Below are positions 1 through 64,000 of a stretch of 64,000 nucleotides of DNA, piece after piece. How positions within the stretch are numbered: the first letter of the stretch is position 1; every line of letters starts with the position of its first letter. Source of the DNA: Luteolibacter sp. (GTDB lineage Bacteria > Verrucomicrobiota > Verrucomicrobiia > Verrucomicrobiales > Akkermansiaceae); NCBI GenBank assembly GCA_030696085.1, contig JAUYNL010000088.1:1-64000 (forward strand), given 5' to 3'. The notes under the pieces were generated by a model, which made no database searches, had not been told where the DNA came from, and saw nothing but the letters and a program-made list of their open reading frames with translations. Position numbers and translations under genes: made by a program.

Positions 1-54
1 GCCCTGCTCGGCGGACTCGGAATGCTCACCCTGCTGCGCCGCCGCCGCGCGTGA
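1..54 (+). CDS. 3' end of a PEP-CTERM sorting-domain protein (partial)
   Basis: Reading from base 1, the last 17 codons give a glycine/leucine-rich hydrophobic stretch, then four arginines and a stop (ending in LLRRRRA). A short hydrophobic helix followed by a terminal arginine cluster is the typical end of a PEP-CTERM sorting signal. In that system exosortase processes secreted proteins at the cell envelope. The PEP motif and the body of the protein lie left of the window, so the protein's function cannot be judged. Other proteins with a C-terminal membrane anchor can end this way. Confidence 0.6.
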   Translation, partial: ALLGGLGMLTLLRRRRA

Positions 55-296
55 GCCAACACACGCAATCCGTTTCCCCCCGGGAAGCCGTGGTGATTCG
101 GACCTCGACAAGGTGCCGGTTTCGCTGAGGATGACGTGCGTTTCCCAGGTGAGACAAGCCACCCATGTCCGACCCGTAACCCAGGTCCTTCCGGATCCGT
201 GGAAAAGCGCCTGCCGGGTTCGATATGGTTCGGGAAATCCGCGTCTTTGGAACCTGAACGAATACAATTTACCGAACTACCACCGATCATCTGGAA

Positions 297-1070
297 ATGA
301 GCAAACTCCTTCATAAACGCGCCCTTGTCACCGCCGGGGCCCAAGGCATTGGCGCAGCGATCAGTCGGCATCTATCTGAAGCTGCTTGCGATCTGGTCAT
401 CCACTACCACAGCAGTGACGACGCTGCGCGGGCACTGAAGAAAGAGATTCTTGCCGCCGGGCAGCGTTGTGAAATCATCCGCGCGGATCTAACAAACCCG
501 CGGGAGTGCGAGCGGCTCGTGGCGGAGGCGGTGGGGTTTCTCGGAGGGCTGGATATTTTGATCAACAATGCCGGCTCGCTCGTCGCCCGCCGTTCGCTGG
601 CCGAGGCGGACGATGAATTTTGGAATTTGGTGATGGCTCTCAACCTCGACAGCACACGCCGTGTGATTCGCGCTGCCGCGCCGCATCTCGCATCCGCCGC
701 AGCATCCGCCGGTGGCGCGAGCATCGTCAATCTCTCCTCGCTGGCCGGGCGCAAGGGCGGGCATCCCGGGTCATTGGCCTACTCGACCTCCAAGGGCGCG
801 GTTCTGACTTTGACCCGAGCGCTGTCCACCGAACTGGGGCCGCAGGGCGTGCGCGTCAACGCGATCGCTCCCGGGCTGATCCTCGGCACCAGTTTCCACA
901 ACACGCACACGACGGCGGAATCAGCGCGGCAGACCGTGGCGGGAATCGCGCTCGGGCGCTCCGGGACGGTGAACGACATCGCGCGGGCGGTGGTGTTTCT
1001 GGCAAGCGAGTTTGACGGATTCATCACCGGTGCCACCCTCGACATCAACGGCGGCGTCTATACCTGCTAA
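297..1070 (+). CDS. SDR-family NAD(P)-dependent oxidoreductase (FabG-like)
   Basis: A 257-residue classical short-chain dehydrogenase/reductase. The N-terminal Rossmann loop reads TAGAQGIG (variant of TGxxxGxG), followed by the structural NNAG motif. The catalytic site is the Ser of NLSSLAG with Tyr162-x3-Lys166 (YSTSK), and the C-terminus reads ITGATLDINGG, typical of FabG-like reductases. Length is normal for the family. The MFS transporter gene starts 32 bp downstream on the same strand, so the two may form an operon for uptake and oxidation or reduction of a sugar acid or similar compound. SDR substrates cannot be read from sequence, so no specific reaction is assigned. The 240 bp upstream, after the PEP-CTERM stop, hold no convincing gene. 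Confidence 0.9.
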   Translation: MSKLLHKRALVTAGAQGIGAAISRHLSEAACDLVIHYHSSDDAARALKKEILAAGQRCEIIRADLTNPRECERLVAEAVGFLGGLDILINNAGSLVARRSLAEADDEFWNLVMALNLDSTRRVIRAAAPHLASAAASAGGASIVNLSSLAGRKGGHPGSLAYSTSKGAVLTLTRALSTELGPQGVRVNAIAPGLILGTSFHNTHTTAESARQTVAGIALGRSGTVNDIARAVVFLASEFDGFITGATLDINGGVYTC

Positions 1071-1102
1071 CTGGTTTCCCTCCGTTCCACGCAAGCACGG
1101 TC

Positions 1103-2374
1103 ATGCCTGAATCCGCCGCCACCCCCAGCTCCGAAGGTCCGCGCCCTTCGAGATTGCGGTGGTTGATGATCGCCTTCGCGTTCCTGGCCACGGTGATTAA
1201 TTATCTCGACCGCCAGACGCTCTCCATCACGGCTCCCTTGTTGAAGCAGGAGTTCGGGATGAATGATGAGACTTACGGACTCATCCTTTCGGCCTTCATG
1301 CTTGCATATACGGTGATGAACGGTCTGTCGGGACCGTTCATCGACCGCTTTGGCACGCGTGTCGGTTACGCATGTTGCATGCTGTGGTGGTCCACGGCGG
1401 GAGTGCTGCACATGTTCGTGCGCGGGCCCTTGTCACTCGGCGCGTTCCGGTTTTTGTTAGGGATGGGAGAGGCGGGGAATTGGCCGGCGGCCGTCAAGCT
1501 GGTGAGTGAATGGTTTCCGGCAAAGGAAAGGGCGCTTGCTTCAGGGATCTTCAACAGCGGATCGGCGCTCGGGGCGGTGATCGCGCCACCGTTGATTACA
1601 TGGCTGGTGGTCAAGTGGGGCTGGCAGCAGGCGTTCCTGGTGGTCGGCCTGCTGGGTTATGTATGGCTGGCCGGCTGGTGGCTTATCTATCGAGTGCCCG
1701 AGCATGTGCAGGCCGAGCTGCGCAGGGAGAGAATTCCGCCGTCCCGGCTTTTCCAGACGCGCTTCGTGCCGTTTTTCACCCTTTCCAAGGTATTCCTGGA
1801 TCCGGTGTGGTACTTTTATATTTTCTGGATTCCGAAATATCTCAGCTCGGTCCATCACCTTTCGCTGCTGGATATAGGCAAGTTGGCCTGGATTCCTTTT
1901 GTCACCGCGGACATCGGGAACTTGTGCGGCGGGGCATTGACAACGCTGCTGGCGAACCGCGGGTGCCCGATTCCACAGGCACGCAAAGTGAGCATATCCG
2001 TATTCACCGTGTTGATGACAAGCGCGATTGCCGCGGTCTTCGCGCCCAACGTGGGGTGGTCGCTGGCATTCGTATCCATCGCGACGTTCGGCTACACCGG
2101 TTGCTCGGCCAACATGCTGGCGCTCCCGGCGGATGTGTTTCCCAAGAGCGTGGTCGCCTCGGTGTATGGGTTTGCGAGCATGGGATCGGGATTCGGCGGG
2201 ATGTTGTTCAGTTGGCTAACGGGGCGGGTAATTGACCAGCACGGCTACATGCCAGTCTTGATCGGCTATGGCATCATGCCGCTGATCGCGCTTGCGATAT
2301 TGTTGTTTCTTTGCGGACCGTTGCACCGTGATGGGAAATTTGCGACGGCATCACTCCGGCCTCCCGCGATATGA
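1103..2374 (+). CDS. MFS transporter, anion:cation symporter type (hexuronate transporter-like)
   Basis: A 423-residue inner-membrane protein with the hydrophobic pattern of 12 transmembrane helices and a short polar N-terminus. The first helix contains NYLDRQTLS and the loop after helix 2 carries FIDRFGTRVGY. The helix 4-5 region LGMGEAGNWPAAVKLVSEWF is the signature of the anion:cation symporter (ACS) branch, which includes ExuT-like hexuronate carriers. It probably takes up an organic acid such as a uronate by proton symport. It follows the SDR gene after 32 bp and converges on the Fur-family gene. The ACS assignment is reasonable. The substrate is inferred from family only. Confidence 0.85.
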   Translation: MPESAATPSSEGPRPSRLRWLMIAFAFLATVINYLDRQTLSITAPLLKQEFGMNDETYGLILSAFMLAYTVMNGLSGPFIDRFGTRVGYACCMLWWSTAGVLHMFVRGPLSLGAFRFLLGMGEAGNWPAAVKLVSEWFPAKERALASGIFNSGSALGAVIAPPLITWLVVKWGWQQAFLVVGLLGYVWLAGWWLIYRVPEHVQAELRRERIPPSRLFQTRFVPFFTLSKVFLDPVWYFYIFWIPKYLSSVHHLSLLDIGKLAWIPFVTADIGNLCGGALTTLLANRGCPIPQARKVSISVFTVLMTSAIAAVFAPNVGWSLAFVSIATFGYTGCSANMLALPADVFPKSVVASVYGFASMGSGFGGMLFSWLTGRVIDQHGYMPVLIGYGIMPLIALAILLFLCGPLHRDGKFATASLRPPAI

Positions 2375-2441
2375 TCCCGCCGATTCCGGGAAGCCGTGTT
2401 CCGGCAGATCGCAGGTCAGTGCCACGCATGGAAGGAAGATG

Positions 2442-2457
2442 CGGGTTTGGAAACCCG
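2442..2457. terminator. Possible hairpin between convergent genes
   Basis: A 6-bp stem (2442-2447 with 2452-2457) and a 4-base loop lie in the 96-bp gap between the convergent MFS transporter and Fur-family genes. There is no T-run on either side, so it is at best a weak or Rho-assisted terminator. Confidence 0.25.
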
Positions 2458-2470
2458 TGGTCCCGGGGCG

Positions 2471-2896
2471 TCAGGCGCATTTCGGGCAGGTGCCGAAGAA
2501 TTCGAGTTCGTGATAGAGATTGCGGTAGCCGGTTTTCTGGCGGATTTCCTCCTCCAACTGGTGGACGGGGCACGGGGCCTGGATGGCCTCGATGCTGCCG
2601 CATTTGGTGCAGATGAGATAGTCGCTGTGTTTTCCCGGGACGAGCAGGGTGAAGTAGGCGGCGCGCTCGTGCAGGCCGAGGCGGCGGACCACGGCGTGCT
2701 CCGCGAGGCGTTGGAGCAGGCGGAAGACGGTGGCCTTGTCGCATTGATCGGCGAGCCGCCCGGAGGCGGCGAGCTCGGCGAGGGTCATCGGCCGCTCGCT
2801 CTCCAAGAGGGTGATGATGAGCTCTTCGAGCGCCTTGGTGCGGCGCAGGCCGGCCTTGCGGCAGCGGTCGATGGTTTCTTTGACGAGTGGGTTCAT
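2471..2896 (-). CDS. Fur-family transcriptional regulator
   Basis: A 141-residue Fur-superfamily metal-dependent repressor. The N-terminal half is a winged helix, with GLRRTKALEELIITLLE and a recognition-helix segment DKATVFRLLQRLAE resembling the TVYRxLxxLxE of Fur/Zur/PerR. The C-terminal half has two CxxC pairs (CTKCG near residue 100 and CPKCA at the end), as in zinc-structured family members, plus a histidine-containing metal site around GKHSDYLI. I start at ATG 2896. An in-frame TTG at 2914 would overlap the ruvB stop but adds six doubtful residues. It follows ruvB by 14 bp on the same strand. Whether it senses zinc, iron or peroxide cannot be settled from sequence. Confidence 0.85.
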   Translation of the reverse strand: MNPLVKETIDRCRKAGLRRTKALEELIITLLESERPMTLAELAASGRLADQCDKATVFRLLQRLAEHAVVRRLGLHERAAYFTLLVPGKHSDYLICTKCGSIEAIQAPCPVHQLEEEIRQKTGYRNLYHELEFFGTCPKCA

Positions 2897-2910
2897 GGGG
2901 AATCCGGGTT

Positions 2911-3942
2911 TCAAAACAAGGGGCGCTGGGGGTCCTCAGGGCCGGGCGGCGGCGCGGGCGCGCCGATTTTCTGATAGGCGGTGGGCAGGGCCATGCGTCC
3001 GCGCGGGGTGCGCATGAGGTAGCCCTGCATGATGAGGAAGGGTTCGTGGACTTCCTCGATGGTGGCGGAGTCCTCGCCCGCGGCCACGGCGAGGGAGTTG
3101 AGCCCCACCGGGCCGCCGCCGAACTTGTAGATGAGCACTTCGAGCAGGCGCTTGTCCATTTCATCGAGGCCCTGGGAATCGATCTCGATCATGGCCAGCG
3201 CGGCATCGGCGATTTTGCCATCGATGCTGCCGCTGCCTCGGACCTGCGCGAAATCCCGCACCCAGCGCAGCAGGGCATTGGCCACGCGCGGGGTACCGCG
3301 GGAACGCGATGCGATTTCCAGCGCGCCGGCGCGGTCGATGGGGACATCGAGCAATCCGGCGGAGCGTTCGATGATGAGGGCGAGTTCCTCATGGGTGTAA
3401 TAATCGAGGCGGTTGACGAGGCCGAAGCGCGAGCGCAGCGGCGCGGTGAGCATGCCGGAGCGGGTGGTGGCGCCGACGAGCGTGAAGCGCGGCAGGTTGA
3501 TCTGGATGGAGCGGGCGGAGGGGCCGGAATCGATGATGATATCGAGGCGGTAGTCCTCCATGGCCGGATAGAGGTATTCCTCGATGGCCGGGTGCAGGCG
3601 GTGGATTTCATCGATGAAGAGGATATCGCCCTTCTGGATGTTGGTGAGGATGCCGGCGAGATCGCCCGCCTTTTCGATCTGCGGGCCGGAGGTGGTGTGG
3701 AGCTGGGTGCCGGCGGCCTTGGAAATCAGATTGGCGAGGGTGGTTTTCCCCAAGCCCGGCGGGCCGGAGAGCAGGACGTGATCGAGCACATCGCTGCGTT
3801 GTTTCGCCGCCTCCAGCATGAGCAGCAGGCGGTCCTTCACCTTTTCCTGGCCGATGAATTCGGAAAACGCGGGCGGGCGCAGCGAAACATCGAAGGCCGT
3901 GACCGGCGCGGCTGTGGTTTGTTGGTAGAAATTCTCGGACAT
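2911..3942 (-). CDS. ruvB: Holliday junction branch migration ATPase RuvB
   Basis: RuvB forms the hexameric motor that, with RuvA, drives branch migration at Holliday junctions in recombinational repair. The 343-residue length is typical. The N-terminus has the family segment [12 protein letters not shown], then Walker [10 protein letters not shown] (residues about 60-68) and Walker [11 protein letters not shown]. Next come [19 protein letters not shown] (arginine finger region) and the C-terminal winged helix with [12 protein letters not shown]. The ORF ends in a short proline-rich tail. The Fur-family gene follows after 14 bp and the oxidoreductase gene lies 54 bp upstream on the same strand. 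ruvA and ruvC are not in the window. Identification is secure. Confidence 0.97.
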
Positions 3943-3996
3943 CGGGCGGGCGGCAGGATTGGAACCCAGCCGCGCCTTGGTGAGAAGCGCGGATTT

Positions 3997-5094
3997 TCAG
4001 ATCGCCTCGACCGCCTGTGCCTTGCCGGTCTTGATCGAGCGGTATATGGCCTCAATGACGAGCAGATCCTTGAGCCCCTCATGGCCGGAGGGTCCGAAAT
4101 TCCGTTGCTGGAGGATGGCTTGGGAAAAGATGTCCATCTGTTCGGCAAAATGATCCGTGTGGGGGTGTTCGAGCGGAATCTTTTCGTCCGATGTCCAGCC
4201 GCTCTGGCCGCCGTAGCCATAGGCCTGGTTGAGCCCGAAGCGGCCCTTCTCACAGAAGGCGGTGAAATGATTGCAGCCATTGAACGAGTAGGTAGTCAGG
4301 CAGTTCGCGGTTTTTCCTGAGGGGAATTTCATCGCCCACTGGATGGTCTCGTCCACTTCGGCGAACTTCACCTTGTCGATCTTGGTTTCCACAGCGGTGA
4401 TTTCCGCCGGTTCCTCACCGGTGAGGTAGCGGCAGGCCTGCAGGGCATAAATGCCGACGTCCATCAGGGCTCCGCCACCGGCGAGCGCGGCCCGCAAGCG
4501 CCATTGTTTCGGATCCCCGGACTTGAAGCCGAACCCGGCATCGATGTGGCGCAGATCACCGAAGACCTTCTCGCGGGAGAAACGCATGGCTTCCTTGTGA
4601 TGCGGCTCGAACTGGCAGCGGTAGGCGACGCCGAGTTTCACCTTCGCCGCCTCGCAGGCCACGATCATCTCGCGGCATTCCTTCGCGGAAACAGCCATGG
4701 GTTTCTCGCAATACACATGTTTGCCCGCCTTGGCCGCGCGAATCGTGAACTCATGGTGCATGGAATTCGGCAGCACGACACAAACGACATCCACTGCGGG
4801 ATCGTTGGCGATCTTGTCGAAATTCCCGTAATCATAGATCTGCTCCGCGGTGAGTCCGTATTTCCCGCGCCAGGCGACGCCCTTTTCCGGCGTGCCGGTG
4901 ACCACGGCGGCGAGGCGGGCATGTTTCGTCTTCAGCAGGGCGGGGGCGATCTGGTGGGTGCTCAGGTTTCCCAGACCGACGAGCGCCCATCCGAGTTTCC
5001 GGCCCCCGGGCTCCGCGGAGTGCGCCAGACCGGAGGCCATGGTCGCGCCCAATACGCTCTTCATGAAGGGTCTGCGAGTCATGGAAATGTTCAT
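3997..5094 (-). CDS. Gfo/Idh/MocA-family oxidoreductase with Tat-like signal
   Basis: A 365-residue NAD(P)-dependent sugar or inositol dehydrogenase-type protein. The N-terminus TRRPFMKSVLGATMASGLA resembles a twin-arginine signal with a hydrophobic core, so periplasmic export is likely. The Rossmann fold follows (WALVGLGNLSTHQIAPAL), with the family's conserved EKPMA motif (HVYCEKPMAVSAKE) and a C-terminal alpha/beta domain. Secreted Gfo/Idh/MocA proteins are abundant in Verrucomicrobiota and Planctomycetota, usually with tightly bound cofactor and unknown glycan substrates. It lies upstream of ruvB on the same strand and is divergent from fabV. The substrate is unknown. Confidence 0.88.
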   Translation of the reverse strand: MNISMTRRPFMKSVLGATMASGLAHSAEPGGRKLGWALVGLGNLSTHQIAPALLKTKHARLAAVVTGTPEKGVAWRGKYGLTAEQIYDYGNFDKIANDPAVDVVCVVLPNSMHHEFTIRAAKAGKHVYCEKPMAVSAKECREMIVACEAAKVKLGVAYRCQFEPHHKEAMRFSREKVFGDLRHIDAGFGFKSGDPKQWRLRAALAGGGALMDVGIYALQACRYLTGEEPAEITAVETKIDKVKFAEVDETIQWAMKFPSGKTANCLTTYSFNGCNHFTAFCEKGRFGLNQAYGYGGQSGWTSDEKIPLEHPHTDHFAEQMDIFSQAILQQRNFGPSGHEGLKDLLVIEAIYRSIKTGKAQAVEAI

Positions 5095-5232
5095 TTACAT
5101 GCAATCATGCAGTGATCCCGCAGGCATGCACGAGAAATATCCGGGCCGTGCTTCTTCGATGCCGGGGCCTCTATTCCATCCGGTGAAATCAGGATTGCCA
5201 CACCGCCGCGGGTCGATAGCCTCGCCGCAACC

Positions 5233-6417
5233 ATGATTGTTGCTCCCAAGATCCGCGGATTCATCTGCACCACCGCCCATCCCGATGGCTGTGCCAAGCA
5301 CGTCGCCGAACAAATCGCCGTCGTGAAAAACGGAGGGCCCATCAGCGGAGGCCCGAAGAAAGTGCTCGTGATCGGATCCTCCACCGGCTACGGACTCTCC
5401 TCGCGCATCGCAGCGGCCTTCGGCAATGGAGCGGCCACCCTTGGCGTGTTTTTCGAAAAACCAGGCGACGCCGAAAAGTCCGCCACCGCCGGCTGGTACA
5501 ACTCCGCCGCCTTCGAAAAGGAAGCCGCCGCAGCCGGCCTCTATGCCCGCTCGTTCAACGGCGACGCGTTTTCCGATGAAATGAAGGCCGAGGTCATCGC
5601 CGCCATCAAGGCCGATCTGGGCCAGGTCGATTGCGTCATCTACAGCCTCGCCTCTCCCCGCCGCACCCACCCGAAAACCGGCGGGGTGTTCCGCTCCGTG
5701 CTCAAGCCGATCGGCCAGAGTTACACCAACAAGAACCTCAACACCAACACCGGCGTGGTCGATGAAGTCACCATCCAGCCCGCCGAAGACGACGATGTCG
5801 CCCAGACGGTGGCCGTCATGGGCGGCGAGGATTGGGAAATGTGGCTCGACGCCCTGCTCGCCGAAAATCTCATCGCTCCGGGCACGCAAACCTTCGCCTA
5901 CTCCTACATCGGGCCGGAACTCACCTGGCCGATCTACAAAAACGGCACCATCGGCAAGGCCAAGGAGGATCTTGAACGCGTCCAGCGAGTGCTCGATACC
6001 AAGCTCGCCCCACTCGGCGGCAAGGCCTGGGTTTCCGTCAATAAAGCTCTCGTCACCCAAGCCAGTTCCGCGATCCCGGTGGTCCCGCTTTACATCTCGC
6101 TACTTTATAAAGTGATGAAGGCCGATGGCACCCACGAGGATTGCATCGAGCAGATGGACCGCCTTTTCCGCGAGCGCTACACCGACCCGCAACCTGACGA
6201 AGTCGGCCGCATCCGCCTGGATGACTGGGAAATGGAAGCCAGGATCCAACAACCAGTCATCGCCAACTGGCACAAGGTCACCACCGAAAACCTCCTCCAA
6301 CTCGCCGATATCGAGGGCTACCAATCCAGTTTCCTCCGCCTTTTCGGCTTCGGCCTGGAGGGGGTCGATTACGACTCGGATCAGGACATCGCGATGAAAG
6401 TGCCCTCGATCGGCTGA
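5233..6417 (+). CDS. fabV: Trans-2-enoyl-ACP/CoA reductase FabV
   Basis: FabV is the SDR-superfamily NADH-dependent enoyl reductase of about 400 residues, which carries out the last reduction of fatty-acid elongation. The 394-residue protein starts with the family-specific IVAPKIRGFICTTAHPDGC. The cofactor loop is VLVIGSSTGYGLSSR. It carries the characteristic YSYIGPELTWPIYKNGTIG followed by GKAK, containing the Tyr-x8-Lys catalytic pair. It is monocistronic: divergent from the oxidoreductase gene (138-bp gap) and convergent with the MMPL gene (22-bp gap). FabV is often the triclosan-insensitive isoenzyme; whether FabI also exists cannot be seen here. Confidence 0.96.
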   Translation: MIVAPKIRGFICTTAHPDGCAKHVAEQIAVVKNGGPISGGPKKVLVIGSSTGYGLSSRIAAAFGNGAATLGVFFEKPGDAEKSATAGWYNSAAFEKEAAAAGLYARSFNGDAFSDEMKAEVIAAIKADLGQVDCVIYSLASPRRTHPKTGGVFRSVLKPIGQSYTNKNLNTNTGVVDEVTIQPAEDDDVAQTVAVMGGEDWEMWLDALLAENLIAPGTQTFAYSYIGPELTWPIYKNGTIGKAKEDLERVQRVLDTKLAPLGGKAWVSVNKALVTQASSAIPVVPLYISLLYKVMKADGTHEDCIEQMDRLFRERYTDPQPDEVGRIRLDDWEMEARIQQPVIANWHKVTTENLLQLADIEGYQSSFLRLFGFGLEGVDYDSDQDIAMKVPSIG

Positions 6418-6439
6418 AGGCATGGATTCTGTTGGAATC

Positions 6440-8830
6440 TCAACCCTTTAACGAGGGGGAACCATCAGCTTGTTTCGCCGCGATGAAAGACGGCAGCAGG
6501 AACACACTCACCGCCATTCCAGCCAGAATGCCGATCACCGCCACCGCGCCAAGGCTGGCCATCGCGTCATTGGAAGCAAAACACAACGAGCCGAAACCGA
6601 TCGCGGTGGAAACCCCGCAGAACACCACCGCCTTGCCGGTGCCGTGCCACATCGCCGCGAGATCGCCGCCGTTTCGTCTGAGGGCGATTCCGACATGGAT
6701 GCCATAGTCGATCCCGGTTCCTAACAAAAGCGGCGTGGCGGCGATGTTGAGGAAATTCCATCCGATGCCCAGCAAGGCCATGGCCGCCAGCAGGATCAGC
6801 CCGGCGAGCATCATCGCGGCCAGACACAGGGCTACCACGCGCGCCGAACGGAAGATCACCGCCAGCATCAGCAGCATGAGCGCGGCCATCGGCAGGAACA
6901 CATCCGTTAGATCCTTGCGCACCAGCGGTGCCACGGCGGGCCGCAGCAATTCCCAGCCTGCGAACCAGATGCCGCCGCCATTCATGGCGCGCAGGATTTC
7001 GTAATCGCCGCCCGTGGCATCCACCCCCTCCGCGAGTCGGACCATCCCGGCGACACAGCCGCCGCCGCTTTCATCGCGTGAGACAAACATGCGCATCATG
7101 TCGCCCGCTGCGGGCGACTGCGGAAAAACGAGGCCCTCCGCGCCGATCATGCGTTTCATTTCCACCAGTACCGCGCGGTCGAGTGCCAGGCCCTCTTCGG
7201 AAAACCCGGCGGAATCCGCGCTGGCGAGCAAGGAATCGGAGTTTTCCGCCAGTCCGTGCAATGCGGCGCGGTTCGCCATCTGGCGCGGGCCATCCGGCCA
7301 CCATGGCGCGGGCAACACCAGCGAGGCGACCACCGGATTTGCAGTCAGACGCCGCTCCGCTTCATGCAGCCTCTGGCGCATGGTCTCATCGTCCGGAGCC
7401 TCGATCATGACCCGCAGGGCATCCGCGCCCCATTGGGGAAACATCGCACGCACCCGATCAAACGCAGCCATCGCCTGGCTGTTGCGCGGGCGCAGCATCC
7501 GTTCGTCAAAATCGATCCCGGGCACGCCTTTCCAGAACAGGATGGCCACCGCCGTCAACAGCAGGGCAGCGGCAATCCTGAGCGAGGTTTTGTTTCCCGG
7601 AATCATCGCCCGGCCGCCTGCCGACACCACGCGGCCGGCCCCGGCCTTCGCCACAAAGGGCAGATAGAATCCCAGCATCAGCGCCGCGCCAGCGAGGATG
7701 CCGCACGCCACCATCGTTCCGAGCTGAGCGATGCCCGGCAGGCCGCTGCGATTCAACGCGAAAAACACCACCGCCGTGGTGAATGCCGCCCAGCCGACAG
7801 AGGCCGCCGTCGCCCGCCACAGGGCATCCCGGCCGCGCCCCGCCACCTTGGCTTCCTGGCAGATCAGCACGCCGTAATCCACCGCCAGCCCGATCAGGAT
7901 CGCGGCGAAACCCGCCGCCATGATGCTGAGGCTGCCATAAATCCATCCCGCCAGTCCGAGAGCCGTCACGAAGGTCAGTCCCAAGACCACCGCCAGCCCG
8001 CCCAGCAGCACGAGACGGCGTTGCGCCCACCAGAAAAGCAGGGCGATCAGCGCGGCCGTGATGCCCACTGTGTCGCGCATGTCGTGCTCCATCGAGCCAC
8101 CGATTTCCGAGGAAAAAACCGGCTCGCCGGTGAGATGGATTTTGATGCCCGCTCCGTCGGATTTCTGCCAGTCGGCGAGCACCTTGCGCACCTCACCGAG
8201 CCAAATCCCCGCCTCCCGGTAGCCGCTCACCGGCCGGGGCGCGGAGAGCAGGACGAGGTGCCCGCGGCCGTCCGGGCTTTCGTACCCCGCCGATCCATCG
8301 GCAGCCCCCGCCAGCAGCGGCTCCAGGGCGGGGTGGCGCAGGAAACCGAATGGATCGTGCGCCCGCATCGCGAGATCCTCGCCCTCCATCGCCGTCGCCA
8401 CTTCCGCCAAGGCCTGATTCAGGGTGCTTGTCGCGTTTTCCGGTGCGAAAGCGGCAGCCTGCCGGGCGGAGAATTCCTGCGGGCCATTCAACCAGAAATA
8501 AGCCAGCAATTCCGCCATGCCCTCGCCCTCCTCCATCCAGAGCGGCTGCCAGCGCGCTTGTTTGGAGACGCCCGCCGCCGCCAGCGCCCGCACCAGTGAC
8601 TGCGCCTTCTCCCCCATCAAGCCCTCGTCCTCCTGCCTGCCCTCGATGAGCACGACCAGTTCGTCCTCCTTGGAAAACGAGTCGTGAAACACCCGCAAAC
8701 CACGCACTTCCGGCATTTCCGGCGGCAACATGCCCAGAATATCCGGATCAAAACGCAGCCGCCCGAGCCCCAGAGCCGCTCCCAGCACCCCAAGCCCCAG
8801 CATCGTCAATACTACCATGCGCCGCGTCAT
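6440..8830 (-). CDS. MMPL/RND-superfamily exporter
   Basis: A 796-residue inner-membrane protein with the RND/MMPL layout. After one N-terminal helix (VVLTMLGLGVLGAALGLG) comes a large periplasmic loop (about residues 25-250), then a block of about five helices with GLAVDYGVLICQEAK. A second periplasmic loop and a second helix block with GTGIDYGIHVGIALRR complete it. The GxxxDYG segments are the proton-relay-like helices of this superfamily. HpnN-type hopanoid exporters and lipid or siderophore exporters share this shape. The neighbouring squalene-cyclase-repeat and UbiA genes make a lipid cargo attractive, but they are not in the same operon. It converges on fabV. Confidence 0.85.
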   Translation of the reverse strand: MTRRMVVLTMLGLGVLGAALGLGRLRFDPDILGMLPPEMPEVRGLRVFHDSFSKEDELVVLIEGRQEDEGLMGEKAQSLVRALAAAGVSKQARWQPLWMEEGEGMAELLAYFWLNGPQEFSARQAAAFAPENATSTLNQALAEVATAMEGEDLAMRAHDPFGFLRHPALEPLLAGAADGSAGYESPDGRGHLVLLSAPRPVSGYREAGIWLGEVRKVLADWQKSDGAGIKIHLTGEPVFSSEIGGSMEHDMRDTVGITAALIALLFWWAQRRLVLLGGLAVVLGLTFVTALGLAGWIYGSLSIMAAGFAAILIGLAVDYGVLICQEAKVAGRGRDALWRATAASVGWAAFTTAVVFFALNRSGLPGIAQLGTMVACGILAGAALMLGFYLPFVAKAGAGRVVSAGGRAMIPGNKTSLRIAAALLLTAVAILFWKGVPGIDFDERMLRPRNSQAMAAFDRVRAMFPQWGADALRVMIEAPDDETMRQRLHEAERRLTANPVVASLVLPAPWWPDGPRQMANRAALHGLAENSDSLLASADSAGFSEEGLALDRAVLVEMKRMIGAEGLVFPQSPAAGDMMRMFVSRDESGGGCVAGMVRLAEGVDATGGDYEILRAMNGGGIWFAGWELLRPAVAPLVRKDLTDVFLPMAALMLLMLAVIFRSARVVALCLAAMMLAGLILLAAMALLGIGWNFLNIAATPLLLGTGIDYGIHVGIALRRNGGDLAAMWHGTGKAVVFCGVSTAIGFGSLCFASNDAMASLGAVAVIGILAGMAVSVFLLPSFIAAKQADGSPSLKG

Positions 8831-8941
8831 GGCCAGACCCTAAAACAGTCCGCCACCCGCATGCGACCACGAATCCATCCCCCGTGATCGCGGAAGGATT
8901 TTGAATTGTCAGACTGCGCATTTCATCCGATCACCTTGCCC

Positions 8942-9427
8942 ATGCGCTCCCCCCGCGTTCCTCGCAGCATCCTATTCGTGTGCCTCGGTAACATCTGTCG
9001 CTCCCCTGCGGCTGAAATCGTTTTCCGCCACCAAGTCACCGCCATCGGGCGGGAACATGATTTCCACATCGATTCCGCAGGCATCATCGGCCACCATCAT
9101 GGCTCGCCTCCCGATCCGCGGATGTCGGAGGCTTTGCAACGCCGCGGGTTCCCCGTCACCGGCCGGGCGAGGAAAATTCACAGCACGGACCTGCAAACCT
9201 TCGATCTCATCGTAACCATGGATGAAACCAATTTCGCCGATGTCCGTGGGCTCGACCCAGGCGGCAGCAATCACAACAAGATCCGGCCCTTCATGAGTTT
9301 CTGCCGCCGCCACAGTGATCCGCGCGTTCCAGATCCCTACTATGGCGGCCAGCGTGGATTCGACCATGTCATCGATCTGCTCGAGGACGGCTGCGAGGGC
9401 ATTCTTGCCGTGACCGCCGACGGCTGA
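8942..9427 (+). CDS. Low-molecular-weight protein tyrosine phosphatase
   Basis: A cytoplasmic phosphatase of about 161 residues. The P-loop CLGNICRS is the C(X)5R signature, with nucleophile Cys14 and Arg20 close to the N-terminus as is usual. The general-acid loop DPYYGG matches the family's DP(Y/W)YG near residue 130. Target proteins are unknown; in bacteria these enzymes often act on tyrosine kinases controlling polysaccharide synthesis or on protein arginine phosphate. I choose ATG 8942, because the upstream in-frame TTG (8906) adds non-conserved residues. It is divergent from the MMPL gene and convergent with the pseudopilin gene (6-bp gap). Confidence 0.9.
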   Translation: MRSPRVPRSILFVCLGNICRSPAAEIVFRHQVTAIGREHDFHIDSAGIIGHHHGSPPDPRMSEALQRRGFPVTGRARKIHSTDLQTFDLIVTMDETNFADVRGLDPGGSNHNKIRPFMSFCRRHSDPRVPDPYYGGQRGFDHVIDLLEDGCEGILAVTADG

Positions 9428-9433
9428 ACATTC

Positions 9434-10150
9434 TCACCAGGAAATCACGTCGTCCGAACCCGCGAGCGGCACCACGTCGCCGAATTTCGGGGCCTTTTTC
9501 CCCTTCTTTCCATCCTTGCCGTAGGACCAGAATACGTAGGCCTGGTCCTTGGGTTTCGTCTCGGTGTATTCGGCCAGCCCCCAAGTGTGCAGGCGGCGGT
9601 CGTTCTCGCCCTTGTTGAAATCCACCAGAATATGGGCCGGGTTCGTCGATTTCAGGCCGTTGATGGCCACCAGGACTTCCCTGCCCCATGGATCATAGAG
9701 CCTGCCGTCCTTGCCCACGCCGCCTTTATGCTCAGAGGAGAAAGGAAAGGTCATGTAGGCCTCGTTGCGCGGATTGGCATCCTTCGTGGCGAAGTTTTCT
9801 TCGCCATTCTTGAATGGGAAATCCTTATCCTCACCAGCCAGTGCGGAAACCAAAAACTGAGTGGAATATAATCCGCCCGGATCGCCATAAATCGTGTCCC
9901 AACCAGTGTCCCGCTTGGATTTCGGAATCGGCGGCTTCATGTAATCTCCTTCAAACAACGTCATGCCCACCTGGAAATCGCGGAACTGCGCCATGGCTTT
10001 CACCTTGCGGCTGTTTTCGATGAAACGATGGGTCCCCGCCGTGATCAGCACCGCCAGCACCAGGATGATCAGAATCACCACCAGAAGCTCCACCAGAGTG
10101 AAAGCGCCTCTCATGGACTCCGAAGGGCGGCATGGTTTCATCATTTTCAT
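9434..10150 (-). CDS. Type II secretion/type IV pilin-like pseudopilin (GspG-like)
   Basis: A 238-residue secreted structural subunit. Residues 14-40 contain the prepilin peptidase site RGAFTLVELLVVI (cleavage before Phe, Glu at +5), then a hydrophobic assembly helix. The C-terminal body includes DPWGREVLV, resembling the major pseudopilin GspG, where a conserved glycine-rich loop binds calcium. The body is longer than GspG (about 140 residues). Solitary, enlarged pseudopilins of this kind are common in Verrucomicrobiota. No other secretion gene is adjacent, and it is divergent from the squalene-cyclase-repeat gene, with 168 bp between them that hold no visible gene. Its partner machinery must be elsewhere. 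Confidence 0.82.
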   Translation of the reverse strand: MKMMKPCRPSESMRGAFTLVELLVVILIILVLAVLITAGTHRFIENSRKVKAMAQFRDFQVGMTLFEGDYMKPPIPKSKRDTGWDTIYGDPGGLYSTQFLVSALAGEDKDFPFKNGEENFATKDANPRNEAYMTFPFSSEHKGGVGKDGRLYDPWGREVLVAINGLKSTNPAHILVDFNKGENDRRLHTWGLAEYTETKPKDQAYVFWSYGKDGKKGKKAPKFGDVVPLAGSDDVISW

Positions 10151-10318
10151 CTTGATGGGAAATGTCGAATCCTTGATCGGAGGTTGAAAAAATCATCCAA
10201 AATCCCTTCCTTGGGCTACGAAATCCCCCGGCCTGCGTAAAAATTGCCATTTCGCTCCCAAACTTGGATTTTCGACTGGCAAGCCGCAGGACAGGGACTA
10301 CTTTTCCGCCATCCCATC

Positions 10319-11818
10319 ATGAGCCTGCACGCCGAACTCAGTTCCGAAGCCCTCGAACGACTTCATGCCCAGCGGAGGAATTCGACCATCTCCTCGATCG
10401 TCATCGCCCTTTTGACGATGGTGCTCGTGGCCCTGATCCTCGGAATCTTCCTGCTGCCCTCCCTCGTCCAGGAAACGCCGACCATCGTCACCTACGAGGC
10501 CAACCTCAACGAAGAGGCTGATCTGGAGCAGAAAAAAGTGCAGACCAACGTCACCCGCAAGCCCAGCTCCCCCACCGAGTCGCTGGCCAAGGTGATCGTC
10601 GCCAACACCTCCGCTCCCACCGCCGTGCAATCCCCGGATGTGGATGTCAGCACGCCTCTGATGGATTTCGGCGAGGTCGAGATCGACAGCAACTGGGGAA
10701 CGCCTGAGACCAGCGCCTTCGGTAATGTGCCAGCCACCATGAAGAAGCGCTGCTCGCTTGAGGACCGTCTCGCACGCCTGCAGGAAACCGGCGGCACCAA
10801 GGAGTGCGAGGATGCCGTCGTCAGGTCGCTGAACTGGTTCAAATCAACTCAAAGCGCCGATGGATCCTGGGGCAGCCCCAAACCCGCGATGACCGGTCTG
10901 GCCCTGCTCGCCTTCCTCGGGCACTGCGAAACGCCGCTTTCAAAAGATTATGGCGACACCGTGCTGCGCGCCATCACCTACCTGGTGGATCTGGGCATGA
11001 AAACCAACGGCAAGCTCGCGAGCAACCTGACGTCCAACTCCTGGCCCTACGAGCACGCCATCGCCACCTACGCGCTGGCCGAGGCATCCACCTTCTGCAA
11101 ACAAGGCAAGATCAACGTGCCAAACCTTTTCGAGGTCACCCAGAAGGCGGGCCAATTCATCATCGACAACCAACATAACGATGGCGGCTGGGCCTATCTC
11201 TACAGCACCGCCAAGACCGGTGGCGAGCGAGGAGCCCATGTGGACTCCTCGGTCACGGCATGGCAGGTGCAGGCATTGAAGGCATGCCATCACACCGGAT
11301 TGGAATTCAAGGCGCTCAACCGTGCCTCCAACAAGGCGATGAGTTATATTGAATCGCTCCAATCCAAGGACGGCGGCTTTGGCTATACCAATGCCAACGA
11401 GAAGCCGCACGCGGATGGATATCATACCATGACCGGCGGCTGCGTGCTGTCCCTGCAAATGTTTGAAAAGGGATCGTCCTCGGCTGCCCGGAAAGGCGCG
11501 AAATACATCGAGGAAAACACCAAGTTCGATTTCAACAGCAAGTTTTCCGATCTTTACGGGCACTATTACGAAGCCCAGGTGATGATGAACCGCGGTGGAG
11601 AACAGTGGAAAAAATACAACTCCATCTTCCGCGATCAGGTCCTCAATAATCAGAACCCCGATGGCTCATGGAAGAAACCCAACAAAGGAACCGCCACAGG
11701 AATCCGCGCCGTGGCCGCCGCCTATGTGGAAAATGAGGTTTATCGCACCGCGCTATGCACGCTGATGCTTGAAGTGTATTACCGCTTCCTGCCCGGCACC
11801 GGTGTCGGAACCCGCTGA
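10319..11818 (+). CDS. Membrane-anchored prenyltransferase/squalene-oxidase repeat protein
   Basis: About 499 residues. One transmembrane helix (residues about 25-48, SSIVIALLTMVLVALILG) is followed by a polar, proline/serine-rich linker. From residue about 150 there is an alpha/alpha barrel-like domain with at least four QW-type motifs: QSADGSWG, QHNDGGWAY, QSKDGGFGY and QNPDGSW. These are typical of squalene-hopene cyclase and protein prenyltransferase folds. The protonating DxDD motif of true cyclases is not apparent, so it may be a non-catalytic scaffold or act on another substrate. I start at ATG 10319 because the 25 codons upstream are not protein-like. Its 3' end overlaps the UbiA gene. 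Confidence 0.75.
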   Translation: MSLHAELSSEALERLHAQRRNSTISSIVIALLTMVLVALILGIFLLPSLVQETPTIVTYEANLNEEADLEQKKVQTNVTRKPSSPTESLAKVIVANTSAPTAVQSPDVDVSTPLMDFGEVEIDSNWGTPETSAFGNVPATMKKRCSLEDRLARLQETGGTKECEDAVVRSLNWFKSTQSADGSWGSPKPAMTGLALLAFLGHCETPLSKDYGDTVLRAITYLVDLGMKTNGKLASNLTSNSWPYEHAIATYALAEASTFCKQGKINVPNLFEVTQKAGQFIIDNQHNDGGWAYLYSTAKTGGERGAHVDSSVTAWQVQALKACHHTGLEFKALNRASNKAMSYIESLQSKDGGFGYTNANEKPHADGYHTMTGGCVLSLQMFEKGSSSAARKGAKYIEENTKFDFNSKFSDLYGHYYEAQVMMNRGGEQWKKYNSIFRDQVLNNQNPDGSWKKPNKGTATGIRAVAAAYVENEVYRTALCTLMLEVYYRFLPGTGVGTR

Positions 11819-12785
11819 ACCCGTTTCCCAAAGCGGTCCATTGAAACCCCATCCTGGACCGCCGCGCGCCCTTGCCGCCACCGCAAGGCTGGCGAATATT
11901 CCAAGCGTCCTGTCCAATGTCTGGCTCGGCATCGTGCTGGGCCTGCTCCCGGGCGGAAACGCCATCGACTTCGGGTTCTGGTGTTCCGCAGCCTTGTTAT
12001 GCGTCTCGGGCACCTGCCTCTATCTGGCAGGAAACTTCCTCAACGACTGGGCGGACCGGGAATGGGATGCCGCGCGCCGGCCGGAACGCGCGCTGCCACG
12101 CGGATTATTTTCCCCCGCGCTCTATCTGTCTCTCGCCTGCGGATTGCTGCTCGCCGGAATAGGCGCAGCCGCCCGCGCGCATGCCGCGTCCCTGCCCGTC
12201 ACCCTCTCCATCGCCATCGGCATCCTGCTCTACACCTGGCTGCACAAGCACACGGCATGGTCGGTGATCCCGCTCTCTCTCTGCCGGGCGCTTCTGCCAC
12301 TGCTCGGCTTCGTGGCCGTCTCCACAACCGGCGAAACGCAGTTTTCCATGGCCGCCTGCGGCGCTGGGCTCGGATTATTCTGCCACATCATCGGCTTGTC
12401 GCTTTTCGCGCGTCACGAAAGCAAGGAGCAGACACGCCATGTCTGCCTGCATCCGGCCTCCGTACTTTTCGCGCTCGCCGCCTGGGGATCATTTTCGAAT
12501 GCCCGCTTCGTTCTGGATCTACCGCTCCTTCCCTGCCTCGCTGGACTTGCGGCCTATGGTATGTGGGTGATTTTCCCGCGCACCCGGCCCGGCCATCCGA
12601 TCTCCTCGCAAGTCTCCCACCTGCTCGCAGGCATCCCCTTGGTCGATTGGATGCTGCTGCTGCCGATTTTCCTCGCCGATCAAACCCAGGCCATGCCCCC
12701 GGTCATCGCCATCACCTGCCTCTGCCTGCCCCCCCTTGCCGTGCTGGCCGGCAAGGCCCTTCAGCGCTACGCGCCCGCCACTTGA
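11769..12785 (+). CDS. UbiA-family prenyltransferase
   Basis: A 338-residue polytopic membrane enzyme with about eight predicted helices. The first Asp-rich motif reads NFLNDWADREWD and is followed by RRPERALPRG, matching the NDxxDxxxD Mg-diphosphate site of the UbiA superfamily (quinone, chlorophyll and heme O prenylation). The second Asp motif expected in the second half of the family is not obvious; the equivalent stretch reads ARHESKEQTRHVCL. This may mean a divergent or altered activity. The ATG used overlaps the previous gene by 50 bp; a GTG at 11802 (17-bp overlap) is an alternative start. The overlap with the squalene-cyclase-repeat gene suggests linked expression, possibly in isoprenoid lipid metabolism. 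Confidence 0.78.
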   Translation: MKCITASCPAPVSEPAEPVSQSGPLKPHPGPPRALAATARLANIPSVLSNVWLGIVLGLLPGGNAIDFGFWCSAALLCVSGTCLYLAGNFLNDWADREWDAARRPERALPRGLFSPALYLSLACGLLLAGIGAAARAHAASLPVTLSIAIGILLYTWLHKHTAWSVIPLSLCRALLPLLGFVAVSTTGETQFSMAACGAGLGLFCHIIGLSLFARHESKEQTRHVCLHPASVLFALAAWGSFSNARFVLDLPLLPCLAGLAAYGMWVIFPRTRPGHPISSQVSHLLAGIPLVDWMLLLPIFLADQTQAMPPVIAITCLCLPPLAVLAGKALQRYAPAT

Positions 12786-12831
12786 TCCGGGCTTGCGGGT
12801 TTCCGGTTTTCACGCTCAATTGCCGCGCCGC

Positions 12832-13245
12832 ATGAGCATCGCCGAAAAACAACAGCAGCTTCTCGAGGAACTCGAGCTCTTCCAGGATTGGACCGAGCGC
12901 TACGAATATGTCATTGGCCTCGGCAAAAAACTCCCGCCTATGGACGAAGCGGCCAAAAACCCGGAACACCTGATCAAAGGCTGCCAATCCCAGGTCTGGC
13001 TGGACGCCTGCTGTGAGAATGGCCGAATCCACTACTCGGCCGACTCCGACTCGCTCATCACCAAGGGCATGATCGCCCTCTTCGTGCGGGTGCTCGATGG
13101 CGAGAAACCCGATGCCATCCTCACTTCGGACATGGGCTTCATCGACCGCACCGGCCTCAAGGAACACCTCGCGCCGACGCGCGCCAACGCACTCAATCTG
13201 ATGGCCACGCAGATGAAACAACGCGCGCTTTCCTTCGCTTCCTAA
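12832..13245 (+). CDS. sufE: SufE-like sulfur acceptor
   Basis: A 137-residue cytoplasmic protein. SufE accepts persulfide sulfur from the cysteine desulfurase SufS and passes it on during Fe-S cluster assembly. The acceptor cysteine is in the family motif HLIKGCQSQVWL (Cys near residue 51), and the N-terminal WxxRYEYVIGLGKKLPP segment is also characteristic. The length matches SufE. I use ATG 12832; the open frame extends upstream, but that part overlaps the end of the UbiA gene and is not conserved-looking. The terC gene starts 14 bp later on the same strand. The remaining suf genes are not in the window. Confidence 0.93.
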   Translation: MSIAEKQQQLLEELELFQDWTERYEYVIGLGKKLPPMDEAAKNPEHLIKGCQSQVWLDACCENGRIHYSADSDSLITKGMIALFVRVLDGEKPDAILTSDMGFIDRTGLKEHLAPTRANALNLMATQMKQRALSFAS

Positions 13246-13259
13246 CCGCTCAGCCCGCC

Positions 13260-14048
<789 letters not shown>

Positions 14049-14055
14049 CAGACGA

Positions 14056-16602
14056 TCACTTCAGGTCCTCCAGCCGCTGCCGGCTCCAGGAAAGTCCTTC
14101 CTGATATTCCTCGGTCTGCGGGCGTGATGACTGCAAACCTTCCCACAGGGAAACCGCGGCGGAAAAGGCGCGCGCGGCATCGGCCTTGCGGTTGGCGAGT
14201 TGCAGAGCGTGGCCCAGATCGCCGGCCAGGTACGCGCCGGTGCGTTGCAATTGTTCGGGCCGCGGGCCGGACACCGGGTGCGACACCTCCAGGCTTCCTA
14301 ACAAATCACGCGCCCTGCCCAGCAGCGCGATCTCCTCATCGCGCCCGCCGGTGTTGCCGACCATGCGTCCCTTCTGCCACCAGAGCAGTGCCAGCCGATA
14401 GGAAACCATCGCATCGCCCGGAACCGCCGCACGAATGCCTTCCAGCATCCGGATCCCATCGTCGAAATGTTTCATCGCCGCCGCCGACTGGCCGCGATCC
14501 CGCAGGATGCCCGCCTGGAGGCCGAGTTGCGCCGCCTTTCGCGAGATGGCCTCGGCGTTTTCCGGCTGCCCGGCCAGCACCTGATCCAGCAGCTTCATCG
14601 TTTCCAGCGACAGGGATTCGGTTCCCGCAATGTCTCCCGAGAGCATGGCGGCCTCCGCCATCGCGCCATAACAGGCGGCGAGCTCCAGCCGCAGCGCTGG
14701 ATCCTCGGGGTTCTTCTCGCGGAGTTTCGCCAGTTCCGCCGAGGCGAGACTCCGGACCTCGCGCGCGTCGCCGAGATTGCCCATGCCTTCGAGAATGGTC
14801 GCCGACGAGAGATAACAGGCCGCCAGCTCGGAACGCAGGATCGCGGCATCCGGCCGTTGCTCGGCGATGCGGTTGAGCGTCTGGGTGGCCCGCATCAATT
14901 GTTCCAGCGCCTTGGTGTCATCGCCGCGCGCGGCCATTAGTTTGGCCTCATGGAAATCCAGGATCGCCAGCAACTGGTCCATGCGATCCGCATCCACTTC
15001 AGAACGCGGCACTGCGGTGAAAGCCTTGCGGGCGGCGGCAAAGGCGGCCTCTGTTTGTGGATCGGACCCGGACTGCCGCAGCAGGGCGAGCAGCAGCGAA
15101 TTGGTGGCCACGCGAAACTTCAGGTCCGGGCCCATCGGCAGCGTGCTCCACAGTTGCAGCGACTCGTCCAGACGACGGGTCGCCGCCGGGGCATCCCCCG
15201 TGGCCAGCGAGATTTCCGACAATTGCAGTCTGGCGCGGGCCCGCTCCTCCACCAGGTCCGGGATGTCCGCCGTGCGTGTTAGAAAATCCTCGAAATAGCG
15301 CTCCAGCCGCTTGAGGCGCAGTTCGCGCCCATCCAAAGGTGGCAGGCGGCGGTGGCCTTTTTCCATGGCCCATGAAAACAAACGGTCGCTCACCTGGCGG
15401 GACGCCTCCAGGCGCGAGAGCCAGAGTTCGCGTTCGTAGGCGAGCGACTGTTCCGCCTCGGTGCCACGCTGCTCCGCAGTGGCCTGCGCGGCGAGCGCGG
15501 CTTCCGCCGTGGCCTTAAAGCTCCGCGTCTCGTCCCCGCGTTTGGCTTTCTCCGCGGCAAGCTGCGTGCCGGTGAGATGCCACAAGCCGGCGAACACCAC
15601 CGCCAGCGCCGCCGCCGCGCCCATGCCGAACAACGCGCCCCAGGCACGCCGCTCGGCACGCCGCCGCTGGGTCAGCAGCAACTCGCGCTCCTGCTCCGCC
15701 AGGAGATCTTTTTCGATCTCCTCGAATCCGCCCGCCACCTCCATCATGCTGGCCGGGCGTTTCAGCGGATCGAGCTCCAGGCATCGTGCGATCCACCCGC
15801 GCAAACCGTTTTCCAGCGGGCTGCACACATCCTCGGACCACTTGAAATCCGTCTGCGAATCCAGATTTCCGGCGATCCTTCCCAAGTCCGCCTTCAGCCC
15901 CTCGCGGCGCGTTTCGCCCGCCGGCGGAGCCACCTGTTCGAAAGTCGCATTGCAGCGCGGGAAGCGCCCCGTGAGAACACGATGCGCCAGCACTCCGAAG
16001 GAAAACACATCCCAGCGGTAGCCCGCATCCTCCAGATAACCCGACGGATTCCTCAACTGCTCCGGTGCCTGATAGAGAACCGCGTCGGTGAACTCGAAAC
16101 GGTGCGCTCCTGGCATGTTGCCGAGCGCCCAGTCGGTGAGCAGGACCTCGCCGGCCGCGCCTATCAGCACATTGCCCGGCTTGAGGTTGCCATGGGTCGC
16201 GCGGCGCTCGTGCATGGCGGCCAGCGCCCGGGCGAGCGCTTTCACGAGTTTCCATGACTCCAGCCCCGGGTGTTCCTCCAAGCGGTGCTGCAACGAGCGC
16301 GGGGCAGGCGTTCCATCCTCCCTCAGGTCCGCCACCAGCGGCATGATCCGGAACGCCGAGGGTCCGTGGAAATCCGAGGCGATGACCGGCAGCACCCCGT
16401 CCGGCCAGCCACCCTCCTCCAGACGACGCGTCATTTTCTCCAACAGCCCGCGGTGAATCGTCGTGTCATCGAAAATTTTCAGCGCCAGCGGATTTCCGGC
16501 CGCATCCTTCACCGCGAAAACCTGGCCGCAGCCTCCCTCCCCTATCAGTTCGTGATCCGTCAAGTCCCCCAAATTCAAGCTTTCCGCATGCACCGTTTCC
16601 AT
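14056..16602 (-). CDS. Kinase-like membrane protein with C-terminal TPR-type region (probable pseudokinase)
   Basis: About 848 residues. The N-terminal Ser/Thr kinase fold has G-loop GEGGCGQV (residues 21-28) and a VAIK-like lysine (ALKIF, near 42). The catalytic-loop motif reads HGNLKPGN (near 137) instead of HRDxKPxN, so the catalytic Asp is replaced by Asn. The Mg-binding DFG is DWA. An APE-like QAPEQL follows. A single transmembrane helix lies at about 317-343 (GALFGMGAAAALAVVFAGL). The cytosolic kinase domain is therefore joined to an extracytoplasmic alpha-helical region with TPR-like repeats. I start at ATG 16602; an ATG at 16629 is also possible. Signalling by scaffolding rather than phosphorylation is an inference. 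It converges on terC. Confidence 0.82.
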   Translation of the reverse strand: METVHAESLNLGDLTDHELIGEGGCGQVFAVKDAAGNPLALKIFDDTTIHRGLLEKMTRRLEEGGWPDGVLPVIASDFHGPSAFRIMPLVADLREDGTPAPRSLQHRLEEHPGLESWKLVKALARALAAMHERRATHGNLKPGNVLIGAAGEVLLTDWALGNMPGAHRFEFTDAVLYQAPEQLRNPSGYLEDAGYRWDVFSFGVLAHRVLTGRFPRCNATFEQVAPPAGETRREGLKADLGRIAGNLDSQTDFKWSEDVCSPLENGLRGWIARCLELDPLKRPASMMEVAGGFEEIEKDLLAEQERELLLTQRRRAERRAWGALFGMGAAAALAVVFAGLWHLTGTQLAAEKAKRGDETRSFKATAEAALAAQATAEQRGTEAEQSLAYERELWLSRLEASRQVSDRLFSWAMEKGHRRLPPLDGRELRLKRLERYFEDFLTRTADIPDLVEERARARLQLSEISLATGDAPAATRRLDESLQLWSTLPMGPDLKFRVATNSLLLALLRQSGSDPQTEAAFAAARKAFTAVPRSEVDADRMDQLLAILDFHEAKLMAARGDDTKALEQLMRATQTLNRIAEQRPDAAILRSELAACYLSSATILEGMGNLGDAREVRSLASAELAKLREKNPEDPALRLELAACYGAMAEAAMLSGDIAGTESLSLETMKLLDQVLAGQPENAEAISRKAAQLGLQAGILRDRGQSAAAMKHFDDGIRMLEGIRAAVPGDAMVSYRLALLWWQKGRMVGNTGGRDEEIALLGRARDLLGSLEVSHPVSGPRPEQLQRTGAYLAGDLGHALQLANRKADAARAFSAAVSLWEGLQSSRPQTEEYQEGLSWSRQRLEDLK

Positions 16603-17041
16603 CGCCACGGGTTCTAAACGACAAATCATCCCGCGCCAATCTTTCTTCCACTCCCATCGGGGGAGTGGCAGCAGACAGATCCAACTGCCGCCGCGGATGA
16701 CGCGGTTGGAGCCGTATGGCCGCCGTCCGGAACTTTCCTTCCAATCCCGTTGGGATTTAGATGCATCCAATGCCAACGCATTATGTCCCAAAGCCCGGGC
16801 TTGGCCTCAGACCTGCCCTGGGAAAAAGCCCCGCCACATCCTACGGAAAACCAATTCGTTTCATGAAATTTAGTATTTAAGAATGCTTTACTATTCTCAT
16901 GGGATTGCCACACCGGCAATCCAAGTCGCTAAATTTCAGTAATTTATGATTTTTAATTCCCGGCATACGCGATCACGTGTTCGTGATGTTTTGCCAAGTC
17001 GCGGAATTCGGGCTTTGATCCTGCCGTTTCCCCCACATCCC
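16603..17041. repeat. Intergenic region with several hairpins and a nested inverted repeat
   Basis: About 440 bp between the divergent kinase-like and secreted-protein genes, with no convincing gene. It contains an 8-bp stem at 16648-16655/16661-16668 and a palindrome at 16743-16757 (6-bp arms, 3-base loop). There is also an 8-bp stem at 16902-16909/16915-16922 inside a 10-bp perfect inverted repeat (16864-16873/16929-16938). The 16860-17000 part is clearly AT-richer than its surroundings. On the minus strand 16681-16731 translates to a fragment ending SNRVIRGGSW, resembling the sulfatase-modifying (FGE/SUMF1) C-terminus. The hairpins look like dispersed REP-type elements. Confidence 0.6.
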
Positions 17042-17908
17042 ATGACTAACCATGTGTCCCCCCACACGGTTGCATGCCTGATCCTCAGCCTGATTGCTCC
17101 GCTATCGGCTCAAAATCTGGCAAGCACCCAAATTCCTTCCGAAGCCAAGCGGTTTATCGGCACTTCCGAGCTCCCCGGTTCCTTCGAGGTGCCGGCCACC
17201 GAAAAAGTGCGCGGCGAGGTTTCCGATTCCCCGGCGATCTTCATCGCCCAGGACGCTTGCAATCTGGATGAAACGACCGCGCCCTCCGGCCATCGCGATG
17301 CCGCCTCCAGCGATGAGGTGCTGCGCAAACCGTCTCCCTATCGGCAAATGCGCGGCCAGCGTTATGAAGTGGCCACCGACAGCCTGCAAAAGGGTCTTGC
17401 ATTGGTGTCCGCGGCCTATCGCGAGACCGGCAGGACCGAGAAAACCGCCGATTGTTCGGCGATCGCCCTTTCCGTCGGCGAGCGCGTGAAATCCGCTCCT
17501 TCCGCGGTACTTGAAATCGTGGAGGTCGAGGTTTCCGCCAATCCCGCCTGTGCCTGTGAAATCGTCAAGGCGGCGATCAGTGCCAGTGAGGCCGATACCG
17601 GGCAGGTGGTGGCCATCGTCGAAGTGGCCATCCATTCCGCTCCGGAATCGATGCGAATCATTTCACAATGCGCCATCGCCGCCTCTCCGGAATCCATCAC
17701 CGGAGTGCAATCGCTGCTTTCCAAACTGGATCCCAACGCCGGCGAAAGCGGCTACAGCTCCAAGGGCGCGAAAAGCGGCAAGGATGCCAAGGTCGCCTCC
17801 GTTCTCTCTCCACCGCCCGCCAACCCGCTGGATCGCCTGAATCTACCCCCGCTCCCGCCACCACCGATTTTCCCTCCCTTTGTCACGGAAGTGAACCCCT
17901 GCCGCTGA
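17042..17908 (+). CDS. Secreted protein of unknown function
   Basis: A 288-residue protein I do not recognise. The N-terminus (HTVACLILSLIAPLSAQ) is a good Sec signal peptide with probable cleavage after SAQ. The middle part, about residues 110-230, is rich in alanine, valine, isoleucine and glutamate. It has two-helix-like units repeating patterns such as VLEIVEVEVSANPACACEIV and VVAIVEVAIHSAPESMRIIS, suggesting helical repeats about 35 residues long. The C-terminus is a proline-rich tail (LPPLPPPPIFPP). Similar alanine-rich repeat proteins are known only as hypothetical in Verrucomicrobiota. I start at ATG 17042, placing the signal peptide at the N-terminus. The M42 peptidase gene follows after 52 bp on the same strand. 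Confidence 0.6.
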   Translation: MTNHVSPHTVACLILSLIAPLSAQNLASTQIPSEAKRFIGTSELPGSFEVPATEKVRGEVSDSPAIFIAQDACNLDETTAPSGHRDAASSDEVLRKPSPYRQMRGQRYEVATDSLQKGLALVSAAYRETGRTEKTADCSAIALSVGERVKSAPSAVLEIVEVEVSANPACACEIVKAAISASEADTGQVVAIVEVAIHSAPESMRIISQCAIAASPESITGVQSLLSKLDPNAGESGYSSKGAKSGKDAKVASVLSPPPANPLDRLNLPPLPPPPIFPPFVTEVNPCR

Positions 17909-17960
17909 GGCCCCTCATCAGCGCACTTGCCAGTCGGGCACCGTCTGGTTGAATCGCGGC

Positions 17961-19040
17961 GTGAAAAAGGAAGATCGCGAGTTTCTCCACCGTCTGTTGG
18001 AAAGCCGGAGCCCCACGGGCTTTGAAATGCCCGGACAAAAAGTCTGGGCGGAATGGATCCGCGATCATGCGGACCACATCGAGTGCGACGCCTACGGCTC
18101 CACCTGGGCCAGCCTCTCCGGCAAGAGCGGGCAGGTCATCATGCTCGCCGCCCATGCCGATGAGATCGGTTACATGATCAAACACATCGACGAACGCGGA
18201 TTCCTCCGGCTCGACCGCGTGGGCGGATCGGATGCCGCCACCGCCCGCGGCAGGCGAATCACCATCCTCGGTGACAAGGGCCCCATTCCCGGCATCATCG
18301 GCAACACCGCCATCCACCTGCGGCGCGATGATCCGGGCACCGAGAAAGCCCCCGCCGTGCATGACCTGTGGGTCGATGTGGGAGCCTCAAATCCCTCGGA
18401 AATCGCCAAACTCGGCATCCGCGTGGGCCACCCGGCCGTCTATCAGGACGGGCCGATGGAGCTCGCCAACAAACGCATCGTCGGTCGCGCCCTGGACAAC
18501 CGCATCGGCGGCTACATCATCGCCCAGGTGATGAAACGCGTGGCCGCCGGCAAGCGCAAAGCCGCCTTCACGCTGGTCTGCCTCAACGCCATCCAGGAGG
18601 AAATCGGCGGCCACGGCGCGATAATGGCCACCTACCGCCTGCGGCCCGACCTCTGCGTCTGTCTGGACGTCACCCACGCCACCGACACGCCGGGGCTGGA
18701 CGCCGCCAGGCACGGCAGCGTGAAACTCGGCGGCGGTCCCAGCCTCACCCACGGTACCGCCAACCACCCGCTGCTGGTCCAACGCCTCATCGCCGTGGCC
18801 AAGGACGCGAAGCTCCCGATCCAGCACGAGGCGAGCAGCCGCTTCACCGGCACGGATACCGACAAGATCTTCCACAGCCGCGCGGGCATCCCCAGCGCGC
18901 TGGTTTCACTGCCGCTGCGCTGCATGCACTCGGTGGTGGAAACCGCGCACCTCGACGACATTGCCCACACCATCGAACTGCTGACCTCCTTCGTGCTCTC
19001 GCTGAAGGACAAGGAGAGTTTTCATCAGAGTTTGCATTGA
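17961..19040 (+). CDS. M42-family metallo-aminopeptidase
   Basis: About 359 residues, the normal size for the glutamyl aminopeptidase/endoglucanase-M family of dinuclear-metal peptidases that form large tetrahedral particles. Metal ligands are in their expected contexts: His in LAAHADEIG, bridging Asp in GRALDNRIGG, the Glu pair in NAIQEEIGGHG, Asp in CVCLDVTHA and a late His in RCMHSVVE. The family's SPTGFE near the N-terminus is present. I choose GTG 17961 (MKKEDREFL); a TTG at 17949 would add four residues. It probably trims peptides in the cytoplasm. It converges on rlmD with 78 bp between. Confidence 0.92.
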   Translation: MKKEDREFLHRLLESRSPTGFEMPGQKVWAEWIRDHADHIECDAYGSTWASLSGKSGQVIMLAAHADEIGYMIKHIDERGFLRLDRVGGSDAATARGRRITILGDKGPIPGIIGNTAIHLRRDDPGTEKAPAVHDLWVDVGASNPSEIAKLGIRVGHPAVYQDGPMELANKRIVGRALDNRIGGYIIAQVMKRVAAGKRKAAFTLVCLNAIQEEIGGHGAIMATYRLRPDLCVCLDVTHATDTPGLDAARHGSVKLGGGPSLTHGTANHPLLVQRLIAVAKDAKLPIQHEASSRFTGTDTDKIFHSRAGIPSALVSLPLRCMHSVVETAHLDDIAHTIELLTSFVLSLKDKESFHQSLH

Positions 19041-19118
19041 TTCCGCGGCTGCGGGATTCGTCCGCGCCTGGAGATATGAAAGTGCGCCATGTGAGGCATC
19101 CCAATTCCCCAAGGGGCG

Positions 19119-20360
19119 TCAGATCAAAGACACGGGTTGCGGCTCCGCCACCAGAGTCATCACGCACTCAAGGTGCCGGGTGTGGGGAAAGAGATCGAAT
19201 GGCTGCACGTCGGCAAGCCGATAGCCACCAGTTTCCAGCAGCTTGAGATCGCGCACCTGGGTGGCCGGATCACAGGAGACATAGACCACGCGCGAGGGTT
19301 TGAATTTCACCAGTTGTCCGATGAATTCCGGGGTGCAGCCCTTGCGCGGCGGATCGATGACGACCGCGCACTCCGGGCCGGGAAAATTGATATCCGAGAA
19401 GATATGCTCGGCCGATGCGGTTAGGAAGACGGCGTTGGCGATCTGGTTGGCGGAGGCGTTCTTGCGCGCCCATTCGCACGAGGTTTCGGAGACTTCGACA
19501 CCCGCGACTTTTTCAAAGTGTTTCGCCAGCGTGAGAGCGAATAAGCCCGAGCCGCAATAGGCATCCACCAGGAAACGCGCGCCTCCGGCAGAAGCCTGCT
19601 TCGCCACGTAGCCGGTGAAGGCCGGGAGGATGAACGGATTATTCTGAAAGAAATCGCCGGCAAGGAAATGGAAGGTCAGGCCCCCCACCCGCTCGGTGGC
19701 GGTGGCGCGGAAGTCGGTTTCCACATGGTCGCCAGTGGCGCGCATGAGGATGGTGGAGCCGCGCTTGAAGGTGTGCGCCTTGGCACGGATGCCGGCGCGG
19801 ATTTCCGGCAGCGCGGCATTGATTTCATCCATCGCGATGGTGCATTGCGGAACATCGACCAGCCGGAAGCGCTGGCCGTTGGCAAGAAACCCGATCGCCC
19901 CGATGACTCCATCGCGCGGTTGGTCGAAGTGCGGCGTGATCTTGGAGCGGTAATGCCATGTCTGCTCCGTGGACAAACATGCATTCACGGGAAACTCGAT
20001 GGCCGCCATGTGCTTCATCAACTCGCCCACCTGGCGGGTTTTCCAAGCCAGTTGTTTCTGATAACCGAGGTGCTGGTACTGGCAGCCCCCGCAATCCCCG
20101 AACAAGGGACAAAGCGGCTCCACGCGGTCCGGCGAGGCTTCCAAAACCTCCATCAGGTCGGCGTGCGAGCAGTTCTTGTCATTCCGATAGACCCTCGCCC
20201 GCACCTTTTCCCCCGGCAGGGCGAAGGGAACGAACACCACCCAGCCATCCACACGCCCCACTCCGGAACCGAGATTGGTCAGAGAGTCGATGCCCAGTTC
20301 GATTTCCTGATGATAGGTGAAGGGAACGGGAACGAATTTTTTCGGCGGGCGCTGATGCAT
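19119..20360 (-). CDS. rlmD: 23S rRNA (uracil-C5)-methyltransferase, RlmD/RumA type
   Basis: 413 residues. RlmD-type enzymes place the C5 methyl of m5U1939 in 23S rRNA using S-adenosylmethionine and an Fe-S cluster. The N-terminus is a TRAM-like RNA-binding domain (IDSLTNLGSGVGRVDGWVVF). The cluster ligands appear as CPLFGDCGGCQ near residue 85. The SAM domain has VDAYCGSGLFALTLA. The catalytic region shows DPPRKGC and VYVSCDPAT, the latter holding the nucleophilic Cys. TrmA lacks the CxxxxxCxxC cluster, which favours RlmD or RlmC. Which uridine is modified is inferred by family. It is divergent from the nucleotidyltransferase pair. Confidence 0.9.
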   Translation of the reverse strand: MHQRPPKKFVPVPFTYHQEIELGIDSLTNLGSGVGRVDGWVVFVPFALPGEKVRARVYRNDKNCSHADLMEVLEASPDRVEPLCPLFGDCGGCQYQHLGYQKQLAWKTRQVGELMKHMAAIEFPVNACLSTEQTWHYRSKITPHFDQPRDGVIGAIGFLANGQRFRLVDVPQCTIAMDEINAALPEIRAGIRAKAHTFKRGSTILMRATGDHVETDFRATATERVGGLTFHFLAGDFFQNNPFILPAFTGYVAKQASAGGARFLVDAYCGSGLFALTLAKHFEKVAGVEVSETSCEWARKNASANQIANAVFLTASAEHIFSDINFPGPECAVVIDPPRKGCTPEFIGQLVKFKPSRVVYVSCDPATQVRDLKLLETGGYRLADVQPFDLFPHTRHLECVMTLVAEPQPVSLI

Positions 20361-20461
20361 GGTCGGGCGGCAGACTGCGACGAAGCCGGCCCGCGGGCAA
20401 ACGAATTTCGGAGCCGTAAAACCACCTCGCCTTCCGACAGCGCATGGGCTAGTTTCCCGCC

Positions 20462-20683
20462 GTGAACGAACTTATCGAATCCGGCGACCCCCGCGCGAAA
20501 GTCGTGGGCAAACGCCGCATGCCCAATCCGGGGATCGAGTCGCTGACGGCAGGAGGGCAACTCAATCGCCTCGCAGGCACCTTGCGAGCCAAACCGTTCG
20601 AGACCAAACATGGTGTTTATCGTTTTAAAACCCACGAGGAAGCTGACGAATGGATGATGAACCTGATGTTGGGAAAGAGCTGA
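20462..20683 (+). CDS. Small protein paired with a nucleotidyltransferase (putative antitoxin-like)
   Basis: A 73-residue protein starting at GTG 20462. Its 3' end overlaps the following nucleotidyltransferase gene by 34 bp, so the two are almost certainly co-translated. The sequence is basic and polar, with a C-terminal helix (THEEADEWMMNLMLGK). No known domain is recognisable. The arrangement of small protein then MNT-type nucleotidyltransferase resembles toxin-antitoxin pairs, but the small gene does not resemble HEPN or AbiEi antitoxins, so this role is conjecture. It is divergent from rlmD with about 100 bp between. Confidence 0.6.
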   Translation: MNELIESGDPRAKVVGKRRMPNPGIESLTAGGQLNRLAGTLRAKPFETKHGVYRFKTHEEADEWMMNLMLGKS

Positions 20684-21159
20684 CTCGACCGCCGACGGAC
20701 GAAGATCTGGCACGCTTGGCTGCGAGGCTCAATGAACTCGGGGCTCGCTATATCGTAGTGGGAGGCATGGCCGTCATCGCGGCCGGATTCACACGGGCGA
20801 CCATGGACATTGATCTCCTTGTCGATACTTCTCCCGAGAATGACGAAATAGTCCGCAAGGCGCTGGAGTCACTTCCTGAGAAGGCGATACTTGAATTGGG
20901 TCCCGGAGAAATCGAAAACTACGTGGTTGTCCGTGTATGCGATGAATTCACCGTGGATCTGATGGCAAAGGCTTGTGGTCTCACCTACGACGACGCGAAA
21001 GATCTCATCGAATATCGGGAACATCTGGGTGTGATGATTCCCTTCGCCTCATTGCAACTTCTTTGGAAAACCAAGCAGACGATCCGGCCCAAGGACGCTT
21101 GGGATCGTTCGTTCCTGCAACGGGAACTCGAAAACCGTGGAGAATGGCCCGTGGAGTAG
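20650..21159 (+). CDS. MNT/AbiEii-type nucleotidyltransferase
   Basis: A 169-residue protein. The minimal nucleotidyltransferase fold is shown by the GG motif (IVVGGMAVIAAGF) and the metal-binding DxD (TMDIDLLVD, residues about 51-59). A third acidic residue lies in FTVDLMAKA. Family members include AbiEii toxins and antitoxins of the MNT-HEPN class, which transfer nucleotides to tRNA or proteins. The start overlaps the preceding 73-residue gene. It converges on folP with a 6-bp gap. It is the first of three such genes in the window. Target and role are unknown. Confidence 0.8.
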   Translation: MDDEPDVGKELTRPPTDEDLARLAARLNELGARYIVVGGMAVIAAGFTRATMDIDLLVDTSPENDEIVRKALESLPEKAILELGPGEIENYVVVRVCDEFTVDLMAKACGLTYDDAKDLIEYREHLGVMIPFASLQLLWKTKQTIRPKDAWDRSFLQRELENRGEWPVE

Positions 21160-21165
21160 AATCCT

Positions 21166-22029
21166 TCACGCCATCCCGTCCAGCACCTTCACCGCCTGCC
21201 ACGCGGCATCCACGTTGTGAACGCGGAGCATCTGCGCCCCGCGAAGCATGGCCGCACTGATGCAGGCGATGGTTCCGGCGTCGCGGTCCAGCGGATCCGG
21301 CAGCCCGAGCACCTCGCCGATGACGGTTTTCCGTGAAACCGGCACCAGCACCGGCCGCCCGAAGCGCTGCAACCGGCCCAGCTCGCGGTAGACAGTTAGA
21401 TTGGCGTCCCGCTGCTTCGCGAAATCGATGCCCGGATCCAGCAGCACCGCATCCGCAGGCAGCCCGGCAGCGGCGGCGAGCGCGAGTTTCTCCTCAAAAA
21501 ACCGTTCCATCGCCCCCATCACATCCTCCCACTGCTGATGCACATGCGGCACTTTCGGCTCGCCCACGCTGTGCATGACGAGCAAGGCCGCGCCATGCAG
21601 CGCGCAGGCCCGCGCATTCCGAGCATCCGGCAATCCGCCCATGTCATTGATCAGTTCGACTTTTCCCATCCGCAAAACCGCCTCCACCACCTCCGGCCGC
21701 CAGGTGTTCGCCGATAGGACGGGCGGCCAGATTTGCGGCTCATCCCTCGCCTCCACTCCGCACCAAACGTCCTCCCAGCGCTCGATGAAGCCCCGGAACC
21801 GCCGGATTTCCTCCGCCACCGGCACCGCCCCGCGGTTGGTGCGCGCGCTCTCCGCCCCCACATCGATCACATCCGCGCCCGCACTCACCTGCGCCCGCGC
21901 CTGTGCGACCGCCATCTCAAAATCCAAGGTCCCATCCCCGGAAAACGAATCATCGTTCACATTCACGATCCCCATCACCAGCGAACGCCGGGGAAACTCA
22001 ATGACCCGCATGGGAAGCCGCAAGCGCAT
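21166..22029 (-). CDS. folP: Dihydropteroate synthase
   Basis: About 287 residues. FolP condenses 6-hydroxymethyl-dihydropterin diphosphate with p-aminobenzoate in folate synthesis, the sulfonamide target. The TIM-barrel starts with GIVNVNDDSFS (loop 1, usually GIxNVTPDSFSDGG). The pterin loop follows as ADVIDVGAESAR, then the NDMGG motif, the DPGIDFAKQ motif, and a C-terminal RVHNV containing the phosphate-binding RxH. VSRKTVIGEVLG matches the SRK..IG loop. The TPD of loop 1 is NDD and the GAES Ser replaces the more usual GGES, so it is a divergent copy. I choose ATG 22029 because codons upstream translate the heptamer repeat. It is divergent from aroC. Confidence 0.88.
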   Translation of the reverse strand: MRLRLPMRVIEFPRRSLVMGIVNVNDDSFSGDGTLDFEMAVAQARAQVSAGADVIDVGAESARTNRGAVPVAEEIRRFRGFIERWEDVWCGVEARDEPQIWPPVLSANTWRPEVVEAVLRMGKVELINDMGGLPDARNARACALHGAALLVMHSVGEPKVPHVHQQWEDVMGAMERFFEEKLALAAAAGLPADAVLLDPGIDFAKQRDANLTVYRELGRLQRFGRPVLVPVSRKTVIGEVLGLPDPLDRDAGTIACISAAMLRGAQMLRVHNVDAAWQAVKVLDGMA

Positions 22030-22044
22030 GGCACTTCTAAATCC

Positions 22045-22072
22045 TGAAAACTGGAAACTGGAAACTGAAAAC
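22045..22072. repeat. Four tandem copies of a 7-bp unit
   Basis: Four consecutive TG(A/G)AAAC heptamers fill 28 bp between the divergent folP and aroC genes. They could be a simple-sequence tract or regulator sites. They also produce an artefactual N-terminal extension of folP, which I excluded. Confidence 0.7.
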
Positions 22073-22115
22073 TCATCCCGCTTGCCCATATCGCCTCCAT
22101 CATTAGGCTTTCCGC

Positions 22116-23198
<1,083 letters not shown>

Positions 23199-23250
23199 TC
23201 CTGAGTGTGAACACGCGCCCCCGCGGCATGGACGGCCTACAAGAAACCAG

Positions 23251-23862
23251 TCACCCTTCGGGATCTTCCAGAATCATCCGCAACCTCCTCTCAAGCTCGG
23301 TCGGGAATCGCCCTGACCAGCTTTCATCCACCAACCCCACCGCGATCAGATCACGCAGGTGCATCCGGTCCTTATCGCGGAAGGAAATCAGTTTCATCCG
23401 GACAAGGTCCGCCAGCGGGATGAGTTCGAAACCATCTCCTTGCACGGTTTCGCCAAGTTCCGGAGTCACCTCTATCGCATCCGGGACTGGCTTTTCACCC
23501 GCCCAGAGCACATGCACCGCATCACGGACCTTCGCGTCGGGACCATCCAGAAAGACATCCATGGATGCCGCCTTGCCAAGGGACGCCACCCGGCGATGCA
23601 CAAATCCAACCGACTCCAACGCCGCACAGGCTAGCCCCATGTCCTCGCGGCGTAGCAGGATATCCACATCCCGTGTGTTGCGTACGGCGGACTCATCCAC
23701 CCGGGATACCCACGCGGCCACGGCATTTCCACCGACCACCGCATAATCCACGCCTTCCCGCGAGAGCGCTGCTGCCGCGCGTTCGAGCCGCCATTTCACA
23801 TCGTCAATGCCTTTTGCCATGCGCTTCCAGGATACAGGTTGAAGAGCGATTTCCGTGCTCAT
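23251..23862 (-). CDS. MNT/AbiEii-type nucleotidyltransferase-like protein
   Basis: About 203 residues. The nucleotidyltransferase core shows YAVVGGNAVAAWV, then RNTRDVDILLRR, the usual GG...DxD arrangement, and a further acidic strand in MDVFLDG. The C-terminal half ends with a helix rich in Arg/Leu (FPTELERRLRMILED), likely a dimer or substrate-binding helix. No partner toxin or antitoxin gene is adjacent on the same strand. It is second of the three nucleotidyltransferases in this window and is not a close copy of the other two. ATG 23862 is used, since the codons upstream lack conservation. Function is unknown. Confidence 0.75.
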   Translation of the reverse strand: MSTEIALQPVSWKRMAKGIDDVKWRLERAAAALSREGVDYAVVGGNAVAAWVSRVDESAVRNTRDVDILLRREDMGLACAALESVGFVHRRVASLGKAASMDVFLDGPDAKVRDAVHVLWAGEKPVPDAIEVTPELGETVQGDGFELIPLADLVRMKLISFRDKDRMHLRDLIAVGLVDESWSGRFPTELERRLRMILEDPEG

Positions 23863-23982
23863 GAGCGGATTCTGACATGAAATCGCAGGCAACCAAAGTC
23901 CATTTTACAGGAGGCATCCACGAGTGCCCACAAGGCTTCCCTTGCCATCCAACATCCGCAATCTAAGATCCACAGGCGTTCC

Positions 23983-24777
23983 ATGTCTCCCGATTCCATC
24001 CCGCAGCTCAGCCTCGGCACCGCCGCGCTCATCATCTTCCTGGTGTGCGCGGGCTTCGTGATGCTGCGCGGCATGACGCGCATGATCGTCGGCACCGTCG
24101 TTCTTGCGCTCAGTGCGTGGATTGGGTTTTTCATCTGGCAGGAGGCTCCCTTCCTCTCGATCAGGTGGTTTGGAAAACCCATCGGTATCGTCACCACAGG
24201 TCTTCCTATCCTCAGCTTTCTAACCTCATTCATCCTCATTCGCAAAATCGCCAAGGGCATCGCCCGTCCGTTCGGGAAATCCACCGATGAGCAAAAATCC
24301 TCATCATCCATCATCCGCGTGGCCTTTCGGCTGCTGCTCGCGCTCATCCCCACCTCGCTCATCTGGCTCATCGGCGCCACCTTGATCCATCACACCGGCT
24401 CCATCGCCGAAGTCCGCGCCTTCGCGGAAAAATCCATTGGCATCGGTGAAGCGACCCCCGCCAAATTCAGCCAGAGCCTCAAAAACTCCATCGATACCGC
24501 GCTTCCCGAATCCTGGCTCCGCACCCTTGATCCGCTGGCCAATCCCCAGCGCCTGGCGCTCGCCAAAGTCATCACCGCCCGTTCCGACACTCCGCTGGAG
24601 CCCGTCATTGATCCCCGGACCGGAAAACCCATTCCCCGTGCCATCATTGTCGATGATCCCGAACTCCAAAACCTTGCCCGCGACGGAAAATTCGGCACGC
24701 TCCTGCGCCACCCGCTCCTCACCCAGGCCCTGAAAGACCCGAAAGTCCAAGCCCTCATCAAAGACCTCCAGCTCTGA
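23983..24777 (+). CDS. Integral membrane protein of unknown function
   Basis: A 264-residue protein with about four hydrophobic helices in residues 10-130: SLGTAALIIFLVCAGFVML, a second at IVGTVVLALSAWIGFFI, a third near TTGLPILSFLTSFILI and a fourth in LLLALIPTSLIWLIGATLI. The layout of the helices is like CvpA-type proteins. The C-terminal half is soluble, ending KVQALIKDLQL, with helical repeats similar to RDGKFGTLLRHPLLTQALKDP. A CvpA-like relationship is only suggested by the topology. It precedes gatB by 51 bp on the same strand, so they may be co-transcribed. Function unknown. Confidence 0.65.
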   Translation: MSPDSIPQLSLGTAALIIFLVCAGFVMLRGMTRMIVGTVVLALSAWIGFFIWQEAPFLSIRWFGKPIGIVTTGLPILSFLTSFILIRKIAKGIARPFGKSTDEQKSSSSIIRVAFRLLLALIPTSLIWLIGATLIHHTGSIAEVRAFAEKSIGIGEATPAKFSQSLKNSIDTALPESWLRTLDPLANPQRLALAKVITARSDTPLEPVIDPRTGKPIPRAIIVDDPELQNLARDGKFGTLLRHPLLTQALKDPKVQALIKDLQL

Positions 24778-24828
24778 TCTCTTCATTTCAGCGTCTCAGC
24801 TTTTCAGAATTTCAGCATTTACCCCACC

Positions 24829-26280
24829 ATGTCCTACCTCGTCACCATCGGCCTCGAAGTCCACTGCCAGGTCAAAACGAACACCAAGATGTTCTGCGCC
24901 TGCCGCACCTCCTTCGGCGATACGCCCAACACCCACACCTGCCCGGTCTGCCTCGGCCTGCCCGGCGCGCTGCCCGTGCTCAACCAGGAAGCCATCGAGA
25001 AAACCCTGCTCACCGGCCTGATGATCGACTGCTCGTCGCCGGAAATCTCCAAGTGGGACCGCAAGAACTATTTCTATCCGGACATGCCGAAGAACTATCA
25101 GACCACGCAGATGGACCTCCCCCTCTGCATCGGCGGCGGCGTCCCGCTCTACGATCACTGCTATCCCACCGATCACCGAAAAAACATCGCCAAGCCCGGC
25201 AAGGTCGTCCGCCTCAACCGCATCCACCTTGAGGAGGATGTCGCCAAGTCCACCCACCTCGGCAATTCGTCGCTCATCGATTTCAACCGCGCCGGCACGC
25301 CGCTCATGGAGATTGTCTCCGAGCCCGACCTCGAATCCGCCGAGGAAGCCTTCGCCTATCTCCGCTCGCTGCAAATGATTCTCCAGCAAGGCGGCGTCTC
25401 CGATGCCGACATGGAAAAAGGCCAGCTCCGCTGCGACGTGAACATCTCGCTGCGCAAGAACCCCTCGGACCCGTTAGGCTCCAAAGTCGAACTCAAAAAC
25501 CTCAATTCCATCTCCGCCATCCGCCGCGCCATCCACTTCGAGATCCAGCGCCAGACCGAAGACCTCAGCCGCAACATCCCGCAGATCCAATCCACCCGCC
25601 GCTGGGATGACGATCGCGGCGAAACCCAGCTCATGCGCACCAAGGAGGACGCGCACGACTACCGCTACTTCTCCTGCCCGGACCTGCTGCCCATCCGCAC
25701 CGCTCCGCTGCTGGAAAAAGTCCGCCCGCTCGTGCCGGAGCTGCCCCACGAACTCGCCACGCGTTTCGAAAAGGACTTTGGCGTCACCGCCTACGATGCC
25801 TCCGTCCTTTCATCGGACAAGCATCTCGCCATCTATTTCGAGGCCACCCTCGACAAGGCGATTCCCGGCAAAAAAGCCGCCAACTTCATCATCAACAACC
25901 TGATGGGAAAACTCAACGAACAGGGAATCGGCATCGACGAATGTCCCGTCACTCCGGCAAATCTCCGCGCCCTTCTCCTCCTGGTCGAGGACGGCACCCT
26001 CGCCTCCAACCAGGCAAATGAAGTGTTCGCCGTTCTCTATCAGAATCCCGAAAAAGCCGCCGCCGCCATCGCCGACAGCCTCGGTTTCAAAAAAGCCGAG
26101 GAAGGCGAGCTCGAAGCTCTTGTCGAGCAAACCATCGCCAACAACCCTTCCGAAGTGGCAGCCATCAAGGGCGGCAACGAAAAACTCCTCAACTTCCTCA
26201 CCGGCCAGGTCATGAAGGCCGCCTCCACCAAACCAAATCCGAAACAAGTGACCGAACTGCTGCGAGCACGGCTCCTGTGA
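24829..26280 (+). CDS. gatB: Asp-tRNA(Asn)/Glu-tRNA(Gln) amidotransferase subunit B
   Basis: 483 residues, full length. GatB binds the misacylated tRNA and performs the kinase/transamidase step of the GatCAB complex that makes Gln-tRNA and/or Asn-tRNA. Clear signatures: VTIGLEVHCQVKT at the N-terminus, CACRTSFGDTPNTHTCPVC (zinc-binding cysteines), NRAGTPLMEIVSEPD in the catalytic core, and the C-terminal YqeY-like tail ending KPNPKQVTELLRARL. The last 104 bases before the stop are repeated 7678 bp downstream. The stop here is TGA; the duplicate ends in TAG. gatA and gatC are not in this window. Identification is certain. Confidence 0.97.
   Translation: MSYLVTIGLEVHCQVKTNTKMFCACRTSFGDTPNTHTCPVCLGLPGALPVLNQEAIEKTLLTGLMIDCSSPEISKWDRKNYFYPDMPKNYQTTQMDLPLCIGGGVPLYDHCYPTDHRKNIAKPGKVVRLNRIHLEEDVAKSTHLGNSSLIDFNRAGTPLMEIVSEPDLESAEEAFAYLRSLQMILQQGGVSDADMEKGQLRCDVNISLRKNPSDPLGSKVELKNLNSISAIRRAIHFEIQRQTEDLSRNIPQIQSTRRWDDDRGETQLMRTKEDAHDYRYFSCPDLLPIRTAPLLEKVRPLVPELPHELATRFEKDFGVTAYDASVLSSDKHLAIYFEATLDKAIPGKKAANFIINNLMGKLNEQGIGIDECPVTPANLRALLLLVEDGTLASNQANEVFAVLYQNPEKAAAAIADSLGFKKAEEGELEALVEQTIANNPSEVAAIKGGNEKLLNFLTGQVMKAASTKPNPKQVTELLRARLL
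26175..26278 (+). repeat. Left copy of 104-bp direct repeat (end of gatB)
   Basis: Bases 26175-26278, the 3' end of gatB, match 33853-33956 with a single mismatch (A at 26184, G at 33862). The two copies flank the OLD/type III restriction-modification genes and look like attachment or recombination sites. Confidence 0.95.
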
Positions 26281-26349
26281 ACTGTTCAAAAGGTCACTTA
26301 TTTCTTGCTGATCCGTCGGTTTGTTTGAATCCTGTGCGCAATTCATATT

Positions 26350-28158
26350 ATGCACGCCGTCTCAAAACTGACCATCCGTAATTACCGCTCCTGCCGCGCC
26401 ACTGAGGTGCAACTTCACGATTTCACACCGATTGTTGGCTACAACAACGCGGGTAAGTCGAACATACTAAACACAATCGAGTGGCTCCTCTCGGCGACGG
26501 TCTTAACACAGGCTGATTTCAATGACCTTGGGGAAGCGGTGATCGTCGCAGGACAGATTGAAGGCGTCGATACCGCTCTCTTAGCGGCCATGCCGCCGAA
26601 TCAAGCGTCCGCGATCACTCCGTTCGTCGTCGATCAGCGTTTGCGAATCCGCCGTAAGATGGCTGTTCCAGGAACCGCCGCGACTGCGAAAATCGAAGTC
26701 CGCGATCCGGCGGTGACCGATGAGGATGATGCTGCGGCGTGGCGCAGCATCCCAACTGGCTTGGATGGGGCGATCAAAGCTCTTTTCCCGTCACCGATCC
26801 GCATCCATGCGATGGAAAACGCAGCCGATGATGTCGGAAAATCCTCAAAAACCAATACCATTGGAAGACTCATCGCGGCCATCACGGAGCCGGTAAGGCA
26901 GGCACACGAGGGAGAGTTTCTGGATGCTTTGGAACTGATCCGAAAGCGCCTCTCCGCCGACGGTGCCGAGCGTGCGGTGGAACTTCAGACTCTGGACGCG
27001 GAAACGACAGCCCAACTCGCCGAACTTTTCCCGGGTCTTTCTCTAAAAATCGATATCGCCGCCCCCGAACTGCCGGACCTTTTCAAAAGCGGTACAGTCC
27101 AGGTCATCGAAGGGGATGGCGACGGCAGCAAACGGAATTTCGATTCTCTCGGGCACGGAGCTCAACGCTGCATCCAAATGGCGCTCATCCGTCACCTCGC
27201 CTCAAAAAACATCGTGGAGGGTAGTCCAAAACGAACACTGCTGTTGATCGACGAACCCGAACTTTACCTCCATCCACAGGGAATCGAGCAGGTGAGACTG
27301 GCTTTGCGCACTCTATCAAACGGTGGCTATCAGATCGTTTTCTCGACTCATTCACCTGCGTTGATCACCCGCGATTCGGCCCCAAATGCTGTGATTGTTA
27401 GGAAAAACGGCAGTCCGGTCTCTACGGAAGCCCGCAATCCGCTCGTGTCTGCCGCGCGTCTCGCACTGCCAAATGCGCCGCATCAGGTGAGAATCATTTT
27501 CGAACTCGGTCGTGCGGCGGAAGTCTTTTTCTCCGACCGGGTGCTCATCGGGGAAGGAAAAACGGAATCCAGGTTACTTCCCCCCACCTATGAAAGTCTC
27601 CGGGGGAAATCCATGAGAGCGGACCGAGGCGGGCTCGTGTCTGTCGATGGTTGCGGCAACATTGTCGCGGCAATGAAAGTGCTCAGGGAAATGAAAATCG
27701 AAGTCAAGGCGGTCGTTGACCTCGATTTCGCGTTCAAGTTTGCTCCAGGCCAAGGACTCTTGGATGCCGCGACCGATCCAGATCTTGCTGCCGCAAGACC
27801 CATCTTGGCACGTTTGGCTCCGGTAGCTGGCTTTCTTTTGGAAACTGATGGCCTGCCGAAAAAGGGCGGAACCCTCACACCCGCCGAAGCCTGGAGTGTT
27901 TTCGCCGCAGATCCTGACGGCGCGGCAATCGCCGCAAACCTCCATACCAAGCTGCTTGGGCACGATATTTGGCTTTGGCCGATGGGAACAATCGAGGATG
28001 CGCTTGGCAGCTCCGGAAAAGGTGAACAAGCTATCCAGCGTCTGGAGCTTGACCTCCCGACGAAGACTCCGGCGGACATTCGATCCGACTTGCCCGCCAT
28101 CACCGCCCTCATCGATTGGTTTAGCCCGCTTCCCACATGTCCCACGACCCCACCGTAA
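26350..28158 (+). CDS. OLD-family ATPase/TOPRIM endonuclease
   Basis: 602 residues. The N-terminal ABC/SMC-like ATPase has Walker A GYNNAGKSN (residues 30-38), the signature-like DSLGHGAQRC (near 275) and Walker B LLLIDEPELYLHPQ (about 297-310). A switch histidine follows in FSTHSPALI. The C-terminal half carries TOPRIM nuclease residues: VLIGEGKTESRLLP (Glu near 402), VVDLDFAF (DxD near 458) and MGTIEDALG. OLD proteins are DNA nucleases; GajA (Gabija) and P2 Old are antiphage members. It begins 70 bp after gatB and overlaps mod by 22 bp, so it is the first gene of the R-M operon. OLD nuclease joined to a type III R-M pair is unusual; I infer a defence role. Confidence 0.85.
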   Translation: MHAVSKLTIRNYRSCRATEVQLHDFTPIVGYNNAGKSNILNTIEWLLSATVLTQADFNDLGEAVIVAGQIEGVDTALLAAMPPNQASAITPFVVDQRLRIRRKMAVPGTAATAKIEVRDPAVTDEDDAAAWRSIPTGLDGAIKALFPSPIRIHAMENAADDVGKSSKTNTIGRLIAAITEPVRQAHEGEFLDALELIRKRLSADGAERAVELQTLDAETTAQLAELFPGLSLKIDIAAPELPDLFKSGTVQVIEGDGDGSKRNFDSLGHGAQRCIQMALIRHLASKNIVEGSPKRTLLLIDEPELYLHPQGIEQVRLALRTLSNGGYQIVFSTHSPALITRDSAPNAVIVRKNGSPVSTEARNPLVSAARLALPNAPHQVRIIFELGRAAEVFFSDRVLIGEGKTESRLLPPTYESLRGKSMRADRGGLVSVDGCGNIVAAMKVLREMKIEVKAVVDLDFAFKFAPGQGLLDAATDPDLAAARPILARLAPVAGFLLETDGLPKKGGTLTPAEAWSVFAADPDGAAIAANLHTKLLGHDIWLWPMGTIEDALGSSGKGEQAIQRLELDLPTKTPADIRSDLPAITALIDWFSPLPTCPTTPP

Positions 28159-30797
28159 AATCCGGCCCCAAGGAACGCCGTTTCCTCGATGCGCTCCGCG
28201 ACCTCTTCGTCGGCGCGAAGGTGGACGGAAAGTCCGGTTACATCAACCTGATGCGGATCAAGGCGACTTACTTCCAGAAAGCCGTCGAGCCCGTCTTGTT
28301 CGAGGACATTTCTACGGCGCTCAAACCCTTCCCGGAATTCCGCGAGGAACTTTTCGACAAGCTCCACGCCTTTTTCTCCCGCTACTTCAGCCGCAGCGGG
28401 TCGATCTGTTTCGCCTACACGCCGCAGCACATGAGCGTTTACGAGCGGGTGTACACCGACGAACAGGACGTGGTTCTGTTCTGGAAAACCCACATGCTCC
28501 ACTACGTGAAGACCGACCGGCTCTTCAATGACCTGAACGTGGAACTCGATGGCCACTCATTCTTCTTCGATTGCTCCGGGATGGAGCTCAAGAAATCCAA
28601 CGAGAAACGGGAACTCGTTTACACCTTCGAAAAGGTCGAGAAAAAGAAGGACGCGCAAACCGCCCGTCTCACCGTGGCCTATTCCCAGAGCGGTCGGAAA
28701 ACCAAAACCGACGATATCCTCAAGGCGCTCCACAAGGCGGGGATGAAAGTGACCGAAGCCACGCTCGACAAGGCCATGCGCATCTTCGGCCGGCAGAGCG
28801 AGGTGGATTACTTCATCAACAAGGACGCCGGTGGATTCCTTCGCGAGCAATTCGACCTGTGGATGTATCAATACGTCTTCAAGGACGAAACCCACTGGAC
28901 CGAGGGTCGCATCAAACAACTCCAGGCCCTCAAGGAAATCGCTTACAAACTCATCACCTTCATCGCGCAGTTCGAAGACGAACTGCTCCGCGTGTGGACC
29001 AAACCGAAATTTGTCAGGGATTCCCATTACGTCATCACTCTGGATCGGATCATCGGGCGCGACGGCGGCATGGAAGCGCTCTCCGCGTTCCTCAAGCATG
29101 CCGGAATCAAGTCACAGGTCGCCGAATGGAAGAGTCTCGGAATCGTCAATGATACATTCGACAAGAAGGTGATCCTCGAAGGAAAAGGTAAGGACGTCAC
29201 TCTAGCGGACGCGTGGCGTTCACTGCCTCTCGATACCCGCCATTTTGACAAGGATCTGGAAATCTCGCTGCTCGGACTGTTCGACGACCTCGACAACCAG
29301 CTCGACGGACGTTTGATCAAAAGCGAGAACTGGCAGGCGCTTAATACGTTTCGCTCAAAATATCAAAAACGGATTAAGAGCATTTACATCGATCCGCCGT
29401 ATAACACCGGCCAGGATGACTTCATTTATGACGATGCCATCCAGGCGTCATCATGGCTGAGTATGCTTCGAGAGAGGATTGAAATATCAAAAAACTTATT
29501 GCGTGAAGATGCAGCATTCGGGGCAAGCATCGACCAAAACGAAATTACGAACTGCTTACAGGTTCTCGACATCGTGTTCGGGAAAGAGAATCGGTCGGGG
29601 ATTGCCACTGTAAAACGTGGCTCTGTTACTGGACACAAAGCGATTAACCCCGGACTGGTAAACGTCGTTGAATATCTTCCGATTTACGCGAACAAGAAGA
29701 AAGATTGGAACCCAAACCGACTATTCAAACCACGGCCAAGAAACGACCGCTATAATTCATTCATCAAGAATCGCAGCGCAAAATGTGAAACTTGGGAGTT
29801 TACCTCACTTCTTGATGCTTTCGCAGCGCACCTTCGCGTTGCCAAGCCACAACTGAAAAAGGAATTGGGAGGTTCATTCGAAAAAGAGATTTTTAAATTT
29901 GTCTGCGATAACCGTGATGCTGTGATTCAGTTTGCCCGTCCTGACGCGGACAAGGTCAGCGAAGATGTTAGGGAGGCAATTAAGCGATCAAAAATCAATC
30001 CGAGCAAAGTTCTCCATTTTGCCCGTAAAAACGAATCGGATTTCTACCTGCGCAACGGCGAACGAATCATTTTTTATGCTGACCGCCTCAAACTAATCGG
30101 CGGCAAATGGGTCACCGTGGAGCCAATGGCTGACATTTGGGATGATGTAAGTCCAAATGACTTGCACAACGAAGGAGGAGTTGAGCTTAAAAAGGGCAAG
30201 AAGCCCGAAAGTCTATTGCACCGTTTTGTTGAACTCACATCCAACAAAGGTGATACGATTGCTGACTTCTTTTTGGGTTCCGGGACTCTAGCGGCAGTTG
30301 CGCAAAAATCTGGAAGGCGTTGGTTCGGCACTGAATTTGGAGATCATTTTGAAAGCAAAATCATAGTTCGTCTCAAAAAGGTTCTCGCTGGTGAATCGTC
30401 AGGCGTTTCTTCTGCTTGTGAATGGAAAGGCGGAGGATTCTTCAAATACTCGACGCTCGAACAGTACGAAGACTCGATTTCCCGCGCCTGTTACGCCGAA
30501 GAGGAAGACCTGTTCCGCAACACCAAGACGGACACCTACAGCCAGTATGTCTTCTTCCGAGATCTGAAACTCGTGGAAGGGCTGGAGATTGACAAGAAAA
30601 CCAAGAAGGTCGAAGTCCATCTCGACCGGCTCTATCCGGACATCGACCTGGCGGAAACGCTTTCCTGTGTCACCGGAAAATGGATCAAGCGCATCACCGC
30701 CGACGAAGTCGAATTCGCCGATGGCAGCAAGGAGAGCCTGACCGATCCCGATTGGCGCTTGATCAAGCCATTCATCTTCTGGGGCCCCGTGGTCTGA
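28137..30797 (+). CDS. mod: Type III restriction-modification methyltransferase (Mod-like) with N-terminal extension
   Basis: 886 residues. The catalytic core is a beta-class amino-methyltransferase: motif IV DPPYNTG (residues about 418-424) precedes SAM-binding motif I FFLGSGTLAAVA (about 709). This is the order expected of type III Mod proteins, which methylate adenine N6. Between them, residues about 450-690 form the target-recognition region, notably more AT-rich and lysine-rich. The first about 370 residues have no counterpart in classical EcoP1/P15 Mod and I do not recognise them. The gene overlaps the OLD gene by 22 bp and is followed after 21 bp by res. The sequence specificity is unknown. 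Confidence 0.88.
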   Translation: MSHDPTVKSGPKERRFLDALRDLFVGAKVDGKSGYINLMRIKATYFQKAVEPVLFEDISTALKPFPEFREELFDKLHAFFSRYFSRSGSICFAYTPQHMSVYERVYTDEQDVVLFWKTHMLHYVKTDRLFNDLNVELDGHSFFFDCSGMELKKSNEKRELVYTFEKVEKKKDAQTARLTVAYSQSGRKTKTDDILKALHKAGMKVTEATLDKAMRIFGRQSEVDYFINKDAGGFLREQFDLWMYQYVFKDETHWTEGRIKQLQALKEIAYKLITFIAQFEDELLRVWTKPKFVRDSHYVITLDRIIGRDGGMEALSAFLKHAGIKSQVAEWKSLGIVNDTFDKKVILEGKGKDVTLADAWRSLPLDTRHFDKDLEISLLGLFDDLDNQLDGRLIKSENWQALNTFRSKYQKRIKSIYIDPPYNTGQDDFIYDDAIQASSWLSMLRERIEISKNLLREDAAFGASIDQNEITNCLQVLDIVFGKENRSGIATVKRGSVTGHKAINPGLVNVVEYLPIYANKKKDWNPNRLFKPRPRNDRYNSFIKNRSAKCETWEFTSLLDAFAAHLRVAKPQLKKELGGSFEKEIFKFVCDNRDAVIQFARPDADKVSEDVREAIKRSKINPSKVLHFARKNESDFYLRNGERIIFYADRLKLIGGKWVTVEPMADIWDDVSPNDLHNEGGVELKKGKKPESLLHRFVELTSNKGDTIADFFLGSGTLAAVAQKSGRRWFGTEFGDHFESKIIVRLKKVLAGESSGVSSACEWKGGGFFKYSTLEQYEDSISRACYAEEEDLFRNTKTDTYSQYVFFRDLKLVEGLEIDKKTKKVEVHLDRLYPDIDLAETLSCVTGKWIKRITADEVEFADGSKESLTDPDWRLIKPFIFWGPVV

Positions 30798-30818
30798 AGC
30801 CTGTAACGACTTTCCGCC

Positions 30819-33800
30819 ATGTCCCTCAAATCCCTCGAACATCTGGTTTCCAAGCAGGCCTTCGAAAGCCTGCCTGCGAACTGGAACAGCTTCGACCTCG
30901 CACGCTTCTCGCGAGGCAAGGCGCTTTGGAAATACCAGCAGGATGCGCTCAAGGGTGCCTTGTCGGTACTTTGGAAATACTACGAGGATTTTGAAGATTA
31001 CGTGCCGGGCGCTGACTTGTATGCTGATCGCGAGCGCCGTGAGAAGCTCGCTTCCTGGTATGAGCACGGCATGCACCTCTCGCCGAAGGAACGGAAGTCA
31101 CTCAACCTCTCGCTGAAAAAGGCCAAGCGCCCGCTCCGCCTGCTGCTGGAAGACTATTTCCCATTGGACGAAGAGGAGCCGATCATCAACTTCCAGTCCA
31201 TCTGCAACCGCATGGGATTCTGGATGGCCACCGGAAGCGGGAAAACCATCGTGCTGGTCAAGCTGCTGGAACTGCTTCACCACCTCATGCGGCGTGAGGA
31301 AATCCCCAGGAACGACATTCTGATGCTCACGCACCGTGAGGATCTCATCGAACAATTCCGCAAGACGGTGGATGAATTCAACGGGGCTCCCGATGCTCCC
31401 GTTCACATCGAGCTTTGCGAACTTCGGGAATATCCGGAAGTCAAACGGGATCATCCCGGCGGTTTGCTTGGCAGGGATTCGACGTTGCGCGTGTTTTACT
31501 ATCGCTCGGACAACCTCAGCGACGAGCACAAGGAACGGATCGTCGATTTCCGCAACTACGACAACGACGGACGCTGGTATGTCCTGCTCGACGAAGCGCA
31601 CAAGGGCGATTCCGCCGATTCCAAGCGCAAGCACCTGTATGCCATCCTGACGAGGCAGGGTTTCCTTTTCAATTTCTCCGCCACTTTCACCGACGTTCTC
31701 GATCTTGCGACGACGGTCTCGAACTTCAATCTTTCCGAATTCATCGGTCAGGGCTACGGCAAACACATCGCGATTCTAAAACAAGAATTGGCCGCCTTCA
31801 AAAAGCGCGGCGGAGGTGGTGACTACACCGACGATGAAAAGCGCAAGGTCGTCGCCAAGAGCATGATTCTTCTGGCCTTCACGGCTGCCAAGGTCCGCGA
31901 GGCAAGGCAGGTGTCCGGAGATCCCGGATTCTACCACCACCCCATGCTTCTAACTCTCGTCAATTCGGTGAACACCGAGGATGCCGACCTGAAAATCTAC
32001 TTCGAGCAGATCCTCGCCATCGGCCGCGGCCAGGTTCCGGACAAGGTTTGGAAAGAGGCGAAAGATGAACTCTGGGAAGAGTTGAAGGACGAGCCGGAAT
32101 TCCTTTATGAGGATCGGAGGAAAGTCTCCATCACCAAGGCTGATCTCGACAAGATCGGCGAGAAGGATGTTTGGAAAGAGGTCTATAACTTCGATGGCAA
32201 GCAAGGCGGGGACATCGAAGTCCTGGTCCGCCCCGGCAACAAGCAGGAGTTGGCTTTCAAGATGAAGACTTCCGCACGGCCGTTTGCGCTAATTCGCATC
32301 GGTGACGTAACCGGCTGGATCAAAGAGAAGCTGAGCGGTTTCGACTTCATCGAAACTCTGGAAACCGAGAGTTTTTTCAAGACGCTGAACGATGCGGATT
32401 CCCCTTTCAACATCCTGATGGGGTCCCGGAGTTTCTACGAGGGTTGGGATTCGAACCGCCCGAACGTCTTGAATTTCGTGAACATCGGCACTGGCGACGA
32501 CGCCAAGAAGTTCATCCTCCAATCGGTAGGACGCGGTGTCCGCGTTCAAAGCTGGAAGGGCGACCGGCGTCGATTCGAAGAACTTCACGAGGAATTCGAT
32601 GACCGTCAGAAATTCCGCGTGATCAAGCCCGTGACAGTGTATCCGGAAACGCTTTATGTTCTCGGAACCAATCGCGACGCGCTCAACGTCGTCCTTCAGG
32701 AACTCAAAAAGGAAAAACCGGCAACGCAGCAGATCCTGCAGCTTCAACTCAACCCCTCAGTGAGCGGCGGGCGTTTGTTGGTTCCCGAATATCGGGATCG
32801 CAACCACGTTCTCATGGAAGATCGGACTCCCGCAAAGTTCGAAATCGCCGGCGAGGACATTTCGCTTTTGACCGGTTACGCGGATTCAATCGTCGATGAC
32901 CGGGTCATGTTGTGCGCCCATGGTGCCGACGGTGAGAAGGTGGATTACCTTCGCAAGAGTCTTGAGGATCAGGAAACCTACTACGGCACTTATGGCCGGA
33001 GACCATTCCGAAATCTTGAGGTCATGGTCGGCCGCGTGATGGGGTATTTTGGATTGCGTTCCAAGGAACTCTCCCGCATCCGCGATCTGGCGGATCAGGA
33101 CATCGTGCATTTCAAGCACATGTCCGTGGACAAGGAACATGCTGAAGCGATCCAAAGGAAGATTGATCAGGTCTTGAGATCTCAAACTCCCGCGGGACTA
33201 AAGGCCAAGGAAACCATCGAAAAACGTTACAAGCAGGGTGAATTGGATTTGGACGGGCTCGTCCGCGAGATGGAAGATCAGGCTCTGACAGGACGTGCCA
33301 ACTACAACGAAGAGCTTGGAATCGAATACCTGGCCCAACATTATTACCTCCCAACGCTCTACTCCACGAAAGGGCGCAAGCTCGACTACCTCCGGCACAT
33401 CATCGACGTTGAAAGTGAGACCAAATTTCTTGGATCACTTCAGGAACACCTGAAAAAACCAGACGCCAAGATCAAGGATATGGATTGGTGGATGTTCGCC
33501 AAACTCGACCAGTATCTCGACGTTCCTTTCGTTCCCTACTACAGTCCATCACAGAACCGGATGGCCAAGTTCATTCCCGACTTCATCTTTTGGGCGCGCA
33601 AAGGTTCCCACTATCGAATCCTGTTCGTGGATCCGAAAGGCATGGAAAATCAGGACTGGGAAAGAAAAGCAGAAGGTTTCTGCGAGCATTTTGAGGAGAA
33701 GGGGAAACCACGGGTATTCGTCATCGACGACATGGAAGTTGAAGTTCACCTCTGCCTCTTTACGAGGGACAGAAATCCTGCTTCTGAGGGCGGGTACAAA

Positions 33801-33893
33801 CGCTTCTGGACAGATTCCATTCCCTCAGCACTAGAATCCTTGATCGCGATTTCAACGAAAAGCTCCTCAACTTCCTCACCGGCCAGGTCATGA
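30819..33893 (+). CDS. res: Type III restriction subunit (Res), DEAD-like helicase/nuclease
   Basis: 1024 residues. The SF2 helicase core has motif I ATGSGKT (about 137-143), DEAH-box LLDEAHKGDS (about 258) and FSATFTD (motif III). Motif V/VI features include SFYEGWDSNRPNV and QSVGRGVR. A PD-(D/E)xK nuclease follows near residues 918-941, as FIPDFIFW then ILFVDPKG. Res translocates or slides on DNA from unmethylated sites and cuts with Mod. The final 13-14 codons read through the right gatB repeat in another frame, so the native C-terminus was probably replaced at integration. The catalytic domains look complete. It follows mod by 21 bp. Confidence 0.9.
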   Translation: MSLKSLEHLVSKQAFESLPANWNSFDLARFSRGKALWKYQQDALKGALSVLWKYYEDFEDYVPGADLYADRERREKLASWYEHGMHLSPKERKSLNLSLKKAKRPLRLLLEDYFPLDEEEPIINFQSICNRMGFWMATGSGKTIVLVKLLELLHHLMRREEIPRNDILMLTHREDLIEQFRKTVDEFNGAPDAPVHIELCELREYPEVKRDHPGGLLGRDSTLRVFYYRSDNLSDEHKERIVDFRNYDNDGRWYVLLDEAHKGDSADSKRKHLYAILTRQGFLFNFSATFTDVLDLATTVSNFNLSEFIGQGYGKHIAILKQELAAFKKRGGGGDYTDDEKRKVVAKSMILLAFTAAKVREARQVSGDPGFYHHPMLLTLVNSVNTEDADLKIYFEQILAIGRGQVPDKVWKEAKDELWEELKDEPEFLYEDRRKVSITKADLDKIGEKDVWKEVYNFDGKQGGDIEVLVRPGNKQELAFKMKTSARPFALIRIGDVTGWIKEKLSGFDFIETLETESFFKTLNDADSPFNILMGSRSFYEGWDSNRPNVLNFVNIGTGDDAKKFILQSVGRGVRVQSWKGDRRRFEELHEEFDDRQKFRVIKPVTVYPETLYVLGTNRDALNVVLQELKKEKPATQQILQLQLNPSVSGGRLLVPEYRDRNHVLMEDRTPAKFEIAGEDISLLTGYADSIVDDRVMLCAHGADGEKVDYLRKSLEDQETYYGTYGRRPFRNLEVMVGRVMGYFGLRSKELSRIRDLADQDIVHFKHMSVDKEHAEAIQRKIDQVLRSQTPAGLKAKETIEKRYKQGELDLDGLVREMEDQALTGRANYNEELGIEYLAQHYYLPTLYSTKGRKLDYLRHIIDVESETKFLGSLQEHLKKPDAKIKDMDWWMFAKLDQYLDVPFVPYYSPSQNRMAKFIPDFIFWARKGSHYRILFVDPKGMENQDWERKAEGFCEHFEEKGKPRVFVIDDMEVEVHLCLFTRDRNPASEGGYKRFWTDSIPSALESLIAISTKSSSTSSPARS

Positions 33894-33958
33894 AGGCCGC
33901 CTCCACCAAACCAAATCCGAAACAAGTGACCGAACTGCTGCGAGCACGGCTCCTGTAG
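33853..33958 (+). pseudogene. Duplicated 3' fragment of gatB (right copy of 104-bp direct repeat)
   Basis: This 106-bp remnant encodes only the last about 34 residues of GatB and a TAG stop, and it cannot be a functional gene. It matches 26175-26278 at 103 of 104 positions. The res gene ends inside it in a different frame, and an inverted repeat begins at its last few bases. Confidence 0.95.
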
Positions 33959-34040
33959 CGGCGGTCTATGACCGCCGATGCGCATGAAAATCCCAACGGA
34001 CAATATATAATCCAGCGACGGTCATAGACCGCCGCTACAG
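33953..34040. repeat. Palindromic (REP-like) element
   Basis: Two 25-bp arms (33953-33977 and 34016-34040) are inverted complements with one mismatch, separated by 38 bp. The left arm overlaps the stop of the gatB remnant. It is probably a dispersed REP/MITE-type repeat or a terminator-like hairpin. No other copy was found in this window by eye. Confidence 0.9.
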
Positions 34041-34051
34041 TTCAAATAATC

Positions 34052-34585
34052 ATGATCCCCGACTTCGCCCAATCACTTTACGACCGCTTCGAGCGCGAGG
34101 GCATTCCCTTGCTTCTGGCAGGCGCTTGGGCGGTATGCCATCATGGCTATTCACGCCTCACTCTTGATGTGGATTGGGTTTGCCCGCGCTCCAAGGAAGC
34201 CAGGGCCGTTGCCTTGATGGCCAATCCGCATTTCACCAAACGCACCGATGGCATGGCATCCCGCTTCAAGAACCGAAAACATCCCGCGCTGCCCTACGTC
34301 GATTTGATCTGGGTGGACGATTCCACTTTCGAAAGAATGGCGGAACCAGATCCTGATCCGGATAAAGATGGAAATCTGAATTTCCGGGTCATCAGTTTCC
34401 GCGCACTTCGCGCCATGAAGCTACATGCGCTCAAGGATGGAAAAACACGAGACCACAAGGATCTTCTGGATATTCGCCTGCTCTTAAGGTATGGCCACTC
34501 CCGCATCTCCGAAGAAGAATTGAAATCCATGTGCGAACGCTACGCGGAACCGGGAGCCTACGAAAAAATCAAATCCGAAGCATGA
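34052..34585 (+). CDS. Nucleotidyltransferase-like protein
   Basis: A 177-residue protein. The fold signature is LLLAGAWAVCHHGYSRLT followed by the acidic pair LDVDW, a variant of the GG...DxD arrangement of MNT-type enzymes; the first Gly of the usual GG pair is Ala (AGAWAV). A third acidic residue lies in PYVDLIWVDD. The C-terminus KDGKTRDHKDLLDIRLLLRYG matches helices typical of this group. Its stop overlaps the start of the 66-residue gene by 4 bp (ATGA), and that gene in turn overlaps prfA, making one translationally coupled chain. It is the third such gene in the window. Function is unknown. Confidence 0.75.
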   Translation: MIPDFAQSLYDRFEREGIPLLLAGAWAVCHHGYSRLTLDVDWVCPRSKEARAVALMANPHFTKRTDGMASRFKNRKHPALPYVDLIWVDDSTFERMAEPDPDPDKDGNLNFRVISFRALRAMKLHALKDGKTRDHKDLLDIRLLLRYGHSRISEEELKSMCERYAEPGAYEKIKSEA

Positions 34586-34782
34586 AAGTGATCGATCTCA
34601 ATCTACCTGATTTCTCCGACCACACGCCGCCACCACAAGTCACACTCGGCGTTTACGAAAAGTGGGTGTTCGAATGGCTGGCCTGCGGCCTGCGACCTAT
34701 CTTGACCGACGAGGAACTCATCGCCGACTTCATGAATAACGAAGGCCGCCAGACCGAGGAGTGGCCTGACTTCGGACTATGA
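34582..34782 (+). CDS. Small acidic protein between nucleotidyltransferase and prfA
   Basis: 66 residues with no recognised domain. The sequence includes VTLGVYEKWVFEWLACGL and a C-terminal acidic tail (NNEGRQTEEWPDFGL). It starts inside the end of the nucleotidyltransferase gene (ATGA overlap at 34582-34585) and ends inside prfA's start (ATGA overlap at 34779-34782). Conserved pairing with the nucleotidyltransferase, as with a cognate antitoxin or regulator, is plausible, but nothing in the sequence shows it. Being short, its coding status rests on the two exact overlaps and on plausible protein composition. Confidence 0.65.
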   Translation: MKVIDLNLPDFSDHTPPPQVTLGVYEKWVFEWLACGLRPILTDEELIADFMNNEGRQTEEWPDFGL

Positions 34783-35861
34783 GCCTTATCCACGTGGATT
34801 ATTCCTCCCTCATTGCCAAACGCCGCGAACGCTTTTCCGAACTGGAGGAAGCGGTGGGCGATCCGGATTTGTTCTCGGATCCGAAACGCGCCACAGCCAT
34901 GCTGCGCGAGCACCGGAAGCTCAAACAGACCCTCGAACTCTGGGAAAAAATCGAGGACGCGAAACGCCATCTCGCCGACAACCAGGAACTCGCCAAATCC
35001 GAGGACGCGGACTTCTCCACCATGGCCGCCGAGGAAATCCCGGTCTTGGAAACCAGCATCGCCGCCCTCTCCGAGGACCTGCAATACGCGCTCCTTCCCG
35101 CCGACCCTAACGAGGATCGTGATGCCTTGATAGAAATCCGTGCCGGCGCCGGCGGTGACGAAGCCTCGCTCTTCGCCGCCGAACTGATGCGCGCCTACCA
35201 ACGCTACGCGGATCTCCGCGGTTGGAAATCCGAACATCTGGAAAGCAGCCCCTCGGAGGTTGGCGGCTTCAAGGAAGTGATCCTCAAAATCACCGGCGAC
35301 GAGGTGTTTCGCTTCCTCAAATACGAGTCCGGCGTCCACCGCGTCCAGCGCGTGCCCGCCACCGAGACCCAGGGCCGCGTCCATACCTCCACCATCACCG
35401 TCGCCGTGCTGCCGGAGGCCGAGGAGGTGGACGTGGAACTCAAAGCCGACGACCTCCGCATCGAAGTCTGCCGCGCCGGCGGCGCTGGCGGCCAGCACGT
35501 CAACCGCACCGAGTCCGCCGTGCAGATCTTCCACCTTCCCACCGGGCTCTATGTCCGCTGCGAGGAAGGCCGCTCGCAGATCAAAAACAAGGAACTCGCT
35601 CTGCAGATCCTCCGCTCGAAACTCTACGAGCAGAAACTCCGCGACCAGCAGGACGCCTACTCCTCCCACCGCCGCTCGCTCATCGGCTCCGGGGATCGCT
35701 CGGAGAAAATCCGCACCTACAATTTCCCCCAATCGCGCGTCACCGATCACCGGATCGGCCTGACCTCGCACAACCTCGCCGGCATCATGGCCGGCGATTT
35801 CTCGGAATTCACCACCGCGCTCCAGAAGTCTGAAATGGCCGAACGCCTAGCCGACGCATGA
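34779..35861 (+). CDS. prfA: Peptide chain release factor 1
   Basis: 360 residues, standard length. RF1 recognises UAA and UAG and triggers peptide release. Domain 2 carries the PxT anticodon-like tripeptide in RVPATETQGR (near 194), which excludes RF2 (SPF). The catalytic GGQ is in AGGAGGQHVNRTES (near 237). The N-terminal alpha domain and the C-terminal SDRSEKIRTYNFPQ-like stretch (here GDRSEKIRTYNFPQ) are present. The start overlaps the 66-residue gene by 4 bp and the stop overlaps the DNA methyltransferase gene by 4 bp. In many bacteria the gene after prfA is prmC; here it is not. Confidence 0.97.
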   Translation: MSLIHVDYSSLIAKRRERFSELEEAVGDPDLFSDPKRATAMLREHRKLKQTLELWEKIEDAKRHLADNQELAKSEDADFSTMAAEEIPVLETSIAALSEDLQYALLPADPNEDRDALIEIRAGAGGDEASLFAAELMRAYQRYADLRGWKSEHLESSPSEVGGFKEVILKITGDEVFRFLKYESGVHRVQRVPATETQGRVHTSTITVAVLPEAEEVDVELKADDLRIEVCRAGGAGGQHVNRTESAVQIFHLPTGLYVRCEEGRSQIKNKELALQILRSKLYEQKLRDQQDAYSSHRRSLIGSGDRSEKIRTYNFPQSRVTDHRIGLTSHNLAGIMAGDFSEFTTALQKSEMAERLADA

Positions 35862-36694
35862 AACTCCTCCACGGCGATTGCCTCAAAACCCTGCCCACGC
35901 TTGACGCGGGCTCCTTCGATCTGGTCGTCACCTCGCCGCCCTACAATCTCGGCATCAACTACAAGAGCTTCAAGGACACCGCCCCGCGCGAGGAGTTTCT
36001 AACATGGTGCCGCGCATGGGCCGCCGAGGTGAAACGAGTGATGGCGGATGGAGCCTCGTTTTTCCTCAACGTAGGCGCTGCTCCCGCAAACCCGCTGATG
36101 CCCCACCAGTTGATCCTCGCCCTCACCGATGGCACCGATCCGCTCTTCACCTTGCAGAACACCTTCCACTGGATCAAATCCATCACCATCGAAACTCCTT
36201 CCGGAGAACAAATCAGTGCCGGTCATTTCAAGCCGATCAACTCGAAGCGCTATGTGAACGATTGCCACGAGTATGTGTTTCATCTCACAAAATCCGGAGA
36301 TATCGAACTCGACCGCCGCGCGGCCGGCGTGCCCTATGTCCACAAATCCAACATCGCCCGCTGGGGCCACACCGGTGGCGCGGACCTCCGCTGCCGCGGC
36401 AACACCTGGTTCATTCCCTACGAAACGATCCAATCACGCGACAAGGAGCGTCCTCACCCGGCCACCTTCCCCATCGCTCTGGTCGAGCAATGCGTGCGCC
36501 TTCACGGCAGGGGCGCGGAAACCCGCCTGCTAGATCCCTTCCTGGGCATCGGCACCTCCGCCGTGGCCGCGCGCCGCCAGGGAATCGAACACTTCACCGG
36601 CATCGAACTGGACGCCCTCTACCTCGAAACCGCCCGCAAGCGGATCGAGGAGGAGGCGGAGCGCCTGTCCGGCGAACTTCCACTGGGGATCTAA
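35858..36694 (+). CDS. Solitary DNA methyltransferase (N4-cytosine-type, SPPY)
   Basis: 278 residues. The N-terminal motif IV is TSPPYN (residues about 25-30) and motif I lies late, as DPFLGIGTSAVAA (about 225-237). This is the beta-class order of DNA amino-methyltransferases; SPPY is usual for N4-cytosine and some N6-adenine enzymes. It is small, with a short target domain, and no restriction gene is beside it. The start overlaps the prfA stop by 4 bp, so it is translationally coupled with RF1. It is not PrmC: that enzyme has NPPY after its SAM motif. Role could be epigenetic regulation or an orphan methyltransferase; this is inference. Confidence 0.85.
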   Translation: MKLLHGDCLKTLPTLDAGSFDLVVTSPPYNLGINYKSFKDTAPREEFLTWCRAWAAEVKRVMADGASFFLNVGAAPANPLMPHQLILALTDGTDPLFTLQNTFHWIKSITIETPSGEQISAGHFKPINSKRYVNDCHEYVFHLTKSGDIELDRRAAGVPYVHKSNIARWGHTGGADLRCRGNTWFIPYETIQSRDKERPHPATFPIALVEQCVRLHGRGAETRLLDPFLGIGTSAVAARRQGIEHFTGIELDALYLETARKRIEEEAERLSGELPLGI

Positions 36695-36701
36695 GATCCC
36701 C
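36685..36701. terminator. Possible short hairpin at convergent gene ends
   Basis: A perfect 7-bp stem (36685-36691 with 36695-36701) whose 3-base loop is the stop codon of the DNA methyltransferase gene. It lies next to the convergent isomerase gene. There is no T-run, so its role as terminator is uncertain. Confidence 0.35.
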
Positions 36702-36705
36702 GGTC

Positions 36706-37749
36706 CTATTGGTTGGACTTATCGAAGGCGGCGTCAAATGCGACGTTGCTGACCGGGAAATCCAGGCTGCGCACGAAGCTCGCCGCCTCGGTGCCACCGT
36801 GGACGCGGTCCATGCGGATGTCCTCCCATTCGACGGAAAGCGGTCCCCGATACCCGATGTCGTTGAGCGCGACGATGATGTCCTCGAACTCGATGTCGCC
36901 ACGACCGGGCGAGCGGAAATCCCAGAAACGCCGGACATCGCCGAAGTCGGTGTGACCACCGAAAACCCCCACCGATCCGTCGCCATGGCCCCACCAGGCG
37001 TCCTTCATGTGGCAGTGATAGATGCGCCCGGAGAACTCGCGGATGAATTTCACATAGTCCACTCCTTGATAGCCGAGGTGCGAGGGATCATAGTTGAAGC
37101 CGAAGCGTTTGTGATTGCCCACGGCGGCCAGAGCGCGTTGGGCGGAGGCGATGTCAAAGGCGATCTCGGTGGGATGCACTTCCAGCGCGAAGTTCACATC
37201 CACCTTGTCGAAGGCATCCAGGATCGGCAGCCAGCGTTTCGCGAAATCCTTGAAGCCCTTTTCATAATAGGCCTGCGAGGTGGGCGGGAAGGCATAGATC
37301 GAATGCCAGATTGATGAGCCGGTGAAGCCATTGACCACGGCGGGAAAATCATCGCCCTTCTCGCGGCCTGGCTTGGCATTGAAAAACGCGCGCGCCGCCT
37401 TGGCGGTGGTGATCATTTTTTTGGCGGCGCGCTTGCGGACGCCTTCGGGATCACCGTTGCCCCACACATCGGGCGCGAGAATCGCCTTGTGGCGCTCGTC
37501 GATGAGGTCGCAAACCGCCTGACCGACGAGGTGATTGGAAATCGCGTAGGAGGTGAGGCCGTTGTCAAAAAGCAGCTCCCATTTTTCCTTCACGTATTTT
37601 TTGTTGGAAACGGCGGCATCGACATCGAAGTGATCGCCCCAGCAGGCGAGTTCGAGGCCATCGTAGCCCATTTCATAGGCCAGCGGAGCGAGTTTTTCGA
37701 GCGGCAGGTCGGCCCATTGGCCGGTGAAGAGTGTGACGGGGCGTGACAT
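36706..37749 (-). CDS. Sugar phosphate isomerase/epimerase (AP endonuclease 2-like TIM barrel)
   Basis: 347 residues. The xylose-isomerase-like TIM barrel is suggested by [10 protein letters not shown] at the second strand, metal ligands in [33 protein letters not shown] and [12 protein letters not shown], and a nearby [11 protein letters not shown]. These match the Glu/Asp/His ligand set of the sugar epimerase group (IolE/hydroxypyruvate isomerase fold). The substrate is probably a sugar or inositol derivative but unknown. I start at ATG 37749 ([11 protein letters not shown]). The frame extends to 37884, but that part lies in the palindromic repeat. It converges on the DNA methyltransferase gene. 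Confidence 0.88.
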
Positions 37750-37837
37750 GATCGTTGGTTTTGTTGGGATGCGTGGAAAGTGTGAAATCAGCCCGCCCGC
37801 TTCAACCCAAAAATCGCGGCAAAGCTCAGGGAGCCAG

Positions 37838-37932
37838 GGCGAAACGTGTCCGCCCATGCGGATGGGGAGCCGATCCGCAGCCAATAGGGTCTTTTCAGCG
37901 TCATTTCATCCGCACGGCGAACACGTTTCGCC
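37838..37932. repeat. Inverted repeat element
   Basis: Two arms (27 bp at 37838-37864 and 26 bp at 37907-37932) are imperfect inverted complements separated by 42 bp. They lie between the isomerase gene start and the end of the 2253-residue gene. This is another REP-like element, different in sequence from the one at 33953. Confidence 0.8.
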
Positions 37933-37961
37933 GCTCCTTGACTATGAATACCGCCGATGGA

Positions 37962-40900
37962 TCAGGAAACCGCCTTTCTCACCACTGCCATCGCCCCGGT
38001 GAGCAGGCAAAGCAGGACGGCGAGCCAGGCGAAGCCGCCGCCGGCGCGCTTGAGCTTGAGCTCAATCATCATCGGGCGCCCGCCATCCACCTGCACGCTG
38101 CGGCCGAAGCTCATTACGGTGCCGCGCTCGGGCAGCGTGACATCCAGCGCGGCGGGCGCGGGTTCGGCGGCGAGTTGCTGGGTGACGATGCGGTTGGCGA
38201 TCTCCTTGAGCGCGGCGTTTTCATCGGCGGTGTTGCCTTCGAGGAACCGGTCGAATTGTCTGGGATCGTAGTTGAAGTTTCCCTGAAGGACGGGGTTCAC
38301 CTCCGCGGCGCGGTCGAGCTGGGGATTTTGCGCCTGGCCGGGTGCGGCGAGACGGTTGTCGATCACGAGCTTCTGGCGGCGGGTGTTCAGTCCGAGCACC
38401 GCCTGTTGGGTCTTGAGTTGGCGGAGTTGCACACGCGCGTCCTCGCCGGATGCGGCGTCGAGCTGGCCCTGGTTCACCGCGTTTCCGAGGGCGAGGCTGG
38501 CTTTTTCCTGATCCCCGGCTTCGAGCCAGGCGTTGGCTTGATCCAACAAGGCCACCGCGCTCTTCGCATCGCTCTTGCGCTTGCTGAGCACGAACGATTG
38601 ATAGTCCTCCAGGCGGAACGAACCCATGGCCTGTTGTTGTTTCAAATCGAAATCCCCGCCGTGATCTGCTAGACGCCAACCTTCCGGGACGAGCACGCGC
38701 CATGTTAGATTTTCCATCGGCACATCGAGCACCGGGCCTTCGAGATTCCTGCCGCCGCGCAAGGCCGCGGAATAAACAAAGCGCACTTCGGTGGATTTCC
38801 CGACTTCCGGCGATGGGAACACATGGAACAACCAATCCGTGCCCTCGCGGACGAGCGTCGCGCCCTCATCGTTGACGAAGACATTGAACAACTCCGCCCG
38901 CTCCGGGAGCTTGAGCCGCAAGGTGCATTTGCCGACGACCTGCATCTTCATGTTCACGGCTGTTAGAGCATCGCCGCCGGGCGAGAGCAAGGTGGTGAGC
39001 GTGCCTTCGGAAACCCGGAGTTTCCGCAGGCCGGCGAGCTCGTGGCGTTTCAGGATCACCGGCAGCGGTCCTTCGGGATCGGCCACGCGGAAGGCCATGG
39101 TCGGAGCCACGCTGCCCGCGCTGCGACCGAACGTGGATTGCACCACCGCCCAGTCGGTGCGCTGCCAGCCGCGCGGCAACACGCCGGCTTCCAGTTCCAG
39201 GCGGCCACCCGCCCTTACTACGGCGAAGTAGGAAATCTGGCGCACGTTTTCCAGGACGAGGGGTTCCACCAACTCGCCGCCGTTCTCCTTGCCGGGGCGC
39301 TGGTATTCCAATTCAACATCCGCCTCGCCCGCGATCCCGCGTTGGAAACGGATTTCATAGAGACCGGTTTCCACTTCGACCAGATCCGCGACGGAGGATC
39401 CCGTGGCGCGCACGGTTTTCGCCGAATCCGGATCGAGTCCGGGAATCCGCACGCGCTGGGATTTCACCGCAGCGTTTTCGATGCGATAGCCGATGTGGAC
39501 CCGCGAAAGCAACTGGCCTTCGCGGATCGTCGCATCATGAAACACCTTCGCCGTCACCCAGGGATCGAGGCGGCTGATCGAAAGCCCGAGTGCCCAATCA
39601 CTCTGCAACAATCGATAGGCCAGAGCTCCCGGTTTCGCCGCCGCCCGCGACGTTTCCTTCGGCCCGTCCGCCAGCTCGCGCGGATCGACCTGCGAGACGT
39701 TCTTGCGATCCACCGCGCGCACTTGAAAACCGCGCTCCGGCACAATCGTTAGAATTCCCGTTTCGCGGGACGCATCGCGCAGGCTGAGACGCGGCACCTG
39801 CCACTTCGCCTGGGCTCCGGCCGGGCGGCCGGTGAGCGTGAGGCTGAAATCGCGCCGCCCCATGGTTTTTCCTGATAGATGGAAGGTGACCACCCGTTTG
39901 CCAGCGATCCTGCCTTCGGTCCAATGACTCAGCCCTTCGCCGCTCGCACTTTCGATTTCCAGGCCTTCCGGCACATCGAGATCGAGGCGGAAGACTCCGG
40001 AACGCGTGATCGTCACCGCAAGGTCCGTAGCCACCACCAGCCGGTCCTCGCCCAGTGAAACCAACTGCCAGGACTCCGCCCGCAGTTCGGGGGCCACGGC
40101 CGTCACCTTGAGACGCGCCTGCACGGCACCCGCACCATAGCGGAACGCGTGTTGCAGCAGCGCCAGCGGCTGGCCGTCCTTGTTGCGCGGCAGCAACTTG
40201 CCGGTGAAATCCTCCGGATTCACGCGCGAAAGCCCCTCGACCTCCACCGCTTCCGGCTGCACTTCCTCGCCGAAGGCGATTCCTAACAACCCGACCTCGC
40301 CCGCGGCACCCGCCACGCGGACGGGTTCCAGTACGAGCTCCATCGGCAAGGCCCCGGCTCCGCGCTGGGTCTCGATGGTGAACGCGAATCCCACATTCTG
40401 CGCGGGCTCCACGGTCATCCGGAGTTCGTGTTTTTCCGGATCAAAGCGCCATGCGCCGACCGGTCCATCGACCACATCGCTCACGGTGAAACCCGCTGGA
40501 ATCTTCATCGTCAGCGATGTCACCCGGCCTTGCGCGGGGCGGATCGTCACGAGATGCCTGCCATTCACCACGCCCGGCCCCGGAAGAAACAGGTTGGATG
40601 CCTCGGCGAAAAACTTCGTTTCCTCGGTGCCCGCATCACGTTGTTTCGGCCGGGCCTGGATGGTCACGGGATCGACCGGACCCAACACCAACAGCGCACC
40701 GCTTTCACCGGCCTTGAGCCCCGGAAGCGCCTGGATTTTCGCAGCGCGATCCGAGAAAAACTCCCAGCCGCCCTGATCCCAGCGCAGCGTCACCCGCCGC
40801 ATCGCCGCCGGGCCGCCGGGGAGTTCCCAGCCTTTCAACGGATCGGCCAGAGGCATTTCAAAAACCGCCTTGCCGGTCATGCGGCCGGCGCCATCGGCGA

Positions 40901-43900
40901 TCAAACCATAGGCGTTTTTCCCCTCCCAGCGCATCTTGACCGCGCGCAGCCCGCCTCCCTCGAAACGGCTCAGCACCGCCGGTTCACGCAGTAACAGAAA
41001 CCGATCCCCCGTCTCGCCGCGCAGCGTCACATCCACCGATCCATACAGCCGGCCATCGCGGATCTGCCAGTCGTGAATCATGGATTCCGCGGGTTTCATC
41101 GTGGAAAACTCCGCCGCCCGGGAATTCCACGGCATCATGCAGGTGAGCGCCACCGCCGCGGCCACGGCGTCCATGGTTTTCGGTTTCCGCATGCCACGCA
41201 GCGCCTGATAGATGCGCGGCACCAGCCAGAACAATCCGACCAGCGCAATGATGCCGAAGAACAATGCCGCGCCGCCGCGGATGGATAGAAACGCGGCCAC
41301 CACCAGCACCAGCCCGCAACCGAGCCACCAACGGTCCCACCGGTACAATCCCCGTAGCGCCGCCACGGTTCCCAACACAAAACCCAGCCACACGCCCCAT
41401 CCGCTGCGCGCCAGCCATGCCGGAACATTGCCGACCTCCACCGATACCTCGCCACCCGCCGCCACCACCGGTGCGGCGTATTCCAGAACCGCCGAACTGG
41501 CACGGCTCGTCATCGCCGCCGACAGACCAAGCGCCACGGCTATGACCACGAAAACCAGGCCCGCCACCAGTGAGAGTGTTTTTCTAACACCCGACGGATT
41601 TCCCGCCCCTAACAACACTGCGCAAAGTCCCGCGAAAAACAGAATCGCGCCGCCTTCGCGTTTTCTCGCCTGCCATTCCCAACCGCTCTCGGCGAGCACC
41701 GGTTTCACCAAATCCGCCGTGCCACCGCGCGGCACGAGCTGGCGGCCTTCGTCGCCGGAGATCGTCCACTCGCCGATCACCACCGGCGCATCAAGTTTCG
41801 GCGCGACCAGCCGCGGATGGCCGGGCTTTTCGGCACGCGCGCCATAGCGGAAGGAAACCTCCACCGCTTGATTCGGATCGAGCCGCGAGGGCAGCGGCAC
41901 CAGCGTTTCGCCGCCATCGGCGCGGGCGTTCACCGGTTCGCCATCGACCTTCGCCTCCCACAGGATCGCGCCTTTCGGGAACACCATGCGCAGCGCGCTG
42001 CGGCCGCGGGTTTTCACGAATATCCGCGCATCGGTCACCCATTGTCCGTCGCGCGAAATCCGGCTGGTGAGCTTTTGGAAATCCACCACCTGGCCCACGG
42101 TTTCGCCAGGTTCGAACCACTCGATCTCCATGCCGATCTTGAAATCCCGCGCCGTGTATTGCCATGCGCCGAGCGTGGGCGCGCTGCTGAGCAGACGGAA
42201 CTCGGTGGGCAGCTCGCTGGGATCGATCGCCAACAAAGCTCCCTCGCTGGTGGACTTGTGATTCACCTGCAGCGGGCTCACCACCTGCACGAATCCGCGC
42301 TCACCCTGCACGCCGAGCGGACTCACATCGCCAGGCGAAATTTTTCCGCCGCGCGAACTCATCGGTTGTTCGAAGGTGAGCAGCACCGTGCCCGCGCCAA
42401 GCACCGGACGCGACAGCGGAACGATCACCGTATTCCCATCACGCCGCCAGTCGCGACCGACATTCTGGCCCGTGACGTCGATGTTGCCGATGCCCTCGGG
42501 CACCAAGATTCTCCAATCCGTCGCAGGCGAGCCGACGACGAAAAAGTTCATCAACACGCTGCCATAGACCGCACCGGCCTTGAGCGAATAGAGATGAAAC
42601 ACGTCCGCCTGGATGCTTTGTCCGAGCGCCTCCACTGTTAGACCGACCGACCACTTGTCTTCGCGCAAACGGAACGCCTGTTGCAGGCCGTTCGTCTTCT
42701 TCGGGAAAAACGTGATCGGCACCTCGGCGACACCGGCGGTCTTGCCGACCGTGAGACGATAACCCGCCGCAGCCACCGCGCCGATGTATCCGCGGTGCGA
42801 TTTCACGCCCGGGAAGCCGAGCGGCTGAAGCTCCCAAGCACCGGCCTTCGCCGCCTCGTTTTTCTCCAGCCGCACGCTCACGAGCTGGCGGTTGCTCACT
42901 GCTTGTTTGAAGAGGATCTTGAGTTTGCGTTTCCCGTCCTTCACGTCGCCGGCCACCGCGTAATCCGCGACTTCCGCGCCGTGCACCGAGGCCACCGCGT
43001 GATCGGCGGGAATTTCCATTTCCCACTCGCGCAATGGCGCTTCGCGGATGTCGAGTTCGAGGTCCGCGGAAATCCGGCGGTCGGTCTCCGCGATTTCATA
43101 GACCGTCACTTCCGTGAGGCCGACTTCCGGCAGCACCTGGTTCGCGTTGACCGCGTAGCCGTATTCCGCCGAGGGAAAGCGATAGACAAACACCTGGCGG
43201 AGTTTCTCATCCACGCCGCCGGGGAATTGGCCGGGCGCGAGCTGGATCAAGCCCTTGGCATCCGCCACTTCGATCCGCACCGCGCCATCGTTCGCCACAC
43301 GAAGCCATCCGCTGTGACGCAACGCGCCGACTGGTGCCATGCGCAGCGCCTCCGCCTTCACCGGGAATCCGCCGAGCGCGGCCTGTGCCTCGATGACCAC
43401 CCGCTCCGCGCCTTCGATCGGCCGGCTGAGTTTCACTTCGAGACTGCGTTTTCCGGCGGCTTCCTTCACATTCCAGCCGAGCACCGAATCCCCGGAAACG
43501 GAAAGCACCTCGCCCGGGCCACTCAGTGTTAGATCCAACCCGGCGAGTTTCCCTTGCAGCACGCGCAGGTCCACCAGGGTCATCTGGCGCAGCAGTCCGC
43601 TGCCCACGCGCACATCGGTGGTTTCCGTGCTGGAGAAAAACAACGAACCATCCGCCACCTTGTCGGCGACGCGCCAGGCCATCGCACCCGATCCGCTGGC
43701 CGGGAGGAATCCGCGCCATGATTTCTCATGAAACTGCGGCACGACCGCGAGGTGTTTGTCGAAATCCACATCGCCCGCCAGTCCGTCGATCCTCACCGGC
43801 ACCACCACGCCCGCCGGAAGATCGAAGCCTAGAATGCGCCAATCGCCTTTGCGGACCACCGGCACCTCGAAGCTCACATCCACGGGAAATTCCCCTTCGC

Positions 43901-44723
43901 GCTCGGCGATGAGATCGTAGTTCCAGACATCGCCGCTTTTCCGCAAAGCGACGTGCCAGCCATCGCCCGAAACACCATCGGCGAGCGCCGCGCCGCCGCC
44001 TAACAATTCCACCGCAGAACCCATTCCCGCGGAACGGGCGGTGCCGGTGAGGCGGAAGGAAACGCTGTTGCCATCCGGCGAGACCTTTCCTGATAGATTC
44101 GAGTTCATCACTTCCAAACCACGGGAATCGGAGCCGGCGGGCCCGATCTTCATGTTCACCAGGGCATCGCCGGAACCGACGAACTTGCGGTTCAGCGCGC
44201 CTTCCACCGGAACCAGTCCCTCCACCAGCGTCATCTTGAGATCCACGCCTGGATCGGCATTCACATGCACCATCACTGAAAATCCGGTGGCCGGGCCGGG
44301 CCGCGGCAGCAGCAATCCTGCCTTCTCCTTCTCCACCTTCGAGCGGGTCTTTACCAGCACTTCGAGTTCCGCAGGAAACTTCGCCTCCACCAGCGCGGGC
44401 CGCACATCCAGGAAACGAGCGCCGTTTTCCGCCGCCCGCACCGACCAATCCCGCAGACCCGCACCGCTGACTTCCGTCACCTCCCCCGCCCCGCCGAGAC
44501 CGAGCGTCAGGGTTTCGGCTTTGCCCTGGTGGATGCGGAACTTGATTTTTTGTTCGCTGGTGACGGTTTCCAAAGCGACCTGCGCGTTCACCTCCGCCGT
44601 GGCGGAAAAGAACAACGGAGCCTCCTTCGGAGCCTTCGCCCACGGGACGAGGATCATGCGTTCATCCGCCTCCTGGGCGGTGAGAAGGCCCGTGAGGGCG
44701 AGGAGCAGCAGTGTCGTTTTCAT
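37962..44723 (-). CDS. Giant secreted/membrane protein of unknown function
   Basis: 2253 residues. It starts with a Sec signal peptide (MKTTLLLLALTGLLTAQEA) and continues as about 1000 residues of beta-rich extracytoplasmic sequence. Several transmembrane helices follow at about 1020-1180 (GGAILFFAGLCAVLLGAG and others). A further hydrophobic segment ending WNSRAAEF (about 1183-1203) looks like a second signal peptide. About 1000 more beta-rich residues and a C-terminal helix (FAWLAVLLCLLTGAMAVV) end it. The two halves could be fused secreted proteins. It is the third gene of the operon sigma factor, VWA protein, this gene. I do not recognise a catalytic domain. Related giant proteins occur in Verrucomicrobiota and Planctomycetota, in my recollection, without known function. 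Confidence 0.72.
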   Translation of the reverse strand: MKTTLLLLALTGLLTAQEADERMILVPWAKAPKEAPLFFSATAEVNAQVALETVTSEQKIKFRIHQGKAETLTLGLGGAGEVTEVSGAGLRDWSVRAAENGARFLDVRPALVEAKFPAELEVLVKTRSKVEKEKAGLLLPRPGPATGFSVMVHVNADPGVDLKMTLVEGLVPVEGALNRKFVGSGDALVNMKIGPAGSDSRGLEVMNSNLSGKVSPDGNSVSFRLTGTARSAGMGSAVELLGGGAALADGVSGDGWHVALRKSGDVWNYDLIAEREGEFPVDVSFEVPVVRKGDWRILGFDLPAGVVVPVRIDGLAGDVDFDKHLAVVPQFHEKSWRGFLPASGSGAMAWRVADKVADGSLFFSSTETTDVRVGSGLLRQMTLVDLRVLQGKLAGLDLTLSGPGEVLSVSGDSVLGWNVKEAAGKRSLEVKLSRPIEGAERVVIEAQAALGGFPVKAEALRMAPVGALRHSGWLRVANDGAVRIEVADAKGLIQLAPGQFPGGVDEKLRQVFVYRFPSAEYGYAVNANQVLPEVGLTEVTVYEIAETDRRISADLELDIREAPLREWEMEIPADHAVASVHGAEVADYAVAGDVKDGKRKLKILFKQAVSNRQLVSVRLEKNEAAKAGAWELQPLGFPGVKSHRGYIGAVAAAGYRLTVGKTAGVAEVPITFFPKKTNGLQQAFRLREDKWSVGLTVEALGQSIQADVFHLYSLKAGAVYGSVLMNFFVVGSPATDWRILVPEGIGNIDVTGQNVGRDWRRDGNTVIVPLSRPVLGAGTVLLTFEQPMSSRGGKISPGDVSPLGVQGERGFVQVVSPLQVNHKSTSEGALLAIDPSELPTEFRLLSSAPTLGAWQYTARDFKIGMEIEWFEPGETVGQVVDFQKLTSRISRDGQWVTDARIFVKTRGRSALRMVFPKGAILWEAKVDGEPVNARADGGETLVPLPSRLDPNQAVEVSFRYGARAEKPGHPRLVAPKLDAPVVIGEWTISGDEGRQLVPRGGTADLVKPVLAESGWEWQARKREGGAILFFAGLCAVLLGAGNPSGVRKTLSLVAGLVFVVIAVALGLSAAMTSRASSAVLEYAAPVVAAGGEVSVEVGNVPAWLARSGWGVWLGFVLGTVAALRGLYRWDRWWLGCGLVLVVAAFLSIRGGAALFFGIIALVGLFWLVPRIYQALRGMRKPKTMDAVAAAVALTCMMPWNSRAAEFSTMKPAESMIHDWQIRDGRLYGSVDVTLRGETGDRFLLLREPAVLSRFEGGGLRAVKMRWEGKNAYGLIADGAGRMTGKAVFEMPLADPLKGWELPGGPAAMRRVTLRWDQGGWEFFSDRAAKIQALPGLKAGESGALLVLGPVDPVTIQARPKQRDAGTEETKFFAEASNLFLPGPGVVNGRHLVTIRPAQGRVTSLTMKIPAGFTVSDVVDGPVGAWRFDPEKHELRMTVEPAQNVGFAFTIETQRGAGALPMELVLEPVRVAGAAGEVGLLGIAFGEEVQPEAVEVEGLSRVNPEDFTGKLLPRNKDGQPLALLQHAFRYGAGAVQARLKVTAVAPELRAESWQLVSLGEDRLVVATDLAVTITRSGVFRLDLDVPEGLEIESASGEGLSHWTEGRIAGKRVVTFHLSGKTMGRRDFSLTLTGRPAGAQAKWQVPRLSLRDASRETGILTIVPERGFQVRAVDRKNVSQVDPRELADGPKETSRAAAKPGALAYRLLQSDWALGLSISRLDPWVTAKVFHDATIREGQLLSRVHIGYRIENAAVKSQRVRIPGLDPDSAKTVRATGSSVADLVEVETGLYEIRFQRGIAGEADVELEYQRPGKENGGELVEPLVLENVRQISYFAVVRAGGRLELEAGVLPRGWQRTDWAVVQSTFGRSAGSVAPTMAFRVADPEGPLPVILKRHELAGLRKLRVSEGTLTTLLSPGGDALTAVNMKMQVVGKCTLRLKLPERAELFNVFVNDEGATLVREGTDWLFHVFPSPEVGKSTEVRFVYSAALRGGRNLEGPVLDVPMENLTWRVLVPEGWRLADHGGDFDLKQQQAMGSFRLEDYQSFVLSKRKSDAKSAVALLDQANAWLEAGDQEKASLALGNAVNQGQLDAASGEDARVQLRQLKTQQAVLGLNTRRQKLVIDNRLAAPGQAQNPQLDRAAEVNPVLQGNFNYDPRQFDRFLEGNTADENAALKEIANRIVTQQLAAEPAPAALDVTLPERGTVMSFGRSVQVDGGRPMMIELKLKRAGGGFAWLAVLLCLLTGAMAVVRKAVS

Positions 44724-44740
44724 GGGATGTTTGGTTTCTT

Positions 44741-44784
44741 CAGATCAGTCAGATCCGTCTGATCAGACGGATCTGACTGATCTG
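44741..44784. promoter_or_regulatory. 44-bp perfect palindrome between VWA and giant genes
   Basis: Both strands read the same over 44 bases, with 22-bp arms and no loop, composed of short GATC-containing repeats. It lies in the 88-bp gap between the VWA gene and the 2253-residue gene. As RNA it would form a stable hairpin that could attenuate or stabilise the downstream transcript. A dispersed-repeat origin is also possible. Confidence 0.85.
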
Positions 44785-44811
44785 TTTTGTGGGTAAAAGT
44801 CGCGTGAAGTT

Positions 44812-47499
44812 TCACTTCAAGGCATCCAGCATGCGCAGCATTTCGCCGACGCGGCCGGTGTTGCCGTAGAAGCCTTTGACGTTGGCGCACGGATCGGCGA
44901 GTTGCTGGAAGTCGATGGCATCGGCGAGCGGGCCGCCTTTGAGTTTTTCCGCGGCGAGCATGGAAAGCACCGCGAGCTGCATCGATGGCGTGGCGCGGTC
45001 GATGGCGGGAGCGCTGCTGTCGTGCGGGATCGTCCAAGTTCGCTCGACCATTTGGGCGCTGGCGGCGTCGCGGAAACGCACGCTCACCTCGCCGAGTTCG
45101 CCGTTGCCGCCCGGCAATGGTTCGACCTGATAGATGGCGACACCGGCCTCTTCGGCGGCGAGTTCGGCGGCGTCCACGGCATCGTTGCGGAAGTCCTCGG
45201 TTTTCAGGCGGTCCTTTTCGAAGCCGATCAACTTGTAACGTCCGACACGCTCCGGGTTGAAATGCACCTGCACCTTCACGTTCTCTGCGGCGGGACGGAA
45301 GGCCCCGGCAAGTTGTTTGGCGAAGTTGTCATCCGCGCCCTTGCCGACGACGTAGTAGCGCCCGTTGCCATTGCGGGCGAGCTCGCCTAACAACTCGTCG
45401 TTCAGACCATCCGCGGCGATGCCGGCGATGTCGAAGGAGATGCCTTTCTGGCGCAGGACTTTGACTCGTTCCGCGAGGCGGAGGGGATCGGCGTTGCCGA
45501 GATTGGCCGCGCCATCGGTGAAGAGCACGATGCGGTTCTGCGCTCCGGCGAGCTGGTTGCGGTCCGCCATTTGCTCCGCGAGTTGGATCGCTTCCTCCAG
45601 ATTGGTGCCGCCCTCGCTGGCGGATTGGTTCACGAGCTCGGCGAGTTTATTCGCCTGATTCCCCGGCATGCTGTCGGCGAGCAAACGCGGCGTTCTGGAA
45701 AAACCCACGACGGAAACCGAGTCTTTTTCCGTCAGCAATCCGGCAAGTCCTGCCAACGCATTTTCCATCGCCGCGCGGCGGTCCTCGCGCACCATCGAGC
45801 CGGATTGATCGACTAACAAGGTGAGGCGCAGCGCTTGCGATGCGGAGCGCCCGGCGGCGGCGGTCTTCAATGCGACGCGCACCAGATTGCGGCCGGGAAT
45901 CACCGGATGGGCGGATTGTTCGATGGCCACCGCGACCGGTTCGCCGGCGGACGGCGCGGGATCGCCGTAGTCCACGGCGTTGTAAAATTGCTCCACCTTG
46001 ATGCCCGCGGGATCGGGTTGCTCGCCCTTGGCCAGCGCGGCTTGCGCGATCTGGAACGAGGCGTCGCTGATATTGAGGGAGAAGGTGGAATAAGGATCTT
46101 CCGTGGCGGAAATTTCCTCCATCAGCTTGGCGAGATCGATCTCCGGCGTTGCGGGCTTCGATTGGGCAACCTCAAGACGTCCCAAAGGAGCCATGGGTGC
46201 TGCGGGAGTTAGCGGAATTGCGGCAGAAGAGGAATCGGGCAATATCGAGGAAGCAGGTTCCATCGGATACTGTAGTTCCCCGCCGAAAAGGCTGGTTTCC
46301 GCCTTATTCTGCTTTATCGCTGACTCCTCGGCCGGGGCGGGAGCGTTATGCTGAATGTCGCTCTCATACTGGAGCGCCATGGATTCCCCAGCCTCAAGCA
46401 ATTCGTCCTCAGCTCGGGCGGCTTTCGCCATCAGGAGTGGTTGCGCCACGGCAGCTGCCTGCGTCTGCTCTTCCAATTTCTTTTCAGCAGGTTGCAGCCG
46501 CTCCATGGCGATTCCGCTCGAATCGCCAACCACCGGGTCAAGCGCACGTTCCGAGCCGGATGATGGGGCTGTTTGGTTTTTGGTCGCAACTCCGCCACCG
46601 GCGGCTCCCCGTGTGGCGGTTTCGTCCCTAACGGCAGGTTTTCTGGCAGGTGCGGGGGCCGAGCTGGCTTCCGCGAAAAAACGACCGGATTCATTTCGCG
46701 CAAGTTGATCGGCATCGTCGTCACCGAGCACCATCCCGGCGACTCTTCGCCGGGCACCGAGGGAACCTGACGAAACAGCTCCCTCCTGCTTCGCGAGCTC
46801 CTCAACCGGGCCTGCCACATTATTTCCGGCAAATGAATCCTCATCGAACTTCGCGGACTGCTCGGCTTGAGCCATGACTTGATCCTTGTTAGCAGGCAGA
46901 CTGGAACCGTCTGCTGCACCGTCCACAGGCGTTTCCAGACCGGGAAGAATGATCGGCTTCGGAGTTCCTTCAATGAGCTCTGGGGGAAACGTGGTTTCGA
47001 GACGTTGCATGCGGCCTTCCGATATGGAATCTGATGATTCGGCGGCCGCCAGTTCGTTCTGTCGCGCGAGGCTCCCCGTTTCTATCAGATCCGCTTTTTT
47101 TCGCTGCCTAACCACCATGGGAGCCAGCAAACCGGCGATGATGACGGTTAGGATCAAACACGCGGCGATGGCGAGAAAGGCGCGCCGTCCGCCGCGGCGG
47201 ATGCGGATTTCCTTCTGCTCCTCCAGGCGGACCGGTTGTTCCTCGCCGAAGATATCATCGAGCACCTTGCGTTTTTCCGGCGGGAGTTTCCATCCATCAT
47301 CCGGCTGGGCACCTTCCGCTTCCGTTAGCAGGCCGTGGAGAGCGCGCATGCGGCGGCGGAAGACGAGCAACTCCGGGCGTTCCTCACAAAGGCGCTCCAA
47401 CTCCGCGGCCTCGAAAGCAGAGGCTTCGCCAAGCACCCAGGCCACGATCCGGGCTTCGACCGGTTCGTCGCCGATGGTGGTGAATGGGGTGTCAGACAT
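44812..47499 (-). CDS. VWA-domain membrane protein with anti-sigma-like N-terminus (YfbK-like)
   Basis: 895 residues. The cytoplasmic N-terminus (1-105) resembles anti-sigma regions. One transmembrane helix at about 107-130 (FLAIAACLILTVIIAGLLAP) is followed by a long low-complexity linker. A YfbK-type N-terminal domain (EDPYSTFSLNISDASFQIA) begins near residue 470. The von Willebrand A domain follows, with MIDAS LLVDQSGSM (about 562) and LFTDGAANLG, and then a DUF3520-like C-terminus. The gene follows the ECF sigma factor after 39 bp and precedes the giant gene. I infer membrane anti-sigma control of the partner sigma factor, with a metal-dependent adhesion domain outside. Confidence 0.82.
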   Translation of the reverse strand: MSDTPFTTIGDEPVEARIVAWVLGEASAFEAAELERLCEERPELLVFRRRMRALHGLLTEAEGAQPDDGWKLPPEKRKVLDDIFGEEQPVRLEEQKEIRIRRGGRRAFLAIAACLILTVIIAGLLAPMVVRQRKKADLIETGSLARQNELAAAESSDSISEGRMQRLETTFPPELIEGTPKPIILPGLETPVDGAADGSSLPANKDQVMAQAEQSAKFDEDSFAGNNVAGPVEELAKQEGAVSSGSLGARRRVAGMVLGDDDADQLARNESGRFFAEASSAPAPARKPAVRDETATRGAAGGGVATKNQTAPSSGSERALDPVVGDSSGIAMERLQPAEKKLEEQTQAAAVAQPLLMAKAARAEDELLEAGESMALQYESDIQHNAPAPAEESAIKQNKAETSLFGGELQYPMEPASSILPDSSSAAIPLTPAAPMAPLGRLEVAQSKPATPEIDLAKLMEEISATEDPYSTFSLNISDASFQIAQAALAKGEQPDPAGIKVEQFYNAVDYGDPAPSAGEPVAVAIEQSAHPVIPGRNLVRVALKTAAAGRSASQALRLTLLVDQSGSMVREDRRAAMENALAGLAGLLTEKDSVSVVGFSRTPRLLADSMPGNQANKLAELVNQSASEGGTNLEEAIQLAEQMADRNQLAGAQNRIVLFTDGAANLGNADPLRLAERVKVLRQKGISFDIAGIAADGLNDELLGELARNGNGRYYVVGKGADDNFAKQLAGAFRPAAENVKVQVHFNPERVGRYKLIGFEKDRLKTEDFRNDAVDAAELAAEEAGVAIYQVEPLPGGNGELGEVSVRFRDAASAQMVERTWTIPHDSSAPAIDRATPSMQLAVLSMLAAEKLKGGPLADAIDFQQLADPCANVKGFYGNTGRVGEMLRMLDALK

Positions 47500-47538
47500 G
47501 GGGATTTGAAATTGGAAATGTGAGATTTGAAATGGGGA

Positions 47539-48123
47539 TCACCCCTCAGGGCTTTCGATACCGAGCCTTCTGAGCGAGTCGGCTAGATGTTTGAGCGCGT
47601 GATGGAGCTTGTAGCCGACGTTGCCGACGCTGAGGCCGGTGCGCTGGCTGATTTGGTCGTATTTGAGGTTTTCGTGGTATTTCAGGGCGATGAGCTGGCG
47701 GTCGGCGGGGTCGAGTTCGGAAACGAGGAGTTGCAGGGTGCCGATGGTTTCGAGGTGGCCGAGCGTTTGCTCGGGATCGGGCGCGTCGCCGGCGAGTTCG
47801 TGGATGAATTCGGTGTGGATTTCGCGTTGGTGGTCGCGGAGGTGGTTGAGGGCGAGATTGCGGATGGAGCGGAAAAGCCAGGCGCGGGGATTGGTGACGT
47901 CTTCCCAGTGGGCGTGGAGTTTGAGAAAGGCTTCCTGGACGAGGTCTTCGGCGGTTTCCCTCTGGCCGACGATGCCGAAGGCGTAGCGGAGCAATGGGGA
48001 CTCCTCCGTTTCGAAGACCTGCCGGAGTGTTGGCTTTTCCTCCATGGTGGTGTTTCGAAACGGGATCACCGGATTGCGTCCGGCATCAGCCCTCGGATGG
48101 GCGCTGGCGGTCAGGGTTTCCAT
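47539..48123 (-). CDS. ECF-type RNA polymerase sigma factor (first of operon)
   Basis: 194 residues. Region 2 is seen as LLRYAFGIVGQRETAEDLVQEAFLKL with the following NPRAWLFRSIRNLALNHLRD. Region 4 is ELDPADRQLIALKYHENLKYDQISQRTGLSVGNVGYKLHHALKHL, the helix-turn-helix that contacts the -35. No region 1 or 3 is present, so it is a group 4 (ECF) factor. The start may be ATG 48045, since the first 26 residues are poorly conserved-looking. The gene is followed by the VWA protein with an anti-sigma-like N-terminus. A probable ECF-type promoter lies just upstream. Confidence 0.88.
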   Translation of the reverse strand: METLTASAHPRADAGRNPVIPFRNTTMEEKPTLRQVFETEESPLLRYAFGIVGQRETAEDLVQEAFLKLHAHWEDVTNPRAWLFRSIRNLALNHLRDHQREIHTEFIHELAGDAPDPEQTLGHLETIGTLQLLVSELDPADRQLIALKYHENLKYDQISQRTGLSVGNVGYKLHHALKHLADSLRRLGIESPEG

Positions 48124-48153
48124 GAATCGGCGCGCGCTGGATCATGCGTTTCA

Positions 48154-48181
48154 ACTATAAAGACACAAGCCGGGCCGTTCC
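48154..48181 (-). promoter_or_regulatory. Candidate ECF-type promoter of the sigma operon
   Basis: On the minus strand GGAAC (48177-48181), a typical ECF -35 core, is followed after 17 bp by TATAGT (48154-48159). The sigma gene ATG begins about 30 bp further on. Self-activation by the operon's own sigma factor would be usual for this class. The -10 is sigma-70-like, so this is only a candidate. Confidence 0.4.
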
Positions 48182-48208
48182 CTTAGGAAAAAACCCACAA
48201 AAAATCCC

Positions 48209-49048
48209 TCATCGTGAAATTTCTTGCAGAACCGCCCGGTTCCAGGCCGCGCGCAGCAAGGCTGTGACGGGTCCCAACTCGAAAATCCGATCCTCGAAGC
48301 GGGAAACGCCCATCACGCCACGGATCGAGGAGGTGAGCAGGATTTCATCGGCCTCGTGAATTTCCGCGGCGGCCACATCGCGCTCCGTGCTGGGGATTCC
48401 GAGTTCCGCAGCCAGCCCGATGACCACCTCTCGGGTGATCCCGGCCAGGCAACCGGAGTGAAGTGACGGTGTGTGCAAGCAGCCTCCTTTCACCAGAAAG
48501 AGATTCGAGGTGGCGGCCTCGCAGAGCATCCCCGCGCTATTGGAAAACACGGTTTCCTCGAAACCCAGACGTCTCGCATGGTCCTGTGCGACGAGGTTTT
48601 CCGCATACGATCCGCATTTCATGCCCGACAGGGCGGAGCGCTCGTTGCGCACAAACGGAGAGCAATTCGCGGTGGTCGTGGCCGGTGGCTCGGCCACTGG
48701 TGCGGCGCTCAGCATGACGATGTGATCCTCGCCGAGGGAAAGATCGTTGACCGGCCCGCTGCCGCCGGTGATCGCGAGGCGGATTCTCGCCCGCCCCTGC
48801 GCTGCCGGTCCGTTCGCCGCCAGCAATTCGACCATGAATTGGCGGAAACGCGCGAAATCAAAGTGCCAGCCAAGTTTCCTGCAACTCAGGTCCAGACGTG
48901 TGAGATGACGTTCCGGAAAAACCGGCTTTCCATCCACGGCCAGGATGGTTTCGAACAAGCCAAGGCCATGCATCAGGCCGCGGTCGGTGACAGCGATGCT
49001 GAAATCGAGCGGCTCCATCCACTGGCCATTGCACCAAATGCGGATCAT
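48209..49048 (-). CDS. Class IV aminotransferase (aminodeoxychorismate lyase or branched-chain aminotransferase-like)
   Basis: 279 residues, PLP fold-type IV. Motifs include RGLMHGLGLFETILAVDGKPVFPERHLTRL at the N-terminal half (shown here in pieces: RGLMHGLGLFET and FPERHLTRL), then the Lys-containing SGMKCGSYAENLVAQDHARR, with Lys in the family's K-x-x-x-Y position. SNSAGMLCEAATSNLFLVKGG is the E-x-x-x-SN motif. The C-terminus shows LTSSIRGVMGVSRFED. PabC and BCAT share these, and sequence alone does not choose; the compact size favours PabC (p-aminobenzoate synthesis). ATG 49048 is used; the reading frame continues upstream without protein-like character. It is 85 bp downstream of the sigma gene on the same strand. 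Confidence 0.85.
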   Translation of the reverse strand: MIRIWCNGQWMEPLDFSIAVTDRGLMHGLGLFETILAVDGKPVFPERHLTRLDLSCRKLGWHFDFARFRQFMVELLAANGPAAQGRARIRLAITGGSGPVNDLSLGEDHIVMLSAAPVAEPPATTTANCSPFVRNERSALSGMKCGSYAENLVAQDHARRLGFEETVFSNSAGMLCEAATSNLFLVKGGCLHTPSLHSGCLAGITREVVIGLAAELGIPSTERDVAAAEIHEADEILLTSSIRGVMGVSRFEDRIFELGPVTALLRAAWNRAVLQEISR

Positions 49049-49126
49049 GCGTGGAGAGTCTGAACAGCACCCCGACATTGTAAATGGAAGATTGCGCGGA
49101 CGCTCACGCGGCGGCATCCTCCGGCC

Positions 49127-49504
49127 ATGCGTTTCCTGATATTTTTCAGCGGTGCGGCGATTCTGGCCCTCGGTGCGGAGGGGATGCGCGTGCTCGGGCG
49201 GCAGGACGGTCTGGCATTTCTCCAGGGCGCGCTCACGCTCGGCGGCGGCTTCATCATCTGCGGCTTGTTTTCGCTGAAAATGAAATGGCAGGGCATCACC
49301 GGCACCGGCGTGCTCGCCCTGTTGGGAACCGCGCGGGGGCTCTTCAACATCCCGGATCTGTCGCGTTTCCTCACCGGAGAGCGTGAGCGTGGAGCGGCGC
49401 CGGTCATGGAGTTCGGCGTCACTCTGGTGTGCCTGTTCCTGCTGCTGCGGGTGCTGGGCTCGCTGCATCGGGAACGGGTTCGACGGATGCTGGAGGAGGA
49501 GTGA
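49127..49504 (+). CDS. Small integral membrane protein
   Basis: 125 residues with four hydrophobic helices, beginning [17 protein letters not shown] and ending in a basic/acidic tail [12 protein letters not shown]. No known family is recognised. Its last 86 bases overlap, on the opposite strand, the 3' end of the GH75-like gene, so the two genes are convergent with shared coding sequence. It is divergent from the aminotransferase gene (78-bp gap). Function is unknown. Confidence 0.6.
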
Positions 49505-50924
49505 GCACGGCGGGCGGCTCGGGCTTCGGCAGCAGATCCTGCCAGGCATGGAGCTGATAGCCTTCACCCAGACCGCCGATATCGCCTAGCAGCTCATGGC
49601 AGCGCTGCCTCCACTTTTCATAATCCGGCGGGCCTTTCTCCGCCTCACGGCTGCCCGTGAAAACCAGATAGGTCACCTTCAGATCCGATACCGGCCGGCT
49701 ATAGGGCGATGCCTTCGGGTTGAGTTCCCTGGCCATCCGCAGCGAGGCCTCGCCCACCTTGAAGGTCGGGCCGCCGTCGCCGACGATCGATGGATAGACC
49801 TTGCCGCCATGCACCACCACGGCGTAGTCGCCTACTTTCGGCGCGAAGGGATCGCTCGAAGTCAATAGATTCACCGGGATGACGATGAAGGGATCATACT
49901 CAGCGATCAGGAAACTGCGTGATTTCAGATCAGCGATGCCGCGTTTCAGATAGGCGATGCGCTCGCGAAGCCATGTCTTCCGATCAGCGGTGGTCGCACG
50001 GTCGGCGAGTTCCTTTTCGCCCGCCTCCACCCGCTTTTCCCAGCCGGATATCATCGGATTGGCGGTCGGCGTGCGCTTGCTCCAGCCATAACTCGTGAAC
50101 GGCTGATAGTGGGTGGAATTGATGATCGAGTCCGGCATCACCGGCAGGCGGTCGCCATCCGATCCGTCGGAAACGACATCCATTTCCGCCTGCATGAAGA
50201 ACACCGGTTTGCCAGACGGTGCGCGGATCTGGAGGATGGTCTCGCAGTCATATACATTGTGCTTGGTGAGCAGTTCGTTGAGCGAATGCGCATCGCGGCG
50301 GACGCGCCCGGCCTTGTTGTCATAGAGTTTTTGAAACCAGCCGGAAACCTCGGCCTTTTCGATCAGCGCGGGCAAACCGGGGAGGATTTTCGCCAGATCC
50401 GGATTGGAGGATTCCAGTTCCGCCATCGTTTTCGCCGGGACGGGCAGCCGCAGCGATAGCTGGTAAGACGCCGTGTAGCTCGAATCATCCACGCGTTCCT
50501 TCGAGGCGATGCCGCCCTTGTCGATCTTCACCTCGCTCTTGAAGGGGATGCCGGAGCGCAGCTTGCGGACATCCGTCACCATTCCCAAGGCTGGTTCCCG
50601 CACAGGCTCTGGGATAGTCGCGGCCGCAGCGGCTTTCGCCTCTTTTTCGGCGGCGGCTTTGTTCAGCGCCTCCATTTCACGCGCCAGTTCCTGCTCCATC
50701 TCGATGCGGAGCCGGGACTCGATCTGTCGCCGGATATCCTCCTCGTCCGGTGCCTGTTCCACTGGTTGCGGTGCGAAAACCTCCTTCAACCCGCGTTTCA
50801 TCTTTCCTGCATACCCGGAGGCGAGCCAGGCGATCACGATCACCGCCAGATAGAACAGATCCCGAATCCCGAACCATGAGAGAAGGGATTTCCGGCGTCT
50901 GCCTGCATTTTGCGAATCGTTCAT
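49419..50924 (-). CDS. GH75 chitosanase-like membrane-anchored protein
   Basis: 501 residues. One transmembrane helix at about 20-40 ([18 protein letters not shown]) and a charged coiled-coil-like stretch ([20 protein letters not shown]) precede a domain with GH75 chitosanase-like features. These are [16 protein letters not shown], a FIVIPVN strand, [20 protein letters not shown] and then [12 protein letters not shown]. The Asp of VGD and the Glu of GEAS fit the acidic catalytic pair of the family. The C-terminus is a Pro/Ala-rich tail. It may cleave chitosan or an envelope glycan, or be a non-catalytic relative. It is divergent from the glycosyltransferase gene. Confidence 0.7.
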
Positions 50925-51033
50925 GTCGGCAGCCTAAACGACCGTCAGCGCCACCTGAAGCATTTTCACGAAACACGGCGGGACCGCCATGATGGGCATT
51001 GCCTCGCTTCGGGATTCCCGGTGGAATCCACGG

Positions 51034-53217
51034 ATGAAAGTCGCCATCGTTCACTACCACCTTGGTCACGGCGGCGTTTCCAAAGTCATCGCCGCGCACT
51101 CGCGCCTGATGGGCGGGCACGGGATTCCCCACGTCATTCTGGCAGGGCCATCGCAGGAAGATCCGCCTGCGGGCCTTCCTGTTCGCATTGTCGGGGGGCT
51201 GGCCTATTCCTCTACGGTCGGCGACCCCACAGTGCTGCTGAATGAACTGCGCGCCGCCGCCTGCGAGGCGCTCGGACAAGCACCGGATATCTGGCATTTC
51301 CACAACCACTCGCTGGGAAAAAATCCTCAAGTCCCTGAAGTCGTCGCCCTGCTTGCCGCTGAAAACGAGCGGCTGCTCCTGCAAATCCACGATCTCGCGG
51401 AAGACGGTCGCCCGGAAAATTACCGGATGATCGCCGAATGCCGGAAACTCTATCCAATTTCCCCGCGGGTGCGTTATGCGTTCATGAATTTACGGGACAT
51501 GGGGATTTTCACGGGTGCCGGACTGCCGGTGGAACATGCGGACGTGCTGGTGAATCCGATTCCGTTAGTTGCCGGAAACCAGCCGGTGGATTCCCGCGAT
51601 CCCATCATTTTCGCCCCGGTCCGGGGCATCCGGCGCAAGAACCTCGGCGAACTGGTGTTTCTAGCAGCACTCGCTCCGGAGGGCGCGCGCTTCGCGGTGA
51701 GCCGCGCTCCATCGAATCCTGCCGCGCTTCCCGTGCATGACGCCTGGCGGCGCTTTGCAAAACAACACCGGCTGCCCATCGGGTTCGATGTGGTGGATCG
51801 TTTCTCGCCCGACTGCGGAGCGAGCGCGGACTTCGAATCATGGGTGGCGCATTCGACCCACCTTGTCACCACTTCGGTGGCCGAGGGCTTCGGCCTGCCG
51901 TTTCTGGAAGCCATCGCTCTTGGAAAACCGCTGATCGGCAGGAATCTGCCACACATCGCCGCCGAGCACGCACGCCACGGCATCCGCCCTGGAAATCTCT
52001 ATTATCGGATACTCATTCCCGCCGAGTGGGTGGATCTTGTGATCCTCCGCGAGCATCTCACGACGACGCTTGAGCGAGACTTCCGGATTTACAGGCGTCC
52101 GCTCACCCGCGAGATCATCACCGCGACTTTTGAAGCACTGATGCATGACGGCTGGCTGGATTTCGGCAATCTATCCGAGCCGCTTCAACAAGGAGTCATC
52201 GAGCGATTGGCGGATCCGGCATCCCGCACAGTGCCGCTGGTGAAAACCGGAGGGCTGGCGGAACCTGCCGAAGCATGGCTCGCCGTGGCGATTTCCAACC
52301 GGACACCGACCGCTACTCCCGCTCAGCTCGCGCCATACGCACCCGCCGAATATGCCAAAACAATCACAGCGGCCTACTCCCATCTGGCAGGACGGCCGTC
52401 AGCTCCCGTCCGGTTTCTTCCCGCTTCCGAAATTCTAACATCTTTTCTCGCTCCTCGCTCGTTTCATTTCCTGCTCTCCGCGCTCAAGCCGGACGACATA
52501 CCTCTCAGCCCATATCGCGCCGTGGTCTTCGACATCTACGGAACCCTGCTCCTTGCAGCACCCGGCGGCGTGAAACCCGATCCCGCCGCTGATCCGGTAT
52601 TGCGGGAAATCCTCGTCCGACACGGGCACCCGGCACCGGAATCCCCGAGCACGGCTCTGCATGCGGCGGTGATCAGACACCATGCGGCTGCGGCCACTGC
52701 GTTTCCAGAGATCGATCTCCGGGTTCTTTGGCGGGAGCTTCTATCGCTGGATCCGGGTGCGGACCTCGGCTCGCTGGTGGAAGAACTCGAAAGCGCGTGG
52801 CATCCAGCCCAGCCGATGCCTGGCGCGCAGAATTTCATCCGCCACCTGGCGAGATCCGGCGTCTCTTTGGGGCTGCTGTCCAATGCGCAATTCAACACGC
52901 TGCGGTCGTTGGGAAGCATTGCTGATTTATTCCCGCCGGAACTCACGATCCTCTCCTACCAGCACGGCATCGCGAAGCCCTCGCCCGCGCTGTTTGAAAT
53001 GCTGGCCGACCGCCTCGCCGGCCGCGGGATTTCCCCGGCGGAAACCCTCTTCATCGGCAACGACCCGCTTCAAGACATCGTTCCGGCGGCGGCTCTGGGC
53101 TTCAAAACCGCGCTCTTTGCAGGGCATCCGGACTCATTCCGGCCGGGCGAATGCGTGCCGGATTTCGTGATCCGGAATTGGGTATTAGCGGGATCATCGA
53201 AAATGCACGGCGAATAG
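51034..53217 (+). CDS. Fusion of GT4-like glycosyltransferase and HAD-family hydrolase
   Basis: About 727 residues. The N-terminal half is a GT-B glycosyltransferase: VAIVHYHLGHGGVSKVIAAH at the start and SVAEGFGLPFLEAIALGKP (the E-x7-E sugar-nucleotide site, about 280-298). The C-terminal half from about residue 495 is a HAD hydrolase with motif I DIYGTLL (D500), LLSNAQFN (motif II), a lysine near GIAKPSPALFE, and GNDPLQDIVPA (motif IV). The second Asp of DxDGT is Tyr, as in haloacid dehalogenase-like members. Such a fusion could transfer a sugar and dephosphorylate a substrate or product. I start at ATG 51034. Substrates are unknown. Confidence 0.85.
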   Translation: MKVAIVHYHLGHGGVSKVIAAHSRLMGGHGIPHVILAGPSQEDPPAGLPVRIVGGLAYSSTVGDPTVLLNELRAAACEALGQAPDIWHFHNHSLGKNPQVPEVVALLAAENERLLLQIHDLAEDGRPENYRMIAECRKLYPISPRVRYAFMNLRDMGIFTGAGLPVEHADVLVNPIPLVAGNQPVDSRDPIIFAPVRGIRRKNLGELVFLAALAPEGARFAVSRAPSNPAALPVHDAWRRFAKQHRLPIGFDVVDRFSPDCGASADFESWVAHSTHLVTTSVAEGFGLPFLEAIALGKPLIGRNLPHIAAEHARHGIRPGNLYYRILIPAEWVDLVILREHLTTTLERDFRIYRRPLTREIITATFEALMHDGWLDFGNLSEPLQQGVIERLADPASRTVPLVKTGGLAEPAEAWLAVAISNRTPTATPAQLAPYAPAEYAKTITAAYSHLAGRPSAPVRFLPASEILTSFLAPRSFHFLLSALKPDDIPLSPYRAVVFDIYGTLLLAAPGGVKPDPAADPVLREILVRHGHPAPESPSTALHAAVIRHHAAAATAFPEIDLRVLWRELLSLDPGADLGSLVEELESAWHPAQPMPGAQNFIRHLARSGVSLGLLSNAQFNTLRSLGSIADLFPPELTILSYQHGIAKPSPALFEMLADRLAGRGISPAETLFIGNDPLQDIVPAAALGFKTALFAGHPDSFRPGECVPDFVIRNWVLAGSSKMHGE

Positions 53218-53300
53218 CCAACGAGGCGGAGCGGAGGCGAAATCCGCCGCGTAGCGTGCCCCCAATGGTCAGCGCATCCTGGCCCAACCCATTCCCACCG

Positions 53301-54770
53301 ATGAAGGAAACCGAGTCACGCACGCCCCACGTCAAGTTTTACAGCGGCCAGGAAATCCCGCTGGAACTCCATAAAGTCCGCATCGTCCAGAAACTACACC
53401 TGCGGCCGATCGAGCGCCGCAAGCAGGCGATGGAGGAGGCCGGCTTCAACACCTTCCTGCTGGAAACCAAGGACGTGTTTCTCGACATGCTCACCGACAG
53501 CGGCACCAACGCGATGAGCGACCAGCAGCTCGGCTCGATGATGGTGGCGGATGATGCCTACGCCGGCTCCGCGAGTTTCACCCGCATGCAGGAAGCGGTG
53601 CGCGATGTCTTCGGCATGCATCATGTGCTTCCCGTCCACCAGGGACGCGCGGCGGAGAACATCATCTCCAAGATCTTCGTCAAACCCGGCGACGTGGTGC
53701 CGATGAACTACCACTTCACCACCACCAAGGCGCATATCGACATCAACGGCGGCCAGATCCTCGAAATCTACACCGACGAGGCGCTCAAGATCAAAAGCGA
53801 CTGCCCGTTCAAGGGAAATCTCGACTTGGTCAAATTCGCCGCCGTCATTGAAAAATACGGCGCGGCGAAAATCCCCTACGTCCGGATGGAGGCGTCCACC
53901 AATCTGATAGGCGGCCAGCCGTTCTCGATGCGGAACCTGCGCGAAGTCAACGCGATGGCCGCGAAACACGGCATCATGGTGTTGCTCGACGTCAGCCTCG
54001 TGGGTGAGAACGCCTGGTTCATCAAACAACGCGAGCCCGGTTACGAAACCACCTCGATCCGCGACATACTCCACGAAATGTGCGGCCTGAGCGACCTGAT
54101 CTACTTCTCCAGCCGCAAGGTGAGCTGCACGCGCGGCGGCGGCATCGCCACCAATCGAATCGATCTATTCAACAAGATGAAGGATCTCGTGCCGCTCTAC
54201 GAGGGCTTCCTAACATACGGCGGCATGTCGGTCCGTGAGATCGAGGCGATGGCCGTGGGCCTGCGCGAAACAACCGACGAAGCGATGGTCGGCCAATCGC
54301 CCGCCTTCATCAAATACCTCGTCAACGACCTCGACTCTGCGGGACTCCCGGTGGTCACTCCGGCGGGAGGACTCGGCGCTCACATCGATGCCGGCGGTTT
54401 CCTGCCTCACGTCCCGCAAGCCGAATACCCGGCTGGCGCGCTGGCAGCCGCCTTCTACATCATTTCGGGTGCGCGCGGCATGGAACGCGGAACGATCTCC
54501 AGCGTGCGCGACGAACACGGCAACGATATCCTCGCCGATGTCGAACTTCTCCGCCTCGCCCTGCCGCGCCGCGTTTTCACGCTTTCCCAAATCATGTATG
54601 TTGCAGACCGCATGAAGTGGCTGTACGACAACCGTGACCTCGTGGGAGGATTGAAATTCACCGAAGAACCCGCCGTTCTGCGGTTCTTCCTCGGAAGGTT
54701 GGCCCCCGTTTCGGACTGGCCGGAGAAACTCATGGCAAAGTTTCGCAAAGATTTTGGCGAAAGCCTGTGA
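53301..54770 (+). CDS. Tryptophanase/tyrosine phenol-lyase family PLP enzyme
   Basis: 489 residues, slightly longer than E. coli TnaA (471). Aspartate-aminotransferase-fold features include DSGTNAMSDQQLGSMMVADDAYAG (written in pieces: DSGTNAMSD and MMVADDAYAG), HQGRAAENII near the PLP phosphate site, and the PLP-lysine Lys273 in FSSRKVSCTRGGG. The context after Lys differs from TnaA (KKDAMVPMGG). Beta-elimination of an aromatic amino acid is expected; whether Trp or Tyr is preferred cannot be told. The frame is open upstream to 53151, but that part overlaps the HAD domain gene end. It ends 31 bp before a strong terminator. Confidence 0.82.
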   Translation: MKETESRTPHVKFYSGQEIPLELHKVRIVQKLHLRPIERRKQAMEEAGFNTFLLETKDVFLDMLTDSGTNAMSDQQLGSMMVADDAYAGSASFTRMQEAVRDVFGMHHVLPVHQGRAAENIISKIFVKPGDVVPMNYHFTTTKAHIDINGGQILEIYTDEALKIKSDCPFKGNLDLVKFAAVIEKYGAAKIPYVRMEASTNLIGGQPFSMRNLREVNAMAAKHGIMVLLDVSLVGENAWFIKQREPGYETTSIRDILHEMCGLSDLIYFSSRKVSCTRGGGIATNRIDLFNKMKDLVPLYEGFLTYGGMSVREIEAMAVGLRETTDEAMVGQSPAFIKYLVNDLDSAGLPVVTPAGGLGAHIDAGGFLPHVPQAEYPAGALAAAFYIISGARGMERGTISSVRDEHGNDILADVELLRLALPRRVFTLSQIMYVADRMKWLYDNRDLVGGLKFTEEPAVLRFFLGRLAPVSDWPEKLMAKFRKDFGESL

Positions 54771-54800
54771 TTCCGGGGGGGGTCATAGGATATGCCAAAA

Positions 54801-54835
54801 ACCACCACCGGTCCGCCGGTGGTGGTCCATTTTTT
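54801..54835. terminator. Bidirectional intrinsic terminator
   Basis: A perfect 11-bp GC-rich stem (54801-54811 with 54816-54826) with a 4-base loop is followed by a T-run at 54830-54835. On the other strand it is followed by a run of T as well. It fits termination of the tryptophanase gene on the plus strand and of the VF530 gene on the minus strand. Confidence 0.85.
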
Positions 54836-54908
54836 CAGCCCACGAACCCACATCCCCATCCATACCGATTATCCGCGCGGCCGCACGCGGGATCTGCAAG
54901 CGGATCGA

Positions 54909-55151
54909 TCATGGGGACTCACGGAATCCTCGCTCCCGGATGGCTTCGTACACATACCAATCTTCCAGGCGTTTCCTCGCCCACGGTGTTTTCCGCAGAA
55001 ACGTCAGGCTGGATTTGATCGTCGGATCAAACATGAAGCAGCGGATGGGAATGCTGTCCGCAAGGGCCGGCCAACCATGGCGCTCCACCATCGTCCGCAG
55101 GACCGTTTCGAGCGTCACGCCGTGCAGGGGATCGTTCGGGTGGGCTGGCAT
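54909..55151 (-). CDS. VF530/DUF2132-family small protein
   Basis: 80 residues. The whole sequence fits the VF530 (DUF2132) family: NDPLHGVTLETVLRTMVERHGW, then IRCFMFDPTIKSSLTFLRK and TPWARKRLEDWYVYEA. Family members are small alpha-helical proteins suggested to bind DNA; their job is unproven. The gene lies between the tryptophanase terminator and the divergent ilvA gene, with 84 bp to ilvA. It is transcribed toward the bidirectional terminator. Recognition is by strong motif match. Confidence 0.88.
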   Translation of the reverse strand: MPAHPNDPLHGVTLETVLRTMVERHGWPALADSIPIRCFMFDPTIKSSLTFLRKTPWARKRLEDWYVYEAIRERGFRESP

Positions 55152-55235
55152 GGGCGGCCATGTTGACCAGCCGCCGCCTCAAGGTCAAAGGGCAAGTGCC
55201 TTGCCGAAAGCGCCGCCATCGTTCATTGCTGGGCC

Positions 55236-56780
55236 ATGGAACGTGACGAATTGCCGCCCGACCGCAGTCTGCGCCAGGAAATCCTGCTCGCGCGGGAACG
55301 GGTCTATCGTTTCGGCGGGCCCACGCCCATCGAGCGCCTGAGCCTGCCCGGTCCCGGCCCGGAGATCTGGGTGAAACGCGAGGATCTCTCCGCCGTGAAG
55401 TCCTACAAGTGGCGCGGTGCCTGCAACCGCATGGCAGTGCTATCACCCGGAGAAATGAAACGCGGCGTAGTCACCGCATCCGCCGGCAATCATGCCCAGG
55501 GCGTGGCGCTGGCCGCCCGCACGCTGGGGATCCGCGCCCGCATCCACATGCCGCGCTCCACCCCGAAGGTGAAACAATCCGCCGTCCTCCACCACGGCGG
55601 GGACTTCGTGGAGATTCACCTTTCCGGCGATAGTTACGACGAGGCGCTCAAGGCCGCGCGCGAGGATGAAACGCGCTCCGGCGCGGTGTACATCCACGCC
55701 TATGACGACCTCCAGGTGATGGCGGGCCAGGGCACGCTGGCCGATGAGGTCGTTCTATCAGGACATGGCCCTTTCGATGCCGCCTACCTCCAGATCGGCG
55801 GCGGCGGGCTCGCAGCCGGCGTTTCCACCTGGCTGAAAACCTATTGGCCGGACATGGCGGTCATCGGTGTGGAAGGCGCGGGCCAGGCATCGATGAAAGC
55901 CGCGCTGGAGGCCGGAAAACCGGTGGCTCTCGATCAGGTGGATTTGTTCTGCGACGGCACCGCGGTGCGCATGGCGGGCGCGCTGCCTTTCGAAATCTGC
56001 CGCCACACGCTGAGCCGCATCGAGACCGTCACCAATGCCGAGGTGAGCCACGCGATGCGCGTCCTCTGGGAGGGCCTGCGCTGCATCTCCGAACCCTCCG
56101 GAGCCATGGGCCTTGCCGCCGTGCTCAAGCACCGCGAGAAGCTAACAGGCAAGCGGGTGCTGGTGGTGCTGTGCGGCGCGAACATCGATTTCCTGCAACT
56201 CGGCCTCATCGCCCAATCCGTGGGGGCTGCCAGCCAGGCGAGCCGCACCCTGCGCGTGCGCATCCCCGAGGTGCCCGGCACGATGCTCGCGCTGCTGGAT
56301 TCCTGTTTCTCGGGCATCAACATCTCGGATTTCCAATACGGCAAAACCGGCGAGGCCGCGGCATGGCCGGTCTTTTCCCTCAGCGCGGACGATCCCGCGG
56401 AACTCGGAGGACTTCCGGCGAAACTCGATGCCGGCGGATACGAATGGCAGGATCTAACCGGGGCCGAGGATGTCGCATTCCGGGCCATCCCGCTGCGCGG
56501 CGACCTGCTGCATCATCCGGTGTTCCTGCGCCTCGATTTCTACGAGCGCCCGGGAGCCCTCCACGATTTCCTGACGCAGCGCGTCCGCGGCAACGCGAGC
56601 ATCTGTTATTTCAACTACCGCCAGTCCGGCGAACGCATCGGCCGCGCGCTGATCGGCCTGGATTTCCCCTCACCCTTCGAGCGCGACGCCATGATGATGA
56701 GCATCCCCTCCCACGGTGATGGCTACCGCCTGTGCCAAGCCGTGGACCCGGAAACCCTCACACGCATGAGGGGACTCTGA
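55236..56780 (+). CDS. ilvA: Threonine ammonia-lyase (biosynthetic, two ACT-like domains)
   Basis: 514 residues. IlvA deaminates threonine to 2-oxobutanoate, the first step of isoleucine synthesis. PLP-lysine is Lys58 in VKSYKWRGA, the substrate loop is ASAGNHAQGVA, and the phosphate-binding glycine run is QIGGGGLAAG. The C-terminal regulatory part from about residue 335 has two ACT-like units (RIPEVPGTMLALLDS and LDFYERPGALHDFL), as in the allosteric long form, so feedback by isoleucine is likely. It is preceded by the divergent VF530 gene and followed after 22 bp by the GpgS-like gene on the same strand. Identification is secure. Confidence 0.95.
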   Translation: MERDELPPDRSLRQEILLARERVYRFGGPTPIERLSLPGPGPEIWVKREDLSAVKSYKWRGACNRMAVLSPGEMKRGVVTASAGNHAQGVALAARTLGIRARIHMPRSTPKVKQSAVLHHGGDFVEIHLSGDSYDEALKAAREDETRSGAVYIHAYDDLQVMAGQGTLADEVVLSGHGPFDAAYLQIGGGGLAAGVSTWLKTYWPDMAVIGVEGAGQASMKAALEAGKPVALDQVDLFCDGTAVRMAGALPFEICRHTLSRIETVTNAEVSHAMRVLWEGLRCISEPSGAMGLAAVLKHREKLTGKRVLVVLCGANIDFLQLGLIAQSVGAASQASRTLRVRIPEVPGTMLALLDSCFSGINISDFQYGKTGEAAAWPVFSLSADDPAELGGLPAKLDAGGYEWQDLTGAEDVAFRAIPLRGDLLHHPVFLRLDFYERPGALHDFLTQRVRGNASICYFNYRQSGERIGRALIGLDFPSPFERDAMMMSIPSHGDGYRLCQAVDPETLTRMRGL

Positions 56781-56802
56781 AACCGGCCGCGCCCTCTCAT
56801 CC

Positions 56803-57741
56803 ATGCAACGTTTCCACCACTCGCAATTCTCCGACGCACGGCGCTTGTCGGAACTCAAACTCGCCGCCGGGCAGCGCGTTTCGGTCTGCATCCCCACGCT
56901 CAATGAAGCGGAAACCATCGGCCCGATCATCGCCACCATCCGCGCGGAACTCGTCGAACGCGTGCCGCTGGTGGATGAAATCCTGGTGATCGATTCCAAC
57001 TCCACCGATGGCACCTGCGAATGTGCCGGCCGTGCGGGAGCCGCAGTTCTGCAATCCGCGCGCATCGCCCCGGAAACGGGAACCCACACCGGCAAGGGCG
57101 AGAACTTGTGGAAGGCGCTACAGGCCTCCGAGGGATCGATCATCTGTTATATCGACGGTGATATCTCCAACTTCCACCCGGGATTCGTCACCGGATTGAT
57201 CGGGCCGCTGCTGGCCGATCCGGAAATCGACTACGTGAAAGCCTATTACGAGCGTCCGCTGGCCCGCGGCGATTCCACCCACGCGGCTGGTGGCGGGCGG
57301 GTTTCCGAAATTTTGGTGAGGCCGATGATCTCCCTGTTCTATCCGGAACTCGCCGGCATCCTGCAGCCGCTCTCCGGAGAATACGCGGCACGACGCGCCC
57401 TGCTGGAATCACTCTCATTTCCCACCGGCTATGGCGTGGAAATCGCCCACCTGATCGATCTCGCGCGGGCTGGCGTGTTGGAGCGCATCGCCCAGACCGA
57501 TCTTGAGAAACGCATCCATCGCAACCGCGACGATGGCGACCTCGGCGACACCGCCTTCGCCATCCTGCGGGTGATTTTCCGCCGGCTGGAGCGCGACGGG
57601 AAACTGAGCATCGCCTCCACTCTAACCGATATTCACCAGCGCTGGTTGATTGATGAAACGGGCATCGAATCCGTCACCCGACGCATTCCCGAACCCGAGC
57701 GGCCGCCGCTGCGTCCGGAGGATCTGCGTTTTCTCCGCTGA
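56803..57741 (+). CDS. gpgS: Glucosyl-3-phosphoglycerate synthase-like glycosyltransferase (GT-A)
   Basis: 312 residues. The GT-A fold starts VSVCIPTLNEAETIGPII. The metal DxD-like motif reads CYIDGDISNFH. The family-specific stretch GRVSEILVRPMISLFYPELAG and PLSGEYAARR are those of GpgS/MpgS-type enzymes, which join a nucleotide-sugar to 3-phosphoglycerate for making glucosylglycerate. A separate phosphatase usually completes the pathway; the HAD half of the upstream GT-HAD fusion is a conceivable, unproven candidate. It follows ilvA after 22 bp and converges on the anti-sigma gene with a 2-bp gap. Compatible-solute synthesis is inferred from family. Confidence 0.83.
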   Translation: MQRFHHSQFSDARRLSELKLAAGQRVSVCIPTLNEAETIGPIIATIRAELVERVPLVDEILVIDSNSTDGTCECAGRAGAAVLQSARIAPETGTHTGKGENLWKALQASEGSIICYIDGDISNFHPGFVTGLIGPLLADPEIDYVKAYYERPLARGDSTHAAGGGRVSEILVRPMISLFYPELAGILQPLSGEYAARRALLESLSFPTGYGVEIAHLIDLARAGVLERIAQTDLEKRIHRNRDDGDLGDTAFAILRVIFRRLERDGKLSIASTLTDIHQRWLIDETGIESVTRRIPEPERPPLRPEDLRFLR

Positions 57742-57743
57742 AT

Positions 57744-58757
57744 TCACCGTGCGGTGCCCGGCGGACCTATCAGCACCGTATTCGCCTCCGTCGGAATGCC
57801 TGGCGCACCGGCCCGGTCCATGGTGAGCAGGAAACCCGCAGGCAGGATCATGGAAGAACCAAGGCTGAAATCAAACGAGTCGGCACCTGAGGCGCTGCTT
57901 TCCGGCAGGCTGCCGATATAGACCGGTTTGGTCCCGGCCGCCGTGGTGACCCACAGGTGATAGACCTTTCCCTCCGTGGCGGGTGTTAGATTTCCAACCA
58001 CCAGGGTGCCCGCATCCCGTGCGGCATCGTAGATCGGAACCGCCATCGGCGGACCGGTTGGCGCGGGAGCAGCCGCTTCTTCGGCGTATTCGACATATTC
58101 CCCATCCGCATCGGCCTCCGGAATCGCGGCGGTTTGCTCTGCGGCGGCACGGTTGCTCACGGCCAGCGCATCACCAAGCATGGCGGTGAGCGATGTGCGC
58201 AAGCCTGCGGAAGACATGGTTTCCCCCGGCGGCAGCATGGTCATCACCAGCGGCAGCGCCCTGCCCGCCAACACTTGAAACATCACCCGGTCGCGCTGGT
58301 GGAAGTCCTCGAGATCGCGCCGCAAGACCTCGATTTCCTGATTCAGACGCCGGGATTCCAGCTTGCCGCCGGAATCCTCCGGCATGGAAGCCGCCACAGG
58401 CGGGCGCGAATGAATGGCAGGCGGCGATACCTTGCCCGCCGGGCCGAAGCGGTCCCAAACGCACACCAAGGCCAGCGCCCCCGCCGCCGCCCAACCGGCA
58501 AGCGCCAGCCACAAGGGGCACTTGCGCCCGCCACGAAGCAGTCCGAGGCGGCGCTGCAAGCGCTCAAGCTGCACGGCCTGCGGGGCGAGCGGCTCCGCGG
58601 TGGTCGCCGCGATGGCGGCCGCCAGGCGATCCAATTCGAGGCAGGCACGCCGCAGGCCGGGATCCTGGCGCACTTCCTCGTCAAACAAGGCGGCTTCATG
58701 GGCATCGAGCATGCCGAAGGTCCGCCAAGCCACGCTATCGTATGGATCAAAGTTCAT
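57744..58757 (-). CDS. RskA-like anti-sigma factor (membrane)
   Basis: 337 residues. The N-terminal 1-75 is a short cytoplasmic helical region (WRTFGMLDAHEAALFDEEV). One transmembrane helix is at 81-101. A coiled coil near 135-160 is followed by an RskA C-terminal-like beta domain (LVVGNLTPATEGKVYHLWV, FLLTMDRAGAPG, TEANTVLIGPPG). The ATG overlaps the end of the upstream sigma factor gene by 11 bp, so the two form a sigma/anti-sigma pair. Function is to hold the sigma factor at the membrane until a signal. No zinc-binding HxxxCxxC anti-sigma motif is seen. It converges on gpgS. Confidence 0.82.
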   Translation of the reverse strand: MNFDPYDSVAWRTFGMLDAHEAALFDEEVRQDPGLRRACLELDRLAAAIAATTAEPLAPQAVQLERLQRRLGLLRGGRKCPLWLALAGWAAAGALALVCVWDRFGPAGKVSPPAIHSRPPVAASMPEDSGGKLESRRLNQEIEVLRRDLEDFHQRDRVMFQVLAGRALPLVMTMLPPGETMSSAGLRTSLTAMLGDALAVSNRAAAEQTAAIPEADADGEYVEYAEEAAAPAPTGPPMAVPIYDAARDAGTLVVGNLTPATEGKVYHLWVTTAAGTKPVYIGSLPESSASGADSFDFSLGSSMILPAGFLLTMDRAGAPGIPTEANTVLIGPPGTAR

Positions 58758-59349
58758 GTCGTGACAGGTTGTTGCAGATGCTCTCCAAAGCCCTGCGCAG
58801 GTGGTTCTTCACGGTGGCCGGAGCCGCTGCGGCATGCTCTGGGGCGGCGGGACGGGCGAATTCGAGAAACACCGCCCGTTCCAGACAACTCCGCTCCTCC
58901 AGATCGAGTTGATCCATCGCGGCGCGCACACGGCGGCAGTCATCCGCAGCCAGCGTTTTCGCCCCCTCAGCGCGTACGGCTGCCGGAAGCACCGGATCGC
59001 GCGGCGAGTCCCGCTTTCCGCGCAGCCGACTGTGAAGGCACTCGATCGCAAGCTCCCGCATCGTGACGAACGCCCATACGAATGGCGGCATTTCGTGCGG
59101 ATCATATTCCGCCGCGCGTTTCCATAGACGCTCGAAAGTCCTCATCACCAGGTCCTCCGCCTCACGACGATCTCCCTGCATGCGGTAGGCGCATCCTAAC
59201 AAAACCGGGCACCACAAGGCGTAAATCCCTGCCAGGGCGGCGCCGTCGCCCGCAACCATCCCCTGGATCAGCCCTCCGGCCTCGCCGCTCGCATCCTCGC
59301 ACAGTCCCGAGGGCAGGGTGTGGAACGGACTTGGAACGGTTTCCATCAT
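58747..59349 (-). CDS. ECF-type sigma factor (second)
   Basis: About 200 residues. Region 2: YALWCPVLLGCAYRMQGDRREAEDLVMRTFERLW, then PPFVWAFVTMRELAIECL. Region 4 is LDLEERSCLERAVFLEFARPAAPEHAAAAPATVKNHLRRALESI, with an unusual alanine-rich insertion-like segment within the recognition helix area. I use ATG 59349 (ATG 59346 is adjacent); the codons upstream are not conserved-looking. The gene overlaps the anti-sigma gene by 11 bp. It is divergent from the metal ATPase gene with about 148 bp between. It is not a close copy of the 47.5-48.1 kb factor. Confidence 0.85.
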   Translation of the reverse strand: MMETVPSPFHTLPSGLCEDASGEAGGLIQGMVAGDGAALAGIYALWCPVLLGCAYRMQGDRREAEDLVMRTFERLWKRAAEYDPHEMPPFVWAFVTMRELAIECLHSRLRGKRDSPRDPVLPAAVRAEGAKTLAADDCRRVRAAMDQLDLEERSCLERAVFLEFARPAAPEHAAAAPATVKNHLRRALESICNNLSRHEL

Positions 59350-59497
59350 GCGTAACGGTATAACATGAAATCCCCCCCATGCCGCAATCAATATCCTTTC
59401 CCGCCACGCAATCCGTCCGGATGCGAATATATGCTTGGCATTCTCCGCCTGCGGGAGCACCTCTCCCCCAGTCACCCGGCATTGCGCCGCGCAAGAA

Positions 59498-61858
59498 ATG
59501 AAGAACCCGCTTCCCATGCCCAGCAGTCTTGAAAAAGCGAACCACGAACTTGAGGATCACTCGGGCATCGTCCAGGTCCACACCGATCCAGAGCATGCCC
59601 GGGTGGAGATCGCATTCGATCCCTCGAAACTCAGTGACAGCGAAGTCCGCTCACTGCTCAAGGAACACATTTCCAACGTTGAATCCGCCATCCGGAGATC
59701 CACATTCCGGCTGGTGGGAACCGCCTGCGAGGCCTGTGCCCAGAAGCTGGAGAAAAAAGTCGGTCGCATCCCCGGCGTACGCAGGGCCACCGCCACCTAT
59801 CTCGGGAAAGCCCTCTCCGTCACCTTCGATTCCAACATCGAGCCCGAGGAGCGCATCGCCGCTGATCTGAAACAAAGCGGGGCGGACATCCGACCGCTGG
59901 CACCTCACGAAACGGACCACCGCTCGCTGTGGCACAAGACCCTCGCCGGCGAGAACAACGAGGAGATTTCCTGCGGCCTTGGCCTTGGCTTTCTCATCGC
60001 CGCGCTGATCGTCGAAAAATCCACCGCCATCGGACCACTGGCTCATCACGCGCTCTACGGCGGGGCCTACCTCTTCGCCGGCCAGCAGGGCGTGCGCTCC
60101 GCCATCGCCTCGCTACGCGAAAAAGTGCTCGATGTGGATGTGCTGATGGTCCTGGCCGCGCTCGGGGCGGCGCTCATCGGCGCTCCTTTTGAAGGTGCGC
60201 TGCTGCTCTTCCTGTTCAGTTTTTCCAATGTGCTCCAGCGCCATGCGATGGACCGCACGCAGAGGGCCATCGAATCCCTGCTCACGCTCCGCCCCAACGA
60301 GGCGCTGGTGAAACGCGGCGGCGAAACCCGAAAAGTTCCCGTCGAGGAGATCGAAATCGGAGAAATCGTCATCGTCCGCCCCGGCGAGCAAATCGCGGTG
60401 GACGGCGTGTTGTTGGAAGGCGGCACCAACGTCGATGAATCGTCTCTGACCGGCGAGTCGATGCCCGTTTCCAAATCCGTCGGCAGCCCACTTTTCGCCG
60501 GCACGATCAATCAGAGCGGCGGCATCGAGCTGAAAGTCACCAAGCGCTCCGAGGACTCCACGCTCTCGCGCATGGTGAAGCTCGTGGCCGAGGCGCAGGC
60601 GGAGAAATCCAAGACCCAGCGCTTCCTCGAACGCGCGGAGCAATACTATGCCATGGGCGTGATCCTCTTCACCATCGCGGTATTCCTGGTGCCCTTCCTG
60701 TTCCAGAGCGAGGATTTCGCCAAGGCGTTTTACCGCGCCATGACCATCATGGTCGTCGCCTCGCCCTGTGCGCTGATCATTTCCACGCCCGCCACCGTGC
60801 TCTCCGCCATCGGTGGTGCCGCCCGCCGCGGCATCCTCATCAAGGGCGGATCCCATCTCGAACGCGCCGCGCACATCGACATCGTCGCCATCGACAAGAC
60901 CGGCACTCTCACCGTCGGCAAGCCCTCGCTCACCGAAATCGTCACCAGCGATGGCATCCACCCGCTCTCCGACAAGCTGCCCGGAAACGCGGAATATCTC
61001 CTGCGCATCGCCGCCGCGCTGGAGGCCAGATCCGAGCACCCGCTCGCCCACGCCATCGTCAAGAGCGCCGCGGATCTCGGCATCGTGCCACCCGCCGCCA
61101 CCGACTTTCAGTCCACCGCAGGCAAGGGAGCCGAGGCGAACATCGGCGAGACCCGCCACATCGTCGGCAGCGAGCGCTTGTTTCGCGAACTCAATGCCGC
61201 CGGCCTCGATGCGTTGGGAACACGTTCCGCGCCGCTCCAGGCCATGGGCAAAACCTGCGTCTGGCTCGGCCTCCGCAAGGGCGACCTGATCACTGCCGAA
61301 GCCGTGCTCGTCATGGCCGATACCATCCGCCCCGCCGCCCGCGATCTCACCGCCCAACTCCACCGCCTGGGCGTGAAAAAAGTCGTCATGCTCACCGGCG
61401 ACCAACTCCCTGTCGCCGAGGCCATCGCCCGCGAGGCAGCCGTGGATGAAGTCCATGCCGGCCTGCTGCCAGAGGACAAACTCCAGATCATCCGCCGCCT
61501 GAAGCAGGAAGGCTCCGTCATGATGGTCGGCGATGGCGTGAACGACGCGCCCGCGCTGGCCATCTCGGACATCGGTGTGGCCATGGGTGCCGCCGGCACC
61601 GATGTGGCCATGGAAACCGCCGACATCGTGCTGATGGGCGACCGCCTGGAAAACATCCCCTTGCTGTTAGCCCACACCCGCCGGGCGCGGCGTGTGCTGC
61701 TGCAAAACCTGATTTTCGCCAGCACCGTGATTGTCGTGCTGATCATCTCCGCGCTCGGATTTTCGCTTCCCCTGCCGCTCGGAGTCGTCGGCCACGAAGG
61801 CAGCACCGTGCTCGTCTGCCTCAACGGCCTGCGCCTGCTGCTCATCGGCAGGGTCTGA
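59498..61858 (+). CDS. P1B-type heavy-metal translocating ATPase (SPC/HEGST, P1B-4-like)
   Basis: 786 residues from ATG 59498 (ATG 59516 also possible). Two N-terminal HMA-like domains are present: the first (about 7-65) lacks the CxxC, the second has GTACEACAQK (about 75-84). The P-ATPase core has phosphorylation Asp466 in DKTGT, the actuator motif TGES, HP-like SEHPLAH and GVNDAPAL. Ion site: SPC in place of CPC (ASPCALIISTPA) and HEGST near the last helices, the P1B-4 pattern linked to Co, Fe, Zn or Cd. N-terminal HMA domains are atypical for P1B-4. It probably exports a divalent metal. It is divergent from the sigma factor gene; S24 starts 15 bp after. Confidence 0.88.
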   Translation: MKNPLPMPSSLEKANHELEDHSGIVQVHTDPEHARVEIAFDPSKLSDSEVRSLLKEHISNVESAIRRSTFRLVGTACEACAQKLEKKVGRIPGVRRATATYLGKALSVTFDSNIEPEERIAADLKQSGADIRPLAPHETDHRSLWHKTLAGENNEEISCGLGLGFLIAALIVEKSTAIGPLAHHALYGGAYLFAGQQGVRSAIASLREKVLDVDVLMVLAALGAALIGAPFEGALLLFLFSFSNVLQRHAMDRTQRAIESLLTLRPNEALVKRGGETRKVPVEEIEIGEIVIVRPGEQIAVDGVLLEGGTNVDESSLTGESMPVSKSVGSPLFAGTINQSGGIELKVTKRSEDSTLSRMVKLVAEAQAEKSKTQRFLERAEQYYAMGVILFTIAVFLVPFLFQSEDFAKAFYRAMTIMVVASPCALIISTPATVLSAIGGAARRGILIKGGSHLERAAHIDIVAIDKTGTLTVGKPSLTEIVTSDGIHPLSDKLPGNAEYLLRIAAALEARSEHPLAHAIVKSAADLGIVPPAATDFQSTAGKGAEANIGETRHIVGSERLFRELNAAGLDALGTRSAPLQAMGKTCVWLGLRKGDLITAEAVLVMADTIRPAARDLTAQLHRLGVKKVVMLTGDQLPVAEAIAREAAVDEVHAGLLPEDKLQIIRRLKQEGSVMMVGDGVNDAPALAISDIGVAMGAAGTDVAMETADIVLMGDRLENIPLLLAHTRRARRVLLQNLIFASTVIVVLIISALGFSLPLPLGVVGHEGSTVLVCLNGLRLLLIGRV

Positions 61859-61872
61859 TCCATGACGATGCC

Positions 61873-62664
61873 GTGTCAGCAAAATTCACCTTCCGGGATC
61901 TCCTGCGTGATCTCCGCGATGAACTCGTCCAGCGGCTCCCCGCCGTCGCGGAACTGCCCGACCGCCCCATCGGCCCGACGACCGCCACCCTTCCCGATGG
62001 CAGCCAGCGGGTATTCAAGTTCGTCAAGATCGCCTGCAACGTCGCCTCCCCGCTCGGCAGCGAGGAAAACCAGATCCTCCCGCTCCTCCGCCGCTGGTTC
62101 GGCGAGCCCGTCGCCGTCGCCACTCCCTTGCGAATCGTGGAAGCCAGCCCCGAAACCGGGGAAAACGAGCATCGCGAAAACCGCGACCTCCCCGGCTTCA
62201 CCGAGGCCCCCGCCGCCAAGGAAAAGTTCACCCGCCTCGTCCCCGTTTACAGCCTCGAAGCCGCCGCCGGCCTCTGGGGCCCGGAAAGCAGCCCCGAGGA
62301 AATCGGCTGGGCCGTGGCCCCGGGCACCGCCATCAAACCCGGCATGTTCATCGCCCGCGTCCGCGGCTACTCGATGGAGCCGAAGATCAAGGACGGCTCC
62401 TGGAACCTCTTCCGCCCCTGCCCGCAAGGCTCCCGCGAGGGTCGCATCGTCCTCGTCCAGTTCAATTCCATCGGCGACCCGGAAAACGGCGACCGCTTCA
62501 CCGTGAAAAAATACCATTCCGCCAAAACCGTCTCCGAAGAAGCCTGGCAGCATGACGGCATCGAACTCCTCCCCCTGAACCCGGACTACGAACCCATCCC
62601 CGTCGCCACCCACGAAGGCCCGGAAATGGTGGTGGTCGGCGAATGGGTGGCATCCATCGACTGA
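61873..62664 (+). CDS. S24 (LexA/UmuD-type) peptidase-like protein
   Basis: 263 residues from GTG 61873. The C-terminal half contains the Ser-Lys dyad of S24 peptidases: RVRGYSMEPKIKDGSW (Ser near 167) and FTVKKYHSA (Lys near 212). This autoproteolytic fold is shared by LexA, UmuD and phage repressors. The N-terminal about 110 residues carry no clear helix-turn-helix, so it is not a typical repressor. A GxAG-type cleavage site is not obvious (YSLEAAAGLWG may be one). It starts 15 bp after the metal ATPase gene and converges on the damaged methyltransferase. A link to that methyltransferase is only from position. Confidence 0.8.
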   Translation: MSAKFTFRDLLRDLRDELVQRLPAVAELPDRPIGPTTATLPDGSQRVFKFVKIACNVASPLGSEENQILPLLRRWFGEPVAVATPLRIVEASPETGENEHRENRDLPGFTEAPAAKEKFTRLVPVYSLEAAAGLWGPESSPEEIGWAVAPGTAIKPGMFIARVRGYSMEPKIKDGSWNLFRPCPQGSREGRIVLVQFNSIGDPENGDRFTVKKYHSAKTVSEEAWQHDGIELLPLNPDYEPIPVATHEGPEMVVVGEWVASID

Positions 62665-64000
62665 ACCATGGACCGGAACAAAATGCACATTTTCGGCATT
62701 CTGATCTCTCATGTTCTTTGGGCTTCCTTCGTCAAAATCGATAATCCACCGCGTTGGTTTGCCATGTTCTACCAGATCGCGGCCAATCATGTAGGGACGA
62801 AGGCAGCCTGACAGCGATGGATCTTCCGTCAGCCAAGTCGCTACTTCATCGGGAGAAAGTAGGAAACCCTCGTGGAAAGGATACTGGCCGACGAAGACCA
62901 TTCGCGAATTCTTGTTGGCTCCAAGTTTTGCGGCGGAGCTGAGGTCTGTTGTGGTTGCAAGGCTGGTGAGGATTTTTTCAACATGCTCGATCTTCCATGG
63001 GTCACCCGCGCGTCCCCCAACCTGGGTCGTGAGAGTTTTCTGCTCGGTTGCAGCTCCCTTGATCCAGTTAACAATAGAGACATGCACTGACGCATCTCCG
63101 GTCCAGACTTGTGTCGATACTGCGTCAGTAATCGTCCCACCGTGATTGACGACATAATCGAGACTGGCCTCACGGGCTTCGTTTTGGCGGATGGTATCCG
63201 TTGCAACCAGTCCAGCGCGTCCATTTTTCGGTAGAGCATCGTGAGCTAACCGGAACCAATGGGTGCAGAAGTCGGCCATTTCCGGCACGTCCGGGAAACG
63301 CTCGTGCAAGCGCCTTGCATAGTCGTAGCCGAGTTCCTGCGCGATGTAGCGGGAGCCGAGATACGGCGGATTTCCCACGATGGCATCGGCCTTGGGCCAT
63401 TCGGTGAAGAGGGCGTCGGCGCAGAGGATGTTTTTGTCGAGGTTGTCGAGCGGGAGCGGGTTTTCGAGGACGAGGAAGCCTTCTTCGATTTCCTCGAGCT
63501 TGGCGGTTTCGCGGACTTCCTGCTCTTTGGCGAGCATGAGGGTGACCTTGGCGAGTTCGACGGCGAAGGGCTGGATGTCGATGCCGTGGAACTGGTGGAT
63601 GGAGACGGCGGTTTCGAGCGGTTCGCCTTTGGAGATTTCCGATAGGCGGAGGAGGATTTCGCGTTCGAGGCGTTTGAGTTCGCGGTAGGCGACGTAGAGG
63701 AAATTTCCGGAGCCGCAGGCGGGATCGAGCACTCGGAAGAGCCGGAGATCGCGCAGGACTTCCTTGAGTTTCCCGACCTTGTCCCAGGCGGCGTCCATTT
63801 TCTCCCGCCACGGCCGGACGATGGCGGGGCCGACGACTTTGCGGATGTCGAACTCGCTGGTGAAGTGCGCACCGAAGGCGTGGCGCTCGTCGCTGTCCAT
63901 GCTGGACTGGAAGAGGGTGCCGAAGATTTCAGGTTTCACCATGTCCCACTTGCGGTCGGCGGCGGTGGCTAGTAAGTCGAGCTCGGCGGGCAGGAGGTCG
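62665..64000 (-). pseudogene. MmeI/Eco57I-type DNA methyltransferase, 3'-truncated and cut by the window edge
   Basis: The frame is open to the right edge and beyond, reading LLPAELDLLATAADRKWD before KPEIFGTLF. SAM motif I is LDPACGSGNFLYVAYRELK and motif IV is IVGNPPYLGSRY, followed by LATDTIRQNEAREASLDYVV. This is the adenine-methylating core of MmeI/Eco57I-type enzymes. Homology-like sequence continues to LRPYMIGRDLVEHGKPTRWIIDFDEG (in pieces: LRPYMIGRDLVEHG and TRWIIDFDEG). It stops near 62665-62715, just at the end of the S24 gene; beyond that the frame is antisense to S24. The target-recognition C-terminus is therefore lost. It may be a broken restriction-modification gene. Confidence 0.75.

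Follow-up and report, generated by a model that had tools for sequence, protein, structure and literature searches.

A predicted three-gene operon of an ECF sigma factor, a VWA-type transmembrane anti-sigma factor and a giant membrane-anchored protein in Verrucomicrobiota and Planctomycetota

The closest described systems are the class I pairs RpoE-RseA and SigW-RsiW, in which a two-domain sigma factor is encoded next to its anti-sigma factor, the latter carries one transmembrane (TM) helix and a promoter element precedes the sigma gene; zinc-binding zf-HC2/ZAS forms belong to this class. For the VWA part of the locus described here, the nearest family is E. coli YfbK (PF12450, VWA and PF12034), and we know of no role for YfbK or for YfbK-type VWA modules in general. 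Dma anti-sigma factors of Bacteroidota extend far outward from the cytoplasm and span to the outer membrane, as described in the accessible part of PMC13088901. Bacterial alpha-2-macroglobulin, the candidate target gene in this study, is represented by E. coli YfhM/ECAM, which is often linked to pbp1C according to published work. A -35 AAC and a -10 CGT were an early criterion for ECF sigma factors, and later versions narrowed the defining features (PMC8103513, in the portion available).

Organization and conservation of the locus

The window, i.e. the whole stretch of 64,000 nucleotides of Luteolibacter sp. DNA that was analysed, carries the three genes on the minus strand with intergenic gaps of 39 bp (sigma-VWA) and 88 bp (VWA-giant), exactly as placed by the initial annotation (Table 1). 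Looking for the same three genes in other Verrucomicrobiota had been suggested as a check. Among 78 distinct loci in which the DNA upstream of the giant gene extends for 6 kb or more, 76 have the order sigma, VWA, giant, which is beyond chance, and the operon is present in both Verrucomicrobiota and Planctomycetota (10/10 loci of the latter with the same minimum upstream length). This count leaves aside 24 giants with less than 6 kb upstream, of which 17 show the VWA gene and six both genes, and was made after removal of short duplicates (L092-L101) and repeated giants. Two giant loci among the 78 (L188, L194) are without the sigma and VWA neighbours. At three further loci (L089-L091) the sigma gene is followed by an anti-sigma-domain protein without a VWA match, and no giant was found within the fetched stretch. 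The perfect palindrome in the VWA-giant gap is a possible mRNA hairpin that is not generally conserved.

Table 1. Features of the three-gene locus (positions in the window; residue numbers refer to the encoded protein)
Feature	Position	Strand	Remark
Promoter element (predicted)	48160..48190	-	-35-like CTAAG 48182-48186; -10-like GTGTCTT 48160-48166
Sigma gene	47539..48123	-	ECF sigma factor, 194 aa
VWA gene	44812..47499	-	membrane protein of 895 aa with YfbK-type VWA module, very likely an anti-sigma factor
Cytoplasmic anti-sigma domain (predicted), about residues 1-97	47209..47499	-	zinc-less zf-HC2 relative
TM helix region, residues 103-133	47101..47193	-	hydropathy 2.86
Low-complexity tether, residues 134-462	46114..47100	-	composition by eye and count
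vWF_A + VWA (MIDAS) + YfbK_C module, residues 463-794	45118..46113	-	Pfam
Perfect 44-bp palindrome	44741..44784	.	VWA-giant gap
Giant gene	37962..44723	-	membrane-anchored protein, 2253 aa
First periplasmic half, residues 21-1015	41679..44663	-	beta-sandwich domain array (model)
TM cluster between halves, about residues 1023-1200	41124..41657	-	hydropathy
Second periplasmic half, residues 1206-2226	38046..41108	-	homologous to first; helical insertion near end
C-terminal TM helix, residues 2227-2253	37965..38045	-	hydropathy

Within its 194 residues the sigma factor matches Sigma70_r2 (residues 38-100, 5e-16) and r4_2 (residues 130-180, 1e-12) in Pfam and exceeds the cut-off of NCBIfam TIGR02937. 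It thus consists of regions 2 and 4 only, as in ECF (group IV) sigma factors, and in 76 of 78 loci its gene is adjoined by that of the VWA protein. Instead of AAC and CGT, the operon promoter carries CYAAG and GTGTC, a mismatch which no longer decides ECF membership since the defining features have been restricted (PMC8103513, in the portion available). Canonical ECF promoters (GAAC/AAC...CGT) occur in front of the sigma genes no more often than expected by chance.

Of 78 regions upstream of orthologous sigma genes, 75 contain a newly identified consensus element, CYAAGR-N14-GTGTCTT, at fixed spacing, the exceptions being L132 and L134, which have over-long start calls, and L078. The copy in the window reaches a PWM score of 25.5, the best on both of its strands. 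It is situated outside the segment covered by the initial annotation (37962-48123). No element scoring at least 11 was found upstream of the VWA gene (0/107) or of the giant gene (0/123; near-duplicates are included in both sets), nor upstream of eight paralogous sigma genes (0/8). Conservation of the element before the sigma gene suggests that the sigma factor may read its own promoter, and it is highly probable that the three neighbouring genes form an autoregulated ECF sigma / transmembrane anti-sigma operon.

Architecture of the two membrane proteins

Judging from sequence comparison, the product of the VWA gene is very likely an anti-sigma factor of the transmembrane type. The window protein itself gave no zf-HC2 hit and lacks the HxxxCxxC zinc ligands of the ZAS subgroup; its N-terminal domain nevertheless aligns in register with the zf-HC2 profile (hhalign probability 96.9%, E 1.7e-10, in one comparison), and zf-HC2 exceeds its cut-off in seven of nine distant orthologues tested (L198 below cut-off, L189 none). 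N-terminal zf-HC2 homology followed by one TM helix is the build of class I anti-sigma factors, and the anti-sigma-like cytoplasmic start and the single helix (at about 103-133 by hydropathy) proposed from the initial reading are therefore both retained. The tether behind the helix is probably disordered, and the distance from the end of the anti-sigma domain to the start of the VWA module ranges from 203 to 1293 residues in 72 proteins. Pfam matches above cut-off cover vWF_A (463-541), VWA (559-719) and YfbK_C (735-794, spanning only profile positions 4-63 of 184), the combination that defines the YfbK family. The MIDAS, also part of the first description, is strongly conserved among orthologues: DxSGS and the final Asp are present in 102 of 102 and the Thr in 98 of 102. 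A sequence search of solved structures gave a single marginal match for this protein (E 0.036).

For the giant protein no Pfam or NCBIfam match was obtained at E values up to 1. Hydropathy places a TM cluster between its halves (residues 1023-1175) and a TM helix at its C-terminus (residues 2227-2253), so that the idea of two long extracytoplasmic halves holds; the halves are moreover homologous to each other (blastp E 5e-21; hhalign 99.9%). The AlphaFold model of the first half has a mean pLDDT of 90, and in the domain models (pTM 0.45 and 0.52) the domains themselves are confident. The first half matches the M1 aminopeptidase N-domain with Z 11.3-12.2 and ribophorin I with Z 15 at a large rmsd. 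Over the whole giant, M1 aminopeptidases are matched with Z 11.3-13.7 and rmsd 2.7-4.2 across 144-160 residues, and ribophorin I with Z 12.5-15.3 and an overall rmsd of 19-22, for which reason the single-domain M1 matches carry the weight in the fold assignment. The models accordingly show the fold of the M1 aminopeptidase N-terminal beta saddle domain, and on these models the giant is anchored in the membrane and consists of a duplicated series of beta-domains, estimated at ten and without catalytic function. Matches to integrin alpha, complement C5 and the alpha-2-macroglobulin MG folds combine low TM scores with a large rmsd and were discarded as generic beta-sandwich likeness. A metalloprotease was likewise rejected: the window giant is without HExxH, and a regular expression finds this motif in one of 96 giants. 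Among viral contigs, 27 stretches matched a pattern and none was a relative.

With one inner-membrane helix in the VWA protein, its VWA domain would be located in the periplasm. Of the exterior domain with surface sensing that was first suggested, the position outside the cytoplasm stands, while nothing indicates the cell surface, and sensing is probably periplasmic. A tether that takes the VWA module across the outer membrane to an external ligand, like the Dma anti-sigma factors, is very unlikely. At 203-1293 residues it would be long enough to span the periplasm, and dual-membrane anti-sigma factors do exist (PMC13088901, accessible part); against this, the Pfam hits of the VWA protein include no outer-membrane domain, and the giant, its presumed partner, has the TM cluster and C-terminal helix expected for the inner membrane.

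Candidate regulon

The search for a regulon through the promoter motif, suggested along with the first description, yielded candidate sites beyond the operon. In 99 genomes the pattern was found at 69 sites, compared to eight for the reversed pattern. Eighteen sites are found in front of the sigma gene, 16 of these assigned through an ORF match and two through their position, and 17 lie before alpha-2-macroglobulin, five before a toroid protein, four before DUF4139 and one before a serpin, these gene classes being assigned by Pfam on one or two members each. The other 24 have no explanation, and 13 of these fall within long frames. For two of the 69 no DNA was fetched: G072 was placed at the sigma gene by position, and G001:C70 was left among the unexplained. 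In the genome of the window a single site appears when one mismatch is allowed, 10 nt ahead of the alpha-2-macroglobulin gene, the number of sites showing no excess over the control (1 vs 2); a looser pattern adds one place, C39:4289, behind which no ORF was found.

Alpha-2-macroglobulin loci were examined in 30 of the 66 genomes with a match, four genes that begin beyond the end of their contig being excluded from scoring. All sigma-positive genomes with the start on the contig (18/18) score at least 11.8 there, the chance of such a score being about 0.0009 per 350 nt. The candidate target (L262) contains MG2, A2M, TED, bait-region and bMG10 domains. The element before alpha-2-macroglobulin, serpin and the other genes points to a protease-inhibitor/envelope output, and alpha-2-macroglobulin is likely a target of the operon's sigma factor.

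Another sigma factor may read the alpha-2-macroglobulin element. In a rather unlikely alternative, the sigma/anti-sigma pair exists and regulates itself but mainly controls its own operon, with the giant as a structural envelope protein, and a second ECF sigma factor with similar specificity drives the genes of the alpha-2-macroglobulin type. Such a division would account for strong elements before alpha-2-macroglobulin in some of the seven sigma-negative genomes (G043 28.2, G013 25.0 and G022 17.9; the sigma factor was searched for at E 1e-25 and not found; G024, 57% complete and with a giant, was not counted among them), and for the -10-like ends, mostly GTGTCAT at target sites and GTGTCTT at operon sites. 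Most of the distant operon-bearing genomes checked also lack the element at alpha-2-macroglobulin: outside the close kin of the window it was found in two of seven upstream stretches, several gene starts being estimated only. In Planctomycetes, 13 genomes gave seven sites against six for the control; five of the seven are operon promoters and two have no telling neighbour. The same division is at odds with the 18/18 result, with the absence of the element before all eight paralogous VWA-linked sigma genes and with the lowest scores (5.3 and 7.4) belonging to sigma-negative genomes; in G013 a retained giant fragment makes the loss look recent. Between sigma-positive and sigma-negative genomes the element scores differ weakly (Mann-Whitney p 0.08), and target sites per genome stand at 15/35 vs 5/25 by hand tally (Fisher p 0.056).

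Proposed mechanism and comparison with known systems

Taken as a whole, the locus is best explained, with somewhat better than even confidence, as a self-regulating alarm of the envelope with protease inhibitors among its outputs. At rest, by homology, the 895-aa protein would keep the sigma factor at the membrane through its cytoplasmic domain. The single helix would bear a long, probably flexible periplasmic tether with the metal-binding VWA module at its end, which would most likely dock on the giant as an inner-membrane scaffold; that the giant is the physical partner of the VWA module has an even chance. Envelope damage or proteolysis would disrupt or change this arrangement, after which the anti-sigma domain would be freed or destroyed; regulated intramembrane proteolysis is the probable route. 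The released sigma factor would then transcribe from CYAAGR-N14-GTGTCWT promoters. Its outputs would include the own operon, which has the conserved element, alpha-2-macroglobulin in the genus of the window and some kin, and serpin, DUF4139 and membrane-anchored toroid proteins in relatives, where the sites are observed and transcription is presumed.

That the VWA protein and the giant form an envelope scaffold or assembly machine, with VWA as a chaperone-like metal-dependent adaptor and the sigma factor only matching supply to demand with no external signal, is unlikely. A large, conserved giant with no catalytic zinc site, the operon's own element and the occurrence of YfbK-type modules without a giant would all suit such a machine, but fusion of VWA to an anti-sigma domain via one TM helix is the usual sensor layout, and beyond the operon the element occurs before protease-inhibitor genes. 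Within the envelope alarm, it is doubtful that the long, probably disordered tether serves as protease bait, cut by any protease that enters the periplasm in the manner of the alpha-2-macroglobulin bait region. Cleavage would then free the sigma factor for production of protease traps (alpha-2-macroglobulin, serpin) and of renewed tether, VWA and giant; if true, this would be a bacterial protease-intrusion alarm in which sensor and effector work by one principle.

With these results a three-gene signalling operon common to Verrucomicrobiota and Planctomycetota, whose signalling is poorly known, gains a promoter and an output that are open to testing. They tie YfbK-type VWA modules to transcription control, hint at a possible regulation of bacterial alpha-2-macroglobulin, and give fold and context to a giant protein family without Pfam hits.

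The literature search, outside of which the main ECF classification lay, found no characterised sigma-VWA-giant example, as the initial annotation had stated, and the accessible parts of PMC12826043 and PMC8999054 contain nothing on this build. That statement needs qualifying by simpler pairs in relatives from the genus or order of the window's source (L364-L371), in which a YfbK-module gene lies directly downstream of a sigma gene at eight of eight paralogue loci. The anti-sigma-domain model matches four of these eight proteins, and in seven a hydrophobic stretch resembling a helix lies close to the N-terminus; they differ in module identity (about 30%), in having no giant and in lacking the CYAAG-GTGTC element (0/8).

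While the locus shares the layout of RpoE-RseA and SigW-RsiW, the lineage of the window has lost the zinc ligands, the tether is very long and ends in a VWA module, a giant third gene is nearly always present, and the -35 is CYAAG, not AAC. All three Pfam domains of E. coli YfbK occur in the same order, here fused to an anti-sigma domain and a TM helix. Like Dma (PMC13088901, accessible part) the anti-sigma factor reaches far outward, but its chain ends in the VWA module with no outer-membrane part seen. The giant resembles ribophorin I (OST1) and the M1 aminopeptidase N-terminal domain in its beta-domain fold, and differs from them in the estimated ten tandem domains, the lack of HExxH, the TM anchor and its bacterial origin. 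Finally, the candidate target is an alpha-2-macroglobulin as in E. coli YfhM/ECAM, and in place of the pbp1C link an ECF-type promoter element is found.

Operon organization and conservation

The ECF sigma factor gene, the VWA membrane protein gene and the giant gene, which the initial annotation had described as same-strand neighbours, were all located on the minus strand with gaps of 39 bp (sigma-VWA) and 88 bp (VWA-giant). An aminotransferase gene (Pfam), also on this strand, is found 5' of the sigma gene. The source assembly is 3.77 Mb in size.

Coordinates of the operon and of other features (window positions, except for the last row)
Feature	Position	Strand	Remark
ECF sigma factor	47539-48123	minus
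VWA membrane protein	44812-47499	minus	895 aa
Giant protein	37962-44723	minus	2253 aa
Promoter-like element	48160-48190	minus	top-scoring site over both strands of the window
Palindrome	44741-44784		perfect, 44 bp (22-bp arms), VWA-giant gap
GH75 chitosanase-like domain protein	49419-50924		two genes 5' of the sigma gene, above Pfam cut-off
OLD-like ATPase, DNA methylase, ResIII helicase, AbiEii-like nucleotidyltransferase	26350-34585		clustered (Pfam)
MmeI/Eco57I-type DNA methyltransferase	61879-63942
Alpha-2-macroglobulin of the window's genome (G000), contig C105	29699-35797		74% identical to the protein of L262, a relative's locus with Pfam-assigned alpha-2-macroglobulin domains

With the giant as query, a homologue was found in 49 of 99 relatives, and a profile search (E up to 1e-10) of 288 genomes from the phylum found it in 56. 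Among named genomes, 179 stretches encode a relative of the giant; of the best 80, to which the analysis was confined, the titles assign 14 to Planctomycetota and the remainder to Verrucomicrobiota. Among 102 distinct giant loci, the 78 with at least 6 kb of upstream DNA were used for counting gene order: VWA and sigma genes precede the giant on the same strand in 76, with the full set in 10/10 Planctomycetota loci. The order, which had been suggested as a test in other Verrucomicrobiota, is thus conserved and reaches into a second phylum. At the two other loci (L188 and L194) neither gene was detected upstream; L194 comes from a small genome of ~2 Mb. Distant relatives of the giant, of half size (about 1200 aa) and of 1500-2900 aa, lie side by side as two genes in other families (L079-L083), and no sigma or VWA gene was detected beside them.

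The palindrome may fold in the mRNA and reduce expression of the giant. Perfect arms at least 10 in length occur in 2 of 71 longer VWA-giant gaps of other loci (first 120 nt of each), and L141 holds a looser stretch resembling it, as judged by eye. The ATPase-methylase-helicase-nucleotidyltransferase cluster is possibly a defence island.

The VWA and giant proteins

Sequence comparison makes the VWA protein very likely an anti-sigma factor. Its N-terminus gives no zf-HC2 match in the window; in orthologous operons of other classes, however, 7 of the 9 proteins tested show a zf-HC2 domain there with a score above cut-off, and a single comparison of the window-type with the zf-HC2-type profile aligned 113 columns (probability 96.9%, E 1.7e-10). 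Both results support the anti-sigma-like start originally proposed. A predicted transmembrane helix (residues 103-133) is followed by a tether rich in Ala/Glu/Ser/Pro/Gly, and 203-1293 residues (median 519, 72 proteins) separate the anti-sigma domain from the VWA module. The MIDAS ascribed to the exterior domain was confirmed, with DxSGS and the final Asp kept in 102/102 modules and the Thr in 98 (missing in L190, L195, L198 and L199). At three loci (L089, L090, L091) the sigma gene is followed by an anti-sigma-domain protein without a VWA match, and the giant is absent from the fetched stretch.

The two long halves noticed in the giant proved homologous and are parted by a transmembrane cluster, with a further helix at the protein end. 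Models of the halves reached a mean pLDDT of 90 and 89.5 but a pTM of only 0.45 and 0.52, so the single domains are sound and their arrangement is not. The best solved likenesses were ribophorin I (Z about 15, whole-length rmsd 19-22) and the M1 aminopeptidase N-terminal domain; single-domain matches reached Z up to 13.7 (rmsd 2.7 over 144 residues). Because of these beta-domain likenesses, and since HExxH occurs nowhere in the sequence, the modelled giant probably forms a membrane-anchored array of beta-domains without catalytic function.

Promoter element and candidate regulon

A search for over-represented spaced words found CTAA-N18-GTCT upstream of 40 of 78 sigma genes (best shuffled word, 6). 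A position matrix extended it to TTTTTCYAAGRAT-N12-GTGTCTT at fixed spacing in 75 of the 78 regions, the same regions on which the matrix was fitted and, being related, not independent events. The element often lies about 28 nt 5' of the called sigma start codon, in both Verrucomicrobiota and Planctomycetota, and scores of at least 11 were found nowhere before VWA, giant or paralogous sigma genes.

The pattern TTCYAAGRW-N13-GNGTCWT gave 69 sites in 99 relatives versus 8 for its reverse. They precede sigma genes (18; 16 by ORF match and 2 by position), alpha-2-macroglobulin genes (17), transmembrane proteins with a toroid (cyclase-like) domain (5), DUF4139 proteins (4) and a serpin (1), identities resting on Pfam for one or two members each and on similarity for the others; 24 are without explanation, 13 of these within long frames. 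The toroid family (430-520 aa; L261, L264, L274, L278 and L289, five genomes) is transmembrane and stands behind the element, the squalene-cyclase-like domain being assigned by Pfam on L261 alone. In the window's genome the single site of a near-identical pattern (at most 1 mismatch; reversed control, 2 sites) lies 10 nt 5' of the alpha-2-macroglobulin start; a looser pattern added one site, behind which no ORF was found.

When a matrix trained on operon promoters alone was applied to alpha-2-macroglobulin starts, each of the 18 sigma-positive genomes whose contig includes the gene start scored at least 11.8, a level expected about 0.0009 times per 350 nt of shuffled DNA. However, genomes without a detected operon sigma factor scored 5.3, 7.4, 12.4, 13.8, 17.9, 25.0 and 28.2 (p 0.08 between the groups), and of 7 stretches upstream of alpha-2-macroglobulin in more distant genomes only 2 have the element, which weakens the case for sigma-linked control.

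Proposed function and relation to known systems

Taking the operon, the anti-sigma homology, the predicted topology, the metal site and the recurring promoter element as they can be read from sequence, we propose that the operon acts as an envelope alarm. The anti-sigma domain would sequester the sigma factor, the VWA module would dock on the giant, and proteolysis would free the sigma factor, which would then transcribe the target genes. A bolder proposal is an alarm for protease intrusion, with the tether as bait.

The literature search returned no recognisable account of an anti-sigma factor with this VWA architecture or of the giant, nor of sigma control of bacterial alpha-2-macroglobulin in Verrucomicrobiota/Planctomycetota. 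The sigma factor may already carry a group number in the standard ECF classification, which lay outside that search. The pairing of an ECF sigma factor with a membrane anti-sigma factor is well established. At all eight paralogue loci examined in relatives (L364-L371) an ECF sigma gene adjoins a YfbK-module protein with the giant absent. The anti-sigma-domain model matches four of these eight loci and, unlike the operon, they are without the CYAAG-GTGTC element. Anti-sigma factors reaching far outward are known from Bacteroidota (PMC13088901), and in this reach they resemble the VWA protein of the window.
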